Below are positions 1-64,000 of a stretch of 64,000 bases of DNA, in pieces. A program made the translations under genes and the position numbers. The first letter of the stretch is position 1, and each line of letters begins with the position of its first letter. Source of the stretch: Fervidobacterium pennivorans (lineage in GTDB: Bacteria; Thermotogota; Thermotogae; Thermotogales; Fervidobacteriaceae); NCBI RefSeq assembly GCF_001644665.1, contig NZ_CP011393.1:890001-954000 (forward strand). The letters are read 5' to 3'. The notes under the pieces were generated by a model. The model had not been told where the DNA came from and searched no databases. It was given only the letters and a program-made list of their open reading frames with translations.

Positions 1-941
1 ACGTTTTTAGTAACGTCCAATAGGTAAAGCATGTTTTCAACCATCAAAAAATCCAAGGGAGTATTTGAAACCTTTAGTTTCCAGGTAAGCAATAGGTCAC
101 CAACAGAACCATCCGCATAAATGATATATTTGTCCCAACCAAATATTGGTACCGAGGAAACTGCTTCTTTCTTACCAGTTCTAAGGTTAAGAATGTAATT
201 TTCCGTCAAAATTGAATAACCTGTGTACAAAAATGGTAAGGAATCGACCTGGTATTGGATTTTTTCAGACATGTAGAGAACTTTATTCTTATAAAAGCTC
301 CCATCCATAGTTACAACAGCGGGAACGAAATTTATGTATTCTGGAACGACTATCAAAGGTATTCCTGTTGGGACAGTAATATATAACTTGTGAGACTTTG
401 AGTCATAAACTAAAGTTTCAGGACCTAAATCAGGGGTGTTTTCACTTAAACCAGTTGTAGTATGATCAAAACTCGTGTTGGTGCTAAAGTATTTGAGAAA
501 ACCACTCTTAAAATCTTCTTCGGATTCAAATACAATTTTACCCGCCCTCGTTGTCAAGGAAATTGTATCCCCAGTAGACTCAACACTTATCTTCAAAAGC
601 TCTCCACTCACAACATTAGAAACATCAACCGATGTAGTTGTGGAGATTAACTCAAGCTTCGTCTCATCATCAAACACATTATTTGAGATTATGTTGGTTG
701 CAAAAAAACCAGCTTTTGTCAGCTCTTTAGTAATAAAGAGAGAAAGATGTGGTGCGATGTTTTTTTCAAAAACAACAATTTGAGGTCTCTCCATCCATTT
801 TTTTATTACAGATAAAACTTCTGCGTCTAAACTTTCATCCGGTATTTGAATACCGGCAAAGGTAATGCCTAAAACAACACCTTGTACAAAAACAATCCAT
901 GCGCAGGTGCCAACCCAGCTGATTTTGAGCGGTCTTTTGAT
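1..941 (-). CDS. Membrane-anchored or exported protein of unknown function (C-terminus outside the window)
   Basis: An open frame runs on the minus strand from inside the 3' end of truA to the left edge, about 313 codons without a stop. I do not recognise the family. The N-terminus has a short basic stretch (KRPLK) and then a hydrophobic segment (about residues 10-30), which suggests a signal anchor or signal peptide. The rest is rich in beta-type residues with no cysteine cluster or nucleotide-binding motif. The start is unclear. A strong GGAGGT lies six bases before an ATC codon at 941-939, and there is no in-frame ATG until codon 48 or so, after the hydrophobic segment. A TTG at 974-972 is the alternative. 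It overlaps truA by about 70 bases and is probably translated with it. Confidence 0.6.
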   Translation of the reverse strand, partial: MKRPLKISWVGTCAWIVFVQGVVLGITFAGIQIPDESLDAEVLSVIKKWMERPQIVVFEKNIAPHLSLFITKELTKAGFFATNIISNNVFDDETKLELISTTTSVDVSNVVSGELLKISVESTGDTISLTTRAGKIVFESEEDFKSGFLKYFSTNTSFDHTTTGLSENTPDLGPETLVYDSKSHKLYITVPTGIPLIVVPEYINFVPAVVTMDGSFYKNKVLYMSEKIQYQVDSLPFLYTGYSILTENYILNLRTGKKEAVSSVPIFGWDKYIIYADGSVGDLLLTWKLKVSNTPLDFLMVENMLYLLDVTKN

Positions 942-1609
942 TCTAACACCTCCAATATCTTGTCTGGTTTCCAACTTCCAACTCCAACCTTTACCAGGTT
1001 CGCAACAATACTCCTAACCATTCCTCGTAAATACGATATACCTTCAACCCTCACTAGTATAAGGTTTTTCTTCAATCTTACAATCCTAATAGCGGTAATG
1101 GTTCTTTCGGTCCTTATCTCTTCTTCTCCTTTTTTGCTAAAAGCTGTAAAATCATGCGTCCCTATAAGGTATTTAGCACCAGCTCTCATCTTTGTAATAT
1201 CCAGTTCATATGGAAACCACCAAGCATACCTTCTAAGGAATATATCGTTCATTTTCGAATTTAAAATGTAATAGTGATAGATTCTACGCTTTGCCTCATA
1301 TCTTGGATTGAAATTTTCACTTGTGAACCATACTTTCTTAACGTATATATCTTTTGGCAGATTTGCGTTTAAAGCGTTTCTGATATCGTTTTCTGAAAGC
1401 TTATCGTTTGGACAATCAAATGCTGCAACTTGTCCATTCGCATGAACGCCCGTATCTGTACGTCCTGCTGCATATGTTTGAATGGGCATTTTAAACACTC
1501 GCTCAAGCGCTTTCTCCAACTCGCCTTGCACGGTTCTCACATCATTTTGACGTTGATAGCCAAAAAAGTCTGTGCCATCGTATGCAAATTCTATGGCGAC
1601 TCTTCTCAT
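869..1609 (-). CDS. truA: tRNA pseudouridine synthase A
   Basis: Converts uridines 38-40 of the tRNA anticodon arm to pseudouridine in the cytoplasm. The 246-residue protein is full length for TruA. It opens with the RVAIEFAYDGTDFFGYQRQ block and has the catalytic-aspartate motif GRTDTGVHA near residue 55. The later RRIYHYYIL and YLRGMVRSIV blocks are also typical of the family. Its ATG overlaps the stop of the upstream GGDEF-like gene by four bases (ATGA), so the two are translationally coupled. Its 3' end overlaps the next gene. The identification is secure. Confidence 0.96.
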   Translation of the reverse strand: MRRVAIEFAYDGTDFFGYQRQNDVRTVQGELEKALERVFKMPIQTYAAGRTDTGVHANGQVAAFDCPNDKLSENDIRNALNANLPKDIYVKKVWFTSENFNPRYEAKRRIYHYYILNSKMNDIFLRRYAWWFPYELDITKMRAGAKYLIGTHDFTAFSKKGEEEIRTERTITAIRIVRLKKNLILVRVEGISYLRGMVRSIVANLVKVGVGSWKPDKILEVLESKDRSKSAGLAPAHGLFLYKVLF

Positions 1610-3255
1610 AAATTGATAATCCTTCCACCTCCGGATTTTTTCCCAGCAACCAAAGCTGTTTTTGCCTTATTCAATATTCCTTCCAAATTGTCTGCATCAA
1701 CTGGATACTTTACAACCGCCCCACTGATACTGACATAGGGGTACTTTTCTTTAATGTTTTCAATAACTTTTTGAACTAAAATCATCGCGTCCGATTTGCT
1801 TTTTGTCCACAGCAAAATCATAAACTCATCACCTATATTGGTATAAAGACCGTAGTTTCTTATTTCGTTTTCTAATGAGTTTTTGATTTCACGTAATATC
1901 TCATCTCCAAAAATATAGCCCTTTTCAAGATTAATCTTATCGAAATTATCTACGTCCAAATACACAAAGGAGAAAGTTCTCTTCATCTCTATGGCTTTCG
2001 AGATTTCTTCCATTAATTCTGAGACTGTAGCTTCTTCCGGATAGTAACTTAAGAAAAAGCTTCGATATTTACTTTCTTTCACAATTTGTACAAATTGCCA
2101 AGCAAAAAACTTTGAAAGTTCGATTTCTCTTTTTGCCGGTCTTAAACCATTGACAGGTTTGTCAAAGCTGATGTATCCAATTGTCTTGTTATCGTATACT
2201 AATGGCACAAGGAACAAATCATCCGGGTCCCACGCATTATTAACATCGAGCATGGTATATTCTAGAGGTCTAAAAATATATGTTTGGTCCAAATCAATAC
2301 TGCCTTTCGGAATAAAATAAACGCCTCCGGAATCGAAACGGCTCTGCATCAGGATTAGTGTATCTTTTATCTGCGGTTGCCTACTCTTCAACATTTCGAA
2401 ATCTTCGTCTTTAATTCCATATTTTGCAACTCTTACGACTCTACCTGATTTGTAATCAAATAAGTTCAGTAACGCTGCAGAAAAACCTATCATTTTACAT
2501 GATACCTCAAGTAGGTCACTTAATACTTTGTCTACATCCTCCGTGTCTTGCTCTTCTAAAACGGCTGGTATTTTCGAAAGGTTTTCAATTTCTCTTTTAA
2601 TTTCATCTTGCTCATACCTCAATTCTTGATACCATACTTGTGCTGTTACTGTATAATACAATTGGACCAAAAAACCCGTGTAGAGTAGAAATGTAAAAAT
2701 CAAATAAGTCAACTTCACTTCTGGCAAAATGTAAAGCGTAGTTACGATTAGTGAAGCGTAGAGACCTAGCAAAAAAACAAGAAATCCAACACCAATATAT
2801 TGTTTTAATTTTGTTTTTGTAAAAAAAGTTATGTACACGAAACTGAGTATAATGTTTGTAGCAAAATAACCGACAGCGAAATAAACTACCGAAAGATAGT
2901 CATAAACAGCATGTCTGAACAAGAAGATGCCTACTGAAAATTGCAAGAACTCAAAAGCTAATCTTAAAAACCTTATTTGCCAAGAAGTTTTCTTTGTCAA
3001 AGGTGTTGTGAGCAATGAGAAAAACATTATTGTTTCTGGTGTGATGAAGGGAATTAAAAACAGGTACAAAAAAGGTTTGGCAGTAAATCTAACTTCACCT
3101 ATTGGAATCTCAATATACTGAGCTAAAACCATAGCTATCAATGAGGCAATAATCATCCGTATGTCGTAACTAAAAATAAAGGGTTTCGAGAAGAACAAGA
3201 AGACAGAACCTATCAAAAACAACGAAAATACAAATATCAACGTTTTTTTGGTCAC
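1606..3255 (-). CDS. Membrane sensor with GAF-like and degenerate GGDEF domains
   Basis: A 549-residue protein with about six hydrophobic membrane segments in residues 1-210, a GAF-like region around residues 240-390 and a C-terminal GGDEF-like domain. The cyclase domain keeps LDVDNFDKIN (metal-binding aspartate), a GD.I pattern and the closing AKTALVAGKKSGGGR region. The signature itself reads IGDEF instead of GGDEF. This could be a weak or inactive diguanylate cyclase or a GTP-binding sensor; I cannot tell which. The start is GTG, placed after a GGGGGGAAAG ribosome site. It is the first gene of a minus-strand run with truA. Confidence 0.82.
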   Translation of the reverse strand: MTKKTLIFVFSLFLIGSVFLFFSKPFIFSYDIRMIIASLIAMVLAQYIEIPIGEVRFTAKPFLYLFLIPFITPETIMFFSLLTTPLTKKTSWQIRFLRLAFEFLQFSVGIFLFRHAVYDYLSVVYFAVGYFATNIILSFVYITFFTKTKLKQYIGVGFLVFLLGLYASLIVTTLYILPEVKLTYLIFTFLLYTGFLVQLYYTVTAQVWYQELRYEQDEIKREIENLSKIPAVLEEQDTEDVDKVLSDLLEVSCKMIGFSAALLNLFDYKSGRVVRVAKYGIKDEDFEMLKSRQPQIKDTLILMQSRFDSGGVYFIPKGSIDLDQTYIFRPLEYTMLDVNNAWDPDDLFLVPLVYDNKTIGYISFDKPVNGLRPAKREIELSKFFAWQFVQIVKESKYRSFFLSYYPEEATVSELMEEISKAIEMKRTFSFVYLDVDNFDKINLEKGYIFGDEILREIKNSLENEIRNYGLYTNIGDEFMILLWTKSKSDAMILVQKVIENIKEKYPYVSISGAVVKYPVDADNLEGILNKAKTALVAGKKSGGGRIINL

Positions 3256-3388
3256 TTCTTTCCCCCCAATGTTATGTTATATAGATTGTAACATACTATC
3301 ACTGTATTTTAAACTTTTGTTTATGTATATTCTGGCAAATATATTCTATCATAAGACCGACAATTTACACAAGGAGGTATAAAAAGAG
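3256..3388. promoter_or_regulatory. Divergent promoter region
   Basis: This gap separates the minus-strand GGDEF-like gene from the plus-strand decarboxylase. On the plus strand TTGTTT (3317-3322) and TATATT (3340-3345) are 17 bases apart. On the minus strand TTTAAA (3313-3308) and TACAAT (3290-3285) are also 17 bases apart. A strong AAGGAGG ribosome site lies just before the decarboxylase start. The promoters are predicted from consensus likeness only. Confidence 0.5.
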
Positions 3389-4573
3389 ATGGAAAAACTC
3401 AGACAAATTGCGGAGATTTATGGAACACCTGTTTTAGTGATGGACTTGAACGTGGTAAAGCAAAATTACATGAACTTAGTTAATAATATTAGAAATTGTA
3501 AGGTCTACTACGCCGTCAAAGCAAATTCTCATGTCGAAATTGTAAAGCTTCTGAGAGATTTAGGAAGCCATTTTGATGTGGCATCACGTGGTGAAATCGA
3601 AAAATTACTTTCACTTGGTGTGGAACCATACAGAATGAGTTTCGGAAACACAATTAAAAAGTTAGAAGATATAAAATTTGCATACGACCATGGCATCAGG
3701 ATGTTTGCTGTAGATTCCGAAATGGAACTAGAGAAGATAGCCATGGTTGCTCCTGGCTCAGATATCTACGTTAGAATTAGTACAAACGGCATGGAAGATG
3801 ATGCTGATTGGCCGCTTACAAGAAAGTTTGGAACAAGCGTAAGCCACGCCATCGAACTCGTAAAGTACTCTAAAACATTGGGGTTGAACCCCATAGGATT
3901 GAGTTTCCACGTTGGTTCTCAAAACTACAACCCTGAGAACTGGAGAACGGCCATAAGGGAAGCTTCCGTTGTTTTCGAAGAGGCAAAGCAATTTGGTATC
4001 AACATGTCCATGATTAACACAGGTGGCGGGATGCCTGTCAGATACGTCAAGGACATACCAACAGTCGAGCAGATTGCAAAAGTGATTAACGAAGCTGTGG
4101 AAGAATACCTGGGTGATAATATAACCGTTATAGTAGAACCTGGCAGGTCAATGGTAGGAAATGCAGGCATCATGATTACAAAAGTTATCTTGAGAAGTAA
4201 AAAAAGTGAGGAGAACTGGTTGTACCTTGATGCAGGTGTGTTCCACGGCTTGACAGAAACAATTCAAAACATACGCTACCGAATAACTGTTGATGGTAAA
4301 GAAGATGAAGAGCTCGATACTTTTGTCCTCGCTGGACCTACATGCGATAGTGTTGATGTAATGTACTATGATGCTCAATTACCAAAAAGCACAACGCTTG
4401 GAGATATTGTATACTTCCACACAGCAGGTGCTTACACTACCGAGTATGGAACAAACTTCAATGGTATTGATTCACCAAAGATAGTGGTTGTAAACGGTAT
4501 TTTATCAGATGAGGAATTTGAGGCAAAAATTCCTGAAATTGTAGAAGTCGAAAGTGAAACTTCAAAAGAGTAA
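3389..4573 (+). CDS. PLP-dependent fold-III decarboxylase, ornithine/lysine decarboxylase type
   Basis: A 394-residue enzyme of the alanine-racemase-fold decarboxylases. The PLP lysine lies in YYAVKANSH near residue 44. Further motifs are HVGSQ, the phosphate-binding GGGMP, EPGRSMVGNAG and, near the C-terminus, GPTCDSVDV and YTTEYGTNFNG. The CDS form of the second-subunit cysteine motif is closer to ornithine/lysine decarboxylases than to diaminopimelate decarboxylase. The likely job is decarboxylation of ornithine or lysine for polyamines, which thermophiles make in quantity. The exact substrate cannot be read from the sequence. It is a single gene between its own promoter and a strong terminator. 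Confidence 0.85.
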   Translation: MEKLRQIAEIYGTPVLVMDLNVVKQNYMNLVNNIRNCKVYYAVKANSHVEIVKLLRDLGSHFDVASRGEIEKLLSLGVEPYRMSFGNTIKKLEDIKFAYDHGIRMFAVDSEMELEKIAMVAPGSDIYVRISTNGMEDDADWPLTRKFGTSVSHAIELVKYSKTLGLNPIGLSFHVGSQNYNPENWRTAIREASVVFEEAKQFGINMSMINTGGGMPVRYVKDIPTVEQIAKVINEAVEEYLGDNITVIVEPGRSMVGNAGIMITKVILRSKKSEENWLYLDAGVFHGLTETIQNIRYRITVDGKEDEELDTFVLAGPTCDSVDVMYYDAQLPKSTTLGDIVYFHTAGAYTTEYGTNFNGIDSPKIVVVNGILSDEEFEAKIPEIVEVESETSKE

Positions 4574-4590
4574 GAAAATTTGTAAACATT

Positions 4591-4628
4591 AATAAATAAG
4601 GGCTGGGATTTCCCAGCCCTTATTTATT
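4591..4628. terminator. Bidirectional hairpin terminator
   Basis: A perfect 18-bp inverted repeat, AATAAATAAGGGCTGGGA and its complement, with a tiny loop. The A/T flanks give a U-tract in both directions. It serves the plus-strand decarboxylase and the converging minus-strand MFS gene, whose stop codon lies inside it. Confidence 0.9.
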
Positions 4629-5991
4629 ACCACCAACGGCTTATTCTTTTTCTGCCTATAATAACATCCGAACGGTTTCCTTCCTGAATTCTCACAACGT
4701 GCCTACCAGACAAAACCGAAAGCACGTTTGTAAACAACGTCGGCAAAGAAACGTATTTTCTGCTCGATATCTTTGCAAATAGCGGGATTACAGAGTATCT
4801 CAATACACTTTCTATTATGAAAAATATCTGGAGCCCATATATGTGGAAATCGCCTATATAGAAATCAAACGAATTGAAAAACCTTGCTAAGGGACCACCA
4901 ATCAAAGAGCCAATCATTCCGCCCAAACCACCGAGAGCAGAAAAAACTGCAAAGTACATTGGTGAGTTTGCAGACGCCGTTTCCATCGGAAGGGTTATGA
5001 ATGCAAGGTTCACTGCTGCCCAACCTACACCTGATAGAACTGCATCCAAAGCCAAGGCTAAAATCCAATCCCTTTCGTTCATCAAAATCCAAATAGCTGG
5101 CGTTATTGACACTATGGATAACCCAGCAATTAAAACACTTTTGTGACCAAATTCATCGGAAAGCCTTCCCCAAATCGTGTAAAATATCATAGATAAAACA
5201 GAAGCTGTTATTGAAGCGTAGCTGATGTAGGTCATGGGTAATTTAAGATTGTGAAGTTGGTGGTAAGGAAAAAAAGGAGCTGCCAGAAGTACCACGAAGT
5301 TCCAAGCAAAATACGCTTTGGATAATTTCATAAAGTTTTTATCCGCAAGGACAAGTTTCAAATCGTTAATAGTACCTGTTTTTGCTGCTCTTCTTTCCTC
5401 AAGAGGTAGCAATGTAAGGAGCGACAGGAAACTTCCAAGCAATGTAGCAGTAATTATCAATAGAAAGTTAAATGGAATTTTGACATTGTCGTTTATAACT
5501 GAAAACAAATAAAACACCAATAATGTTGAAAGCGAAACAAAAAAGTTTCTTAAGCCAAGGTACTTACCCCTGCGTTCTTCAGGTATCATGTCTGAAATCA
5601 TACTGACCCAAATATTACCCGCAAAAGCTGCAAAAATTTGACTTAAAGCGAAGATAACAATAAAAAGCTTTGGGTTTCTTTGCTCGATAAACAGAAATGG
5701 AAGTAGTACTACCCATAAGAATCGTCCTGAGTTGAAAAATGCTAAAAGTATTTTCTTACTAGGGAACTTTTCGATAACAGCAGGCGCAAAAAGCTGAAAT
5801 ATCTGGAATGCCATAGGAAATGACGCAGCAAGGCCCAACCATACTTCATTGAGTCCAAAGTAGATAGCTACCGCTGTAAATATTGCTGTTTGAGTTAGAA
5901 CAAGGTAAAACGAAGAAAAAACTCCCTCAAGTGTTAAAAAGAATTCATTTTTGTTTTTGTGAAACCTGAATTTTCCACTTCCTTGTCTCAT
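4627..5991 (-). CDS. MFS transporter
   Basis: A 454-residue integral membrane protein with about 12 hydrophobic helices. After helix 4-5 it carries an MFS-type loop (SDMIPEERRGKYLGLRNF) with a second, weaker copy in the other half (WGRLSDEFGHKS). The transported substrate is unknown. Its ATG overlaps the rtcB stop by four bases, so the two are co-translated. A link between export or uptake and RNA repair is not obvious and the pairing may be incidental. The C-terminal tail after the last helix is basic. Confidence 0.85.
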   Translation of the reverse strand: MRQGSGKFRFHKNKNEFFLTLEGVFSSFYLVLTQTAIFTAVAIYFGLNEVWLGLAASFPMAFQIFQLFAPAVIEKFPSKKILLAFFNSGRFLWVVLLPFLFIEQRNPKLFIVIFALSQIFAAFAGNIWVSMISDMIPEERRGKYLGLRNFFVSLSTLLVFYLFSVINDNVKIPFNFLLIITATLLGSFLSLLTLLPLEERRAAKTGTINDLKLVLADKNFMKLSKAYFAWNFVVLLAAPFFPYHQLHNLKLPMTYISYASITASVLSMIFYTIWGRLSDEFGHKSVLIAGLSIVSITPAIWILMNERDWILALALDAVLSGVGWAAVNLAFITLPMETASANSPMYFAVFSALGGLGGMIGSLIGGPLARFFNSFDFYIGDFHIYGLQIFFIIESVLRYSVIPLFAKISSRKYVSLPTLFTNVLSVLSGRHVVRIQEGNRSDVIIGRKRISRWW

Positions 5992-7409
5992 CCTTTAACC
6001 ACTCCAAGTGGAGTACACTTGGCTATTTTCAAAGAGATTCCAATTTCATCGACAATTTGAACCACTTTGTCAACGTTTTTGTAAGCCTCCGGTGCTTCTT
6101 CCACTATACCTTTTTTGGACTTCGCCATGATTTTGATGCCCTTTGATTCAAGTTCTTTCAGAACGTGGTTCACCGATAATTCTCTTGTCGCTTCCCTTCT
6201 TCCAAGCGCTCTACCTGCACCGTGAGCTGTTGAGCCAAAGGTTATCTCTTCGGCTTTCTTGGTTCCAACAAGTATGTAAGACGCTGTCCCCATACTCCCG
6301 GGTATAATGACCGGTTGCCCAGTCTTTTTGAAAACTTCTGGCAAGGCTGGGTTCCCAGGCCCAAATGCTCGTGTTGCACCCTTTCTGTGAACAATCACTT
6401 TTCTTTTTCTTCCGTCGATTTCGTATTCCTCCACTTTTGCAATGTTGTGTGCCACGTCATATACAAGTCTGACATTCATTCCAACCACACTTTTGAACGC
6501 TTTCCTAATCATGTGAGTTATGATTTGCCTATTTGCAAATGCATAGTTTGCTGCGCAGTTCATCGCGCTGTAATATGCTTGTCCCCACTCGCTTTTAAAG
6601 GGCGCATTGATAAGCTGTTTGTCTGGTAGATTCTTGTTGTGGTCTTTGAGATTGTCTCTCATGTATTTTATGTAATCGGTTGCTATCTGGTGTCCAAAGC
6701 CTCTGCTACCGGTATGTATAAGTATCGTTATATCTCCCTTTTTAATACCAAACACAGATGCGATTTCCTCATCATATACTTCTTCTACTAGTTGTATCTC
6801 AATGAAATGGTTTCCTGCACCAAGTGTTCCTAGTTCATCTTTCCCTCTCTCATACGCTTCTTCACTAACATCAGAAAAGTCGCAGTCTTCTAATGTTCCT
6901 CTGTCTTCTATTCGCAACAAATCTTCTTCTGTTCCATAGCCCATTTCAATAACTTTCCTGACTCCTTGCTCTACGATCTTTTTAAAGTCGTTTTTTGAAA
7001 ACCTTAAATCGCTTGTTTCACCGACTCCAACAGGTACGCTTTCGTAGATGCGTTTGATGAGACTTTCCAAGTTCTTCTTTACAATATCGGAATTGCCATC
7101 TACTACCAGCATTCTGACACCGCAATTTATGTCAAAACCAACCCCGCCGGGGCTTATTATTCCATCTTCTAAATCGAATGCTGCAACACCACCAATAGGA
7201 AAGCCGTATCCCCAATGTATATCAGGCATAGCGTATGCTGCTTTCACAATTCCCGGTAATGTTGCCACATTTTTAAGTTGTTCAATAGCTTCCTCATCGA
7301 TAGTTTCGTAATCAGCAAGAACTATTGCATCAACCCTCATATTGCCCGTTTTTTTAATCCTGTAAATATATTTTCCTTCCTTCTCAACACCCGGGATGGA
7401 CATATTCAA
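5988..7409 (-). CDS. rtcB: RNA-splicing/repair ligase RtcB
   Basis: GTP- and Mn-dependent ligase joining 2',3'-cyclic phosphate (or 3'-phosphate) ends to 5'-OH RNA ends. The 473-residue protein has the full motif set: ISPGGVGFDINCGVRML with the metal-binding Asp and Cys, GTLGAGNHFIEIQ, HTGSRGFGHQ, YDVAHNIAKVE, VHRKGATRAFGPG, IPGSMGTASYIL and the guanylylated histidine in STAHGAGRALGR. No intein is present. Archease is not seen nearby. It follows proS after a terminator and leads the MFS gene. A strong GGAGG site precedes the ATG. Confidence 0.96.
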   Translation of the reverse strand: MNMSIPGVEKEGKYIYRIKKTGNMRVDAIVLADYETIDEEAIEQLKNVATLPGIVKAAYAMPDIHWGYGFPIGGVAAFDLEDGIISPGGVGFDINCGVRMLVVDGNSDIVKKNLESLIKRIYESVPVGVGETSDLRFSKNDFKKIVEQGVRKVIEMGYGTEEDLLRIEDRGTLEDCDFSDVSEEAYERGKDELGTLGAGNHFIEIQLVEEVYDEEIASVFGIKKGDITILIHTGSRGFGHQIATDYIKYMRDNLKDHNKNLPDKQLINAPFKSEWGQAYYSAMNCAANYAFANRQIITHMIRKAFKSVVGMNVRLVYDVAHNIAKVEEYEIDGRKRKVIVHRKGATRAFGPGNPALPEVFKKTGQPVIIPGSMGTASYILVGTKKAEEITFGSTAHGAGRALGRREATRELSVNHVLKELESKGIKIMAKSKKGIVEEAPEAYKNVDKVVQIVDEIGISLKIAKCTPLGVVKG

Positions 7410-7476
7410 ACACCTCCTTTCAATAACGTAAACTCCGGAAGTTGTGCATAAAAGCTTTGAAGAAAGAATTTAAAAC

Positions 7477-7510
7477 AAACCACCCTTCGACATTTTGTCT
7501 CGGGTGGTTT
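7477..7510 (-). terminator. Hairpin terminator after proS
   Basis: Arms AAACCACCC (7477-7485) and GGGTGGTTT (7502-7510), followed on the minus strand by a T-rich run (GTTTTAAATTCTTT). It ends the gltX-cysS-proS operon before rtcB. Confidence 0.8.
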
Positions 7511-7523
7511 GGCTCTAATCAGT

Positions 7524-9242
7524 TTATGCTCTTTCGTGTGGATTGTATTTCTCTTTCGATTCTTGTAAGAATCGGTAAATTTTTTCAAAATCTGCTTCTA
7601 TTCTGAACTGATGACCAGTTCTCCACTTAATTTCAACAAAGCCTTCGTTCAAAGCCTTACCAACCGTTATTCTAAATGGTATTCCTATTAAGTCTGCGTC
7701 GCTGAATTTGACACCAGGCGATACATTTCTATCGTCGAAGAGCACTTCTTCGTTACGCTCGATTAGGTAATTGTAAAGCTCTGTCGCAAATTTCATCAGA
7801 TTTTCGTTGTTACTGACAGGGGTAATGATTGTTGTGAATGGAGCAACAGAAATTGGCCATATGATACCTTTGTCGTCATGAAGCTGTTCTACAATCGCGC
7901 CCATCGTTCTTGAGATACCCCAGCCGTAGCATCCCATTATGAATGGTTTTAGCTGTCCATCTCTGTCCATATACTTTGTTCCCATCGCCTCTGAGTACTT
8001 CGTTCCAAGTTTAAAGATATGTCCTAATTCAATTCCTTTCTTCATGTTTAAAGGTTTTCCACAAACCGGACAAGGGTCTCCAGCAATAGCAACAACAAGG
8101 TCAGTCCATTCATCGGGGACAAAATCTCGTCCAATGTTCACATTAACATAGTGGTAATCTTTCTCCATACCACCAACTACGAAATTTTTCATACCCTTGA
8201 CTTGGTTATCAGCTATAATCTTTATACCCTTGACTCCCACAGGTCCCAAGAATCCAATAGGCACACCGAAGTCTCTGAATATCTCATCTGGCGTAGCGAA
8301 AGTAAGGGACTGGTCGTTAACAAATGCCTTTAACTTTTCCTCGTTCAGTTCTCTGTCACCAGGGACAAGAGCCATGTAGTAACCATTTCTACCCTTGTAA
8401 ATGAGAGTTTTCACTATTTTTCTTACTGGAACGTTAAGAAAATTAGCGACATCTTCAACCGTTCTTACGTTTGGGGTATACACCTTTTCTATATGTTTCT
8501 CTTCTTCATTTTCGTAAACAACTTCTGCGACATACGGAACACGCTCGTCATTTCCCGCATATCCACAATCACAATACAGAATGTTGCTTTCACCAGTGTT
8601 GGCAAAAGCTACAAATTCATGACTTTCGCTACCACCTATAGCTCCCGATGATGCCTCAACGATTGCATACTTTAGTCCTATGCGTTCCATTATATTTGAA
8701 TACGCTTTTCTGTGAGCTCTGTACGTTTCATCTAACGATTCCCAGCTATCATGGAAACTGTAACCATCTTTCATAATGAATTCACGAGCTCGCAACACAC
8801 CAAATCTTGGTCGAATTTCGTCACGGTATTTGTTGGCAATCTGATAGAGAGTTATTGGCAATTGTTTATAGCTGTTGAGTTCATTTTGCACTAAAAATGT
8901 TACTAACTCTTCATGTGTTGGACCAAGCGTAAATTCTCTGTCATGCCTGTCTTTAAGTTTCATCATCTCTGGTCCGTAATCATCCCACCTACCAGACTGT
9001 TTCCACAATTCAGCAGGCTGAATTATTGGCATCAGTATTTCATTAGCACCTATCTTGTCCATCTCTTCTCTGACAATTCTTTCAATCTTAAGTAGCACGC
9101 GTCTGCCGAGCGGTAGATAAGAATAGATACCTGCTGCTATTTTACGTATAAAACCTCCTCTGATAAGCAATTCTTGACTTGGAACTTCGGAATCAGCCGG
9201 TGCTTCCTTGAGCGTTGGTGCATAAAATTGAGAATACCTCAT
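7524..9242 (-). CDS. proS: Prolyl-tRNA synthetase
   Basis: Class II aminoacyl-tRNA synthetase that charges tRNA-Pro. The 572-residue length is normal for the bacterial type. Class II motif 2 lies in the [23 protein letters not shown] region, written here as key residues R-x-E and RAREF. Motif 3 is the [13 protein letters not shown] block near residue 440. Between them (about 230-390) is a YbaK-like INS editing domain that hydrolyses Ala-tRNA-Pro. The C-terminal anticodon domain is also present. It lies 20 bases after cysS and is last in the synthetase operon. Confidence 0.97.
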
Positions 9243-9262
9243 TTCGCTCCCTCCACCATTTC

Positions 9263-10693
9263 TTATTTTTCTTCTTTCTCAACGATTTCGTATTTTGTTC
9301 CCTCAGGCGTATCGTACAACTTGATACCAGATTCAGCCAAAACATTTCTAATCCTGTCAGCAAAATCGAACTGTTTTGATTTTCTAAATTCATTTCGCAT
9401 ATTCACAAGTGACTTAATCAAAGTCTCAAAATTAGTTGAAATAGCTGAAGTTTGGGACTTTCTCTCGCTTTCTGTGTCGAAAACACCTAGAACAGGTCCA
9501 AATACCCGTTTAATAAGGTGATACATTTTCAATGCTCTTTCATCGTCTCCATTATCTATCGCTTTGTTTAACTCACGAACCACATCAAAGACGATAGCAA
9601 GCGCTACAGGAGTGTTAAAATCGTCAGATAGCGCCTCAACAAATTTTTGAACCAATTCTTTCATTTCTGTATCTTCTTTCGGAACAAGTGGATACGGATA
9701 TCTTTCCCTAAATCTATTTAATGCTGCGTGAACCCTTTGGGCTGCTTTTGAATTATCTTCAAGCACTTCATTCGAGAACTCGATTGGTGACCTGTAGTGT
9801 TTCGACAATAAAAAGAGTTTCACCCCGTCCTTGCCATACTTCCTAACAGCCTCTCTAACTAAGAAAGTGTTCCCCAATGATTTACTCATCTTATCTCCGC
9901 GAACTATTATCATTCCATTGTGCATCCAATACTTCGCAGGAGGTTTCCCAGTTAATGCCTCACTTTGGGCTATTTCATCTTCATGATGCGGGAATATGAG
10001 GTCTTCGCCACCACCATGGATATCGAACATATCCCCCAACAATTTTTGAGACATTACTGAACATTCGATATGCCAACCGGGTCTGCCCAAACACCAGGGA
10101 CTATGCCAGGTCGGTTCACCCGGTTTAGCTGATTTCCACAACACAAAATCAAGTGGGTCACGTTTTAATTCGTTGACATCAACCCTTGCCCCTGCTCTTA
10201 AATCGTCCAGGTTCTTGCCTGATAACTTACCGTAGTCTGTCAATTTTCTTACGCTGAAATACACATCACCATTAGCTGCAACATACCCATAACCATTTTC
10301 TATTATTCTTTGAACAGCATTTACTATGTCATCCACGAAATCCGTGGTTCTCGGGTGAAAGTTTGCCGCACGCACTCCGAGAGAATGTGCATCATGGAAG
10401 TATTCAGCAATAAAAGTATCCGCAACAATTTTCCAATCTACTCCCCACTCTCTTGCTTCATTGATAATCTTGTCATCAATATCTGTGAAGTTTTGAACCA
10501 TCACGACCTTGTATCCGATGAATTCAAGAAACCTTCTAAATGCATCGAAAACAACCATTGGACGTGCATTGCCAATGTGTATATAGTTATAAACAGTTGG
10601 ACCGCATACGTACATCTTTACGACACCAGGTTCAATAGGTTCAAGTGGAACTTTTTCTTTTGTCAAAGTATCGGTGATATACACTTTGTTCAT
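9263..10693 (-). CDS. cysS: Cysteinyl-tRNA synthetase
   Basis: Class I synthetase charging tRNA-Cys. The 476-residue protein has the Zn-binding start [16 protein letters not shown] (HIGH motif as HIGN), [13 protein letters not shown] and [14 protein letters not shown] with further zinc ligands, and KMSKSLGN as the KMSKS loop. The C-terminal anticodon region is complete. It is the middle gene of gltX-cysS-proS, with gaps of 35 and 20 bases. Confidence 0.97.
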
Positions 10694-10728
10694 TGTTATT
10701 CACCACTCTTTGGTTAATTTAATTTAAC

Positions 10729-12147
10729 TTACGCGTTCAGATAATTTTGAATACGTGCTATGACTTCTTCCTTCCCAAGTATTTCAAGAATATCTATCAA
10801 CTCCGGTCCTTCGTGCTTCCCTGTTAAAATAAGCCTAAGGGTCATGTAAAACTCTTTACCTTTTAGTTTTGCATTTTTCATCGCTGTTTTAAACGAAGCG
10901 TATACGTTTTCCTTATTCCAAACTTCTACCTTTTGCAGTTCTTCAAGCAGGGCTTTATACGTTTCAACAGCTTCAGGAGTTTTTTCTATGGAGACATTTG
11001 GCCTTTCGAAGAAGAAATCTGTTAATTCCGGCAGTTGAGAGAGCTCTTCAATTCTATCTTTCACGGCTGCAATAACCTTTTCTAAATAAGCCTCGTCAAC
11101 GTCTCTGTTAATGAATGTTTTGGCAAGTTTTACTAATTCTTTGGTGTCCTTCATCCTGATATGCTCGGAGTTCATCCATCTTAATTTATCAGGATTGAAA
11201 ATAGCTGGATTTTTAACCAATCGCTCTAAGGAGAAACTGCCTATGAGCTCTTCTTTTGTAAGGATTTCTTTTCCTTCTGGATGTGACCAACCCAGAAGTG
11301 CTAAGAAATTGACCAAAGCTTCTGGTAAGTATCCTCTTGCTTTGAATTCTTCAACAGAAGTAGCACCGTGACGCTTGCTGAGCTTACTTCCATCAGGTCC
11401 AAGAATCATCGACACATGACCAAACACAGGAACGGGCCAACCAAGTGCCTCGTATAGCGCAACTTGCTTTACAGTGTTGGAAAGGTGGTCGTCACCTCTT
11501 AGCACATGTGTTATTTTCATAAGACCATCATCGATAACACAAGCGTAATTATACGTAGGCATGCCATTACTTCTTAAAAGTGCAAAATCACCGACACTGC
11601 CAGCTTTGAATACAACCTCACCTTTCACAACATCGTTGATAACATAGTCCTTTCGAGGCATAGAGAAGTAAATCGCTGGTCTTAAACCTTTTTCTTCGTA
11701 CTCTCTTTTCCTTTCTGGAGTATTGTACGGCTCAAGCATCTCGCGTGTGTAATGCGGTGCTTTCCCTTCTGCAAGTAGCTTTTCACGAAGTTGTTCAATT
11801 TCTTCCGGGTAAGCGTAAACCTCATAAGCTTTACCTTGCTTTATCAGTTCTTGCGCATAGTAATGGTATAGCTCTGTCCGTTCGCTCTGCCTGTACGGAC
11901 CATATGGACCACCGATATCTGGTCCTTCATCCCAATCTAACCCAAGCCACCTTAAAGCATTGATAAGTTGTTCTTCGAAAACTTTTTCAGACCTTTCAAG
12001 GTCGGTGTCTTCAATTCTTAAAATAAATTTCCCATTTGTTTTCCTTGCAAAGAGATAGTTAAACAAGGCTGTTCTTGCACCACCAACATGTAGATAACCT
12101 GTTGGACTTGGGGCAAATCTTACTCTAACTTGACCGTTATTAGACAT
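10729..12147 (-). CDS. gltX: Glutamyl-tRNA synthetase
   Basis: Class I synthetase attaching glutamate to tRNA-Glu, and possibly also to tRNA-Gln if the cell uses the GatCAB route. The 472-residue protein starts [20 protein letters not shown] (HIGH motif as HVGG) and has KLSKRHGA as the KMSKS loop. The helical anticodon domain follows. Thermotogae often carry two gltX copies and I cannot tell which tRNA specificity this one has. It is the first gene of the synthetase operon, with a GGAGGG ribosome site. Confidence 0.95.
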
Positions 12148-12204
12148 TCATATCCCTCCGAAGCTAATTTAGTTTTTTCATATACAAGCTATCTATACAT
12201 AAAT

Positions 12205-12222
12205 CGGGGGGCATGCCCCCCG
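12205..12222 (-). terminator. GC-rich hairpin between rubredoxin and gltX
   Basis: The palindrome CGGGGGGCATGCCCCCCG can fold into a strong hairpin. On the minus strand it lies about 80 bases after the rubredoxin stop and is followed by a short A/T-rich stretch with few consecutive T's. It is probably the rubredoxin terminator, less certainly an attenuating stem ahead of gltX. Confidence 0.55.
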
Positions 12223-12303
12223 AATTTTGAACTTTTGAAAAATACAAATGAAATCTAGCAAGTTAAAACCACGTGTTAGTGCGTCCTTATTTTCTCAACG
12301 TTC

Positions 12304-12465
12304 TTAGTCTTCAAGAGGTTCAAACATATCTTTACTTACTCCACAAACCGGGCATGTCCAGTCATCGGGAAGATTTTCGAAAGGTGTGCCTGGTTCAATT
12401 CCGGAATCTGGGTCTCCAACTTCTGGGTCATAAATGTAACCACAAACGGTACATCTGTACTTCAT
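12304..12465 (-). CDS. Rubredoxin
   Basis: A 53-residue electron carrier with one Fe bound by four cysteines in two CxxC knuckles: CTVCGY near the N-terminus and CPVCGV near residue 38. The spacer holds the usual [11 protein letters not shown] and DDWTCPVC blocks, so the fold is secure. In anaerobes rubredoxin passes electrons to oxygen- and peroxide-detoxifying enzymes. The ATG follows a GGAGGTGG ribosome site. It is a single gene with its own promoter and a hairpin downstream. Confidence 0.97.
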
Positions 12466-12498
12466 ATTTCCACCTCCATCTAATTACTAGGTGTAAGT

Positions 12499-12528
12499 AT
12501 TATACCACATGAAACGTAGAGTTTTCAA
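12499..12528 (-). promoter_or_regulatory. Promoter of the rubredoxin gene
   Basis: On the minus strand TTGAAA (12528-12523) is followed, 18 bases on, by TATAAT (12504-12499). The preceding TGTGG makes it an extended -10. It lies about 35 bases ahead of the rubredoxin start. Confidence 0.65.
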
Positions 12529-12629
12529 CAGACATTTTGTAGAGTATTGTTAATGAATCGTTTAGATGCTAAAATAGTTGAGTGTAAAAGAAGAGTTGAA
12601 AGGGTAAATAAGTATGGAGGTGGCTCTAC

Positions 12630-13268
12630 ATGGTAGCAACAATCATAAACAACGGTGGAAGCATAAGAATCCCAAAGAATGTGGAAGTTGCATACTCTAC
12701 TCCAGTTCTTCTGACACAAAATGACCGTAAAATACTTATCGACCCTGGCGATTACACTTCTTTCGGATTTTTGGAAGAATATTTTGAAAATCATAACATC
12801 AATTTGGAGGATGTGACAGATATTCTACTGACTCATTTACACTTAGACCATGCCTATGCGACAAGATTTTTCCCAAACGCTACTATCTATATCAACGGTG
12901 CTTACAAATCAAAACCGTACAACAAATTCGGGTTATTCAAGAGTAAACTCTACCTTGAAATCATAAACTCTTGGAAGAATGTAGTGGAAATTGATGCTGG
13001 GATGAAACTATTCAATGGAAAAGTTGTAGTATTTCACACCCCGTGGCATGCAAAAGAACACTGTTCGTTTGTAATTGATACAGAAAATATGGGCAAAATT
13101 CTGTACACGGGGGACATAGTTATGAATCGCGTAGAGTTTTATGATATAATAAGATGGCTGAGAAAAGATGATTGCGCCCGGTTCGTTAATACAATCGGCA
13201 GAAAGTGTGATTATATAGTTTTTACGCACGATGAGTACGTGAAAAGTGATGACTACTTCAGGAGGTGA
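12630..13268 (+). CDS. Metallo-beta-lactamase-fold hydrolase
   Basis: A 212-residue single-domain MBL protein. The metal site is visible as THLHLDHA (HxHxDH) near residue 70, a histidine in HTPWHAKEH around residue 135, and the bridging aspartate in YTGDI. The substrate cannot be told; glyoxalase II, lactonase and phosphodiesterase relatives share this plan. The start follows TATGGAGGTGG. The stop lies four bases before glgA and its last codons carry the glgA ribosome site, so the two genes are coupled. Confidence 0.85.
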   Translation: MVATIINNGGSIRIPKNVEVAYSTPVLLTQNDRKILIDPGDYTSFGFLEEYFENHNINLEDVTDILLTHLHLDHAYATRFFPNATIYINGAYKSKPYNKFGLFKSKLYLEIINSWKNVVEIDAGMKLFNGKVVVFHTPWHAKEHCSFVIDTENMGKILYTGDIVMNRVEFYDIIRWLRKDDCARFVNTIGRKCDYIVFTHDEYVKSDDYFRR

Positions 13269-13272
13269 AAAT

Positions 13273-14727
13273 ATGCGAATTGCGATGGTTTCTTACGAAG
13301 TTTATCCGTTTGCCAAAGTTGGTGGATTAGCGGATGTTGTTGGTGCACTTCCAAAGTATTTAGAAAAGCAAGGAATGGCTGTGGATATTTTCATGCCATA
13401 CCATAAAAAGGTTGATGAAAACTCTTCGAAATTTGGTTACACCATTGAAAAAGTTTCAGAAGGTATTTCCATTCCACACTTACTCACTGAAGAAAAGTTC
13501 GATATTTACAGAACACGTCTACCCGGTAGTAAAAATGTGAATGTATTTTTGATTGCAAACGGATATTACTTTAGCGCAGATGAAGTTTATCAAGGTCCTG
13601 ACTTGGCAGAGCAAGCGATATTTTTCTCAGCTGCTGTACTCGAAGCAATTAAAAAACTAGACTTTCACTACGATATAATCCATGTTAACGACTGGCAGAC
13701 CTCGCTGATTCCTGTATACCTTAAATCTATATATAAAAACGATGAAAAACTATCAAAAATAGCCTCCGTGCTAACAATCCACAATTTAGGTTACCAGGGG
13801 ATTTTCGAACCATCTTACATGAAATTCGCCGGATTACCTGATTATCTCTTCAGTATTGATGGCATAGAGTTCTATGGTAATATCAACTTTCTGAAAGGCG
13901 GTATTCTTTTTGCAGATGTTATAAACACAGTAAGTCCAACCTATGCTCGCGAAATTCAAACGAAAGAATACGGTGAGAAGCTCGATGGCGTATTGCGTGT
14001 GAGGTCTGCGGACCTTTACGGTATTCTAAATGGTATCGACTATGAAGAATACAATCCAGAGACCGATAAAAGGATATATGTCAACTATAACCTCGATACT
14101 ATAGAAAAGAAAAAGGAGAACAAAAAATTACTACAACGCGAGCTCGGTTTACCAGAAAGAGACGTTCCTATGATTGGGATGATAAACAGACTTGTAGACC
14201 AAAAAGGGCTCGACATCATGGCAGAGATAATGGATTATGTTTCGCTATTTGACATACAGTTCGTCCTTCTTGGTACCGGAGAGGAAAAATACGAGAACAT
14301 GTTCAAAAAGCTAGGGGAAAGATACCCAGAGAAATATTCTATAAATCTAAAATTCGACGTGGTACTTGCTCAAAAAATCTACGCCAGTGCAGATATGTTT
14401 CTTATGCCATCAAGATATGAACCTTGTGGGCTTGGGCAGATGTATAGTCTCAGATACGGAACGATACCTATCGTAAGATACACCGGAGGCTTGGCAGATA
14501 CAGTAAAAGAATACAACCCTGAAACAAAAGAAGGAAATGGTTTTGGATTCGAAAACTATGACTCTGCATATCTGCTTAAAGCTGTAGCCAAGGCGCTGTA
14601 TTACTACAATGAAAAAGAACACTGGACTGCCTTGATTAAGAACGCAATGACAACAGATTTGAGCTGGGACAATTCAGCAAAAGAATATGTAAAGCTTTAT
14701 CAGCGTGCGAAATCAAAAATTCAGTAA
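13273..14727 (+). CDS. glgA: Glycogen (starch) synthase
   Basis: GT5 glucosyltransferase adding glucose from ADP-glucose to alpha-1,4-glucan. The start at 13273 gives the standard MRIAMVSYEVYPF opening and sits after AGGAGGTG; an upstream in-frame ATG (13246) lies inside the previous gene and is rejected. The nucleotide-sugar motif KVGGLADVVGALPKYL is near residue 14. The C-terminal half has PSRYEPCGLGQMYSLRYG and a TGGLADTV loop. At 484 residues it is normal length. It is followed 35 bases later by galT. Confidence 0.95.
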   Translation: MRIAMVSYEVYPFAKVGGLADVVGALPKYLEKQGMAVDIFMPYHKKVDENSSKFGYTIEKVSEGISIPHLLTEEKFDIYRTRLPGSKNVNVFLIANGYYFSADEVYQGPDLAEQAIFFSAAVLEAIKKLDFHYDIIHVNDWQTSLIPVYLKSIYKNDEKLSKIASVLTIHNLGYQGIFEPSYMKFAGLPDYLFSIDGIEFYGNINFLKGGILFADVINTVSPTYAREIQTKEYGEKLDGVLRVRSADLYGILNGIDYEEYNPETDKRIYVNYNLDTIEKKKENKKLLQRELGLPERDVPMIGMINRLVDQKGLDIMAEIMDYVSLFDIQFVLLGTGEEKYENMFKKLGERYPEKYSINLKFDVVLAQKIYASADMFLMPSRYEPCGLGQMYSLRYGTIPIVRYTGGLADTVKEYNPETKEGNGFGFENYDSAYLLKAVAKALYYYNEKEHWTALIKNAMTTDLSWDNSAKEYVKLYQRAKSKIQ

Positions 14728-14762
14728 ATAAAAAATCAAAACAAACTCAGGGAGGAATCTCT

Positions 14763-15788
14763 ATGCCTGAATACAGGAAAGACCCGGTTGTAAAAAGATG
14801 GGTTATCATTTCTACAGAACGAGCAAAAAGGCCGCACGACTTTCAGGTAACACCAGAAGAGGTTAAAACAGGTTTTTGTCCTTTTGACTACGGAAACGAA
14901 CATACCACGCCACCTGAAATCCTTGCGTTCCGTCCAGCTGATACACAACCCAACACTCCTGGATGGTGGGTTAGGGTTGTTTCCAACAAATTCCCGGCTG
15001 TGGACCCCGAATTACCGGTTGATAGATACGGGCATGGGATGTACGATGCAATGACTGGATTTGGTTACCACGAGGTTATTATCGAAACTCCTGACCATAA
15101 CTCAACCTTCGCACTGTTCGATTATAAACAAGCCGAGGAAGTCATTTGGGCGTACGTTACAAGGTTTAGAATGATTGCAAAAGATGAACGAGTCAAGTAT
15201 ATACTTATTTTTAGAAACCACGGTAAAGAAGGTGGAGCTTCGCTTGCCCATCCTCACAGCCAAATTATAGCTACTCCTGTTGTGCCAAAGACCGTTCAGG
15301 AGGAATTAGATGGGGCGAAGGATTACTATTCTTACAAAGAACGTTGCGTGTTTTGTGATATGATAAATCAGGAAAGAATAGAAGGAAGGCGAATAGTAGA
15401 AGAAAACGAACATTTTATTGCTTTTGAACCTTACGCAGCAAGGTTTCCATTTGAAACTTGGGTACTTCCCAAAAGACACTCGCATGATTTTGGTTCGATT
15501 ACCGAGGAGGAAGTTAAGTCATTTGCAAGGATTATGAAAGATGTTTTGCACAGGATTTATATTGTATTGAACAATCCACCGTACAACTTCTTAATTCATA
15601 CTGCACCGGTCATGGATGACGGTAAACTTTACTATCATTGGCATGTTGAAATCATTCCTCGTTTGACACGTGTCGCAGGTTTTGAGTGGGGTTCAGGATT
15701 TTATATCAACCCAGTGCCACCCGAAGATGCGGCAAAGTACTTGGTAGAAAATTACCAAGAGTTAATTGAGAAAACAAAATCAGAATAG
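14763..15788 (+). CDS. galT: Galactose-1-phosphate uridylyltransferase
   Basis: Exchanges UMP between UDP-glucose and galactose 1-phosphate in the Leloir pathway. The 341-residue HIT-superfamily protein has the active-site HPHSQ (nucleophile histidine between the two) in the [16 protein letters not shown] block near residue 165. It also has a second HIT-like half with HWHVEIIPR near residue 297. Cysteine-bearing segments (FCPFD and CVFCDM) may bind a structural metal. It lies between glgA and mrp in the same direction, probably one transcript. Confidence 0.92.
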
Positions 15789-15817
15789 AAGCTGTGCATA
15801 GAAGGAGGAGGAAAAAG

Positions 15818-16624
15818 ATGAGCACGAATTTCAGTTTGAATCCGGACCAGAAGATTGCTGATTTAAAGGAACATGTAAAACACTTCATTGCGGTGTTGAG
15901 CGGAAAAGGTGGAGTTGGGAAGACAACGGTTGCTGTGAACTTAGCAACTGCTCTTGCCGAAAGTGGTTACAAGATAGGACTTCTTGATGTTGATATCCAT
16001 GGACCTGATATCGTTCGTATGCTTGGTGGTAATCCACTACCAGCAGTTGACGAAGACGAAAAAATAATTCCCGCAGAAGTTTTGCCCAACCTGAAAGCAC
16101 TTTCGATTTCTATGATGGTTGAAGAAGGTAAACCCATCATCTGGAGGGGACCTCTCAAACACTCTGCAATCAAACAGTTTCTTGGTGATACAAAATGGGG
16201 AGAACTGGATTTCATGATATTTGATTTACCACCGGGAACCGGTGACGAAGCACTTAGCCTCTTCCAAACAATAGGTCAAACAGATGGTGTACTAATGGTA
16301 ACAACTCCACAAAAGGTAGCACTTGACGATGTTCGAAGAGCGATAGAATTTGTAAGAGCGATGAACCAAAAAGTTTTGGGCATTGTTGAGAATATGTCTT
16401 ATATGAGATGCAAAGACGAAGTAGTTTACCCATTTGGAAGAGGTGGAGCAGATTTATTGGCGGCAGAATACGGTGCCCCTGTACTCGGAAGAATCCCTAT
16501 GGACCCGAAGGCGCTTGAATTACTCGACGAAGGCAAACCGATAACACTTTATTACAGAGGAAGCGAAGTTGAAAAGGCGTTTAGGGAACTCGCTGAAAAT
16601 GTGGCAAAAGCTGTTGAAAAATAG
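15818..16624 (+). CDS. Mrp/NBP35-family P-loop ATPase lacking the usual CxxC
   Basis: A 268-residue MinD-like ATPase of the Mrp/ApbC type, normally a scaffold or carrier for Fe-S clusters. The deviant Walker A motif [14 protein letters not shown] is near residue 30, and [15 protein letters not shown] and DLPPGTGDE follow. In relatives the region after NMSY holds a CPxC pair that bridges a cluster between two subunits. Here it reads [16 protein letters not shown], with only one cysteine. There is no N-terminal MIP18 domain. I chose ATG 15818 after GGAGGAGG over GTG 15794, which overlaps that site. Confidence 0.9.
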
Positions 16625-16658
16625 TGGAATCGTATACTAATCGCAAGGCGGTAGAAAA

Positions 16659-17120
16659 ATGAGAATAGAACCTCCGTCAAATGACCCAAAGTTAAAGAGC
16701 TCTGCTATAAAGGGGAAAAAAGCAGGTAAAAAAGAACACGTGAGCTCGAGTCAAAAGAGCTCTTTTCTTGGTGTTTTTGAGGAAGCAGAAAGCGAAGCTA
16801 TTAGAAAAACCATAGAAGAAATGATAAGTGATGTTGTTGAAGCGGGGAATGATTTTGTAAGGTCCCCAACCGCTGAAAACCTCAAAAGATACAAAGAAAA
16901 GATTAGAAACGTCTTGAAGTATGTTGAAAAGAACCTCTATAAATTAGCTGGAAAATACGATTATGCATTGTCACAACCAAGGTTACATATAATTGCCGAA
17001 CAAGTCGATGAAAGATTGGAGCAACTTACCAACTTACTCATGGAGGCCGAGAAAAACACACTAAAGCTCGCCGAAAAGGTTGGAGAAATCAACGGAATAC
17101 TTTTTGACCTATACAAGTAA
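16659..17120 (+). CDS. YaaR-like (DUF327) protein
   Basis: A 153-residue, highly charged helical protein matching the YaaR/DUF327 pattern: a disordered Lys/Ser-rich start (residues 1-40), then a helical core with FVRSPTAENLKRYKEKI and a C-terminal helix ending in EINGILFDLYK. Its function is unknown. It is placed between the Mrp-type ATPase and uppP in one direction with short gaps (34 and 21 bases). Confidence 0.78.
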   Translation: MRIEPPSNDPKLKSSAIKGKKAGKKEHVSSSQKSSFLGVFEEAESEAIRKTIEEMISDVVEAGNDFVRSPTAENLKRYKEKIRNVLKYVEKNLYKLAGKYDYALSQPRLHIIAEQVDERLEQLTNLLMEAEKNTLKLAEKVGEINGILFDLYK

Positions 17121-17141
17121 AACCAGAAGGGAGAGGAATTA

Positions 17142-17888
17142 ATGAAAGAATTCTTACTTGGAGTTGTGCAAGGACTAACAGAATTCTTACCTGTATCAAG
17201 TTCTGGACATTTAAGCTTGTTTTCAAAACTTTTCGGATTACCGCAAAATCTTCCGCTGTTCGCCTTCCTCCACTTAGCAACGTTCTTAGTAGTTTTAATA
17301 TTCCTTTGGGAAGATGTGTGGAGTATTATCATAGGTTTAATAAAGTTTGATAACTCAACGTGGACTCTGGCACTTAAAATCATAGTCGCATCTATACCTG
17401 CAGGAATTGCGGGGGTGTTTTTTGAAAAGAAGATTGAAGAGATATTCTCTTCTCAAATGTTAATTGGTATATTCTTTTTGGTTACAGCGGTAGCACTCTG
17501 GTTGTCTGACTCCTTTTCTGGAAAAAAGTCACTAAACGATATTTCTTATACTGATGCATTGATTATTGGTATCTTTCAAGCGTTTGCAATATTGCCTGGT
17601 ATATCGCGCAGTGGTTTTACCCTCATTGGAGCGCTTTTGGTAGGCATGAATCGAACCGACGCTTTTAGATTTTCTTTCCTTATGAGCTTACCAGTAACAC
17701 TCGCAGCTGGAATCTTTGAACTTAAAGATGTTGTCTTCTCGACGGGTGTATTTTCTGGATTTGGTGGAGCATTTGTCGCAGGCTTGATTGCCTTGATTGT
17801 AGTGAGACAACTAACCATTTCGGCACATCTGAAAGTTTTCTCGTTGTATCTTATCATACCTTCGTTGCTGAGTTTCATTTTAAAATAA
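17142..17888 (+). CDS. uppP: Undecaprenyl-diphosphatase
   Basis: Integral-membrane enzyme of the BacA type that recycles the undecaprenyl carrier for peptidoglycan by removing a phosphate. The 248-residue protein has both family signatures, [14 protein letters not shown] near residue 8 (catalytic Glu and Ser) and [10 protein letters not shown] near residue 150 (catalytic Arg). About eight membrane segments are visible. A clear terminator follows. Confidence 0.95.
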
Positions 17889-17910
17889 AAACGCAAATAA
17901 CGTAAGTATT

Positions 17911-17952
17911 AATCCCCAGGATATACATAAAGAAAATCCTGGGGATTTTTCT
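17911..17952 (+). terminator. Hairpin terminator after uppP
   Basis: Arms AATCCCCAGGAT (17911-17922) and ATCCTGGGGATT (17936-17947) are followed by a T run. It closes the run of genes from the MBL hydrolase to uppP. Confidence 0.9.
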
Positions 17953-17997
17953 TTGAAGGAACAAAACATCAATATTCAGTTCAGTTTATGCGTGTGT

Positions 17998-18023
17998 TTT
18001 ACAACCAGAGTCTGTGGTATAAT
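17998..18023 (+). promoter_or_regulatory. Promoter with extended -10
   Basis: TGTGGTATAAT (18013-18023) gives an extended -10. The -35 is weak (TTTACA at 17998 is only 14 bases away). It lies about 55 bases before the GTG start of the exported barrel-like protein and rules out the longer upstream reading frame. Confidence 0.65.
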
Positions 18024-18078
18024 CGTCTTTGAACAGTATCTGTTTCGAACAACAATAAGAGACAAAGGGGGAGCTACC

Positions 18079-18729
18079 GTGTTGTCTAAGGTTGTCTTAA
18101 AATTGAGGATTTTGGTTGTGTGTTTACTCATATTAAATGCACTATCCTTTGGCGCGGAGTTTTATTTCAATACAAAAGATGGAATGGGCATAACGGGGTC
18201 CTCAGATTCCATCAGTTATTTGTTAGGTTTCCCATACAGTGAAGTTGGATTTAGATTGCCCTTGGATGAGAACCGGACGATTTTTCTTTCTACGTTCGGT
18301 GGTTACGATTTCGGCAAATCTACATACTTCTTGAAGTTGAGCTCTGACTTTCAGGTAGATAACATAATTGTCTCACTACCTTTCGAACTTACTACGAAGA
18401 TTGTAGAGACAAATGAACCAACTGAAACAGGAAGGTTCAACGTGGGTCTCTCAGCGTCGATAAATTTTGGAAATATAAATTTCAGTGTGTTAGCATACTA
18501 TTCGGCTCTTTATCTTTTCTATGACCCGGCTTTCAATGTAAACATTCCAACTGTTTACACTGACAACATCTTTCGCTCATCACTGAATGTTAAAGTATCG
18601 TACATTCAGCCTACTTTTTCTATTTCACTGGGTTATTTTGCTTCCCTGCGCTGGTTGTCCTATAGGTCATCGTTTATTACAGGTGAGAATTCACCGTACA
18701 TAGAAGCAAGGGTTAAAGTCCGATTTTGA
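18079..18729 (+). CDS. Exported beta-barrel-like protein, probably outer-envelope
   Basis: A 216-residue protein with a signal peptide (basic LSKVVLKLR, then a hydrophobic run, likely cut after SFG or SFGA). The mature part is made of alternating polar/hydrophobic strands, poor in cysteine, and ends in an aromatic residue (VKVRF), as outer-membrane barrels often do. I do not recognise the family. The GTG start follows AAGGGGGAGC and fits the promoter at 18013-18023. A longer frame begins at 17953 but would start ahead of that promoter. Confidence 0.7.
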   Translation: MLSKVVLKLRILVVCLLILNALSFGAEFYFNTKDGMGITGSSDSISYLLGFPYSEVGFRLPLDENRTIFLSTFGGYDFGKSTYFLKLSSDFQVDNIIVSLPFELTTKIVETNEPTETGRFNVGLSASINFGNINFSVLAYYSALYLFYDPAFNVNIPTVYTDNIFRSSLNVKVSYIQPTFSISLGYFASLRWLSYRSSFITGENSPYIEARVKVRF

Positions 18730-18784
18730 AAGCTAACAAACATAGAAACACTTTAAAAATTTTTCAACTTGGGGGTTTTGGACT

Positions 18785-19957
18785 TTGACAAATGTAGAGA
18801 AAAAACTCAATAGTATTATTGGAAATTTGATAAAGCAAAATGCATTCTATGGCTATATTCTGATGGGTTCAAAATACAAGGAAGGTAACGTAAAGAACTT
18901 AGCGATAACCGTTACTCGGAATGGAGATTTGTTGTTCATTTACAATCCTGTAAGTATCGCCTCAAAGAGTGAATTGATGGTTGAAGGATTAATTTTGCAT
19001 GAGCTCATGCACTTTATCAACAGACATTATTTGATAAAACCTAAAGATAGACGTGATAAGGCAGTTTGGGACCTTGCAAAAGATGTTGCGATAAATCAAT
19101 TCATACCTCAACTCGATGCGCTTAGTGTACCTCTGAACGTTCTTATAGAAGAAGGTCACGGGACAGATAACGACATAATTTTCGCAGGTCCTCCCATGAA
19201 TATGCTAAATAAAACAGCGGAAGAATATCACAATTACATAATAGAAGAATTTATGAAACGTGGGAATTTCGACATCGAAGCAATTGCAGAGAAACTACCA
19301 GACAACCATGAATTTACAAGTGACTTACCCATTGAAATGGTTGTCGAGCTCATGGAGCAAAAGGTAGGAAAAGCCTTCAATCTATTTGGCGGTGAGTTAC
19401 CATCTGGAATGAAACAAAATATTGAACTTTCCATCCGAAAACCCTTGATTAATTGGGAAGTTGCTATTAGAAGATTTGTAGGACTTTCTCAAAGAGGAGA
19501 CAAATACCCAACACCACTGAGACCTAATAGACGATACGATGACCAACCTGGCTGGAGATACATTTACGTTCCAAAGTTATGCGTCATCATAGACACTAGT
19601 GGCAGTATTCTTGAAGAGGAGATAAATTCCTTCATGAGTGAATTGGATGCAATTGCAAGACAAGAGGTTTCGTTAAAGGTAATTCAAGTTGACAAATCTG
19701 TCACATTTGTTGGTGATTACAAGCCTGGAGGTTGGAAAGATTTCGAAATTTACGGTGGGGGAGAAACAGACCTCCAACCTGCTGTAGATATGGCTGAGAA
19801 TCAGTTCAGAAGCGAAGGTATAATAATTTTCACAGATGGATACGTTGACCTTCCAAAGGTTAGTAGGAGGGTACTTTTTGTGTTGAGCAAAAAGCATAAC
19901 CCGGATTTCTACATGGATGCAAAACGAATTTACGGAAGTGTCTACATTATTGATTAG
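18785..19957 (+). CDS. VWA-like/metallopeptidase-like protein (DUF2201 type)
   Basis: A 390-residue cytoplasmic protein in two parts. The N-terminal half holds a zinc-peptidase-like HELMHFINRH (HExxH) near residue 75. The C-terminal part is von Willebrand A-like with a MIDAS motif DTSGS near residue 265 and a later TDG. This pairing is that of the DUF2201 family. Relatives often sit beside an AAA+ MoxR-type ATPase, but none is next to it here. The target is unknown. The start is TTG, weakly supported by an upstream GGGGG, and may be off by a few codons. It is followed 44 bases later by mutS2. Confidence 0.82.
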   Translation: MTNVEKKLNSIIGNLIKQNAFYGYILMGSKYKEGNVKNLAITVTRNGDLLFIYNPVSIASKSELMVEGLILHELMHFINRHYLIKPKDRRDKAVWDLAKDVAINQFIPQLDALSVPLNVLIEEGHGTDNDIIFAGPPMNMLNKTAEEYHNYIIEEFMKRGNFDIEAIAEKLPDNHEFTSDLPIEMVVELMEQKVGKAFNLFGGELPSGMKQNIELSIRKPLINWEVAIRRFVGLSQRGDKYPTPLRPNRRYDDQPGWRYIYVPKLCVIIDTSGSILEEEINSFMSELDAIARQEVSLKVIQVDKSVTFVGDYKPGGWKDFEIYGGGETDLQPAVDMAENQFRSEGIIIFTDGYVDLPKVSRRVLFVLSKKHNPDFYMDAKRIYGSVYIID

Positions 19958-20001
19958 AAATTGACTAGAAATGGAAAAATAGAGTAGTAGGAGGAAAAGG
20001 A

Positions 20002-22437
20002 ATGGAGGAACTTCGGAAGAATTTACATAATGATACAGACGATAAAGATACAAATGAAGAAGAGAAGCTTGAGTACTTAGAATTTCTAAAGAAAAAAATA
20101 GAGTACCATTTGGTATTGGAAAAGTACAAAAACCTGTGCTACTCTTCGTTAGGAAAAGAGTACTTGGATTCTTTGCATCCATATAACGTTGATGCTCAAC
20201 AAGAATTGTCATATGTTGCTGAACTTTGCGACTTCGTACGCGCAAATGGTTATCCATCATCCGATGCTTTTATTGATGTGAGACATATTTTACAAAAGGT
20301 CGCAGACGGGTTATTGGTAGATGGCGAGGAATTCATCCTACTACTCAGATTTCTCATAGGTGTCAAATCGTTAAAAGAAATCTTTAAAACCCAAAGATTA
20401 CTGACTTTGCAAAACTCTGTTACAAATCTTGTGCTAAAAATTGGCAATTACGACGAAATTATAGAGAGAATCAAACAGGTTATCGACGAAAACGGAAAGA
20501 TTAAGGATAGTGCCTCTTTACTTTTAAAGAACATCAGAAATGAGTATGCTGAAACACTGCGAGAAATACGTAAACGCGTTGAACGCTTCATCTCCCAGCA
20601 TCAAAACTTACTCCAAGAGGCTACTTATACAATAAAAAACGATAGGTACGTCCTTCCGATAAAAGCCAACGAGCGTGGAAGATTGAAAGGTATTGTTCAC
20701 GGGAGTTCTTCTTCGGGTTCTACTTTGTATTTTGAGCCGGAAGAACTTATACCACTGAACGATAAGTTGAGGATATTAACTGAGGAAGAAGCTAAAGAAG
20801 TGGCAAGAATTCTCAGAGAACTGACATCAAAAGTCTTTGACAGATTACAATCACTTTTGGGGGATATCGAGGTTTTAAAAAGACTGGATGGCTTATTCGC
20901 AAAAACTCGATACGTTATTGAGAAAGGTGCCCAAATAATTATTCCAGGTGGAAATTACTTGAAACTTTCAAAAGCGAAGCATCCGTTGATACCTGAGGAT
21001 AAAGTTGTGCCTATCGACATTGAACTACCAACAGATAAGCTTGGAATAGTGATAACTGGACCAAATACGGGCGGAAAAACTGTCTCCCTTAAGACAATAG
21101 CCTTATCAATAATCTTAGCACGAAGTGGTTTTCCTGTGTTGGCAGGTGAAAGTTCCAGGATTCCGGACTACGATGTCTACGTTGATATCGGAGATAGTCA
21201 AAACATTTTAGAAAACCTGAGCACTTTCTCTGGCCACATTGTAAACATCGTAAGAGCTCTGAAATTGGCTGACGAAAACTCAATCGTTCTCATCGACGAG
21301 CTTGGTTCCGGTACAGACCCATACGAGGGAAGTGCCATTGCACTTGGTATAATTGAAGAACTTATCGCAAGGCGTATAAAATTCATCGTTACAACGCACC
21401 TAACACCTGTTAAACTTTACTCAATGAGCCACGATAAGTTAATCACAGCCTCTATGGAATTTGACCCAGAGACATTATCGCCTAAATACAGAATCCTAAT
21501 GAACATCCCAGGTGCATCTCATGCATTTGAAATTGCACAAAAATATGGTTTGGATGAATCCATTTTGCAAAGGGCAAAGGAACATTTAGATGAGGAACAC
21601 GTTAGAATAGATGAGTTGATAAAAAGTTTGAATAAGCATATTAGTGAACTTGAAGAAAGGAAACGCGAACTAGAAAATACTTTGCGTGAATATCAAAGAC
21701 AAAAACGCGAATTTGAAGAAAAATACAAACTCTTGAAGATTAAAAAAATGGAGGAATTCGATAGAGAACTCAGAGAGGTTTATAAAGACATCCAAAAGGC
21801 AAAGAGAGACCTGCAAATTACCTTGCAAAGTAAGAATACAGAGAGTGAACAGCTTATTAAGAAGAGACTCAAAGAAATCGAAGGTGAAGTCAAGCACATT
21901 GAGGAAGTTCAAGAAAAATTGGAAAAAGTGTTTTACGAAACTGCACTATCAGAAGAAGAAAAAACCATCGGGGTCGGTGATTACGTTAAGCTCATCGACG
22001 GTACTGCGGTTGGTAAGGTTGTCGACGTAAAAGGTTCTAAGGTTATCGTAGATTTCAATGGAATAAAGTTGGAAGTAAAACCAGAAAAACTAAAAAGAGT
22101 TGCAACACAGACCGTTGTAACTTCAGGAAGTTCTCAATCAAAAACAGAAATAACAAACGAAAAAAGAATACCAACAAAAGTTTACTCGTCGCCACTAACG
22201 AAAAACGAAATAGACGTTCGTGGTATGACAGTAGAGGAAGCAGTTGAGAAAATCGATGAATTTATAGACCAGCTTCTAATGTCCGATTTCACAACTGGGT
22301 ATATAATACACGGAAAAGGAACAGGTAAACTTGCAACAGGTATATGGAGCTATCTGCGTCATGACAAACGTATCAAGAATTACCGTTTTGGTAGACCAGA
22401 TGAAGGTGGAGTTGGTGTGACAGTCATAGAGATATAA
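20002..22437 (+). CDS. mutS2: MutS2 ATPase/endonuclease
   Basis: An 811-residue MutS2 that lacks the mismatch-binding N-terminus of MutS1. The core has Walker A GPNTGGKTVSLKT near residue 353 and Walker B VLIDELGSGTDPYEGS near residue 430. A long charged coiled coil spans about 530-640. The C-terminal Smr nuclease domain begins at EIDVRGMTVEEA and has HGKGTGKLATG. The family limits recombination or acts on collided ribosomes, depending on the organism. The ATG follows AGGAGGAAAAGG. Confidence 0.95.
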   Translation: MEELRKNLHNDTDDKDTNEEEKLEYLEFLKKKIEYHLVLEKYKNLCYSSLGKEYLDSLHPYNVDAQQELSYVAELCDFVRANGYPSSDAFIDVRHILQKVADGLLVDGEEFILLLRFLIGVKSLKEIFKTQRLLTLQNSVTNLVLKIGNYDEIIERIKQVIDENGKIKDSASLLLKNIRNEYAETLREIRKRVERFISQHQNLLQEATYTIKNDRYVLPIKANERGRLKGIVHGSSSSGSTLYFEPEELIPLNDKLRILTEEEAKEVARILRELTSKVFDRLQSLLGDIEVLKRLDGLFAKTRYVIEKGAQIIIPGGNYLKLSKAKHPLIPEDKVVPIDIELPTDKLGIVITGPNTGGKTVSLKTIALSIILARSGFPVLAGESSRIPDYDVYVDIGDSQNILENLSTFSGHIVNIVRALKLADENSIVLIDELGSGTDPYEGSAIALGIIEELIARRIKFIVTTHLTPVKLYSMSHDKLITASMEFDPETLSPKYRILMNIPGASHAFEIAQKYGLDESILQRAKEHLDEEHVRIDELIKSLNKHISELEERKRELENTLREYQRQKREFEEKYKLLKIKKMEEFDRELREVYKDIQKAKRDLQITLQSKNTESEQLIKKRLKEIEGEVKHIEEVQEKLEKVFYETALSEEEKTIGVGDYVKLIDGTAVGKVVDVKGSKVIVDFNGIKLEVKPEKLKRVATQTVVTSGSSQSKTEITNEKRIPTKVYSSPLTKNEIDVRGMTVEEAVEKIDEFIDQLLMSDFTTGYIIHGKGTGKLATGIWSYLRHDKRIKNYRFGRPDEGGVGVTVIEI

Positions 22438-22473
22438 TTTAAGATGCCTACACAGTAACCGGAGGTGGAATCC

Positions 22474-24576
22474 TTGATATTTGCGTTAGACATTGGTACC
22501 AGGAAAATCGCAGGTTTACTTGTCGATATGGATGAAAGTGGTAAAATGATTGTTCACGACGTGATAGTTAGAGAGCACGAGCATAGAGCAATGCTTGATG
22601 GTCAAATCCACGATGTTGAGAAGGTTGCAAGGGCTGTAAGTATTGTAAAAAGTGAATTAGAAAGCAGAAATAACGTTAAACTCGAAAAAGTGGCGGTTGC
22701 ACTTGCAGGTAGATTTCTTAAAACATATTTTGGCGAAGCATCCGCAGACGTGAGTGAGACTGGAGAAATAACTTCAGATATCGTAACAAAATTAGAACTC
22801 GAAGCAGTAGCAAATACCATGGATAACGTTGAGCCAAACATGTACTGTGTTGGATACTCTGTTGTGAGATACGAATTGGATGGAATGTGGTTCAAAAAAA
22901 TAGAGGGATTAAAAGGTGGAAAAGCAAGTGTCAAAGTCGTTGCTACGTTTTTGCCAAGTCACGTAGTTGAAGCTATGCTATCGGTATTAAGAAAAGTTAA
23001 TCTTACAATAACCCATTTGACGCTTGAGCCTATTGCTGCTGTGAACATAACCGTTCCTGAAGATTTGAGAATACTTAACATTGCATTGGTTGATGTAGGT
23101 GCAGGAACTAGTGATATTGCTATATCAAAAGAGGGGACAATTATCGCGTATGGTATGGTTCCTCTGGCAGGTGACGAAATTACAGAGGCCATAACTAAGA
23201 ATTTCCTACTCGACTTCTCAACAGCAGAATATGTAAAACGCAACCTCGAAACAAGTGAAATACTACGAGTTAAAAATATCCTCGACAAAGAGAAAGAAAT
23301 AAGAAGAGAAGACGTAATAAAAGCTATAGAACCCATCGTAGATTATATGACAAAGCAGATTGCAGACGAGATAGTAGAACTCAACGGTGGAAAACCTCAG
23401 GTGGTTATGATTGTCGGTGGAGGTGCTAAAGTACCAATCTTTGCAAGTCATTTGGCTAAACACCTTGATATGGATGAAGAATTTGTTTCACTAAAGATGG
23501 CAAAGAATTTGGATTTCGTTGATAAGACCGGTCAAATCGTTGGAAGTGAGTTTATAACACCACTTGGTATTGGGTACACAGCTCTGACAAAAACGGGCAG
23601 TGTATTTGAATATGTGACTGTAAATGGCGAAAGGGTTCAGCTTATCGGATTTAGAGGAACATACACTGTCTGGGAAGTATTAGCGCAGATGGGTAAAGAC
23701 ATCCACTCGTTGCTTGGAAAACCTGGAAGGTCAGTTGTTATAGAGATAAATGGCAACCCGGTAGTTATAAAAGGTAAAATGCCAGTCCCAGCGAGCGTTA
23801 AAATCAACGGTGTTGAAGCTACGCTGCGTGATACTGTTAAGCACGGAGATATCATAGAGGTTGGTGAAGCTATTGATGGAGAAGACGCTAAACCAATGTT
23901 GTATGACTTAATAAAACCCATATACCTGCGTTCGATTGAAACGGATAAGGTTATAGAATACTACCCAAAAGTAAAGCTGAACGGAAAAGAGGTATTTCAA
24001 AATACCGAACTACACGATGGTGATACAATAACGTATGAAAGAGTTACCGTACGAGAGATAAGGGAATTTTTGAGTCAGGATTTGATAAGGATAGAGTACT
24101 CAGTAAATGGAGTTTACAAAGAAGCTTACGCTGGAGAAGTAAAAATTTTCAAAGACGACTTAGAGCTAAGAGATGAGAACACAGTCGAACCAGGAGAAGA
24201 ATTAAAATATGCACTTGTTTTGAACTATCCAAAAGTTCGTGACCTTCCAGAAATGGAAAAGGTGAGTATCGTCATAAAAGTCAATGGTCAACCGACGGTC
24301 CTAACGAAAGACGGTGTTTTAGTGTGGGTCAACGACCAACTCGTGACTCCAGACTACGAGATTAAAGATGGAGACAAGATAAAAACACAAATACCTGAAG
24401 AGCAAAACTTCATTGTTGCAGATGTTCTAAGATTATTTGATTTTGATCCAAGAAAAGTCGTAAGGTATACCCTACTCAAAAACGGAGAGAAAGCTGGATT
24501 TACAGATATTTTGAATAGTGGTGATGAAATAATATTCGAATACGAAACTGCAGAATCTCTGGAAAGCGAAAATTAA
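22474..24576 (+). CDS. Long FtsA-like actin-fold ATPase
   Basis: A 700-residue protein. The first 400 residues are an FtsA/PilM-like actin fold: phosphate loop DIGTRKIAGLL at the start, VDVGAGTSDIAIS near residue 210, and a VMIVGGGAKVP adenosine motif near residue 310. The remaining 300 residues are repeated small beta-grasp-like units (INGNPVVIKGKMPVPASVKINGVE is one, quoted only in part elsewhere) with the recurring pattern NG.......V..GD.I. Firmicutes have proteins of this build with unclear roles in envelope or division. I chose TTG 22474, seven bases after GGAGGT, over GTG 22465, which lies within that site. Confidence 0.75.
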   Translation: MIFALDIGTRKIAGLLVDMDESGKMIVHDVIVREHEHRAMLDGQIHDVEKVARAVSIVKSELESRNNVKLEKVAVALAGRFLKTYFGEASADVSETGEITSDIVTKLELEAVANTMDNVEPNMYCVGYSVVRYELDGMWFKKIEGLKGGKASVKVVATFLPSHVVEAMLSVLRKVNLTITHLTLEPIAAVNITVPEDLRILNIALVDVGAGTSDIAISKEGTIIAYGMVPLAGDEITEAITKNFLLDFSTAEYVKRNLETSEILRVKNILDKEKEIRREDVIKAIEPIVDYMTKQIADEIVELNGGKPQVVMIVGGGAKVPIFASHLAKHLDMDEEFVSLKMAKNLDFVDKTGQIVGSEFITPLGIGYTALTKTGSVFEYVTVNGERVQLIGFRGTYTVWEVLAQMGKDIHSLLGKPGRSVVIEINGNPVVIKGKMPVPASVKINGVEATLRDTVKHGDIIEVGEAIDGEDAKPMLYDLIKPIYLRSIETDKVIEYYPKVKLNGKEVFQNTELHDGDTITYERVTVREIREFLSQDLIRIEYSVNGVYKEAYAGEVKIFKDDLELRDENTVEPGEELKYALVLNYPKVRDLPEMEKVSIVIKVNGQPTVLTKDGVLVWVNDQLVTPDYEIKDGDKIKTQIPEEQNFIVADVLRLFDFDPRKVVRYTLLKNGEKAGFTDILNSGDEIIFEYETAESLESEN

Positions 24577-24890
24577 ACTTTCAAAACTTCTATCTTTATA
24601 GAAATATGCTGAAATCTTTCGATAGCTACAATCTCAGATTGCGAGCTTTCCATTGCGTTGTTTAACTTTGGAAAGCTCGCATTTTTTACATTATCGATAT
24701 TAAATTTAACAAGAGTATAATATCTTTTGACAAATGATCTTAAGCAAGTGCATCTTGAACTTCAGCCCTAAATTTTCTTAACATGTGCTTAACGGTTTTC
24801 TGTTAGCGTAAGTATAAGAGGTTCGTTTCTCAAGCATTTAGTGTAGATTTTTGATTTGATTTCCTTATCAGGTAAAAGGGAGGTGGCTGT
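24577..24890 (+). promoter_or_regulatory. Intergenic region with terminator and putative promoters
   Basis: This 314-base gap holds a terminator (listed separately), then GAGTATAATA with TATAAT at 24716-24721 and a perfect TTGACA at 24727-24732 that lacks a good -10. A half-match to the island's operator, AACATGT (24780-24786), and its loose inverted partner TTAAGCA (24740-24746) are also seen. Which promoter drives the binding-protein gene is not settled. Confidence 0.4.
24640..24687 (+). terminator. Hairpin terminator after the FtsA-like gene
   Basis: Arms TGCGAGCTTTCCA (24640-24652) and TGGAAAGCTCGCA (24669-24681) are followed by TTTTTT. Confidence 0.92.
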
Positions 24891-26192
24891 ATGAAACGGT
24901 TCTTGGTGGTTTTATTGGCTCTTATGGTAGTGGGATTTGGTTTTTCGGAAGTAAAGATTCAGTTTTGGCATGCAATGGGCGGATGGAGGATTGAACTTAT
25001 TCAAGGAATGGTCAATGATTTCATGAAAGCCAACCCAGACATCAAGGTAGAAGTCCAGTATGTTGGAAGCTACGAAGAAATCCTTGCTAAGACAGTTGCT
25101 GCGTTACAGGCAGGTACCCCTCCACACGTTGTCCAACTAAACGAGATCAGTACCAAAAAAATGATAGACAGTGGAGTTATAGTTCCAGTGGAGGATATGA
25201 TAAAAAAAGATCCATCTTTTGACAAAAAGAAACTCCTACCACAGGTCTTAAATTATTACAGCATCGGTGGGAAGCTTTATTCAATGCCTTGGAATAGTTC
25301 AACACCACTTTTGTTCTACAACAAAACAATGTTTAAACAAGCCGGACTTGACCCAAACAAACCTCCGAAAACCTTCAGTGAGGTAATTACATATTCTAGA
25401 AAACTTGTGAAAAAGGATGACAAGGGTAACATAATTAGAACAGGCATTACGTGGCCATTGTACGCTTGGTTCTTTGAGCAATGGATGGCTGAACAAAACA
25501 AGCTTCTTGTCGATAACAACAACGGAAGAACTGGAAATCCCACTAAGGTTTTGTTCAATAACGAAGCCGGCTTGAGAATAATGGAATTTTGGAACACGTT
25601 AACAAAAGAAGGTTTGATGATAAACACAAAGAAAGGAGATTGGACGGCTGCCAGACAACTCTTTATCTCACAAACAGTTGGTATGATTATCACATCAACC
25701 TCTGATGTCGCTCTACTTCTTAGTGAATCACAAAAACAAGGATTTGAAATTGGAGCGGCATATATTCCCATCCCAGATGGTGTGCAAAGAGCTGGTGTAA
25801 TTATAGGTGGAGGAAGTTTGTGGCTCATAAAACAGAAAAATCAAGCTGAGGTAGAAGCAGCATGGAAGTTGATTAAGTACCTTGTTGATGTAGAACCACA
25901 AATAACTTGGCACAAGGGAACTGGTTACTTCCCAGTAAGGCTTGATGCCAAAGAAAAACTGGAAAAGGAAGGATATTACAAAGAAAACCCGCTCCACTAT
26001 ATTGCTATTAAACAACTCCTTGATACAATACCGTCTTATGCCACGATGGGTGCAGTTGTCGGAGCATTTCCAGAAATACGAAGTGCCATAGAGAATGCTG
26101 TGGAAAAGATGATAAACGGTCAACTAACACCTAAACAAGCACTAGAAGAGGCTGAGAAAGAAGCCAATAAAGCTATTAAGCAGTACTTCTAA
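24891..26192 (+). CDS. ABC sugar transporter, substrate-binding protein
   Basis: A 433-residue family 1 solute-binding protein. A signal peptide (KRFLVVLLALMVVGFGFS) is followed by VKIQFWHAMGGWR, a typical first strand of UgpB/MalE-like proteins. It would capture a sugar or sugar phosphate outside the inner membrane and hand it to the two permeases that follow. Its substrate is not shown by the sequence. A hairpin directly after it (26206-26236) probably lowers expression of the permeases relative to this protein. It opens the carbohydrate island. Confidence 0.9.
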   Translation: MKRFLVVLLALMVVGFGFSEVKIQFWHAMGGWRIELIQGMVNDFMKANPDIKVEVQYVGSYEEILAKTVAALQAGTPPHVVQLNEISTKKMIDSGVIVPVEDMIKKDPSFDKKKLLPQVLNYYSIGGKLYSMPWNSSTPLLFYNKTMFKQAGLDPNKPPKTFSEVITYSRKLVKKDDKGNIIRTGITWPLYAWFFEQWMAEQNKLLVDNNNGRTGNPTKVLFNNEAGLRIMEFWNTLTKEGLMINTKKGDWTAARQLFISQTVGMIITSTSDVALLLSESQKQGFEIGAAYIPIPDGVQRAGVIIGGGSLWLIKQKNQAEVEAAWKLIKYLVDVEPQITWHKGTGYFPVRLDAKEKLEKEGYYKENPLHYIAIKQLLDTIPSYATMGAVVGAFPEIRSAIENAVEKMINGQLTPKQALEEAEKEANKAIKQYF

Positions 26193-26205
26193 TTTTTACC
26201 TTACG

Positions 26206-26236
26206 AAAATAGGCTGGCTCAGCCAGCCTATTTTTT
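26206..26236 (+). terminator. Hairpin between binding protein and permeases
   Basis: Arms AAAATAGGCTGGCT and AGCCAGCCTATTTT are followed by T's. Its place inside an ABC operon suggests partial termination. Confidence 0.85.
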
Positions 26237-26270
26237 AATCGCTTAATTGTCTTTCTGGGGAGTGACTGAC

Positions 26271-27137
26271 ATGAGAAAAGGGCTACCGTATTTCTTCATC
26301 TTACCAACGCTTATTATTATATCAATCTTTATATATTACCCAGCTTTTAACTCTTTCTATCTTAGCTTTTTCAAAGTTTCTGTGTTTGGGAACAGAAAAA
26401 CCTTCGTTTGGTTCGATAATTATATAGAACTATTTTCGGATGAAAGATTTGTAAGGTCATTTTTATTTACCATAGTATTCACCGTGGTAACTGTCGTTGT
26501 ATCAATTTTCCTTTCGTTCTTTATAGCCCTACTTCTCAATCAAAAAGTTCCAGGAGTTCGATTATTCAGAACACTTATCTTTGCACCATATGCTGTATCA
26601 ACCGCAGTTGCAGGAGCCTTGTGGGGATTTATGTTGAACCCCGTCGTGGGCCACGTGAATTACTTGGTAGCAAGGCTTTTCGGTATCCAGGTGAACTGGA
26701 TTACAACTATTCCGTACGCCGCCTATGCAGTAATCATTGCAGCAATATGGAAGACTTTACCATTCAACATTATCTTTTACTTAGCAGGACTTCAAAGTAT
26801 TCCGGAAGAACTTGTAGAAGCAACCAAACTTGATGGAGCAAATGTGTGGATAAGAACATGGAAGTTAACTTTTCCCTTGCTTTCTCCTATAACATACTAT
26901 CTTGTAATAATGAGTATAATAAGCGCCATGTTCCAATCATTTGCAATAATAGATGTCATGACTCGTGGTGGTCCTGGTGATTATACAACAAACATAATAT
27001 ATAGAATTTACCTGGATGGGTTTAGATTCTCTAAAACTGGACTAGCATCGGCGGAAAGTGTTATACTTTTTCTAATAATGGTTGTAGTCACAACTGTGTA
27101 CTTTAAATTTGGACAGAAAAGTGTGCATTATCAATAG
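26271..27137 (+). CDS. ABC sugar transporter permease, MalF type
   Basis: A 288-residue inner-membrane permease with six hydrophobic helices and the EAA coupling loop (VEATKLDGA near residue 190) that contacts the ATPase. The ATG at 26271 follows GGGGAG. An in-frame TTG at 26247 overlaps that ribosome site and is rejected. It works with the next permease and the preceding binding protein. No ATPase gene is adjacent. Confidence 0.9.
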   Translation: MRKGLPYFFILPTLIIISIFIYYPAFNSFYLSFFKVSVFGNRKTFVWFDNYIELFSDERFVRSFLFTIVFTVVTVVVSIFLSFFIALLLNQKVPGVRLFRTLIFAPYAVSTAVAGALWGFMLNPVVGHVNYLVARLFGIQVNWITTIPYAAYAVIIAAIWKTLPFNIIFYLAGLQSIPEELVEATKLDGANVWIRTWKLTFPLLSPITYYLVIMSIISAMFQSFAIIDVMTRGGPGDYTTNIIYRIYLDGFRFSKTGLASAESVILFLIMVVVTTVYFKFGQKSVHYQ

Positions 27138-27161
27138 GTACCAAAGATGGTGGTGGTAAGT

Positions 27162-28001
27162 ATGAAGAAAAGTACGAGAAAAATTGTAAATACTATATTG
27201 GTAGAGACCGGACTTGTAGTATTCTCCATCTTCATGTTTGCTCCTATCTTTTTAGCTTTTACGATGAGCATTCAATCACCTGAATTCGTCTTTTCCTATC
27301 CACCGAAAATATTTCCACGAGGAATTCACTTTGAGAACTATTTGCAGGCGTTGAAGATGGTGCCATTTCTTAGAATGATGTGGAACAGCTTGACAATTGC
27401 TTTTTTCATAACTGTCGGAAAAATGGTAACCGGCATCCTTGCAGGATATGCATACGCCAATTTTAAGTTTAAAGGTGATTCTTTTACATTTGGACTTATA
27501 TTTGCAACGCTCTATATTCCTGCAGAAATTCTTTTAATTATACCTCTTTTTCAGATTATAAGTGAACTCAACTGGGTAAACACATATCAAGCTATGATCG
27601 TCCCATTCACAGCAAGCGCAACAAATGTTTTTCTTTTTCAGCAACACTTCAAAACAATTCCAAGAGACTTTGAAGACGCTGCAAGAATCGATGGTGCCTC
27701 ACCACTGCAGTACCTTATTAAAGTTGTTCTACCACTTTCTAGACCAGTTATAGGCGGAGCAGCGATTATTAACTTCACATATGCCTGGAATATGTATCTG
27801 TGGCCGATGATTGTAGCAATGAGAGATGACATGAAAACCGTTCAAGTGGCAATAAATATGATAATGAATGCAGAATCTTCCAACAATTGGGGTGTTATAA
27901 TGGCTGCAACTATGATTGCACTTCTCCCAACGTTACTTCTCTTTTTCTCATTGCAGGATCTCTTCGTTAAATCCCTAGTTGGAACTGGCTTGAAAGGTTG
28001 A
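27162..28001 (+). CDS. ABC sugar transporter permease, MalG type
   Basis: A 279-residue partner permease with six helices and an EAA loop (EDAARIDGA near residue 175). Its C-terminus ends LVGTGLKG, as MalG-type permeases tend to. An ATG at 27147 also fits, but GGTGGTGG sits just before 27162, which I prefer. The gap to the GH30 gene has a promoter, so this cassette seems to end here, though no terminator is seen. Confidence 0.88.
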   Translation: MKKSTRKIVNTILVETGLVVFSIFMFAPIFLAFTMSIQSPEFVFSYPPKIFPRGIHFENYLQALKMVPFLRMMWNSLTIAFFITVGKMVTGILAGYAYANFKFKGDSFTFGLIFATLYIPAEILLIIPLFQIISELNWVNTYQAMIVPFTASATNVFLFQQHFKTIPRDFEDAARIDGASPLQYLIKVVLPLSRPVIGGAAIINFTYAWNMYLWPMIVAMRDDMKTVQVAINMIMNAESSNNWGVIMAATMIALLPTLLLFFSLQDLFVKSLVGTGLKG

Positions 28002-28077
28002 AGATATTCATTTGTCATCTCGAAAAATGATTCCAGTCACTTTGAAGCTTAGCTTAAGGAAAATAATAATAATATCT

Positions 28078-28102
28078 ATGTAACATGTTACATGGTTATA
28101 AT
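28078..28102 (+). promoter_or_regulatory. Palindromic operator and -10 box ahead of GH30
   Basis: The perfect 16-bp palindrome ATGTAACATGTTACAT (28078-28093) ends three bases before TATAAT (28097-28102). It covers the promoter spacer, where a repressor would block RNA polymerase. Its sister site is at 31205-31220. The LacI-type regulator at the end of the island is the likely reader (inference). Confidence 0.75.
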
Positions 28103-28149
28103 TAGACCACAGATGCACCGTTTCGAATTCAGTCAAGGAGTGTCGGTTT

Positions 28150-29637
28150 ATGAGTAGGGCAAAAAGAACATTCATTAAATTCACACTTTTCATACAGATT
28201 TTGTTGTTAGTATCCATAGTAACATTGACTTCTTCAAATACACCCACAACTGTTTACAGCACAACTAAGGAGGTAAAAAAGGTGGAGAATTTAAACGTTC
28301 GCGTATGGATTACAACGGTGGATCAAAGATGTTTGCTTAAACAATTGGATATAAAGGAACAACTTGCGAACAATTATCAAGAGGAATACAGAATAGTTGT
28401 CAACAGTAACAAAAAATACCAACAGATGGACGGTTTTGGTGCGTCTTTCACTGATGCTTCTGCTTATCTTGTATATAACAAACTATCTCCGGAGAAAAGA
28501 AGAGAGGTCATGGAAAAGTTATTCGATAGAGAGAAGGGTATTGGTATTTCTTTTCTAAGGCAACCGATGGGAGCTACCGACTATACAACAAAGTTGTACA
28601 GTTATGATGACCTACCATCCGGTGTTAATGAGGACCCAGAACTGAAGTACTTTTCAATAGACCATGACAAAAAATATATCATCCCACTTCTCAAAGAAGC
28701 GATGGAAATAAACCCTGAACTAAAGATTATGGCATCGCCCTGGAGTCCTCCTGGTTGGATGAAAACAACAGGTAGTATGATAGGAGGTTCGTTAAGAAGG
28801 TCATATTACGGTGTTTACGCTCAATATTTTGTGAAGTTCATAAAGGCCTACGAAGCTGAGGGAATACCAATTTACGCTATTACTGTTCAGAACGAACCCT
28901 TATACGTGCCAAAAGAGTATCCTGGTATGAAGATGGATTGGGTCGAACAAGCAGATTTCATTGGAGAATACCTTGGACCAGCTTTTGAGAGCGCAGGTAT
29001 CAAGACCAAAATCTTGTGCTATGACCACAACTGGGACAACACAACTTACGCCGCTTATGTTTTATCTCACGAAAAGGCTTCGAAATACGTAGCAGGTTCA
29101 GCATGGCATTTCTACGGTGGAAAACATGAAGCAATGAGCAAGATAAAAGAAATGTTCCCCGATAAGGAAATTTGGTTCACGGAAGGTTCAGGCGGAGATT
29201 GGGTGCCAGCATTTTTCAACGCATATATGGACCAAATGATGCATGTAATCAGAATTCCAAGGAACTGGGCAAAGACCGTTGTATGGTGGAATATAGCTCT
29301 CGATGAAAAAAGAGGACCAACAATCCTTTCAAACAGCACATGCAGAGGATTAATAGAAATCAATCAAAAAACAAATGAGGTCAAATACAACGTAGATTAC
29401 TACACACTTGGTCACATAAGTAAATTTGTGTTACCAGGGGCATACAGAATAGATTCTTACACATATCAAGACAGACTCGAATCTGTTGCGTTTTTGAATC
29501 CGAATGGTTCAAGAGTCCTCATTGTCTCAAACAGAACTAATACAACTAAGAAAATTCAGGTTGTTGAAGATGGTTTGGAAATCTTTTCTTATGTTTTACC
29601 AGGATACGCATCGGCTACTTTTGTTTGGTACGAATGA
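28150..29637 (+). CDS. Glycoside hydrolase family 30 enzyme, secreted
   Basis: A 495-residue retaining beta-glycosidase of GH30 (glucosylceramidase/beta-1,6-glucanase-like). A signal peptide or anchor covers about residues 1-37. The TIM barrel shows GFGASFTDASAYL and SPWSPPGWMK. The acid/base is Glu249 in TVQNEP and the nucleophile Glu345 in WFTEGSGGDW. A beta-sandwich closes the protein. The subfamily cannot be fixed by eye. In a laminarin locus, beta-1,6 branch or linkage cleavage would fit. It sits right behind the operator-promoter and leads a binding-protein gene. Confidence 0.88.
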   Translation: MSRAKRTFIKFTLFIQILLLVSIVTLTSSNTPTTVYSTTKEVKKVENLNVRVWITTVDQRCLLKQLDIKEQLANNYQEEYRIVVNSNKKYQQMDGFGASFTDASAYLVYNKLSPEKRREVMEKLFDREKGIGISFLRQPMGATDYTTKLYSYDDLPSGVNEDPELKYFSIDHDKKYIIPLLKEAMEINPELKIMASPWSPPGWMKTTGSMIGGSLRRSYYGVYAQYFVKFIKAYEAEGIPIYAITVQNEPLYVPKEYPGMKMDWVEQADFIGEYLGPAFESAGIKTKILCYDHNWDNTTYAAYVLSHEKASKYVAGSAWHFYGGKHEAMSKIKEMFPDKEIWFTEGSGGDWVPAFFNAYMDQMMHVIRIPRNWAKTVVWWNIALDEKRGPTILSNSTCRGLIEINQKTNEVKYNVDYYTLGHISKFVLPGAYRIDSYTYQDRLESVAFLNPNGSRVLIVSNRTNTTKKIQVVEDGLEIFSYVLPGYASATFVWYE

Positions 29638-29684
29638 AAGCGATAAATTGTAAGACTACCACACTTCCAAGGGAGGGATGAGCT

Positions 29685-31073
29685 ATGAGAAAAAGTTTTT
29701 GGCTTATCATGGTGTTGTTAGTATTAAGCGCTTCGATTTTTGGAAAGGTAACGATTACAGCGGCAGTTTGGAGTTGGGATTTGGAAAAATACAAAAAGAT
29801 CGCTGCAGAATTCACAAAGATTTACCCTGATATTGAAGTCCAGTTTGTTGTCAATGAACCAGATGTTAATGGCTTCCTAACCGCACAAGTAGCTGCTAAA
29901 AAGCCTTTACCTGATGTTGTTGTTCAATCATGGGAGGCACTCCCATATCCGGTTTCACAAGGATGGATTTATCCCGTCGACGAATTTCTGAAAAATGACC
30001 CTGACATTAGATACGTTCCAAAGGCACTGAAGGAAGCCTTCATGTACAATAATAAAACCTATGCGCTGCCCGAAAGATTGCACTTCCAAGGTATCTATAT
30101 CAATTTGGATTTGCTTAGAAAATTGAACCTAACAAAGCCTCCGTATGAGTGGTCAGTTGAACAATTCAAACTATATTTGAGGAAATCAACCACAAAGGAA
30201 TATTCAGGTATAAACCACCTGTGGGATTTTGATAACGTAATGGCTGCTGTCCTTAACAAAGATACAACATACTGGAGTTTCAACCCTACAAAATGGGAAT
30301 TTGACCTTGTCAACGGTGGATGGTTACCAGCGATAAAACTACAAAAAGAATTAAAATCTATACCAGGGCTTGTATCGGATGATTTGAAAAACGACGAGCT
30401 AAGAAATAAGGGTGAAATGGATGATTATCAAAAGAAATTCGGAAAAGATGCAGATGCGTTTAGAGAATCAAAAGTCTTGACTGGGTTACATGGAACCTGG
30501 GACTGGAGTTGGATAAGAACGTTACCGTGGAAATTTGACTTTTACCCACTTCCACTTGATCCAAAGATAGGACTGCGGTTCCCAGTTCACGTTAATTATG
30601 CATTTATGACTTCCACAACCAAGTATCCAAAGGAAGCCTTCTTGTTCCTAAAATTCCTTACATACGATCCCAGGGGAGTCATTGCAAGGTTAAAAATTGA
30701 TAACGCGAATGGTATTGAAAATGGTTGGAATATTGATTGGTTTATACCCGCAACAATGCATCCAGACGTTGTCTCTTACTTTGATTCCCTCAAAATTCCA
30801 GACGGAGTAAAGTGGCTGTTGAAGAAACTCGACAAAGCAGTTCGAGTGGATATGTGGAAAACAGTTCCCGGATGGGATCAAGCAACATGGGATGTGATAT
30901 TCCCAGTTAGTGAAAAAGTAAGGAGAGGAGAAGTGCAACCAGAAGTTGTCGCAGCCGAGACGCAAGAAAAAGCAAACAAAATAATCAAAGAAGCATGGGT
31001 GGAATTCTCCAAGAAACTTGCGGAAATAGAAAAGAAATTTCCTGAGCTGAGAAAACAAATCGAAGGTAAGTAA
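29685..31073 (+). CDS. Oligosaccharide-binding protein, copy 1
   Basis: A 462-residue extracellular solute-binding protein with a signal peptide (about 1-20) and the start VTITAAVWSWDLEKYKK. It is a close paralogue of the protein at 34167-35555, aligning over its whole length with long identical blocks (PALPERLHF-like, LQKELKSIPGLVSDDL, DYQKKFGKDADAFRESKV) and the same C-terminal LRKQIEGK. It has no permease genes directly after it. It may feed the permease pairs 7-16 kb downstream. It shares a transcript with GH30 and is followed by a terminator. Confidence 0.88.
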   Translation: MRKSFWLIMVLLVLSASIFGKVTITAAVWSWDLEKYKKIAAEFTKIYPDIEVQFVVNEPDVNGFLTAQVAAKKPLPDVVVQSWEALPYPVSQGWIYPVDEFLKNDPDIRYVPKALKEAFMYNNKTYALPERLHFQGIYINLDLLRKLNLTKPPYEWSVEQFKLYLRKSTTKEYSGINHLWDFDNVMAAVLNKDTTYWSFNPTKWEFDLVNGGWLPAIKLQKELKSIPGLVSDDLKNDELRNKGEMDDYQKKFGKDADAFRESKVLTGLHGTWDWSWIRTLPWKFDFYPLPLDPKIGLRFPVHVNYAFMTSTTKYPKEAFLFLKFLTYDPRGVIARLKIDNANGIENGWNIDWFIPATMHPDVVSYFDSLKIPDGVKWLLKKLDKAVRVDMWKTVPGWDQATWDVIFPVSEKVRRGEVQPEVVAAETQEKANKIIKEAWVEFSKKLAEIEKKFPELRKQIEGK

Positions 31074-31097
31074 GGTAAAAAGGTTATTAACCATCTT

Positions 31098-31129
31098 AAG
31101 CTCCCGCAAAAACAGGCGGGAGCTTTTTC
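31098..31129 (+). terminator. Hairpin terminator after binding protein copy 1
   Basis: Arms AAGCTCCCGC (31098-31107) and GCGGGAGCTT (31116-31125) are followed by T's. Confidence 0.9.
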
Positions 31130-31200
31130 TATTTAGCACAAGTAAGAATTTTTACAACAGCTTACCTTTTTCCTGACAAAAGCCCGCATTTTCGCCAATT

Positions 31201-31229
31201 TTGTATGAAACATGTTTCATGAGTATAAT
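31201..31229 (+). promoter_or_regulatory. Second palindromic operator with promoter
   Basis: TTGTAT (31201-31206) and TATAAT (31224-31229) are 17 bases apart. Between and over them lies the perfect palindrome ATGAAACATGTTTCAT (31205-31220), ending three bases before the -10, exactly as at 28078. The shared form is ATGWAACATGTTWCAT. It would control the lipoprotein genes and whatever is read through from them. Confidence 0.8.
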
Positions 31230-31351
31230 ACAGGTGTTACTGAAAAAGTTTCACATTGTTACAACAAGTATGTTCTTCTTCAAATGAGTGGACGGCACTT
31301 TGGTGAGTTAACTTTTTGAAAACCCTAAAAAACTTTCAGGAGGTGGAAGGT

Positions 31352-31927
31352 ATGAGGAAAGGCACAAGTTTAGTGGTATTTCTTGCGGTTGTTACCACAC
31401 TTTTATTACTTTCGGCATGTGTTTCGATCCCATTTGAAAATCCACCAGTTCAACAAGCCGGTGAGTTACAGCATGTTCCAAATACAGAAGAAGCAACGGA
31501 AGTTCCACTACGACAATGGATGTACTATAACGCAACCTGGGATGGTAACAATTACTTCGCCTCTACACCATCAATCGATGCTAATGGATATGTAACAGCT
31601 ACACGTAGTGATGCATCAGATAATAATAATCCGTGGAAAGCTCAGCTTATAAGATTTTATCCAAAGAATTATCAAAAGTACTATATCAAACTTTTGATAA
31701 AGGCTAACAAATCTGCGACAATTAAAGCCTATTTTGGTGCGGATCCGTACATACCAGAACTTGCTTCGGCTAAGGACGTTGAAGTTTCTACGACGGAAAA
31801 AGAAGTAGTTCTTGAATTTGGTCCAAAAGATTACACAGGTGCAAAGTTCTTGAAATTTTCTTTGGAATTTGCTCATGTTCCTGGTCTTCAACTTCAAGTA
31901 AAGGTTATTGGTGAAGCATTTAAATGA
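31352..31927 (+). CDS. Carbohydrate-binding-module-like lipoprotein
   Basis: A 191-residue lipoprotein. The signal peptide ends in a lipobox, LLSAC, near residue 23. After a linker, one beta-sandwich-like domain (about 55-190) has aromatic residues (QWMYYNATWDGN, NPWKAQLIRFYP) of the kind found in CBM4/9-like sugar-binding modules. No catalytic domain is attached. ATG 31352 follows AGGAGGTGG; the longer frame from 31316 is rejected. It is the first gene behind the second operator and probably holds glucan at the cell surface. Confidence 0.72.
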   Translation: MRKGTSLVVFLAVVTTLLLLSACVSIPFENPPVQQAGELQHVPNTEEATEVPLRQWMYYNATWDGNNYFASTPSIDANGYVTATRSDASDNNNPWKAQLIRFYPKNYQKYYIKLLIKANKSATIKAYFGADPYIPELASAKDVEVSTTEKEVVLEFGPKDYTGAKFLKFSLEFAHVPGLQLQVKVIGEAFK

Positions 31928-31965
31928 TGTTCTTATCTACTAACAGTTAAAAGAAGGTGAATAAT

Positions 31966-33114
31966 ATGGCAAGATTCCCAAAGTTAGTGTTAGCACTCCT
32001 CACTGTTTTCTTGCTCTTTTCCTGCCAATTTCAAGAAAAAGTAGAAGCAGTTACAACAGTTGCTCAGCAGTCATCCGATGTATCATCCAATAGTATACTT
32101 AACAATTGGAACTTTAGATCAAATATTAAAAATGACCAAGCCAATGCTCCATTCGAATGGTGGATTTGGGAAGCAGCAAAGTATGGCGTCAGCGATGGAA
32201 AAGTTGATACTTACGGTGTAAAAGATGGTTATGCGTTTATTAAAGTTGCAAACCCCGGTACTGAAACTTGGCACATCCAGTTCAACCAGTGGGTCAAACT
32301 TAAGCAAAAACAGTACTACTTAATCTCCTTCAGAGCGAAGGCTGACGAACCAAGGAAAATCAACGTCAAGGTCCTTATGAACCATGATCCATGGGTAAGC
32401 TATTTTGCCGAAACCGTTGAACTCGGAAAAGAATGGAACACATATACGTTCTACTTTAAACACCCGGATAAAGCTGATGAAACCGTTAACTTCTGTTTTG
32501 AATTAGGTAAGGAAAAGGCTACTACAATCTATATTGCGGATGTTGTTTTGAAGCCGGTTGATGAATCTGAAGTACCCGAAGAATTCAGAGAAGAGCAACC
32601 AGAAACGGTCGAATACGAATTCGACGAAGAAGAACCAGATAACCTCGTTAATAACGGAGATTTCGCTTACAAAATAGTAAACGACCAAGGTAGTATGCCA
32701 ACCGAATGGTGGATTTGGGAAGCAGGAAAATACGGAATCAGCCCTGCAAAGGTTGAAAGTTTCGGCGTAGAAAATGGTGTAGGATTTGTTCAACTTGCAA
32801 ACACTGGTTTCGAAACTTGGCACGTTCAATTCAACCAGTGGGTGAAATTGAGAAAAGGCAACAGCTATATAATTTCGTTCAAAGCTAAGGCAGCGGAACC
32901 CAGAAAGATATGGGTTAAGCTTGTCCAAACAGGAGCACCATACGGTGTTTATTTCAGCCAAGAAGTTGACCTTACAACCGAATGGCAAACATTCATTTTC
33001 GAGCACACCCACCCAAACGATGCGGACCCTGTTGTAACATTGAGCTTTGAGCTCGGAAAAGACAAACCAACCACAGTCTACTTCGACGATATTTCAATAA
33101 GCCCAAAGAAATGA
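31966..33114 (+). CDS. Tandem-CBM lipoprotein (two CBM4/9-like domains)
   Basis: A 382-residue lipoprotein with a lipobox LLFSC near residue 20. It carries two homologous domains, about 45-200 and 225-380. Both contain WWIWEA.KYG, ETWH.QFNQWVKL and FELGK.K.TT, so they come from an internal duplication. The conserved tryptophans suit binding of a glucan chain. An acidic linker (about 205-225) joins them. There is no catalytic domain. ATG 31966 was chosen over GTG 31957, which overlaps the ribosome site. Together with its neighbour it looks like a surface glycan-binding pair. Confidence 0.8.
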   Translation: MARFPKLVLALLTVFLLFSCQFQEKVEAVTTVAQQSSDVSSNSILNNWNFRSNIKNDQANAPFEWWIWEAAKYGVSDGKVDTYGVKDGYAFIKVANPGTETWHIQFNQWVKLKQKQYYLISFRAKADEPRKINVKVLMNHDPWVSYFAETVELGKEWNTYTFYFKHPDKADETVNFCFELGKEKATTIYIADVVLKPVDESEVPEEFREEQPETVEYEFDEEEPDNLVNNGDFAYKIVNDQGSMPTEWWIWEAGKYGISPAKVESFGVENGVGFVQLANTGFETWHVQFNQWVKLRKGNSYIISFKAKAAEPRKIWVKLVQTGAPYGVYFSQEVDLTTEWQTFIFEHTHPNDADPVVTLSFELGKDKPTTVYFDDISISPKK

Positions 33115-33142
33115 GAGTTCGCATTAACTGAAAACACTATCC

Positions 33143-33175
33143 GCTCTGGGTAACCGAACGTAGGTTACCCAGAGC
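33143..33175 (+). other. Long perfect stem-loop without U-tract
   Basis: Arms GCTCTGGGTAACC and GGTTACCCAGAGC with a 7-base loop, followed only by TTTGG. It may be a weak terminator or an mRNA-stabilising stem after the lipoprotein gene. Confidence 0.6.
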
Positions 33176-33214
33176 TTTGGAGTAAAATCTCAAAATGATT
33201 GTGGAGGGAAGCAT

Positions 33215-34132
33215 ATGAAAAAGATAGTCGTGATAATTCTTGCTGTCTTGGTATTCGTTAACATTTTTGCTGGTTCTGTTCAACTCAACGGAAGAGTAGA
33301 ATTTAACTACACAATAAATCCCGATTTCGAACTTGTCGTTTCAAATTGGTTCCCAGGTGATAATGCAGCGTATCTCGTTGTTACATCTGGTGGAACAGTG
33401 CTCGTTGTTGATGTAAAATATGCAGCACCGAATATAACAAGTATGTACGTCAACGAACTTTTCATACCATGGAAGGTAAACAACAACCTTACGGTGTTCT
33501 TTGGCTACAGAAATGTTGCAGATTACGATAGCTTTATGGGAAGTGGTGGTTCTTTTAAATGGGGGTATAACGGAACAGGAATTTTGTGGTACAAAAGCAC
33601 ACTGTCTTTCATCTACACATTCGGTGGTTTTATGTTTGATGTCGGAACAAATTTCGGGAATCCTTTAACGTTTGCACTTCTTATGAAAACTAACAATTTT
33701 TACCCACTTGGTTTAACGCTAAACGTTGTAGGAAAAGCTGATTTTTCCGAAGGTATGGTCGGTGCAAGGCTCACCTATCCACTAAGACCATTTACACTTT
33801 ACTTAGCTGGCGGATACGATTATGTTAATGCAACAATCAAAGGTCTATTATTCGGTTTGGTTGGGGAAGTTGCAGGGACCAGCATTTCTGCAGAACTGGA
33901 TTTGACAAATACTATTACAGATCCTATGGAAATCAAGTTGGCTGGCGATGTTAATTACAAACTTGAGGGTTATAAGGTAGGAGTTAGCGGAGATTATAAC
34001 TTCAAAACGGGTGATTTATCTTTGGAACCATACATTGCAACGAAATTGGGAAATGCTGATGGCAAATTGCTTGTACGCTTTGAAGAAGATGGATACAAAT
34101 ACACAAAATTCACTGTAGGCTTCAATTTCTGA
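33215..34132 (+). CDS. Predicted outer-envelope beta-barrel protein
   Basis: A 305-residue protein with a signal peptide (residues 1-19, ending NIFAGS). The mature part is a succession of amphipathic strands such as YKVGVSGDYNFKTGDLSL and ends in the aromatic KFTVGFNF. This is the build of a porin-like barrel. No known family is recognised. It lies between the tandem-CBM lipoprotein and binding protein copy 2. It could therefore let oligosaccharides through the toga (inference). Confidence 0.68.
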   Translation: MKKIVVIILAVLVFVNIFAGSVQLNGRVEFNYTINPDFELVVSNWFPGDNAAYLVVTSGGTVLVVDVKYAAPNITSMYVNELFIPWKVNNNLTVFFGYRNVADYDSFMGSGGSFKWGYNGTGILWYKSTLSFIYTFGGFMFDVGTNFGNPLTFALLMKTNNFYPLGLTLNVVGKADFSEGMVGARLTYPLRPFTLYLAGGYDYVNATIKGLLFGLVGEVAGTSISAELDLTNTITDPMEIKLAGDVNYKLEGYKVGVSGDYNFKTGDLSLEPYIATKLGNADGKLLVRFEEDGYKYTKFTVGFNF

Positions 34133-34166
34133 CTGAATTCAAATACATCGGCTGGAGGTGTTTTTG

Positions 34167-35555
34167 ATGCGTAAGTTTGTATTGGCTTTGCTTTTGATTT
34201 TCTTTGTGGTCTCCGCGTTTGCTAAAGCTACCATAACGGTATCTGTTTGGAGCTGGAATGTGGATAGATATAAAAAACTCATCGCGGAATTTAACAAATA
34301 CTATCCGGATATTGAAGTAAAACTTGTCGTAAACCAACCGGAAGTAAATAGCTTTTTGACCGCACGTGTGTCTGCAAAGCAAGCTCTCCCAGATGTTATT
34401 GCCGAATCATGGGAACCTCTATCATACCCTGTTTCTCAGGGTTGGGTTTACCCATTAGATGAATTTCTTAAAGATGACCCGGACTATAGATATGTCCCAG
34501 AAAGTGCGAAAAACGCATTCAAGTATCGTGGGAAAACTTACGCCCTTCCGGAAAGATTGCATTTTGAATGTATAGTTCTGAATCTTGATTTACTCAAGAA
34601 GTTGAATTTACAACTTCCAAAATACGAAGAATGGACCGTCGACCTTTTCAAGCAGTACGCAAGAAGAGCCACAACTAAGGAATATTCTGGTATTAATCAG
34701 CTGTGGGAATTCGATACGTTTATGGCAGCAGTTCTCAGTAAACATACAACATTCTGGAGCTTTGACCCAGTGAAGTGGGAATTTGACCTTGTAAATGGTG
34801 GGTGGATACCAGCTATTAAGTTGCAAAAAGAGCTCAAATCAATACCTGGACTGGTCTCCGATGACCTTATAAATCAAGAATTGAGGAACCAAGGTCAACT
34901 CGATGATTATCAGAAAAAGTTTGGAAAAGACGCTGACGCTTTCAGAGAATCAAAAGTACTTATGGGATTTGAGGCAACTTACGATTGGAGCTGGCTACAT
35001 ACAGTGTCTTGGAACTTCGATTACTATCCTCTCCCATTCGATCCAAAGATAGGTATCAGACTGCCTGTTCATATCAACTATACGTTTGTAAGTGCAACAA
35101 CAAAATATCCAAAAGAAGCGTTCCTCTTTGCGAAATTTCTTTCGTACGACCCAAGAGGTGTTATTGCGAGATTGAAATTGTATGAGTCTGAAGGCGTGGA
35201 AAGAGGAAGATTGGTTGACTGGTTTATTCCTGCAACGATGCACCCAGATGTGGTAAAATACTTTGAAACATTGAAGATACCAAACGGTATCAAATGGATG
35301 CTCAAAAACCTTGATAAAAGCGTTAGGGTCGATATGTGGAAAATAGTTCCAGGATGGTTCGAAGCAATATGGGACGTTATATTCCCAGTTAACGAAAAAA
35401 TCAGACGTGGAGAAGTAACACCAGAAGCAGTTGCCGCTGAAACTCAAGAAAAGGCAAACAAAGTAATAAAAGAAAATTGGGCAATTTTCGAAAAGAAATT
35501 AATCGATGCGGAAAGGAAATTCCCACAATTGAGAAAGCAAATTGAAGGAAAATGA
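34167..35555 (+). CDS. Oligosaccharide-binding protein, copy 2
   Basis: A 462-residue extracellular binding protein, paralogous to the one at 29685-31073 and of the same length. The signal peptide ends near AFA and the mature part starts TITVSVWSWNVDRYKK. Many blocks are shared, and most differences are conservative, so an old duplication with kept function or a shifted ligand is likely. It also lacks an adjacent permease pair of its own; the giant binding protein follows instead. ATG 34167 follows CTGGAGGTG, and the longer GTG frame is rejected. Confidence 0.88.
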   Translation: MRKFVLALLLIFFVVSAFAKATITVSVWSWNVDRYKKLIAEFNKYYPDIEVKLVVNQPEVNSFLTARVSAKQALPDVIAESWEPLSYPVSQGWVYPLDEFLKDDPDYRYVPESAKNAFKYRGKTYALPERLHFECIVLNLDLLKKLNLQLPKYEEWTVDLFKQYARRATTKEYSGINQLWEFDTFMAAVLSKHTTFWSFDPVKWEFDLVNGGWIPAIKLQKELKSIPGLVSDDLINQELRNQGQLDDYQKKFGKDADAFRESKVLMGFEATYDWSWLHTVSWNFDYYPLPFDPKIGIRLPVHINYTFVSATTKYPKEAFLFAKFLSYDPRGVIARLKLYESEGVERGRLVDWFIPATMHPDVVKYFETLKIPNGIKWMLKNLDKSVRVDMWKIVPGWFEAIWDVIFPVNEKIRRGEVTPEAVAAETQEKANKVIKENWAIFEKKLIDAERKFPQLRKQIEGK

Positions 35556-35589
35556 AGCTGGATAATCCCAGGTTTGATATGTAGCCTCC

Positions 35590-35634
35590 CCCGTTGGCTG
35601 AGATTCACAAAATCTTACTAACTCAGCCAACGGG
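35590..35634 (+). other. 13-bp stem-loop between binding protein copy 2 and the large operon
   Basis: Arms CCCGTTGGCTGAG and CTCAGCCAACGGG are separated by 19 bases and followed by ATTATATATAAAG, with no T run. The rest of this 157-base gap holds a TATATA-like -10 candidate but no copy of the island operator. Confidence 0.6.
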
Positions 35635-35712
35635 ATTATATATAAAGTAACCTCAACAGAAAAAAAGATGTACAGATGGGTAAACAAAAACAAAGCAAGG
35701 GGTTGATTATAC

Positions 35713-38661
35713 GTGAAAAAAGTTCTGATTTGGTCTGGGATAATAGCTTTATTTATTATTGCTGCTATGTTGGTGCTTTATTTTTCAGGTAGAAGCGTCT
35801 ATACGAAGTTCGTTGCTTCAATAGCCGAGCTGGTAGAGAAATCCACAAAGGCATCGAAGGATTTTGTTTCTATGTCTAGTTTAGAAGCTTATGAAAAGCT
35901 TTTTGAAATGAGATTTTCAGATTTAAGTAATTACGCGGTTTTTAATTTGGATTTCAAAAAGCCTGTTATTCTTGGAAACGATGAGGCAACAACGCTGATT
36001 CTTTCTGTTAATAAAGATGGTGAGTACGCTGTTGTGCTGAAATACAGATACAGTACTAACACAACAAGTAACGGAACTTTAGAGTTTGAGATCAATGGAA
36101 AAACTTACCTGGGAATTTTGGATAACTTCACATACTATGATTTCAATGAAAAGGTTTACGATAGATATGGTAACGAAATAACACCCGAGCAAAAGTCTTT
36201 TGAAAAAACTTACACGGCATTTATCAAAGATGCAAGTAGAATCTCCAAAAGTCCTCTCTTATTGAAACTAAACACAGGTGATAACCCTATCTCAATTAAA
36301 AATACCCGTTCACCAATAATTATAGAGGAACTTTATTTAGTTCCAAAATATTACCTTTTCAGTAGCAAGTCTTACGCGGAATACAAAAATTCAGAGTCTA
36401 ATATTCCAAGCAACGATAACGTTCTAGTTATTGAGGCTGAAAATCTGTCATTCAAGTCTGACCCATTAATATCTGTAACCAACGAGCAAACCGCTTTGGT
36501 AACACCTTACGAAATTTTGAAAAAGAGGATTAACATCATCGATGAGAATACTTTTAAGCAATCTGGTCAAGAAATTTTTTGGACTTTCTATATAGACACC
36601 CCTGGTTATTACAAAATAGCATTCAGATACAAACAATCTATGAATAGAGGCATCCCAGTTTTCAGAAGAATTTCTGTAGATGGCAAAGTCCCGTTCAAAG
36701 AATTTGAGGATTACCCATTCCCCTACACAGGCTACAGCTGGAAAGACCACGTGTTAATGAGCGAAGAGAATAAACCTTTCGAAGTTTATCTTGATAAGGG
36801 ACTACATATCCTCTCGCTGGAAGTTACCACAGGAATATATGAAGGAACTATCCGATTTCTGCAAGAAAGCGTGAAAAAATTGCAAGAGATAGGCTTAGAG
36901 ATGCGAAAGCTCGTTGGCAGCAATTTAGACCCAAACCGAACATGGAACATAGAAAAATACATGCCAAATGCTATACCAGATTTGAAAAGTATCTCGCAGA
37001 GCCTGAGAACCCAACATGAAAAGCTGGTTAAAATTGTAGGCAAACAGGGACTACCATCGATTGCGGACATGCTCGTATGTGCTGGAATAATAGACAACAC
37101 CCTCAGGAAACCAGAAAAATTGCCATTCTATATAGATGTCCTTAGTGAGGGAGCTTCTTCCATTGCTCAAAGACTTTCTGAACTTTCTATGAGATTAAAA
37201 GAACAGCCAATGGGTATCGACAAGATCTACGTCTTTCAAGGAAGTCTTGAAAAGTTCGCTTATCCGAAATCCACGTTCCTAATAACTGCTTACGAGGAAC
37301 TTCAAAAATTATGGTTATCCTTGTTCAACAAAAATGAAGCTTATTCTATATATGAAAAGGTCGACGAAACAAGTTTGAGAGTTTGGGTAAACAGGCCCGT
37401 ACAGTATGTTGAAACGTTGCAGTATTTAACAGATAGTGACTTCACAAGAAAAACAGGTATTAAAGTAATTTTTTCCATCATGCCCAATGAACAGAAACTC
37501 GTTTTAGCAAGTGCTGCAAACGCTGTTCCAGACGTTGCTATGAGTATCAGCAACTGGATACCTTTTGAACTTGCAATAAGGAATGCTCTTTTCCCACTTT
37601 CCTATTTCCCAGACTTCTTCAATTTTGTAGAGAAGAACATTAACATTGAAACACTCTTGCCAATGATTATTGATGATAAAATTTATGGAATAACGGAAAC
37701 ACAAAACTTCTACGTACTTTTCTACCGAAAAGACATTATCGAGAAACTGGGTATACCAATACCGGACACTTGGGACGATGTAAAGAAGATACTCCCTGAG
37801 CTCCAAAGACGAGGAATGAATTTCTATATCCCGATGTGTGAACAAACAACAAAGTATTTCAATACTACTGGTCCTTTCTTCTTCCAAAATAAAGCAAGGC
37901 TTTATACAAGAGATGGTATGAAAACAGCTATAAACGAAGAGAATTCAGTAAAGGCGTTTGAATTAATGACTGAACTTTTCGCAATTTACGGAATTCCAGA
38001 ACAAGTTGCAAGTTTTTACAACTCGTTTAGATACGGCCGTATCCCCATTGGTGTTGGTGACTTTGGATTGTATGTAACTCTATTAAACGCTGCAGATGAA
38101 ATTTATGGGCTGTGGGATATAGCTCCTTCACCAGGAGTTAAGGACGAGAGCGGACAAGTTTTAAGATACCAAGTTGCAGGAGATAGAGCTATTGTTATCT
38201 TCGCAAATTCAAATAAAAAGGAAAAGGCTTGGGAATTCATCAAGTGGTGGATGTCTAAAGACACGCAAGTCAAATTTGCAAGGATGATGGTCAACAGATA
38301 CGGTCCGACTTACCTTTGGAATACAGCCAATATAGAAGCATTCAAGGAACTCGATTTTATAGATGAAAAACACAAGAGAGTCATTCTCGAACAATGGAGA
38401 TGGATTAGAGAAATTCAAAGGCATCCGGGTGGTTACATGGTTGAAAGGGAAGTAAGCAACATATGGAACAGCGTTGTCATTGAAGGTAAACCACTTAGAA
38501 CATCAATCGACAGGTCCGTGATACTCATAAACAGAGAACTGGAAAGGAAACTTACAGAGTTTGGTTACATAGTCAATGGAAAGAAGGTCAAGGATTACAA
38601 GATGTATGAAAGTATGGAAGAGTTCTTAAAGACTGTAGTAAATCGAGGTGAAACAGAATGA
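35713..38661 (+). CDS. Giant membrane-anchored binding protein with CBM-like region
   Basis: A 982-residue protein, about twice the usual size for a binding protein. An N-terminal anchor (residues 5-26) is followed by about 530 residues outside the membrane. Part of this (about 235-380) has the CBM6/35-like pattern [11 protein letters not shown] ... YKIAFRY ... ISVDGK ... [10 protein letters not shown] classical solute-binding domain follows from about 560 to 930 ([62 protein letters not shown]). It starts with GTG. It overlaps the next permease by four bases, so it is the dedicated receptor of that transporter. Confidence 0.82.
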
Positions 38662-39551
38662 GAATAAGTTCGAAAAAAGACCGTGGACACTGGCTTTTGT
38701 TGTCACCATATTTGGTTTTATTTATTGTATTCATAGCACTACCAGTTGCTGTCGCGATATACCTTTCATTTACCTATTTCAACGCAATTGAAAAACCCAA
38801 GTGGATAGGTATACAAAACTACATCACGCTCATCACACGGGACACGCTCTTTATGCAAAAGGTTTTACCAAACACTATAAAATACGCCTTGATTGTTGGT
38901 GTTGGTGGATACATTCTTTCATTTATATTAGCCTGGCTTGTGGCTCAACTTACAAGGATACCAAGAACAATATTCGCTTTGATAATTTATTCTCCTTCTC
39001 TAACAGCGGGTGTCACGATGTCAGTAATTTGGCGGGTACTTTTCAACGGTGACCAACAGGGCTACTTGAATGCTCTCTTACTCAAGCTTGGAATTATAGA
39101 CAAGCCAATACAGTGGTTACAATCTCCACAACATTTGATGGATATTATGATTCTCGTTTCGCTCTGGAGTAGTATGGGGGTAGGGTTCTTAGCAATGCTT
39201 GCAGGTATATTAAATGTCGATGAACAACTTTACGAAGCAGCATACATAGATGGTATAAAGAACAGATTACAGGAAATTATATACGTTACTATACCTGCCA
39301 TGAAACCACAAATGCTTTTCGGAGCGGTGATGTCAATAGTGAATACATTTACTTCTGCAGGCATTGGAGTTGCGCTCTCTGGCTCAAATCCAACCCCACA
39401 ATACGCCGGGCAATTAATCGTTAACCACATCGAAGATTACGGTTTTCTAAGGTATGAAATGGGATACGCGGCAGCTCTCTCCGTTGTGTTGCTTTTAATT
39501 ATCTGGTTCTTCTCAAGAATCGCGTGGCGCTTATTTGGAGAGCGCGACTAA
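38658..39551 (+). CDS. ABC permease, MalF type (pair A)
   Basis: A 297-residue inner-membrane protein with six helices and an EAA loop (YEAAYIDGI near residue 193). The ATG overlaps the stop of the giant binding protein (ATGA), showing tight coupling. The partner is the MalG-type gene 35 bases downstream. The N-terminus is basic ([11 protein letters not shown]), placing it inside the cell. Confidence 0.9.
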
Positions 39552-39586
39552 GTAAGTAAAATTGCTAGAAGTTAGGGGGAGAAAGT

Positions 39587-40459
39587 ATGGCAAAGTTCAC
39601 TACAAAAACGAATCCAAGATATTTCCATAAAAGTCAGCTGAAATTCTATTTTATCTTGGCGCCCATAGCTATTTTTATGATGTTGCCCATAATTTTCATC
39701 TTCTCACAAGCGTTCAAGCCAGTTGACGAATTGTTCCTCTATCCTCCAAGATTTTTCGTTAGAAGACCAACACTTGCTAACTTCTATGAATTATTCCAAA
39801 TCACCCGGGCTTCAACGATACCTGTATCTAGGTATCTAATGAATAGCATATTGACCGCTTTTTTCACAGTGCTTTTTACAATAATCATCTCTGTCTTTGC
39901 AGGATATGCACTCTCCAAGAAGCAATTCAAAGCCAAGAATTTACTCTTTACCATAAATAATCTTGCGCTCATGTTTGTTCCCATTGCTGTTATTATTCCA
40001 AGGTATTTAATAGTTCAAAAGCTTGGGCTTATAGATACGTTTATAATCAACATTCTCTCACTTCTGGCAATGCCAATTGGTGTCTTTCTTGTAAAGCAGT
40101 TTATAGACCAAATTCCTGATGCGCTTATCGATGCGGCGCTTGTTGACGGAGCAAACGATTTCCATATAATCTTCAATATAATAATGCCACTCTTGAAACC
40201 AGCTATATCAACAGTAGGCATTTTGGCATTTCAAGTTGCTTGGAACAGTGCAGAAGCGTCAACTTACTACATAAACAACGAGAATCTAAAAACGTTCGCA
40301 TTCTATGTTTCCAACCTTACCCAAACAACGGGTAACACGGTGGCGGGTCAAGGAATAGCTGCTGCAGCTGGTCTAATAATGTTCGTTCCAAATTTGATAC
40401 TTTTCATAATTATGCAATCAAGAGTTATGAATACGATGGCATACAGTGGCTTGAAATAA
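39587..40459 (+). CDS. ABC permease, MalG type (pair A)
   Basis: A 290-residue permease with six helices, the EAA loop (DAALVDGA near residue 183) and the C-terminal MAYSGLK typical of MalG-like partners. A GGGGGAGAAAG ribosome site precedes the ATG. With the previous gene it forms the first of two permease pairs in this operon. Confidence 0.9.
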
Positions 40460-40497
40460 TGGATACTCAAAGTTTTTTGTTGGGTGGTGTGAAAATC

Positions 40498-42537
40498 GTG
40501 CGAAGCAAGAACAAAAAGAACAAATCAGGGTTGAAAAACGCTACCAAACTTTTCGGAGTTTTGCTTGTACTTTTCATGTTATACAATCAACTCTTTGCCG
40601 TTAACAGTGCATTTCTCACTTACACAATTTCAGGTAAAAACGAGTGGAAAATAACTCAAGATGCATATGTTGTGAGTGAGGTACTCTTCAAGGATTTAGA
40701 CCTCTACTACCCCGAAGATATCTTCATAAAGGACAACAAAATGTACATTGCCGATTCAGGCAATGCGAGAATTGTCGTTTTCGATATGGTAACCAGGGAA
40801 GCAACTTACGTGGGCGATATGTCTTTGTTTCAACCGACAGGAGTATTTGTTGATGACACATACATTTACGTAGCTGACCCTGGCACATCAGAAATTGTGA
40901 TATTTGATAAGTTGGGTAAGGAAATAAGAAGGTTGGGTAGACCTACGAATCCTCTGTTCGGAGAGACTGCGAATTTTAAACCAAAAAAGCTTGTTGTTGA
41001 TAAGCGAGGGAATTTCTACATTGTAAGCGAGGGAACATTCGAAGGTGTTATACAGCTAGACCAAAATGGTGAGTTTCTTGGTTACTTTGGCGCAAATACC
41101 GTTGGAATAACATTTTTGGACAAATTCATAGACATATTCTACACCAAGGAACAAAAAGAGAAGTTCCTAAATAGGATTCCAAAACCTTATACCAATATCA
41201 CAATAGATACCAAGGGACTTATCTATACAGTAACCCAGAAAGAGCATGGGAGTGCTATTAAAAAGCATAACACTATAGGTTTAAATATACTTCCTCCATC
41301 TAAAGAAGGTAGGATGGTGGACGAACCAAACTTCATAGATATTGCCGTAGATACACATGGAAGGATATTCGCATTAACTGAGACAGGACTCATTTACGAA
41401 TATGATTCTGAAGGTAACCTGTTAGTTTCGTTCGGTGGTCGTGCTATTGCTACGGAAAGAAACGGATTGTTTACCGTAGCATCTGCAATTGCCGTAGATG
41501 ACGAAGGTAAGGTTTACGTTCTTGACAAAGAGCGAGGACTTGTCCACGTCTTTAATCCTACTCAATATATTCACACCCTCCATAAAGCACTCGAACTTTA
41601 TTCTCAGGGGAAATATCTTGAGAGCAAAAAACTCTGGGAAGAAGTTATGATATACGATGGTTATTCCAAAATCGCTCATTACGGACTTGGAAAAGCATAT
41701 TTCCAAGAAGGAAATTACAGAGCTGCAGCAGAGGAATTTAAAAAGGCTTATGCAAAAAGGGATTATTCAGATGCTTATTGGGAGATTAGAAACGAATTCT
41801 TGCAAAAGAATGCAGGGAGCGTATTACTGGCGTTTATAATACTAATAGTTCTTTTCGTGCTACTGGATGAGTTGTCAAAACGTGGGGTAATCAAAAAAAG
41901 AGCCACAATTAAGTCTAAGCTATTAAGTGATATACTCTACATTAAAAACATATTGAGACATCCACTTGACACTTTCTATTACATCCAGAGAAGAAAGCAT
42001 GGGTCTGTGCTTTCAGCCACCATCATTTATCTGCTCTTCTTCTTGGTAATACAATTTGATTATTTTGGCAGAAGCTTCATCTTTAACTTAAACGTCCAAG
42101 ATAGGTCCGTTGGATTTGTTCTACTTGCCAGTATTGCTCCAACAATGCTGTGGGTTTTTGCGAACTACTTAGTTAGCTCTATTAACGACGGTCGTGGAAC
42201 ATTGAGGGACATTTATATATTCACTGCCTACAGCTTTGCCCCTTACATCCTTTTCCAGCCGTTTGTAATAATGCTTACTTACGTACTCACTTACAACGAG
42301 GCGTTCATAGTATCTTTTGCCTCAATAATTCTCATAGCCTGGTCTGCTGTTCTACTTTTCACTGGTGTCAAAGAAGTCCATGATTACGGTATTAGAGATA
42401 CGGTAAAAAGCATACTACTTACTTTTGTTTGGATATTTGTAATTATACTCGTCTACTCAATAGTTTACATGCTTTGGGACCAACTCGTTCAAACTGTCTA
42501 CGCGATTGTCCAGGAGGTGCTCTACCGTGCAAGATAA
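40498..42537 (+). CDS. NHL beta-propeller - TPR - Yip1-like membrane protein
   Basis: About 679 residues in an unusual order. An N-terminal membrane segment exports the next part. NHL-type propeller repeats follow at about 45-350, with recurring YPEDIFIKDNKMYIADSGN and AIAVDDEGKVYVLDKERG patterns. A TPR-like pair sits at about 360-425 (LELYSQGKYLESKKLWEE, YGLGKAYFQEGNYRAAAEEF). After another membrane segment, a C-terminal block of about five helices (490-679) resembles the YIP1 family. The role is unknown; it may sense or scaffold the transporter. The start is GTG 40498 after GGTGGTG, or else ATG 40459, which overlaps the previous stop. Confidence 0.72.
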   Translation: MRSKNKKNKSGLKNATKLFGVLLVLFMLYNQLFAVNSAFLTYTISGKNEWKITQDAYVVSEVLFKDLDLYYPEDIFIKDNKMYIADSGNARIVVFDMVTREATYVGDMSLFQPTGVFVDDTYIYVADPGTSEIVIFDKLGKEIRRLGRPTNPLFGETANFKPKKLVVDKRGNFYIVSEGTFEGVIQLDQNGEFLGYFGANTVGITFLDKFIDIFYTKEQKEKFLNRIPKPYTNITIDTKGLIYTVTQKEHGSAIKKHNTIGLNILPPSKEGRMVDEPNFIDIAVDTHGRIFALTETGLIYEYDSEGNLLVSFGGRAIATERNGLFTVASAIAVDDEGKVYVLDKERGLVHVFNPTQYIHTLHKALELYSQGKYLESKKLWEEVMIYDGYSKIAHYGLGKAYFQEGNYRAAAEEFKKAYAKRDYSDAYWEIRNEFLQKNAGSVLLAFIILIVLFVLLDELSKRGVIKKRATIKSKLLSDILYIKNILRHPLDTFYYIQRRKHGSVLSATIIYLLFFLVIQFDYFGRSFIFNLNVQDRSVGFVLLASIAPTMLWVFANYLVSSINDGRGTLRDIYIFTAYSFAPYILFQPFVIMLTYVLTYNEAFIVSFASIILIAWSAVLLFTGVKEVHDYGIRDTVKSILLTFVWIFVIILVYSIVYMLWDQLVQTVYAIVQEVLYRAR

Positions 42538-44884
42538 ACAATACAAAAGATTCAAGAATGTTTTCAGGAGAGATAAATCGTTTCTATCAACAATCGTCCT
42601 TGTTATTTTAGTCGTGTTCTTCCGTCCTCTTTTTGCACAAACAATCGGAAATGATTATCTTTCAAACAGGTTTACAAGACCTGAAGTAACCGCACTCGTC
42701 AAATCACCGTTTACACTTGAAGGATATGAAAAGATAGCTGAGAGTAGATATTTGGAACTATGGATGGATTTAACAGCTACTTCTGTTCGGGTTGTTGACA
42801 AAAGGTCCGGATACATATGGGGAGATGTACTAGAAACGACAGACGCTTACAACGAGATGAACCCTACGTACCAACTTATAGCAAAGTCTCTTGTGCTTTT
42901 GGAATATTTTGATGAACGTGGTATATCAAATGTGATAGGCTCTGCAGACGAAAATGTTAAAAAGCATTGGAAAAGAATCGACAACGGAATAGTTTATTCC
43001 CTGTATTTTGAGTCACTTGAGATAGGCTTCGATGTACGTATAACTCTCAAGGATGATACTGTAAAATTCGAGTTGCCCCAAAACACTATAAAGGAAGGAA
43101 AGAAATTTACGATAGCGTCCGTAATGTTTACACCTTTCTTAGGGAGCACAATAGCTGACGAAATCAACGGATATGCATTCGTCCCAGATGGCCCAGGTGC
43201 TCTGATAAGGTTCTCAAAACCAGCCCATTATCTAAACTGGTTTGAAAAAAGGGTTTACGGTAAGGACTACGCTATAGAAAACTTGGTAACCGTCAATGAC
43301 TTGAGAGCAAGAAGACCAAATGACTTCTTAAGAGAAGAGCCAACGGCATTTATCCCAGTATTTGGAATTGTTCATGGCGTAAATCAAAACGCTCTCTTTG
43401 GAGTTATTACTTCTGGACAAGAATATAGCGCTATAGTTTCGTATCCAAGTGGTATTTTAAGTAAATATAACTGGACGTCTGCAAAATTCATCTACAGACA
43501 GAAATACCTCCAACCGACAACAAGAAGTGGTGCTGGAATACAGGTGGCTCAAAAAACCCGGAATAAGTTCGATGCGGTTCTTGAGATTTCTTTCCTCACA
43601 GGTTCAACGGCAAACTATGTAGGTATGGCTAAGTACTATAGAGAAAAGTTTTCAAATGAATTATTCGGGAACAAAAATGTGTCCACTACACAACTCAACT
43701 CAACAATAGTTGAAGATATACCCCTTTACGTAAGCATCATTGCCTCGGACATTGAAAAGATGTTGATAGGTCATAAGGTTATAGCTATCTCTTCTACAGA
43801 GCAAATTAAGCAAATCCTTTACGAACTAACGAGCAAGGGTATCAACAAGATCGTACTTTTGATAGAAGGCTGGCAAGAAGGGGGAATCCACGGGAACAAA
43901 GTAGGAAAGTTTGGATTGGAAAAGAAAGTTGGTGATTTCAAGGAACTTTTGAGGCATATTGTTGATTTCAACACAAAGAACAAATCCAACGGTAAAAGAG
44001 TCGAACTCTTTTTTGTTGACAACGTGACAAGGGTAACCGAAAAACAACTGAACCTCAGAAAAGAAGTTGGTTTGAACCTTTCGCAATCCATAATCTCTGA
44101 AGAAAGGGATAACAAAGACCTTTGGCTGTACAAGAGCTACTATGTAAGAATAGACCTCGCCTCGAGATATCTTTTGATGCGTGCATCAAAACTTTCGCAG
44201 CTTGGTTTTAAAAATTTCGCAGTTAAAGAATTTGCGAACAAACTCTACGGTAATCTCAAGATAGGCTCGGAAATATACCGTTCGGAAGCTAAAAGAATTG
44301 TCGAGCAAACGTTGAACGAGGTAGCCTCAAAAACGGATAATGTAATCCTATTCGAACCAAACGACTATGCATGGAAGTATTCCACAACTATTGGGGCTGT
44401 TCCGATGAACGCCAGTCAGTATCTTTTTGAAACGGATACCGTTCCTTTCCTACAAATTGTATTAAGTGGTAGATTAAATTACTTCACACCATATATGAAC
44501 AATGGGTTCTTCTCAAAGATGGATGTTCTGAAAGCCATAGATTACGGTGCGTATCCTTCGTTCTTAGTATCTTGGCTTGATAACGCATCTTTGAAAGACA
44601 CACCGTTGTGGGATTACCCATCAACTCGGTACGAGGATTGGAAAAACAAAATGGTGGAAATATATAATACAATCAATAGTGCTCTCAAATATGTAAAAGG
44701 TTCAACTATAACAGATCGCATAGTGATAACGCCTGGAGTGGTGAAAGTAAGTTATAGTAACGGGTATGAAATATACATCAATTACACGAACAAAGAATTT
44801 AAAGACGGTCTAGTGGTTGTACCCGCTGAATCATTCAAGGTTGTTAAAGCTAACAATCCTACAAATGGAGTTGATTCCAAATGA
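42527..44884 (+). CDS. DUF5696-like exported protein, possible glycosidase-type fold
   Basis: A 785-residue protein with an N-terminal signal or anchor (about 17-38). From memory it resembles DUF5696 proteins that accompany YIP1 and sugar-ABC genes in Firmicutes. A beta-rich N-terminal part (about 60-400, with FVPDGPGALIRF) precedes a region with barrel-like alternation (about 400-700: INKIVLLIEGW, KRVELFFVDNV, NVILFEPNDYAW, PFLQIVLSGR), and then a small beta C-terminus. Such an order recalls large glycosidases, but no catalytic pair can be named. GTG 42527 follows AGGAGGTG and overlaps the previous gene by 11 bases. Confidence 0.72.
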   Translation: MQDKQYKRFKNVFRRDKSFLSTIVLVILVVFFRPLFAQTIGNDYLSNRFTRPEVTALVKSPFTLEGYEKIAESRYLELWMDLTATSVRVVDKRSGYIWGDVLETTDAYNEMNPTYQLIAKSLVLLEYFDERGISNVIGSADENVKKHWKRIDNGIVYSLYFESLEIGFDVRITLKDDTVKFELPQNTIKEGKKFTIASVMFTPFLGSTIADEINGYAFVPDGPGALIRFSKPAHYLNWFEKRVYGKDYAIENLVTVNDLRARRPNDFLREEPTAFIPVFGIVHGVNQNALFGVITSGQEYSAIVSYPSGILSKYNWTSAKFIYRQKYLQPTTRSGAGIQVAQKTRNKFDAVLEISFLTGSTANYVGMAKYYREKFSNELFGNKNVSTTQLNSTIVEDIPLYVSIIASDIEKMLIGHKVIAISSTEQIKQILYELTSKGINKIVLLIEGWQEGGIHGNKVGKFGLEKKVGDFKELLRHIVDFNTKNKSNGKRVELFFVDNVTRVTEKQLNLRKEVGLNLSQSIISEERDNKDLWLYKSYYVRIDLASRYLLMRASKLSQLGFKNFAVKEFANKLYGNLKIGSEIYRSEAKRIVEQTLNEVASKTDNVILFEPNDYAWKYSTTIGAVPMNASQYLFETDTVPFLQIVLSGRLNYFTPYMNNGFFSKMDVLKAIDYGAYPSFLVSWLDNASLKDTPLWDYPSTRYEDWKNKMVEIYNTINSALKYVKGSTITDRIVITPGVVKVSYSNGYEIYINYTNKEFKDGLVVVPAESFKVVKANNPTNGVDSK

Positions 44885-45732
44885 AGAGAAGCACAAGAAG
44901 AGCACTTGCTGGTTACATGTACACATTGCCCTGGATAATAGGCTTCGCTGTTTTCACAGCTTATCCGTTCTTTTACTCACTCTACTTGAGCTTCTTTAAC
45001 GTCAATTTTACAGTTGATGGAATTGAAGCTACATTTGTTGGATGGAAGTACTACATCTACGCCTTCAGAACAGACCCAGCGTTCCCGATAAATTTCTGGA
45101 ACACGATAATCAATATCGTGTTATCCACGCCTTTAATCATCATATTCTCACTGATAGTTGCAATACTACTCAATAGAAAACTTGTAGCGAGGGCATTCTT
45201 TAGACTGCTTTACTTCTTGCCAGTCGTCATTGTAAGTGGTCCTGTTGTGGCTGAGCTTGTCGCAAACAACGCGGCAAGTATAGTTGACCCGAGAAGGTAC
45301 TTCATATACAGATTCTTCCAAATGATACCGAACACGATAAGCTATCCGTTTTTATACATGTTTAATAACTTGGTGTTGATTCTCTGGTTCTCAGGCGTAC
45401 AGATTATATTCTTCCTCGCAGGGTTACAGAAGATAAGCAACAGCATATACGAGGCTGCTCAGATAGATGGAGCAAACGACTGGGTTATCTTTTGGAAGAT
45501 AACACTACCCCTTATAAAACCATTTGTCTTGGTGAACACGATTTATACCATTGTTGACCTTGCTTCATTCGCAAACAACGCAGTTAATACAAGTATAACT
45601 CAACATATGTTTGACATAGACAAGCCGTACTCATACTCCGCTGCCTTATCTTGGATATACTTTGCAGCAGTTATGCTGATTCTTGGTATCGCGTATCTGT
45701 TGTTACGCGAAAGGAGGAAGACAAGGATATGA
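44881..45732 (+). CDS. ABC permease, MalF type (pair B)
   Basis: A 283-residue permease with six helices and the EAA loop (YEAAQIDGA near residue 195). Its ATG overlaps the stop of the DUF5696-like gene (ATGA), and its own stop overlaps the next start. It is clearly different in sequence from pair A, so it is not a recent copy. Confidence 0.9.
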   Translation: MKRSTRRALAGYMYTLPWIIGFAVFTAYPFFYSLYLSFFNVNFTVDGIEATFVGWKYYIYAFRTDPAFPINFWNTIINIVLSTPLIIIFSLIVAILLNRKLVARAFFRLLYFLPVVIVSGPVVAELVANNAASIVDPRRYFIYRFFQMIPNTISYPFLYMFNNLVLILWFSGVQIIFFLAGLQKISNSIYEAAQIDGANDWVIFWKITLPLIKPFVLVNTIYTIVDLASFANNAVNTSITQHMFDIDKPYSYSAALSWIYFAAVMLILGIAYLLLRERRKTRI

Positions 45733-46658
45733 AAATGTCAAAGAATAAAGAAAAGAAATTCCGCGTTTCTTATTACAAGACATTCAAAGAGCCTGCGACG
45801 AAAACCATAATATATGTTGTTTTAATAGGCATTGGTTATGCTTACCTTTACCCATTGCTATACATGATTACTTCATCCTTTATGAGTGTCGAAGATTTGG
45901 TCAATCCAACGGTTGTTTGGATACCGACTAAACTTACTCTTGACAATTTCGTTAGGGCTTGGAAAGTATTGGAAATGCCCAAGGCATTGTGGAACAGTGT
46001 TTATACGTCAGTTATACCTGCACTAGCACAGAGTTTGATAACAGCCCTCATTGCATATGGTCTTTCGCGTTTTGAATTTCCACTCAAAAGATTCTGGATT
46101 GTTTTAATGCTTGCGACATTTTTGATACCGACGCAAGTTACTTTGGTTACCAAATACGTATTGTTCAGCACGCTGAGGTTGACTGATAGTATCTTCGCAA
46201 CGTTCTTGCCAGCGATTTTTGGACAGGGTATTAGAAGTGCTATCTTCATACTTCTTTATCTCAACTTCTTCAACATGCTACCAAAAGCGTTCGATGAGGC
46301 AGCTGAGATTGATGGTGCTAATACATTCCAAATCTTTTACAAAATCATACTTCCACTTTCTTTGCCTGCAATCGTGACAACGTTTATTTTCTCATTGGTT
46401 TGGTATTGGAATGAAACTCTGTTGTCAGGCCTTTTGCTTGGAAATAAGATTAAAACTCTCCCATTGGAACTCAGGGACTTCGTTGTGAGATACGCTGTCA
46501 TGTTTCCAACCGCCGATGGTAGCGCAGCAAATAGAATCAATGAGGGTATAAGAATGGCTGCGACTATGATAACAATTCTTCCACTGTTGATAACTTATTT
46601 GTTCCTCCAAAGGCAGTTCGTAGAAAGTCTTGAGAGAACGGGAATCACCGGTGAATAA
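45729..46658 (+). CDS. ABC permease, MalG type (pair B)
   Basis: A 309-residue permease with six helices, the EAA loop (DEAAEIDGA near residue 195) and a C-terminal ERTGITG. ATG 45729 lies after AGGAGG and overlaps the previous stop by four bases. A longer frame from 45651 lies fully inside the previous gene and is rejected. Pair B has no binding protein of its own beside it. It might use copy 1 or copy 2, or share the giant receptor. Confidence 0.9.
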   Translation: MKMSKNKEKKFRVSYYKTFKEPATKTIIYVVLIGIGYAYLYPLLYMITSSFMSVEDLVNPTVVWIPTKLTLDNFVRAWKVLEMPKALWNSVYTSVIPALAQSLITALIAYGLSRFEFPLKRFWIVLMLATFLIPTQVTLVTKYVLFSTLRLTDSIFATFLPAIFGQGIRSAIFILLYLNFFNMLPKAFDEAAEIDGANTFQIFYKIILPLSLPAIVTTFIFSLVWYWNETLLSGLLLGNKIKTLPLELRDFVVRYAVMFPTADGSAANRINEGIRMAATMITILPLLITYLFLQRQFVESLERTGITGE

Positions 46659-46694
46659 AGATAAAACGAAAAAGTAAGAAGGGAGATGATTATT

Positions 46695-48839
46695 GTGGAG
46701 TTCGATATTGAAAGGGTAATTTCTGAAATGACAATTGATGAAAAGATAAGCCTTTTGGTTGGTGCAGGTGTGCTTTGGTTACCTGATAATCCTGCTCCAA
46801 GGGTTAAAGGTGAGGCTGGTGAAACAAGACCCATAGAAAGGCTCGGTATCCCAGGTATGGTGCTTGCCGACGGACCGGCTGGTTTAAGGATAGACCCTGA
46901 ACGTGAAAATGATGAGAATAAATACCATGCAACAGCATTTCCCGTTGAGACTATGCTTGCTTCCACTTGGAACAGAAATCTGCTTAGAAAAGTTGGAGAA
47001 GCAATGGGAGAAGAAGTTAAAGAGTACGGTGTAGATATACTTTTAGCACCGGCAATTAACATCCACAGAAATCCTCTGTGCGGAAGAAACTTTGAATACT
47101 ATTCTGAAGACCCTCTATTAACGGGCGAAATGGCTGCGAGTTTTGTTGAAGGCGTTCAATCCCAAGGTGTTGGCGCCTGTTTAAAACATTTTGTGGTAAA
47201 CGAGCAAGAAACAAACAGGATGACTGTTGACACCATCGTTTCCAATCGTGCTTTGCGAGAGATATACCTGAAACCGTTTGAAATAGCTATTAAAAAGGCA
47301 AAACCGTGGACTGTGATGAGCTCTTACAATAAACTAAACGGTAAATATACATCCCAAAACAAATGGCTTTTAAAAGATGTGCTCCGTGACGAGTGGGGAT
47401 TTGATGGATTAGTGATGACTGATTGGTTCGCAGGTGATAACGCAGCTGAGCAAATCAAATCTTGGAACGATTTGTTAATGCCAGGAAATACGTATCAAAT
47501 TTTTAAACATAGAAGACCAGAAATCGAGGAAATTAAAGAAGCTTACGAGCGTGGAGAAATTACCGATGAAATGTTAAATGAGCGGGTAAGAACCATTTTA
47601 AAGGTGCTTGTTAAGACCCCTTCATTCAAAGGATACAAGTATTCAAACAAACCAAACCTCGATGAACATGCGAAAGTTTCATACGAAGCCGGATGTGAGG
47701 GTGTTGTTTTGCTAAAGAATGAAAATGTTTTGCCACTCTCACCAAATACAAAAATTGCACTCTTCGGAACAGGGCAAATTGAAACGATACGAGGTGGAAC
47801 AGGTAGCGGGGAGACCCACCCAAGATACACCATAAACTTCTTAGATGGTGCGATTGAAAAAGGGTTGAGAGTTGACATGGAACTGGCAGAATTTTACAGA
47901 AAAAAAGTCTCGGATTTTAGAGCCACGGATTATGTTGTAACTAAGGGTCAATGGGGTGAAGATATCATACCCAGGCTTCCTCAAGATTTCCTCAGCAAAG
48001 AAGATATTGAAAAATATGCTTCAAGAAACGATGTTGGGATATTCATCATCACAAGAATATCAGGAGAGGGTGTTGACAGAAAACTCGAAAAGGGTGACTT
48101 CTATCTTACGGATGATGAACTTAGTATAATTTCGAAACTTTCAACCACGTTCAGAAATCAGGGAAAGAAGTTCGTAGTCGTTCTAAATATAGGTTCTCCT
48201 ATCGAAGTGGAAAGCTGGAAAAATCTTTGTGATGCCATACTATTGGTTTGGCAACCAGGTCAGGAGGCAGGAAGAATCTTTGCGGATGTGATAAGTGGAA
48301 AAGTGAATCCGTCCGGAAAGCTTCCAACAACATTCCCAAAAAGATACGAAGATGTTCCATCGAGGTCGTTCCCGGGTGAACCAAAAGATAATCCGCAAGT
48401 AGTAGTTTACGACGAGGACATCTACGTCGGATACAGGTATTACGATACATTTAGAGTAGAGCCTGCTTTCGAATTTGGATTCGGACTTTCATATACAACA
48501 TTCGAATACTCTAATCTAAAGCTATACAGAGACGGTGGGGATATTGTTGTAACTTTCGAGATTAAAAACACAGGTAACATGGCTGGAAAAGAAGTTGCAC
48601 AAATTTATGTGAGGGCCCCAAGAGGAAAAATAGACAAGCCTTACCAAGAATTGAAGGGTTTTGAAAAGACGAAGTTGCTTGAACCAGGAGAAACTCAGAA
48701 AATGGAAATTAGAGTTCCCGTCTCAAGCCTTGCAAGTTTTAATGGTCATTGCTGGATAGTTGAAAAGGGGGAATACGAAATAAGAGTTGGTGCATCGTCA
48801 AGAGATATCAGATTGGTAGGTAAGTATGTACTAGACTAA
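46695..48839 (+). CDS. Glycoside hydrolase family 3 beta-glucosidase
   Basis: A 714-residue GH3 enzyme without a signal peptide, so cytoplasmic. The N-terminal barrel has ADGPAGLR, the CLKHFVVNEQE loop and the nucleophile Asp243 in VMTDWF. The alpha/beta sandwich and a C-terminal Fn3-like domain (about 600-714) follow, as in thermophilic beta-glucosidases. It would trim beta-linked glucose from imported oligosaccharides. The start is GTG 46695, six bases after AGGGAGATG. ATG 46686 lies within that site. Confidence 0.92.
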   Translation: MEFDIERVISEMTIDEKISLLVGAGVLWLPDNPAPRVKGEAGETRPIERLGIPGMVLADGPAGLRIDPERENDENKYHATAFPVETMLASTWNRNLLRKVGEAMGEEVKEYGVDILLAPAINIHRNPLCGRNFEYYSEDPLLTGEMAASFVEGVQSQGVGACLKHFVVNEQETNRMTVDTIVSNRALREIYLKPFEIAIKKAKPWTVMSSYNKLNGKYTSQNKWLLKDVLRDEWGFDGLVMTDWFAGDNAAEQIKSWNDLLMPGNTYQIFKHRRPEIEEIKEAYERGEITDEMLNERVRTILKVLVKTPSFKGYKYSNKPNLDEHAKVSYEAGCEGVVLLKNENVLPLSPNTKIALFGTGQIETIRGGTGSGETHPRYTINFLDGAIEKGLRVDMELAEFYRKKVSDFRATDYVVTKGQWGEDIIPRLPQDFLSKEDIEKYASRNDVGIFIITRISGEGVDRKLEKGDFYLTDDELSIISKLSTTFRNQGKKFVVVLNIGSPIEVESWKNLCDAILLVWQPGQEAGRIFADVISGKVNPSGKLPTTFPKRYEDVPSRSFPGEPKDNPQVVVYDEDIYVGYRYYDTFRVEPAFEFGFGLSYTTFEYSNLKLYRDGGDIVVTFEIKNTGNMAGKEVAQIYVRAPRGKIDKPYQELKGFEKTKLLEPGETQKMEIRVPVSSLASFNGHCWIVEKGEYEIRVGASSRDIRLVGKYVLD

Positions 48840-48869
48840 GTTCACAATTTTAAAAAAGGAGGTCTTGAA

Positions 48870-51800
48870 ATGGTAAGATACTACTTCGACGAGAATAAGA
48901 GATTTGTAGTTGAAAACTACAATAACTCAAAACCATTTGCAAGCTTTCTGCCCGGCATAGCTGGTAAGAAAGGGATACCGCTGTGGGTGTTTTACGTTAA
49001 CAGAGCTCAAGCAATCGCGTCTTTTGGAATTGCTCATAAAGATAACCCTATTATGGAATTCCACCCAGCTTTTAGATCTTATCAAGTTATATTCACACAC
49101 GGCTTCAGAACGTTTGTTAAAGATTTGTCTATGGATGCATTCTTTGAGCCTTTTGGAAAAGTGGTTTCCGATAAAGTTGTACAAAGGATGTATATTGCCA
49201 GGAATGAAGTCGAGATAGAAGAAATAAATAATGTATATGGTCTTAAAACAAATGTACTTTACTTCATACTGCCCCAGGAGAAGTTAGGAGCACTTATCAG
49301 AATTGTTAAATTCCAAAACATATCTAACGAAGTAAAACACTTTGAAATTCTCGATGGGCTTGCTGCACTCCTTCCTTATGGAATCAACGATTACGGTTTA
49401 AAGCATGTGGGTAACACGTTAAAGGCTTGGATGGAAGTATATAATTTGGAAAACAAGATGCCAGTATTTAAACTCAGGTCAACGGCAGAAGATGTAGCAG
49501 CTGTTTCCGAATTCAAAGAGGGCAATTTCTACGTTTCGTTCAAGATTCAGTCAGGAAAAAAGGAACTCTTAATGCCATTGGTGGATCCTGACGTTGTTTT
49601 TGGAATGAACACCTCCTATATCGAACCAGATGTTTTCATCGGTTCAAGGTTAGAAAATATAAGGAAAATGAAGCAAATCACATCGAATAGGGTGCCTTGT
49701 GCTTTCTCTCCGACCGAAGTAACACTACAACCCGGCGAAGAATTTTATATTTACACAGTTGTTGGGCATACACCTGATATAAATTTGCTGAACGAATACG
49801 CAGAAAGATTCTCAAGCCAAGAATACCTTGAAAACAAACGAAAAGAGGGTAATAAAATAATCGAAGAGATTGTTAATGATGTATGGACAAAGACTTCTTC
49901 TGATTTATTTGATGAATACACGAAACAAACTTACCTTGACAACATATTAAGGGGCGGCTATCCAGTTGTTCTGCGTGAAGGTAAAGATAGATTGGTCTAT
50001 CATATATACTCGAGGAAACATGGTGATTTAGAAAGGGATTACAACTATTTCGTGTTATTGCCAGAGTATTATTCTTCTGGTAACGCGAATTATAGAGATG
50101 TGAATCAGAACAGAAGAGAGGACGTTGTCTTCCACCCAGAGATAGGAAATTATAACATCCGATTCTTTGTCAACTTGATACAGCCGGATGGTTACAATCC
50201 ACTTGTAATAAACGGTGTCAGATACAGACTGAAACCCGAATGTGGAGGTATAAAAGAGTTCTTAAAAACAGAAATTGAAAATCCGGAGAATGTTGAAAAA
50301 TTGTTTAATTTCCTCAACGCAGGTAATCTAACACCAGGAAAATTGTTAACATTCATTGAAAAGCAAAGTATAGTTCTTAAAAACGACTTCGAGGAGTTTT
50401 TGAGGAATCTTGCAGAGTACCTTGAAGAAGAAGTAGACGCAGTTCACGGCGAAGGTTTTTGGACCGACCATTGGACTTACAACTTGGATCTCATTGAAAG
50501 TTACTTGGCAATTTACCCCGAAACAAAAGAAGAAATTCTTTTTGATGACAAATCCTACACATATTACGATAATGCAGAGTGTGTGCTTCCCAGGTCGAAA
50601 AGATATGTCTTCGTCAATGGAAAGGTAAGACAGTACAATTCTCTCTACCTTGATGAAGAAAAGAAAAGACTCATAGAATCAAGGGATAAATTCAAAAATG
50701 TCGTGAGAACAAATAAAGGAAAAGGTGAAATCTACAAAACAACGCTAATAACGAAACTCGTCAATCTGGCAGCTATAAAATTTGCAACGACAGACCCTGC
50801 GGGCGTTGGTATAGAGATGGAAGCAGGAAAGCCAGGTTGGTACGATGCATTAAACGGATTACCTGGATTATTTGGTTCTTCCGTTGCAGAAAGCTACGAG
50901 CTTCTGCGTTTAATGAATTTCATTATAGAAACATTGAAAGAATACCAACACAGGAAAGTTAACTTGCCAGTCGAAGTTATGGCGTTAATTAACAAAGAAG
51001 CCGAAATCATCGATTGGTACAATGCTTGCAATGATGATGATAAAGATTTCAAATATTGGGAAAAGATGTCCGACCTCAGGGAAACTTACCGTGAAGATGT
51101 AAAGTTTGGATTCTTGGGTGAAGAAGTTGAAATTACGGCAAATGAACTGGCAAACATCCTTGAAAAGTTCAAAGCAAAGTTGAAGTCCGCACTTGACAAA
51201 GCAATTGCCGAAAGCAACGGAATGATGCCAACTTACTATTATTACGAAGTAGAAGAATACGAAATTATCAGCGAAGAGGGTAATCAAAAATTTGTAAAAG
51301 TGCATAAGTTCAGGCAAAAGTCGATGCCATATTTCTTGGAAGGGATGGTTCGAGGATTTAAGGCTTACGGAAACAACAAGGAATTTATCAAGCAAATCCA
51401 CAGAAAAGTCAAGTCATCAGAACTCTATGACAAAAAGTTGAACATGTACAAGGTTAACGCTCCTTTGAAGGAGCAGAGCATAGAAATTGGACGTGCCAAG
51501 GCATTCACACCCGGTTGGTTGGAAAATGAATCAATATGGCTACACATGGAATACAAATACATGTTAGAACTTATAAAGAACGGCCTATACGAAGAGTTCT
51601 ATGAGGATTTCAAGAATGTAATTGTTGCCTTTATGGACCCTGAAGTATACGGAAGAAGTCCTCTGGAGAATTCTTCATTCATAGCAAGTAGTGCTAATCC
51701 TGACGAAAAAATCCACGGAACTGGTTTTGTTGCAAGGTTGAGCGGTGCAAGCGCGGAGTTTTTAAGCATGTGGAGAATAATGTTAGCAGGACAAAAGCCG

Positions 51801-52094
51801 TTTAAGTTCATCAACGGAAAACTCTTCTTGTCTTTTGAACCCATATTACCCGGTTGGTTGTTCGATGAAGAAGGAAAAGTATCGTTCAATTTCCTTGGAA
51901 AAGTAAGGGTAACTTATGTGAATCCAAAGAGGCTTGATACCTTCAAATTCGATATCTCAAAACAAAGAGTAAAGCTAATGACAACAGCGGGTGAGAAAGT
52001 AGAAATTGAGAACCACCTTATCGAAGAACCATATGCAAAGTTTGTCAGAGATGGTAAAATTGAAAGCGTAGAGATAATTTTCCTGTACGAGTAA
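48870..52094 (+). CDS. Inverting beta-glucan phosphorylase, GH161/GH149-like (GH94 relative)
   Basis: A 1074-residue cytoplasmic protein. The N-terminal third is a beta-sandwich as in GH94-type phosphorylases (FHPAFRSYQVIFTHG, IVKFQNISNE). The helical barrel has EGFWTDHWTYNLDLIESYL near residue 530 and KPGWYDALNGLPGLFG near residue 655, which hold the general-acid region. The length and the GLPGLFG block fit GH161 or GH149 beta-1,3-oligoglucan phosphorylases better than the roughly 800-residue GH94. It would release glucose 1-phosphate, saving ATP. Family choice is from memory. A GGAGG site precedes the ATG. Confidence 0.72.
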   Translation: MVRYYFDENKRFVVENYNNSKPFASFLPGIAGKKGIPLWVFYVNRAQAIASFGIAHKDNPIMEFHPAFRSYQVIFTHGFRTFVKDLSMDAFFEPFGKVVSDKVVQRMYIARNEVEIEEINNVYGLKTNVLYFILPQEKLGALIRIVKFQNISNEVKHFEILDGLAALLPYGINDYGLKHVGNTLKAWMEVYNLENKMPVFKLRSTAEDVAAVSEFKEGNFYVSFKIQSGKKELLMPLVDPDVVFGMNTSYIEPDVFIGSRLENIRKMKQITSNRVPCAFSPTEVTLQPGEEFYIYTVVGHTPDINLLNEYAERFSSQEYLENKRKEGNKIIEEIVNDVWTKTSSDLFDEYTKQTYLDNILRGGYPVVLREGKDRLVYHIYSRKHGDLERDYNYFVLLPEYYSSGNANYRDVNQNRREDVVFHPEIGNYNIRFFVNLIQPDGYNPLVINGVRYRLKPECGGIKEFLKTEIENPENVEKLFNFLNAGNLTPGKLLTFIEKQSIVLKNDFEEFLRNLAEYLEEEVDAVHGEGFWTDHWTYNLDLIESYLAIYPETKEEILFDDKSYTYYDNAECVLPRSKRYVFVNGKVRQYNSLYLDEEKKRLIESRDKFKNVVRTNKGKGEIYKTTLITKLVNLAAIKFATTDPAGVGIEMEAGKPGWYDALNGLPGLFGSSVAESYELLRLMNFIIETLKEYQHRKVNLPVEVMALINKEAEIIDWYNACNDDDKDFKYWEKMSDLRETYREDVKFGFLGEEVEITANELANILEKFKAKLKSALDKAIAESNGMMPTYYYYEVEEYEIISEEGNQKFVKVHKFRQKSMPYFLEGMVRGFKAYGNNKEFIKQIHRKVKSSELYDKKLNMYKVNAPLKEQSIEIGRAKAFTPGWLENESIWLHMEYKYMLELIKNGLYEEFYEDFKNVIVAFMDPEVYGRSPLENSSFIASSANPDEKIHGTGFVARLSGASAEFLSMWRIMLAGQKPFKFINGKLFLSFEPILPGWLFDEEGKVSFNFLGKVRVTYVNPKRLDTFKFDISKQRVKLMTTAGEKVEIENHLIEEPYAKFVRDGKIESVEIIFLYE

Positions 52095-52120
52095 ATCTGT
52101 GAAAAGGAAGGTGGTGGTAA

Positions 52121-52996
52121 ATGTTGTCTTCAAAGCTTAATTTCCTCAAATATTTGCCAGTTATAATGTCCGTTGTTTTCTTAACTATTCTAACCACAAG
52201 TTGTTTAGCATCCTTAAAGGAGTATGAGGTTATGATAAAAGATCCCAGATGGAAGTTGGTTTGGTCAGATGAGTTCGATGGTACAAAGATTGATATCACT
52301 AAGTGGAAGTACGATATCGGTAACAACAACGGTTGGGGAAATGGTGAGTGGCAATATTATACCGACGGAAAAAATGCATGGATTGAAAACGGAATGCTTG
52401 TAATTGAGGCAAGAAAAGAAACTGTAAAAGATGGCAGCAAGACTTTTAATTACACATCGACCCGTATGAAAACGGAAGGTAAGTTTACTGTTCAGTACGG
52501 AAAGATAGAAGCAAGAATAAAATTCCCTTATGGAAAAGGTCTTTGGCCAGCGTTCTGGATGCTTGGTAGCAACTTCAGGTATGTTGGTTGGCCAACTTGT
52601 GGAGAAATCGATATTGTTGAATTCTTGGGACACGATAAATGGACGGCGTATGGTACTTTGCATGGGCCTGGTTATTTTGGTTCAAACGGTATTCAAGGAA
52701 GGATAAGATTGGAACCACCAACACCAGATTTTACAAGTGATTTCCACGTTTTTGGAATAATGTGGGACGAGGAAAAGATTGTGTGGTATGTTGACAACAC
52801 AGTTTACCACATCGTTACAAAGTCAGCGATAGAGTCACGTGGAAAAGCTTGGGTGTTCGATAACGACTTTTTCATTATATTGAACCTTGCAGTTGGTGGA
52901 TATTGGCCCGGTTATCCGACAAACGAGACACCATTCCCTGCAAGAATGTATGTGGATTATGTGCGGGTCTACCAAATGGAAAGTGGTGAAGAGTAA
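52121..52996 (+). CDS. GH16 laminarinase-type endo-beta-1,3-glucanase, lipoprotein
   Basis: A 291-residue enzyme cutting inside beta-1,3-glucan chains. The signal peptide ends in the lipobox LTTSC near residue 28, so it is probably lipid-anchored. The catalytic signature EIDIVE gives nucleophile Glu162, Asp164 and acid/base Glu167. Flanking blocks LVWSDEFDG, GKGLWPAFWMLG and ILNLAVGGYWPG are those of bacterial laminarinases. It has no CBM of its own, unlike some Thermotoga laminarinases. The binding modules are encoded separately upstream. Confidence 0.92.
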   Translation: MLSSKLNFLKYLPVIMSVVFLTILTTSCLASLKEYEVMIKDPRWKLVWSDEFDGTKIDITKWKYDIGNNNGWGNGEWQYYTDGKNAWIENGMLVIEARKETVKDGSKTFNYTSTRMKTEGKFTVQYGKIEARIKFPYGKGLWPAFWMLGSNFRYVGWPTCGEIDIVEFLGHDKWTAYGTLHGPGYFGSNGIQGRIRLEPPTPDFTSDFHVFGIMWDEEKIVWYVDNTVYHIVTKSAIESRGKAWVFDNDFFIILNLAVGGYWPGYPTNETPFPARMYVDYVRVYQMESGEE

Positions 52997-53024
52997 TTAA
53001 CGATAGATTTCTGAGGTGGTTAGG

Positions 53025-54032
53025 ATGGCTAACATTAGAGACGTAGCACGGATGGCAAATGTTTCGATAGCAACAGTTTCGAGGGTTATTAATGGTAGCG
53101 AAAATGTTTCTGAAGAGACTAAGAAGAAAGTCTTGAATGCGATGAAGAAGTTAAATTACAAACCAATGATGTCGTTCAAAACAACATCCAGAGAACTGTT
53201 CAAAACCATTGGTATATTGATTCCAGATATACGCGGTTACCACTACAGCGATATCGTTATGGCCATTGAAGAATATGCTTATTCAAAAGGATTCGACGTG
53301 ATGTTAGCATTACCCAAAGGCGAACCTGATGCTGAACAGCATGTTTTGGACCAGTACTTCCGAAGAAAAGTGGATGGAGTCATTCTTGGAGAACTTTACG
53401 GAGGCAGTAAACTTATACAACGTTTTGAAAAAAGTGGTATACCAATGGTTGTCACTGATTTTGCTGTTGATGAAATTAACTTTGATACAGTAAACGTTGA
53501 TAACGTTGGAGGAGGATACGCCGCGATTAAATACCTTTACGACCATGGTCACAGGAAAATACTTTTTATCCCAGGTCCAGAAAACTCACCAGCTGCACTC
53601 GACAGAGAAAAAGGGATAAGAAAGTTCATAGATAAAGTAGGCAAAGACAACGTGGAAATATATTACGGGGTTCACAGAGGTTACAACTCAGAACATGGAT
53701 GGGTAAGCGTGGTACGCCATCTCCAAGAACACGGTCTTAATTTCACAGCGATATTTGCTGTCAATGACTGGGCAGCGATAGGTGCGATGGACGCACTGAA
53801 AGAACATGGGATAAAAGTTCCAGAGCAAGTATCGGTGATAGGTTTTGACGATGCACCATTTTCAAATTACACAAATCCAAGACTCACAACAGTTATGCAA
53901 CCCAGGTGGGAAATGGGCACAACCGCTGCTCAACTCTTAATTGAGCGTATAACAGATAAAAGAACGAGGCTACCAAGAAATATCATCCTTCCAACAAAGA
54001 TAGTTGAAAGAGAATCTGTTAGACAGACATGA
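53025..54032 (+). CDS. LacI-family transcriptional regulator
   Basis: A 335-residue regulator with an N-terminal helix-turn-helix (IRDVARMANVSIATVSRVIN), hinge helix and a periplasmic-binding-protein-like sensor domain (IGILIPDIRGYHYSDIV; VIGFDDAPFSNYTNP). It is the last gene of the 11-gene operon. It is the obvious candidate to bind the two ATGWAACATGTTWCAT sites at 28078 and 31205 and to respond to a glucan oligosaccharide (inference). ATG 53025 after GAGGTGG is preferred over GTG 53016. Confidence 0.92.
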   Translation: MANIRDVARMANVSIATVSRVINGSENVSEETKKKVLNAMKKLNYKPMMSFKTTSRELFKTIGILIPDIRGYHYSDIVMAIEEYAYSKGFDVMLALPKGEPDAEQHVLDQYFRRKVDGVILGELYGGSKLIQRFEKSGIPMVVTDFAVDEINFDTVNVDNVGGGYAAIKYLYDHGHRKILFIPGPENSPAALDREKGIRKFIDKVGKDNVEIYYGVHRGYNSEHGWVSVVRHLQEHGLNFTAIFAVNDWAAIGAMDALKEHGIKVPEQVSVIGFDDAPFSNYTNPRLTTVMQPRWEMGTTAAQLLIERITDKRTRLPRNIILPTKIVERESVRQT

Positions 54033-54047
54033 AAGATGCAAAACATT

Positions 54048-54076
54048 ATGCGGGGCGAGTTGCCCCACATTTTTTA
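54048..54076 (+). terminator. Hairpin terminator closing the island
   Basis: Arms ATGCGGGGC (54048-54056) and GCCCCACAT (54062-54070), with one mismatch, are followed by TTTTTT. It ends the large operon just before the converging minus-strand gene. Confidence 0.82.
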
Positions 54077-54083
54077 TATTTTA

Positions 54084-54362
54084 CTATTTTTGCGGTCTTT
54101 CGAACTTTATAGCATTTATTGTGACTTTGTATTTCTTTCCATCCACTACAACATCGTAAGTTATACTAAACTTCTTTGATGGAACACTGTTTAAATACTC
54201 ATTATCTATCTCTTGCCAGAACATGTTTTCGGCAATTAATTGAGCTCTCTCTTGTCTTATAGCCTCTTGTAAAGCTTCTCTTTGAGCAGGAATTGTTCCA
54301 GAAATTATTGTTAAAAGTAGCATTAAGATAATCATTGCGAAGATAAGCTCAGTGTAAAGCAT
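54084..54362 (-). CDS. Small pilin-like membrane protein
   Basis: A 92-residue protein whose N-terminus, MLYTELIFAMIILMLLLTII, resembles a type IV pilin helix, including a glutamate at position 5. The rest is a helical segment and a small beta part. If ATG 54362 (after GAGGGGG) is the start, there is no leader for a prepilin peptidase. The upstream in-frame TTG at 54392 would add an acidic leader ending in Gly, which is not the usual basic form. The function is unknown. It lies about 35 bases after nfnB in the same direction. Confidence 0.6.
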   Translation of the reverse strand: MLYTELIFAMIILMLLLTIISGTIPAQREALQEAIRQERAQLIAENMFWQEIDNEYLNSVPSKKFSITYDVVVDGKKYKVTINAIKFERPQK

Positions 54363-54426
54363 AACCCCCTCATCCCCATTGCCTATCTGCAATTAACTAT
54401 CTGTAAAAATTTGTGGTAACTATATT

Positions 54427-55857
54427 TTACTCTGTAAAGAATTTAACTATCCCCTCTGCGGCTTTTTTCCCTGCTCCCATAGCGAGGATAACAGTTGCAG
54501 AACCGGTGACGATATCGCCACCAGCAAATACCTTTGGAATGCTTGTTTGACCGAATTCGTTCGTGATGATATAACCGTATTTATTTGTCTTTAAGTCAGG
54601 AAACTGGCTAAGCAAAAATCTATTTGATTCGGTTCCTATTGCTTCGATGGCAATATCAGCTTCTATAACAAAATTGCTGTTGGGCACGGGGACCGGTTTT
54701 CTTCTACCACTATCATCTGGCTCTCCAAGTTCCATCTTTATACATTCTACCCCTATCAATTTACCACTCTCATCTCCGATATACTTAACGGGATTAGTCA
54801 AGAACAAAAATTTGATTCCTTCTTCCTTTGCGTGATGTATTTCCGCACGCCTTGCTGGCATTTCTGTTTCGGTTCTTCTGTATACCACCGTAACCTGTGC
54901 TCCAAGTCTTAAAGCACTTCTAGCTGCATCCATTGCGGTATTCCCACCACCCACAACTACTACTCTTTTCCCAGCCTTTATAGGAGTGTCGTATTCTGGA
55001 AATTTATACGCTTTCATTAGATTCACCCGCGTGAGGAACTCGTTTGCAGAATAAACACCGTTGAGCTCACTTCCGGGAATACCCATGAATTTCGGAGTTC
55101 CAGCTCCAACTCCAACAAAAACCGCATCGTATCTTTCAAGCAGTTCTTTCGGATGTATTGCATAGCCAACAGGAATGTTTTTGAATAACTCTACACCAAG
55201 CGTTTCAAGTTGAATTACTTCGCGTTTCACTATCTCTTTAGGAAGTCTGAACTCAGGTATTCCATAGACAAGCACACCACCGAACTCGTGTAATGCTTCG
55301 TAAACGTGCACTTTAATACCCAGTTTCCCGAGTTCTGATGCAACGGTCAGCCCCGCCGGACCAGACCCGACGACTGCAACTTTCTTAGACTTCAAGGCTG
55401 ATACTTTAGTAGGGGTATTTTTTAATATATCGAGGATACTCTTGAAATCTCGAACCTTGCCTAACTCGTCATCAAAGCCTTCTTGATTTGCAAAATCAGC
55501 TACGAACCTTTCCAAAGCTCCAATATTTATTGGTTTACCTATTTTGTTCAGAACGCAGGCACCTTCACACTGAATTTCCTGAGGACACACACGACCACAG
55601 ATAGCAGGTAGGTAGTTATAACTTTTGAGAATTTCATACGATTTTTTCAAATTTCCTCTGACTATCTCTCTTATAAACCCAGGGATATCAATTCCAACGG
55701 GACAACCTGAAACACAGGTTGGAACTTTACATTGCAAACATCTTTGCGCTTCCTGATGTGCCAATTCAAACGTATAACCAAGAGAAACTTCCGTGAAGTT
55801 TTTCTTTCTCTCCGATGGCTCGAGTTCAGGCACAGGAATTCTGTCTTTTACAGCCAC
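54427..55857 (-). CDS. nfnB: NfnB, large subunit of the bifurcating NADH-dependent ferredoxin:NADP oxidoreductase
   Basis: A 476-residue GltD-like flavoprotein. The N-terminal Cys-rich part (CLQCKVPTCVSGCPVG and CGRVCPQEIQCEGAC) binds two [4Fe-4S] clusters. An FAD Rossmann motif GSGPAGLTVASELG is near residue 165, and the NADPH motif VVGGGNTAMDAARSAL is near residue 305. With NfnA it couples ferredoxin and NADH oxidation to NADP reduction by electron bifurcation. Alone it would look like the glutamate synthase small subunit, but the overlapping NfnA gene decides the call. Its ATG overlaps nfnA by 10 bases. Confidence 0.92.
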   Translation of the reverse strand: MAVKDRIPVPELEPSERKKNFTEVSLGYTFELAHQEAQRCLQCKVPTCVSGCPVGIDIPGFIREIVRGNLKKSYEILKSYNYLPAICGRVCPQEIQCEGACVLNKIGKPINIGALERFVADFANQEGFDDELGKVRDFKSILDILKNTPTKVSALKSKKVAVVGSGPAGLTVASELGKLGIKVHVYEALHEFGGVLVYGIPEFRLPKEIVKREVIQLETLGVELFKNIPVGYAIHPKELLERYDAVFVGVGAGTPKFMGIPGSELNGVYSANEFLTRVNLMKAYKFPEYDTPIKAGKRVVVVGGGNTAMDAARSALRLGAQVTVVYRRTETEMPARRAEIHHAKEEGIKFLFLTNPVKYIGDESGKLIGVECIKMELGEPDDSGRRKPVPVPNSNFVIEADIAIEAIGTESNRFLLSQFPDLKTNKYGYIITNEFGQTSIPKVFAGGDIVTGSATVILAMGAGKKAAEGIVKFFTE

Positions 55858-56720
55858 GAGATATCACCAACTTTTTCCAAGAACTTCTCCAATACTTCTT
55901 TCTCCTCTTCCCTGTATTGTTGTAACCTTCTTATGAAGCTATCCCAATCAACGTACCTTCCATCGAATTCAGGACCATCAACACAAACGTATTTAATCTC
56001 TTCCTTTACGCTTCCTTCTTCTTCTTTTCTTAAAAGCACCCTACATCCCCCACACATGCCTGTTCCATCAACCATAATTGCATTTAGTGATACCAAAATA
56101 GGTACGTTATATTCAGAAGCTATTTTACTTGTTGCCTTCATCATTACAGCAGGTCCTACAGACCATATCATATTCGGTTTTTCTATCTCAAACTCTTTCA
56201 ACATCCCATCTACAACCGTTCCTTTTATTCCTTCGCTTCCATCATCTGTGCAAACCACAACTTTGTCCGCAAAAGCAAATTCGTTTTTAAGAATCAATTC
56301 TGAAGATGTTTTAGCACCAAGGATTACCACAACTACATTACCTGCATTTTTGAGAGCTTTCGCTATGGGAAGTATAGCAGCTATACCTACACCGCCACCG
56401 ATGACTATAACCTTTCCGTAGTAGTTGATTTCACTTGGTTTACCCAAAGGTCCCACAACATCGAAAAGCTGTTCTTTTTCATTCTTCATACAGAGCTCAA
56501 TTGTAGATTTCCCTACAGCTTTCACTACGATGCGAAAAGCACTACCATATGAGTCAGCAATTGTTATAGGTATTCTTTCCCCCTTTTCTGAAGTCCTGAT
56601 TATCACAAACTGACCGGGCTTAGCATTTCCTGCGATGAGTTCGTTGTCTATCCAAAATTCGTAAGTCCCTTTTGCAAGTCTACTTTTGGAAATTATTATG
56701 TTTCTTTGAATTTCATTCAT
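55848..56720 (-). CDS. nfnA: NfnA, small subunit of the ferredoxin:NADP oxidoreductase
   Basis: A 290-residue ferredoxin-NADP reductase-like protein, related to the PyrK/DHOD electron-transfer subunits. It has an FAD-binding barrel (GQFVIIRTSEKGERIPIT), an NAD-binding fold (VIGGGVGIAAILPIAKAL) and a C-terminal [2Fe-2S] site with GTGMCGGCR and a later YVC. NADH binds here in the NfnAB complex. A GGAG site precedes the ATG. It follows the chemoreceptor gene by 30 bases and so probably shares its transcript. Confidence 0.92.
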   Translation of the reverse strand: MNEIQRNIIISKSRLAKGTYEFWIDNELIAGNAKPGQFVIIRTSEKGERIPITIADSYGSAFRIVVKAVGKSTIELCMKNEKEQLFDVVGPLGKPSEINYYGKVIVIGGGVGIAAILPIAKALKNAGNVVVVILGAKTSSELILKNEFAFADKVVVCTDDGSEGIKGTVVDGMLKEFEIEKPNMIWSVGPAVMMKATSKIASEYNVPILVSLNAIMVDGTGMCGGCRVLLRKEEEGSVKEEIKYVCVDGPEFDGRYVDWDSFIRRLQQYREEEKEVLEKFLEKVGDISWL

Positions 56721-56750
56721 CCCTATACACTCCTAAGGATTTGTTTTTGT

Positions 56751-57593
56751 TTATAACCTCAAATCTTTAAGTTTAGTCTGCGCCTTTACAATTGACGATA
56801 TTACTCTTGACAATGTCTCAAACTTTTCCGCTGCTTGTTCCATTGTCTCAACAGCAGAACTGAAATTGCTATTTTCGGACTCGAGTTCTGTTTTCGTTTC
56901 TGACAAGAGTTCTGAAACATGTGAAAGCAGCGCCGAATTTTGGTTCATAAACCCCAAGAGTTGCTCAAGCGACCTTTGAATAGTCTGGAAGATTTCACCT
57001 ACTAACTTTATACTATTCAGTGCTTCGGAAACGGAAGATGAAAGTTCTTTTACCAAATCGTTTATCTCCTTCGCCACTCTGTTAGACTCACCAGCGAGTT
57101 TTTGAACTTCCGATGCAACAACTGCAAACCCTTTTCCAAATTCACCAGCCCTTGCAGCTTCTATCGAAGCGTTCAAAGCCAAAAGGTTTGTCTGTTTCGC
57201 TATCTTTGTAATCTCCAAGACCATATTTTCGACTTTGGAGAACATCTCAAGCGTTTGGGTTGTATTTTTCACAGAACCTATGACTATGTCATTTATCTTT
57301 GATATATCCGCACCAGATTTTTTAAGTTCCTCAGTTATGTTTTTGTTCACATTTTGAGATTGTTCAATAACACTGACAATCTCTTGGGACTCTTTCCCAA
57401 ATTGCTCAGACAATTTATTTAACCTTACCTGCATATTGCGAAATACATTCTCCAAGTCACGTAAATTCTCTTGGACATTTTTCACCCTCGAAATCAAAGC
57501 CTCATCGAGTTGAGCCATAAAAGAGGTCATCAAGTTTTCAGCAAAAAAAGCGGAAGACATCTTTTCTATAGTTTCTTTACTGATTTCTGGCAT
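56751..57593 (-). CDS. Soluble methyl-accepting chemotaxis protein
   Basis: A 280-residue chemoreceptor with no membrane segment. It is mostly coiled coil with the MCP hairpin tip [18 protein letters not shown] and [17 protein letters not shown] (about residues 125-165), which contacts CheA and CheW. There is no sensor domain of its own. The gene directly upstream, four bases away, encodes a di-iron oxygen-binding protein that could supply the sensing. ATG 57593 follows GGCAGGTGAT; the longer frame starting at 57620 overlaps the upstream gene. Confidence 0.9.
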
Positions 57594-57597
57594 ACTA

Positions 57598-58377
57598 TCA
57601 CCTGCCATATATCTCGTCAATAATATCTATACCGCATTTCAAGTTTCTGAACCAATCAAACAACTTCTTAACATTTTCACCTTTGAAAATTGCTCCATGC
57701 TGTGGAGCAACAATGTCTATTTCTCTTCTCTCAACGATACTCAACCACTTTCTTAAAGCAACGCTCGAAGTTATGTATCTTTTATGAAACCCTTCCATGA
57801 GTTTCACGTGTTCGTTAAAGTTCTCAACAAAAACGTAGCGTTGCCCTTTTGGAAAAACAGCAACACCCAAGTCACCTGAGAACAAAATCTTTGCCCTTGG
57901 ATCGTAAAGTGTGAAATTACCCGTTGAGTGCAAATAGTGTGTAGGAATGAATTCAAGTTCCGTTCCGGATGGCAATCTCAATTTGTCCCCTTTGTCTGGA
58001 AGTGCAACCACCCTTCTTTGGTCGTATATTCCAAAGTGCGGGAGAAACCTTGTCCAAAGTGCAGAGATATAAATCTTGGCATTTTCTGCTATGGAAAGCC
58101 AAAGCGTGATTCCAGAGGTAACGTCCGGGTCTTGATGTGTAAAGAAGATATACTTAATCTTGCTAGGTTCTATTACTTCAGAGACATTAGCAAGCACCCT
58201 TGGAAAGACGTGAGCACCACCCGGGTCAAGTAGCATTGCCTCATTTCCGTCAACTATCAGATATTGATTCGTTTGAACTATACCTTCTTCTTCCTGCTCT
58301 TCCCAAGCGAGAAAGATGAACTTGTGCTGGCCATCATCGTAAAGCGTTAAGTTCTCGGTTCCTTCTCGAAATGTCAT
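57598..58377 (-). CDS. Oxygen-binding di-iron protein (ODP type), MBL fold
   Basis: A 259-residue flavodiiron-like MBL protein without a flavodoxin domain. The iron site is visible as FFTHQDPDV (H-x-D-x-D in place of the HxExD of flavodiiron proteins), [14 protein letters not shown] and APQHG. Proteins of this kind in Treponema denticola and Thermotoga are reported to bind oxygen or iron and work with a cytoplasmic MCP. The gene order here matches that model. ATG 58377 follows AAGGGGGTG; a longer frame from 58425 starts in the promoter region and is rejected. Confidence 0.85.
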
Positions 58378-58428
58378 ACACCACACCCCCTTGAAGTATT
58401 TTACAATTTGCATATATTTTAACACATT

Positions 58429-58950
58429 TTATCTAAGAAGTATGCAACCTAGGATACCAGATAATACAAGAATTGTGACCGCATCGATTTTTGTTTTAAT
58501 TAAAAGACCAACTGCTAAAATGTTTACAAAAATTGCCAACGGAGTTCCGAGTGAAGTTCTAATGAAACTTAACCCAGCAGCAGCTATCATACCAAGAACT
58601 ACGGGTTTCAGCTTGGAGATAATACTTCGAACAACTTTGTTTTCGGAATGCCTAAGGTAGAAAAGGTAAAGCGTAATTGACGACAATATAGGTACCAAGA
58701 TAACCGAAAACGTAGCGATTATAGAACCAAAAATTCCACCAACTTTGTAACCAACAAAAGTGGCAGCATTAATTCCTATTGGTCCAGGTGTGGATTGTGA
58801 TATTGCCACGATTTCGTTAAATTGGTCAAGTGTTAACCATTTATTTGTATCAACCACGTAATGGATTATAGCTTTGAGTATGCTGTAACCTCCACCGAAA
58901 CTAATTGCACCTATTTGTGTGAAGACAACGAAGAGCTTTAGGTATATCAA
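58429..58950 (-). CDS. chrA: Chromate transporter, C-terminal-type half
   Basis: A 173-residue CHR-family membrane protein with the motif FTQIGAISFGGGYSILKAI near residue 10 and STPGPIGINAATFVGYKVGG near residue 52. It makes a functional unit with the overlapping gene upstream, as short-chain CHR proteins come in pairs. The substrate may be chromate or another oxyanion. Its ATG overlaps the stop of the upstream half by four bases. Confidence 0.9.
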   Translation of the reverse strand: MIYLKLFVVFTQIGAISFGGGYSILKAIIHYVVDTNKWLTLDQFNEIVAISQSTPGPIGINAATFVGYKVGGIFGSIIATFSVILVPILSSITLYLFYLRHSENKVVRSIISKLKPVVLGMIAAAGLSFIRTSLGTPLAIFVNILAVGLLIKTKIDAVTILVLSGILGCILLR

Positions 58951-59519
58951 TCCAGGTCCCCCTCTGTGGTTTTATTTACAAAGAATCGGATAATCCCGTA
59001 TAAAATGGCCAGTAAAATGACGTACACGGGATTGAACTTCAAGACAGTAACGGTGGAGAAAGCAACTATGAACACGACCAAATCTTCTAAACTTCTCACG
59101 CTGCTCTTCCAAAGTTTTAATACGCTAACAACTATAATAGCAAGCAGAGGAATTTTCATACCGTTAAGAAACGGCTTTAAGAAGTTATAAAATCTCCCGA
59201 GCACGATTGCAACGGCAAGGATTATAATCGTTGGGAAGAAAATAGCACCCGCAACAGCAGCAATTACCCCTGGAATTTTTCTTAACTTGTAACCTACAAG
59301 TGTAGAAGTGTTGACAGCGATTGGTCCAGGCATAGATTGTGCAATGACCAAAAGCGAATCAAATTCTTCTGGTCGCAAGAACTTATGTTTTATCGCAAAT
59401 TCTTCGCGAATAATGGGGACCATAGCATAGCCGCCGCCGATAGTAACACCACCTATTTTTGCTGTAATTGAAAAGAGCTTCCATAAGGAGACCTTTTCGT
59501 TGTTTTCTAGTCTGCTCAA
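58947..59519 (-). CDS. chrA: Chromate transporter, N-terminal-type half
   Basis: A 190-residue CHR-family protein with ITAKIGGVTIGGGYAMVPII near residue 17 and SMPGPIAVNTSTLVGYKL near residue 65. About five hydrophobic segments are visible. The second half is encoded by the next gene, with a four-base overlap. Both halves share the same plan, which reflects the internal repeat of the long-chain CHR proteins. Confidence 0.9.
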   Translation of the reverse strand: MSRLENNEKVSLWKLFSITAKIGGVTIGGGYAMVPIIREEFAIKHKFLRPEEFDSLLVIAQSMPGPIAVNTSTLVGYKLRKIPGVIAAVAGAIFFPTIIILAVAIVLGRFYNFLKPFLNGMKIPLLAIIVVSVLKLWKSSVRSLEDLVVFIVAFSTVTVLKFNPVYVILLAILYGIIRFFVNKTTEGDLD

Positions 59520-59570
59520 GTTAGCACCCCCGAACTGTTTTAAATTTGCTCACTCTATGAAGATATATGC

Positions 59571-59616
59571 TAAAATGATTATAGCACAACTAAAATAATT
59601 ATAGCACAACTAAAAA
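59571..59616. repeat. 20-bp tandem repeat carrying duplicated -10 boxes
   Basis: TAAAATgATTATAGCACAAC and TAAAATaATTATAGCACAAC stand in direct tandem, followed by a partial third start (TAAAAAT). On the minus strand each copy gives GTGCTATAAT, an extended -10 pointing at the chrA pair (TATAAT at 59583-59578 and 59603-59598). On the plus strand each copy gives TAAAAT, a possible -10 for the EamA gene. Confidence 0.7.
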
Positions 59617-59643
59617 TAAGCAGAAACAAGGGGGAACAAATAG

Positions 59644-60516
59644 GTGACGAGCGTTGCTATTTTTCAAATTCCGCAAATGGCAGGTTTGCTGTGGATGAGT
59701 GTTCGTATTATTCTACTTGGTTACGAACGCATAGCTGGGAATAAGATATCTAAGGGTTCCCCTACTTTCGTGGCTGCGTGGGGGTTTTTTTTCTTCTCTT
59801 TCCTTTCATTCTTCCCATTCTTCAATACAGTTACTTGTGAAATACTTATGAAGTCACTTTTGAGTGGTTCTATCTATTCAATCTCATTTTCACTTTACAC
59901 ATATGCCTTAGGACACGAAGATGCCTCTGTCATCGCACCGTTGTATAACTTAAACGCTATATTTTTAGTAATATTGGCTTCTATATTTTTAGGTGAAACG
60001 TTTAGTATAAAAAGGCTGATAGGTGCTGTTTTGATGATTTACGGTGTGAGTTTTTTAAAAAAAGGGGAGAATGTAGTCGTTTCCTATGCAAATATCATCA
60101 AAAGTAAAGGAGCAGTGGCGATGATTGTATCATCGCTACTCATGGCAATTGGTAGAATCATCGATAGGAAGTTTACAATAAGTCTTTCGCCTCTTGGATA
60201 CTCGGTGGGAATATACCTTGTGATAAGTACCTATATTTTGGTTTACGGGATTGCATCTGGAAGTAGAATTTCAGACTACACAAATTTAATCAAACAAAAG
60301 TGGCTTTATCTTATTTTAGGTGGTATTTGCAACGCTTATTCATACGTTGCTCTCTTGAAGGCTTTCAATTATTTCGGTGTTAGCGTAGCAGAACCACTTT
60401 CTATGTTATCTGTTTTTGTGACGATGTTTTTTGCTAAGATTTTTCTCAGAGAACGGATTGGTGTTAGGTTACTGGCAGCTGTCTTGTTGTTTGTGGGAAG
60501 TATTTTGATATACTAA
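59644..60516 (+). CDS. EamA/DMT-family transporter
   Basis: A 290-residue membrane protein with about ten hydrophobic helices in two homologous halves, as in EamA drug/metabolite transporters. The end of the first half (YNLNAIFLVILASIFLGE) is repeated in the second (EPLSMLSVFVTMFFAKIFLRE). The substrate is unknown. The start is GTG after AAGGGGGAAC. It converges with polA, with only two bases between stop codons and no terminator visible. Confidence 0.85.
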   Translation: MTSVAIFQIPQMAGLLWMSVRIILLGYERIAGNKISKGSPTFVAAWGFFFFSFLSFFPFFNTVTCEILMKSLLSGSIYSISFSLYTYALGHEDASVIAPLYNLNAIFLVILASIFLGETFSIKRLIGAVLMIYGVSFLKKGENVVVSYANIIKSKGAVAMIVSSLLMAIGRIIDRKFTISLSPLGYSVGIYLVISTYILVYGIASGSRISDYTNLIKQKWLYLILGGICNAYSYVALLKAFNYFGVSVAEPLSMLSVFVTMFFAKIFLRERIGVRLLAAVLLFVGSILIY

Positions 60517-60518
60517 CA

Positions 60519-63212
60519 TCACAACATGTACTTTTCCACGTAAATATCAACCAGCAAGGGAACTCTCAGTTTTACGGCATTCTCCATCTCAGATTTGACG
60601 ATTTCTTTCATTAACTCAAGTTCATCATCAGGTACTTCAAATACCAATTCATCGTGTATTTGAAGTATCATCATGCTCTTTAAATTCTCTTTCTTCATTC
60701 TTTCGTGTATTTTTATCATAGCTATCTTCATTATATCTGCTGCGGTACCTTGTATTGGTGTATTTATAGCAATCCTTTCGCCCTCAGCTCTGATGTTTGG
60801 ATCCTTTGCATTTATTTGTGGTACTTCTCTTCGTCTGCCAAACATCGTTTTAACATACCCGTTTTTCCTCGCAAATTCTTTTATCGTTGCTATGTAGCTC
60901 TGAACACCCTTGTAGGTGTTAAAGTAAGCATCTATTATTCTTCTTGTTTCTTTTACGTCTAAGCCTATCCTTCTTGACAAACCGTAAGGTGACACACCGT
61001 AAACTATTGCAAAATTGACCATCTTCCCGATTCTTCTCATACTTTCGTTGACAAATTCGTCGCTCACACCGAATATTCGTTTTGCTGTCTCTAAATGAAT
61101 ATCTCTGTTTTCACTGAAGGCTCTAATAAGTTCCTCATCTTCGCTCATATGCGCCAAAACTCTCAGTTCAATCTGTGAGTAGTCCGCTCCAAGAATCCAC
61201 CAATTTTCCTTTTGTGGTTTTACAGCCGTTCTAATTTCTTTTCCTTCGTCCGTTCTCCCTGGCAGATTCTGTAAATTGGGGTCTGAACTGCTCAACCTGC
61301 CAGTTGCAGTTCCAGTCTGATTGAAAGAGGCGTGGACTCGACCGGTGTGTTTATTCACCATCGTTGGTATAGCATCTACGTACGTACTTTTCAGTTTCTG
61401 TATCTTTCGATATTCCAGTAGCAGACGAGCAATCTCAAAGTCGGGCGCCAAGTTTTCTAAAACCTCCACATCTGTTGAATAAGCGCCAGTATTTGTTGAT
61501 TTCATTGCAGGAAGTTTCAATTTTTCAAACAATATGTAGCCAACCTGCTTTGGTGAGTTCAGATTAAATGGCTCTCCTGCTATTTCAAATATCCTTTGTG
61601 AAAGTGAAGATAGCTTTTTCTCCATTTCCAAGGACAACGAAGAAAGATATTTCGTGTCAAAGAACACACCATTGAGTTCCATCTGTGCCAAAACAGAGAC
61701 AAGGGGTAATTCGATTTTTTCATAGAGTTCAACCATTTCGTTTGAGTATATAAGAGGATAGAGCTTGTTATGAATGCGCAAGGATATATCTGCATCTTCA
61801 CAAGAATACCTCGCTGCACGTTCAACAGGCACATATGAGAAATCGCCAGCAAAAAGCGGCAGTGCACCCTGCATGACCTCGTCATAACTCATCATCTTGT
61901 ACCCAAGGAACTTCAAAGCCATCTCATCGAGGTTGAACCTCTTTTCGTTCGGGTTCAGCACATAAGCCTCTATCATAGTGTCGAAAGCGGGATATTCAGG
62001 TTCTATGCCCGCTCTTTTCAAAAATTTGATATCAAATTTTAGATTATGACCTCCGAATCTCCTTGCGCCGACAACTTCTTTTAAGAACTCTTTGACTTTA
62101 TCGAGTGGAAGGTTTGGTCCATCCAAATGTGCCACTGGTATGTAATAGGCCCTGCCCTCGTCAATAGCTATGGAAATGCCTACTATCTTACCTGTGAATG
62201 GGTCAAGGGAACTGGTTTCTAAATCAAGTGCTACCTTCTTTGCTTTGAGTATTTCTTCAAGCAATCCTTTGAGTTCATTTTCTTTTGAGATGACATTGTA
62301 CTCAACCGCTTTTTCAAGTGAAGCGCTCAATTGTAATTCTTTTATTATACTCGCAAATTCAAACTTTTTTAAAACCTCCAACAACTTTGCCGAGTCATAA
62401 CCTTGGTATTTCAGTTCCTTCAAATTGATTGGCAACTCAATCTCATAATTCAGTTCTACGAGTTTTCTGCTCAGTTCATAGTCCTCATAGTAACCCAAAA
62501 GTTTTTCTCTAATCTTATCCGGTAATTTGTCCTGGTTTTTTAGCGCATTTTCCACGCTTCCAAAGTCTTGTAGTATCTTCACCGCTGTCTTTTCACCTAT
62601 GCCAGGCACTCCTGGGATGTTATCTGAAGCATCACCAACTAAAGCAAGGTAATCAACTATCTGATGCGGGTAGACTCCGTATCGTTCGTAAACATCTCTT
62701 ACAGTGTATTTTCTGATATCGGTTACACCTTTTTCTATACGCCATACTGAAATATTTTCGTTCACAAGTTGGAGCAAGTCTTTATCGCTTGTTACAACGT
62801 TTATTTCCGAGATTTCCAACAAACCTTTTTCTTTTTCAAATCTTTTAGCCAGTGTGGCTATCACGTCGTCAGCTTCGTAACCTGGCATACGAACAAGTTT
62901 GATTCCAAAACCTTCTATTAGCTCGCCCACAAGATTAATCTGTCTAAGCAACGGTTCGGGAGTTTCAGGGCGATGCGCTTTGTATTTTTCGTAAAGTTCT
63001 CTTCTATATGTACTACCACCTTTTACATCCACAACAAAAACACAGTAGTCTTCACCTACTGTTATGTGTTCTTTTATAAACTTTAGCAACATTCGAGCCA
63101 AACCATAAAGTGCTCCGGTTGGAATACCGGTTGTGGTCGATAAGGATTGGTCTATGGCATAAAAAGCTCTGTAAAGTAGACCTGTTCCGTCAAATAGAAA
63201 TGCTCTCGCCAT
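60519..63212 (-). CDS. polA: DNA polymerase I
   Basis: An 897-residue repair and Okazaki-fragment polymerase. Residues 1-290 are the 5'-nuclease (YKAHRPETPEPL, GYEADDVIA, VGDASDNIPGVPGIGEKTA). Residues about 305-480 are a 3'-5' exonuclease whose key acidic residues are kept (LDLETSS, NLKFDIKFL, YSCEDADIS), so proofreading is probably active, unlike Taq. The polymerase domain has motif A DYSQIELRVLAHMSEDEEL, motif B RRIGKMVNFAIVYGVS and motif C QIHDELVFE. Its start overlaps the end of the CMD gene by 23 bases. Confidence 0.97.
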   Translation of the reverse strand: MARAFLFDGTGLLYRAFYAIDQSLSTTTGIPTGALYGLARMLLKFIKEHITVGEDYCVFVVDVKGGSTYRRELYEKYKAHRPETPEPLLRQINLVGELIEGFGIKLVRMPGYEADDVIATLAKRFEKEKGLLEISEINVVTSDKDLLQLVNENISVWRIEKGVTDIRKYTVRDVYERYGVYPHQIVDYLALVGDASDNIPGVPGIGEKTAVKILQDFGSVENALKNQDKLPDKIREKLLGYYEDYELSRKLVELNYEIELPINLKELKYQGYDSAKLLEVLKKFEFASIIKELQLSASLEKAVEYNVISKENELKGLLEEILKAKKVALDLETSSLDPFTGKIVGISIAIDEGRAYYIPVAHLDGPNLPLDKVKEFLKEVVGARRFGGHNLKFDIKFLKRAGIEPEYPAFDTMIEAYVLNPNEKRFNLDEMALKFLGYKMMSYDEVMQGALPLFAGDFSYVPVERAARYSCEDADISLRIHNKLYPLIYSNEMVELYEKIELPLVSVLAQMELNGVFFDTKYLSSLSLEMEKKLSSLSQRIFEIAGEPFNLNSPKQVGYILFEKLKLPAMKSTNTGAYSTDVEVLENLAPDFEIARLLLEYRKIQKLKSTYVDAIPTMVNKHTGRVHASFNQTGTATGRLSSSDPNLQNLPGRTDEGKEIRTAVKPQKENWWILGADYSQIELRVLAHMSEDEELIRAFSENRDIHLETAKRIFGVSDEFVNESMRRIGKMVNFAIVYGVSPYGLSRRIGLDVKETRRIIDAYFNTYKGVQSYIATIKEFARKNGYVKTMFGRRREVPQINAKDPNIRAEGERIAINTPIQGTAADIMKIAMIKIHERMKKENLKSMMILQIHDELVFEVPDDELELMKEIVKSEMENAVKLRVPLLVDIYVEKYML

Positions 63213-63573
63213 TTGCTTGGAGCCTCCGGATTTCCAATAGTGTATTTACTGCTCTCCTCAAATGTGGAATAACAATTGAACCACCTACGATGAGTGCTAT
63301 ATCAAATGTCTCAAAAAACTCTTCGTCCGTTACCCCAAGTTCAGCACATCGTATCATGTGGTATGTTATACAATCATCGCACCTAAGAACCATCGAAGCG
63401 ACAAGTCCCATGAGTTCCTTATACTTAGGCTCAATAGCACCCTCACGGTAAACTGCACCATCAAGATTCCAGAAACGTTTTGTATTTATCGTCCCGCGGT
63501 CTAAAATTTCTTTGTTCATGCGTTCTCTGAATTTTTTAAACTCTTCAAGTGTGTTGAATGTAGTCTCCGACAT
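63190..63573 (-). CDS. Carboxymuconolactone decarboxylase/AhpD-like protein
   Basis: A 127-residue helical protein with the redox motif CDDCITYH near residue 77, as in AhpD-like members of the CMD family. The catalytic histidine four residues after the second cysteine is present. It may reduce peroxides or serve another thiol reaction; aromatic degradation is unlikely here. It overlaps polA, and GGAGG for polA lies inside its last codons. Confidence 0.85.
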   Translation of the reverse strand: MSETTFNTLEEFKKFRERMNKEILDRGTINTKRFWNLDGAVYREGAIEPKYKELMGLVASMVLRCDDCITYHMIRCAELGVTDEEFFETFDIALIVGGSIVIPHLRRAVNTLLEIRRLQANGESISI

Positions 63574-63617
63574 TCCATTCCCCCCTAAAGGTTAATACAA
63601 GCCAATACAAGAATATT

Positions 63618-64000
63618 TTAATATCTCTCTATACCAAATCCAGTCTGACCGGGTCCCACATGCATAGAGATAACCTTACCGGTAGGTGTGTAGTATACAT
63701 TCTTGACTTTGTAAATTTTTCTTAGCTCCTCTTCTATCTCTTTGAGCTCCTCCATGTTGTCACAACTTACCATGTATAAATCCACGGTACTACCGGCAGG
63801 GAACCCCTCTTCCTGAGCTTTTTTGATTAACTCTTCGTGTATTGCTTTTGTTGCTCTTGCTTTTGTGAATGGAACCATGTTGCCTTCGTCATCTATGTAA
63901 ATACCTACTTTAATCTTCAAAAGCGAGCCCACAAATCCCGTGAATTTACTGACCCTTCCACCTTTAACAAGGAAGTTGAAGTCTTGGACATAGAAGAACG
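63618..64000 (-). CDS. DegV-family fatty-acid-binding protein (N-terminus outside the window)
   Basis: The C-terminal 127 codons of a DegV protein, open to the right edge. The segment holds FNFLVKGGRVSKFTGFVGSL and ends with VISMHVGPGQTGFGIERY, both typical of DegV. The family binds fatty acids and serves the FakB role in Firmicutes. A GTG at 63932 is an internal codon, not the start. It lies 44 bases ahead of the CMD gene. Confidence 0.9.
   Translation of the reverse strand, partial: FFYVQDFNFLVKGGRVSKFTGFVGSLLKIKVGIYIDDEGNMVPFTKARATKAIHEELIKKAQEEGFPAGSTVDLYMVSCDNMEELKEIEEELRKIYKVKNVYYTPTGKVISMHVGPGQTGFGIERY

Follow-up and report, generated by a model that had tools for sequence, protein, structure and literature searches.

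The DNA analysed here (the window) is a 64,000-nt stretch of Fervidobacterium pennivorans NZ_CP011393.1, and all coordinates are positions within it. It contains a seven-gene cassette in the order SBPbig, P1, P2, NHL/TPR/YIP1 protein, DUF5696, P3 and P4. The cassette and the genes around it, all on the forward strand (+), are the following:

33215..34132, +, small secreted protein rich in beta-strands, directly upstream (open reading frame)
34158..35555, +, SBP1, a stand-alone extracellular sugar-binding protein (PF01547, E 3.5e-15)
35713..38661, +, SBPbig, a membrane-anchored binding protein of 982 aa (PF13416/PF01547; AlphaFold2 model, pLDDT 83)
38658..39551, +, permease P1, MalF-like (EAA loop in the sequence)
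39587..40459, +, permease P2, MalG-like (EAA loop intact)
40459..42537, +, NHL-propeller/TPR/YIP1 membrane protein (YIP1, E 2.7e-17; NHL, E 5e-11; TPR_16, E 6e-7)
42512..42517, +, Shine-Dalgarno AGGAGG for the GTG of the DUF5696 gene, within the upstream gene (read from the sequence)
42527..44884, +, DUF5696 protein (PF18952, AlphaFold2, Foldseek, hhalign, alignment columns), with an N-terminal transmembrane or signal segment, a beta domain, a GH129-like TIM barrel and a small C-terminal beta domain
44881..45732, +, permease P3, MalF-like (PF00528, E 2.6e-7; EAA loop intact)
45729..46658, +, permease P4, MalG-like (EAA loop intact)
46686..48839, +, GH3 beta-glucosidase-type enzyme, a cargo-specific neighbour (PF00933, E 3.7e-44)
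48870..52094, +, GH161 beta-1,3-glucan phosphorylase, a cargo-specific neighbour (PDB 9qqk, E 2.3e-267, full length)
52121..52996, +, GH16 family enzyme with a signal sequence, a cargo-specific neighbour (PF00722, E 1.7e-28)
53016..54032, +, LacI-type regulator (PF00356, E 9.8e-21)

SBPbig consists of an N-terminal transmembrane segment, two beta domains (residues 78-211 and 237-372), a helical region (374-538) and a sugar-binding-protein domain (555-976), and its best Foldseek matches were beta-1,2-glucooligosaccharide- and cycloisomaltooligosaccharide-binding proteins. The ATPase-coupling EAA loop was kept in all four permeases, and P4 probably starts at an ATG overlapping the stop of P3. 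A single MalK-type ATPase (one PF17912 match) was detected in the same genome at contig position 971939, outside the window, and in one other locus such an ATPase adjoins the cassette. Because PF17912 picks up an ATPase only if it has the MalK OB domain, other ATPases could serve the importer. SBP1 was found upstream in many, not all, cassette loci. The product of 33215..34132, for which no Pfam match was obtained, is possibly an outer-sheath barrel. The enzyme genes and the LacI regulator that follow the cassette agree with an earlier note on this DNA, which had described a glucan locus, and the cargo in this window is probably beta-1,3-glucan oligosaccharides (for the activity of GH161, see PMC8140972).

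The DUF5696 gene is an open frame of 785 codons with a GTG start. The gene, which the earlier note called translationally coupled to permeases, overlaps its neighbours at both ends: the stop of the NHL/TPR/YIP1 frame (42537) overlaps its start, and the ATG of P3 (44881) lies within its stop codon, which ends at 44884, in an ATGA overlap. By its sequence the protein is a clear member of PF18952 (DUF5696), which it matched over residues 146-770 (E 1.3e-154; model positions 2-612 of 612) with 516.5 bits, against a curated cut-off of 25.6 bits. It carries one N-terminal hydrophobic segment, which fits either an anchor or a cleaved signal peptide and suggests a location at the cell surface. No match was found in NCBIfam, nor against PDB sequences when the single protein was used in phmmer, and a scan of genome contigs with the single protein as query recovered no relatives. 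These were found with a second family alignment, the first, mixed one being too diverse for searching. A chance open reading frame and a prophage or mobile-element gene were considered and rejected, as was membership of GH13. Weak Pfam DUF5696 matches (about 297-409) occur in many Thermotogota; the three that were translated are alpha-amylase-type (GH13) by sequence, and these matches were taken as distant barrel similarity, not as members.

The AlphaFold2 model (mean pLDDT 85, pTM 0.88) placed strands at residues 68-358, alternating strands and helices at 400-720 and further strands at 728-774, the same succession of a beta-rich N-terminal part, an alternating middle and a small beta part at the C-terminus from which the earlier note had drawn its comparison with large glycosidases. 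The best Foldseek matches in the PDB were 5opq/8rzk, a 3,6-anhydro-D-galactosidase (TM 0.72, E 5e-34), followed by 5wzn, the GH129 enzyme NagBb (TM 0.74 of the target, E 3e-27), while GH101 structures ranked after those of the GH129 type; a viral-structure search gave weak glycosidase matches only. The family profile detected the same PDB sequences (5opq, E 5e-5; 5wzn, E 8e-4). With hhalign, an alignment to nothing but the large Paenibacillus GH129 proteins covered just the C-terminal 80 residues; once smaller proteins of GH129 and further members of DUF5696 had been added, a full-length alignment of 554 columns was obtained (98.2%, E 5.8e-14). The GH129 Pfam model, PF11308, gave no match to the window protein with an E value of 0.1 or lower, only PF18952 being reported. 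As both the structural and the profile-profile comparisons place DUF5696 beside GH129 and GH101, the latter as the more distant relative, a glycosidase architecture is supported: like NagBb and the Zobellia GH129-like enzyme (5opq/8rzk), the protein combines a beta domain, a TIM barrel and a C-terminal beta domain over its full length. The earlier note was prepared to abandon its reading if the middle domain was not a TIM barrel; a barrel is predicted, and so the reading does not fall on this point.

The genomic setting is nearly constant. DUF5696 occupied the same cassette slot in nearly every locus examined, in Thermotogota, Paenibacillales, Clostridia, Chloroflexota, Erysipelotrichia and Izimaplasma. 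The NHL-YIP1 gene was directly upstream in all 54 sampled loci of Thermotogota and Paenibacillales (54/54), and P3 followed in every one of these with downstream sequence. SBPbig, NHL-YIP1 and full DUF5696 were held by the same 24 of the 103 Thermotogota genomes, among which no full-length DUF5696 occurred without the other two, and 11 copies, all of them within the same cassette, were counted in one Paenibacillales genome. The enzymes beside the cassette vary (GH161, GH94, GH13, GH26, GH38, GH51, GH29 and others), and DUF5696 is not specific to glucan loci. Since the cassette to which it belongs is a general importer cassette, beside which the glycosidases change, it is unlikely to be a glucan-specific enzyme.

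Residues at the catalytic positions, both invariant within GH129, were counted in 83 DUF5696 members. The nucleophile (NagBb D435) mapped to Lys567 in every profile set headed by the window protein, and this column holds R in 35 members, D in 23, K in 8, E in 7 and G in 3, with R or K in 43/83. The acid/base Glu (NagBb E478), whose mapping was less stable, fell on Phe609, I622 or a gap depending on the profiles; column 609 has no Glu among the 83 members (Y 28, S 25, F 13). Glu568 and Glu610 of the window protein are one residue off the mapped positions, and Glu610 is present only in a few of its closest relatives. Other residues are well conserved, namely the acidic columns 637 (92%) and 672 (99%), W449 (75/83), R585 and Y614 (both 83/83) and N612. 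The family appears to be without the GH129 catalytic pair, and its sequences point to a loss of catalysis. Of the undescribed surface glycosidase put forward in the earlier note, the fold has stood, but the enzyme function is not supported, given the loss of these positions and the generality of the cassette.

An active surface glycosidase of a new family, whose barrel would cut the incoming glycan at the mouth of the transporter with acids other than those of GH129, therefore seems unlikely to us. The GH129-like fold, the secreted or anchored state, the adjoining glucan genes and the conserved W449, R585, N612 and Y614 would suit such an enzyme, and columns 637 and 672 could be part of a different catalytic arrangement. 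Acids do come from unexpected places in this fold, as the Zobellia GH129-like enzyme needs an Asp of its partner subunit for activity (PMC5698469). Against it, both GH129 positions are lost or variable, and DUF5696 stays constant while the cargo enzymes change. Less likely still is a mixed family, in which some clades are active and the members from Thermotogota and Paenibacillales are pseudoenzymes. An Asp is kept at the nucleophile column in Chloroflexota and several Clostridia, and D or E occupies column 567 in 30/83 members, mostly outside Paenibacillales, but the acid/base column is without Glu in every member, carriers of Asp567 included.

A glycosidase fold apparently lacking the cutting residues, in a constant cassette slot, is probably part of the importer and not a new enzyme. 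The explanation we favour, and hold to be reasonably probable, is that DUF5696 is a membrane-tethered pseudo-glycosidase subunit of a composite and hitherto undescribed ABC carbohydrate importer with a double set of permeases. The protein would be an extracytoplasmic, tethered relative of GH129/GH101 devoid of the catalytic pair, and the importer would be assembled from SBPbig, two permease pairs, the NHL/TPR/YIP1 protein and the pseudo-glycosidase, energised in this genome probably by the one MalK-type ATPase, whose gene lies outside the window. The genomic linkage with the cassette was observed directly; physical membership of the importer we infer from synteny and co-occurrence, linkage being no proof of a complex. 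The most likely task of the barrel would be to keep a glycan chain, or else the binding proteins, in place or in the right orientation on the outside of the permeases, and cutting would be left to the real enzymes beside the cassette. A factor for importer assembly or folding, or an envelope scaffold making no contact with glycan, would suit the strict slot between the scaffold-like NHL/TPR/YIP1 gene and the second permease pair, but is improbable given the conservation of possible sugar-pocket residues (W449, R585 and Y614).

The proposed pseudo-glycosidase importer shares with CUT1 importers (MalEFGK, MsmX-energised) its binding proteins, permeases of the MalF/MalG type with EAA loops and a separate MalK-type ATPase. 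It differs from them in having two permease pairs, an anchored binding protein of ~980 aa, and an NHL/TPR/YIP1 protein and a glycosidase-like ectodomain within one conserved operon. Encoded within a permease operon and lacking conserved equivalents of Asp435 and Glu478, DUF5696 also differs from GH129, and proteins of this fold should not be annotated as active glycosidases without caution. In animals, the SLC3 heavy chains of amino-acid transporters (rBAT, 4F2hc) pair a single-pass glycosidase-fold ectodomain with a transporter; they are GH13-like, eukaryotic and not of the ABC type, and the likeness is one of analogy, not of homology at this level. That the widespread cassette forms one machine, with a dead GH129-like ectodomain as its ancillary glycan-handling subunit and bacterial ABC counterpart of these heavy chains, we regard as having slightly less than an even chance.

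The name DUF5696 occurs in none of 5.39 million papers searched, and literature searches returned nothing relevant for combinations of YIP1, NHL and ABC or for pseudo-glycosidase transport subunits. To the Pfam entry, which gives no function, the present analysis adds the link to an importer cassette and the apparent loss of both catalytic residues, and with them a testable role for a family that at least six groups of bacteria possess. Should the cassette form a single machine, the standard picture of carbohydrate ABC importers, in which each has a single binding protein and a single pair of permeases, would change, and the neighbouring enzyme genes would predict the cargo of each copy.

The most likely reading, which we judge probable, is that the DUF5696 protein serves a composite importer as its pseudo-glycosidase subunit. 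The name DUF5696 was absent from the literature searched, which covers few subscription journals and preprints, and because most such sources lay outside the search the novelty of the importer system is provisional. The gene and the domains of its product, as modelled by AlphaFold2, are:

42527–44884, + strand: DUF5696 gene, GTG start, 785 residues, with AGGAGG at 42512–42517 upstream of the start
Residues 2–31: N-terminal hydrophobic helix
Residues 68–358: large beta domain
Residues 400–720: TIM barrel, strands alternating with helices
Residues 728–774: C-terminal beta domain

The gene overlaps the preceding gene by 11 bases and the following permease gene by 4 (ATGA), so translational coupling with its neighbours is plausible. 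PF18952 (DUF5696) was the sole Pfam match of the product (516.5 bits, model covered entirely), and the source genome (2.06 Mb, one contig) holds one full DUF5696 gene. The same Pfam model also matches alpha-amylase-type (GH13) barrels (L002, L027–L031, and G079:C4:63242), in some cases above the curated cut-off (34.6 vs. 25.6 bits), and automatic DUF5696 annotation can therefore be wrong.

The genomic linkage is a stronger result than the reading of catalytic residues. In the window, the gene order is SBP1 (a stand-alone sugar-binding protein), SBPbig (a giant anchored binding protein, 982 aa), the MalF- and MalG-like permeases P1 and P2, the NHL-propeller/TPR/YIP1 membrane protein (NHL-YIP1), DUF5696, and a second MalF- and MalG-like pair, P3 and P4. 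The identical order was observed on a Paenibacillus plasmid and on a Butyrivibrio plasmid, but in the latter NHL and YIP1 are separate genes; within the limits of contig ends and gaps, it is shared by loci of Clostridia, Chloroflexota, Erysipelotrichia, Izimaplasma, Thermobacillus, and Paenibacillus. In locus L060 neither SBPbig nor P1 was detected, and the same holds for SBP1 in some of the compared loci. NHL-YIP1 is the direct upstream neighbor of DUF5696 in all 54 further loci (Thermotogota and Paenibacillales), and P3 lies downstream in all but one, found at a contig edge; the P4 scored downstream at one locus reflects a shadow frame that overlaps P3. Of the 103 Thermotogota genomes, 24 contain both SBPbig and NHL-YIP1, neither of which occurs in the others; all 24 have DUF5696, and one further DUF5696 genome (G027) holds fragments only, on a small contig. 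The pairwise distances of the eight cassette proteins across loci correlate at 0.75–0.96, with species phylogeny uncontrolled, which fits inheritance as a unit. Two additional copies were also seen. That at G067:C23:268–7209 carries two in-frame stop codons, TGA in SBPbig and TAA in DUF5696, reflecting either a decaying paralogue or sequencing errors, and its genome has other copies. G069:C1:1740416–1744253 is the second DUF5696/NHL-YIP1 copy of its genome, with the NHL part matched only from residue 154 onward and SBPbig not found for it.

The AlphaFold2 model, built with 29 diverse sequences, had a mean pLDDT of 85 and a pTM of 0.88. Its top Foldseek match in the PDB was the GH129-like 3,6-anhydro-D-galactosidase of Zobellia (5opq/8rzk; E 5e-34, TM 0.72 of target), followed by NagBb (GH129, 5wzn; TM 0.74), then by GH101, and then by GH36, GH31, and GH97. 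Sequence comparison agrees with this placement near GH129: the DUF5696 profile found 5opq (E 5e-5) and 5wzn (E 8e-4), hhalign aligned 83 members with Paenibacillales GH129 proteins (98.2%, E 5.8e-14, 554 columns), and three GH129 genes (G169, G182, and G195) weakly matched the DUF5696 model in its C-terminal part. The glycosidase-like architecture proposed in the earlier note was thus borne out by domain order, structural matches, and profile similarity.

Glu478 of NagBb forms the GH129 catalytic pair together with Asp435, and both were located in the alignment, in columns invariant among the Paenibacillales GH129 proteins (D528 and E572). Asp435 is named as a catalytic residue in PMC5698469, and its column fell on Lys567, where barrel strand 4 ends, in all profile sets led by the window protein, shifting a few residues at most in clade-only sets. 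The Glu column fell on Phe609 with the full GH129 set and on I622 or a gap with others, so this side of the mapping is less certain than the Asp side. Column 609 (Y28, S25, F13, D3, A3, T3) holds no Glu in any of the 83 members. The protein has Glu568 and Glu610 beside the mapped positions, but Glu610 is found in only 4/83 sequences. Column 567 holds R35, D23, K8, E7, G3, and Q2 across the 83 members. Conserved residues that may line the pocket are D/E637 (76/83), D/E672 (82/83), R585 and Y614 (83/83 each), N612 (80/83), and W449 (75/83). Judging from sequence, the barrel may still bind sugar but has probably lost cleavage by the GH129 mechanism. Of the rival readings, an active enzyme is unlikely, a mixed family improbable, and a pure assembly role very improbable.

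The enzymes neighboring the cassette differ between loci: GH3, GH161, and GH16 in the window, GH43 in Butyrivibrio, and GH94 with two PF10091 genes at a Chloroflexota locus, while the Anaerocolumna cassette adjoins GH13 and that of an Oscillospiraceae genome GH31. The Paenibacillales genome G126 has 11 paralogous cassettes (L111–L121), many beside differing enzyme genes, including GH26, GH38, a GH51-type arabinofuranosidase, GH29, GH35, and a GH16-like gene, and offers a natural series for cargo prediction. Because DUF5696 is constant while these enzymes change, it probably does not act as the enzyme that defines the substrate. At L043, L048, L050, and L053 (Chloroflexota and Erysipelotrichaceae), of which L048 and L050 were covered by the Pfam scan, GH94 lies upstream of the cassettes and PF10091 "glucoamylase," LacI, and large GH35-like genes downstream, which suggests a beta-1,2-glucan use locus type.

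The SBPbig model (pLDDT 83) begins with an N-terminal membrane helix, followed by two beta domains and a helical region; its final, sugar-binding-protein domain resembles proteins that bind beta-1,2-glucooligosaccharides and cycloisomaltooligosaccharides. An EAA loop is present in each of the four permeases (P1 from sequence reading, P2–P4 by pattern), which suggests that both pairs can couple to an ATPase, and identities of 26% (P1 vs. P3) and 25% (P2 vs. P4) fit two MalF/MalG-like pairs. The source genome yielded one MalK-type ATPase, and at L114 such a gene adjoins the cassette. Directly upstream of SBP1, at 33215–34132, is a gene for a 305-aa secreted, strand-rich protein with no Pfam match, possibly an outer-sheath porin of the same uptake route.
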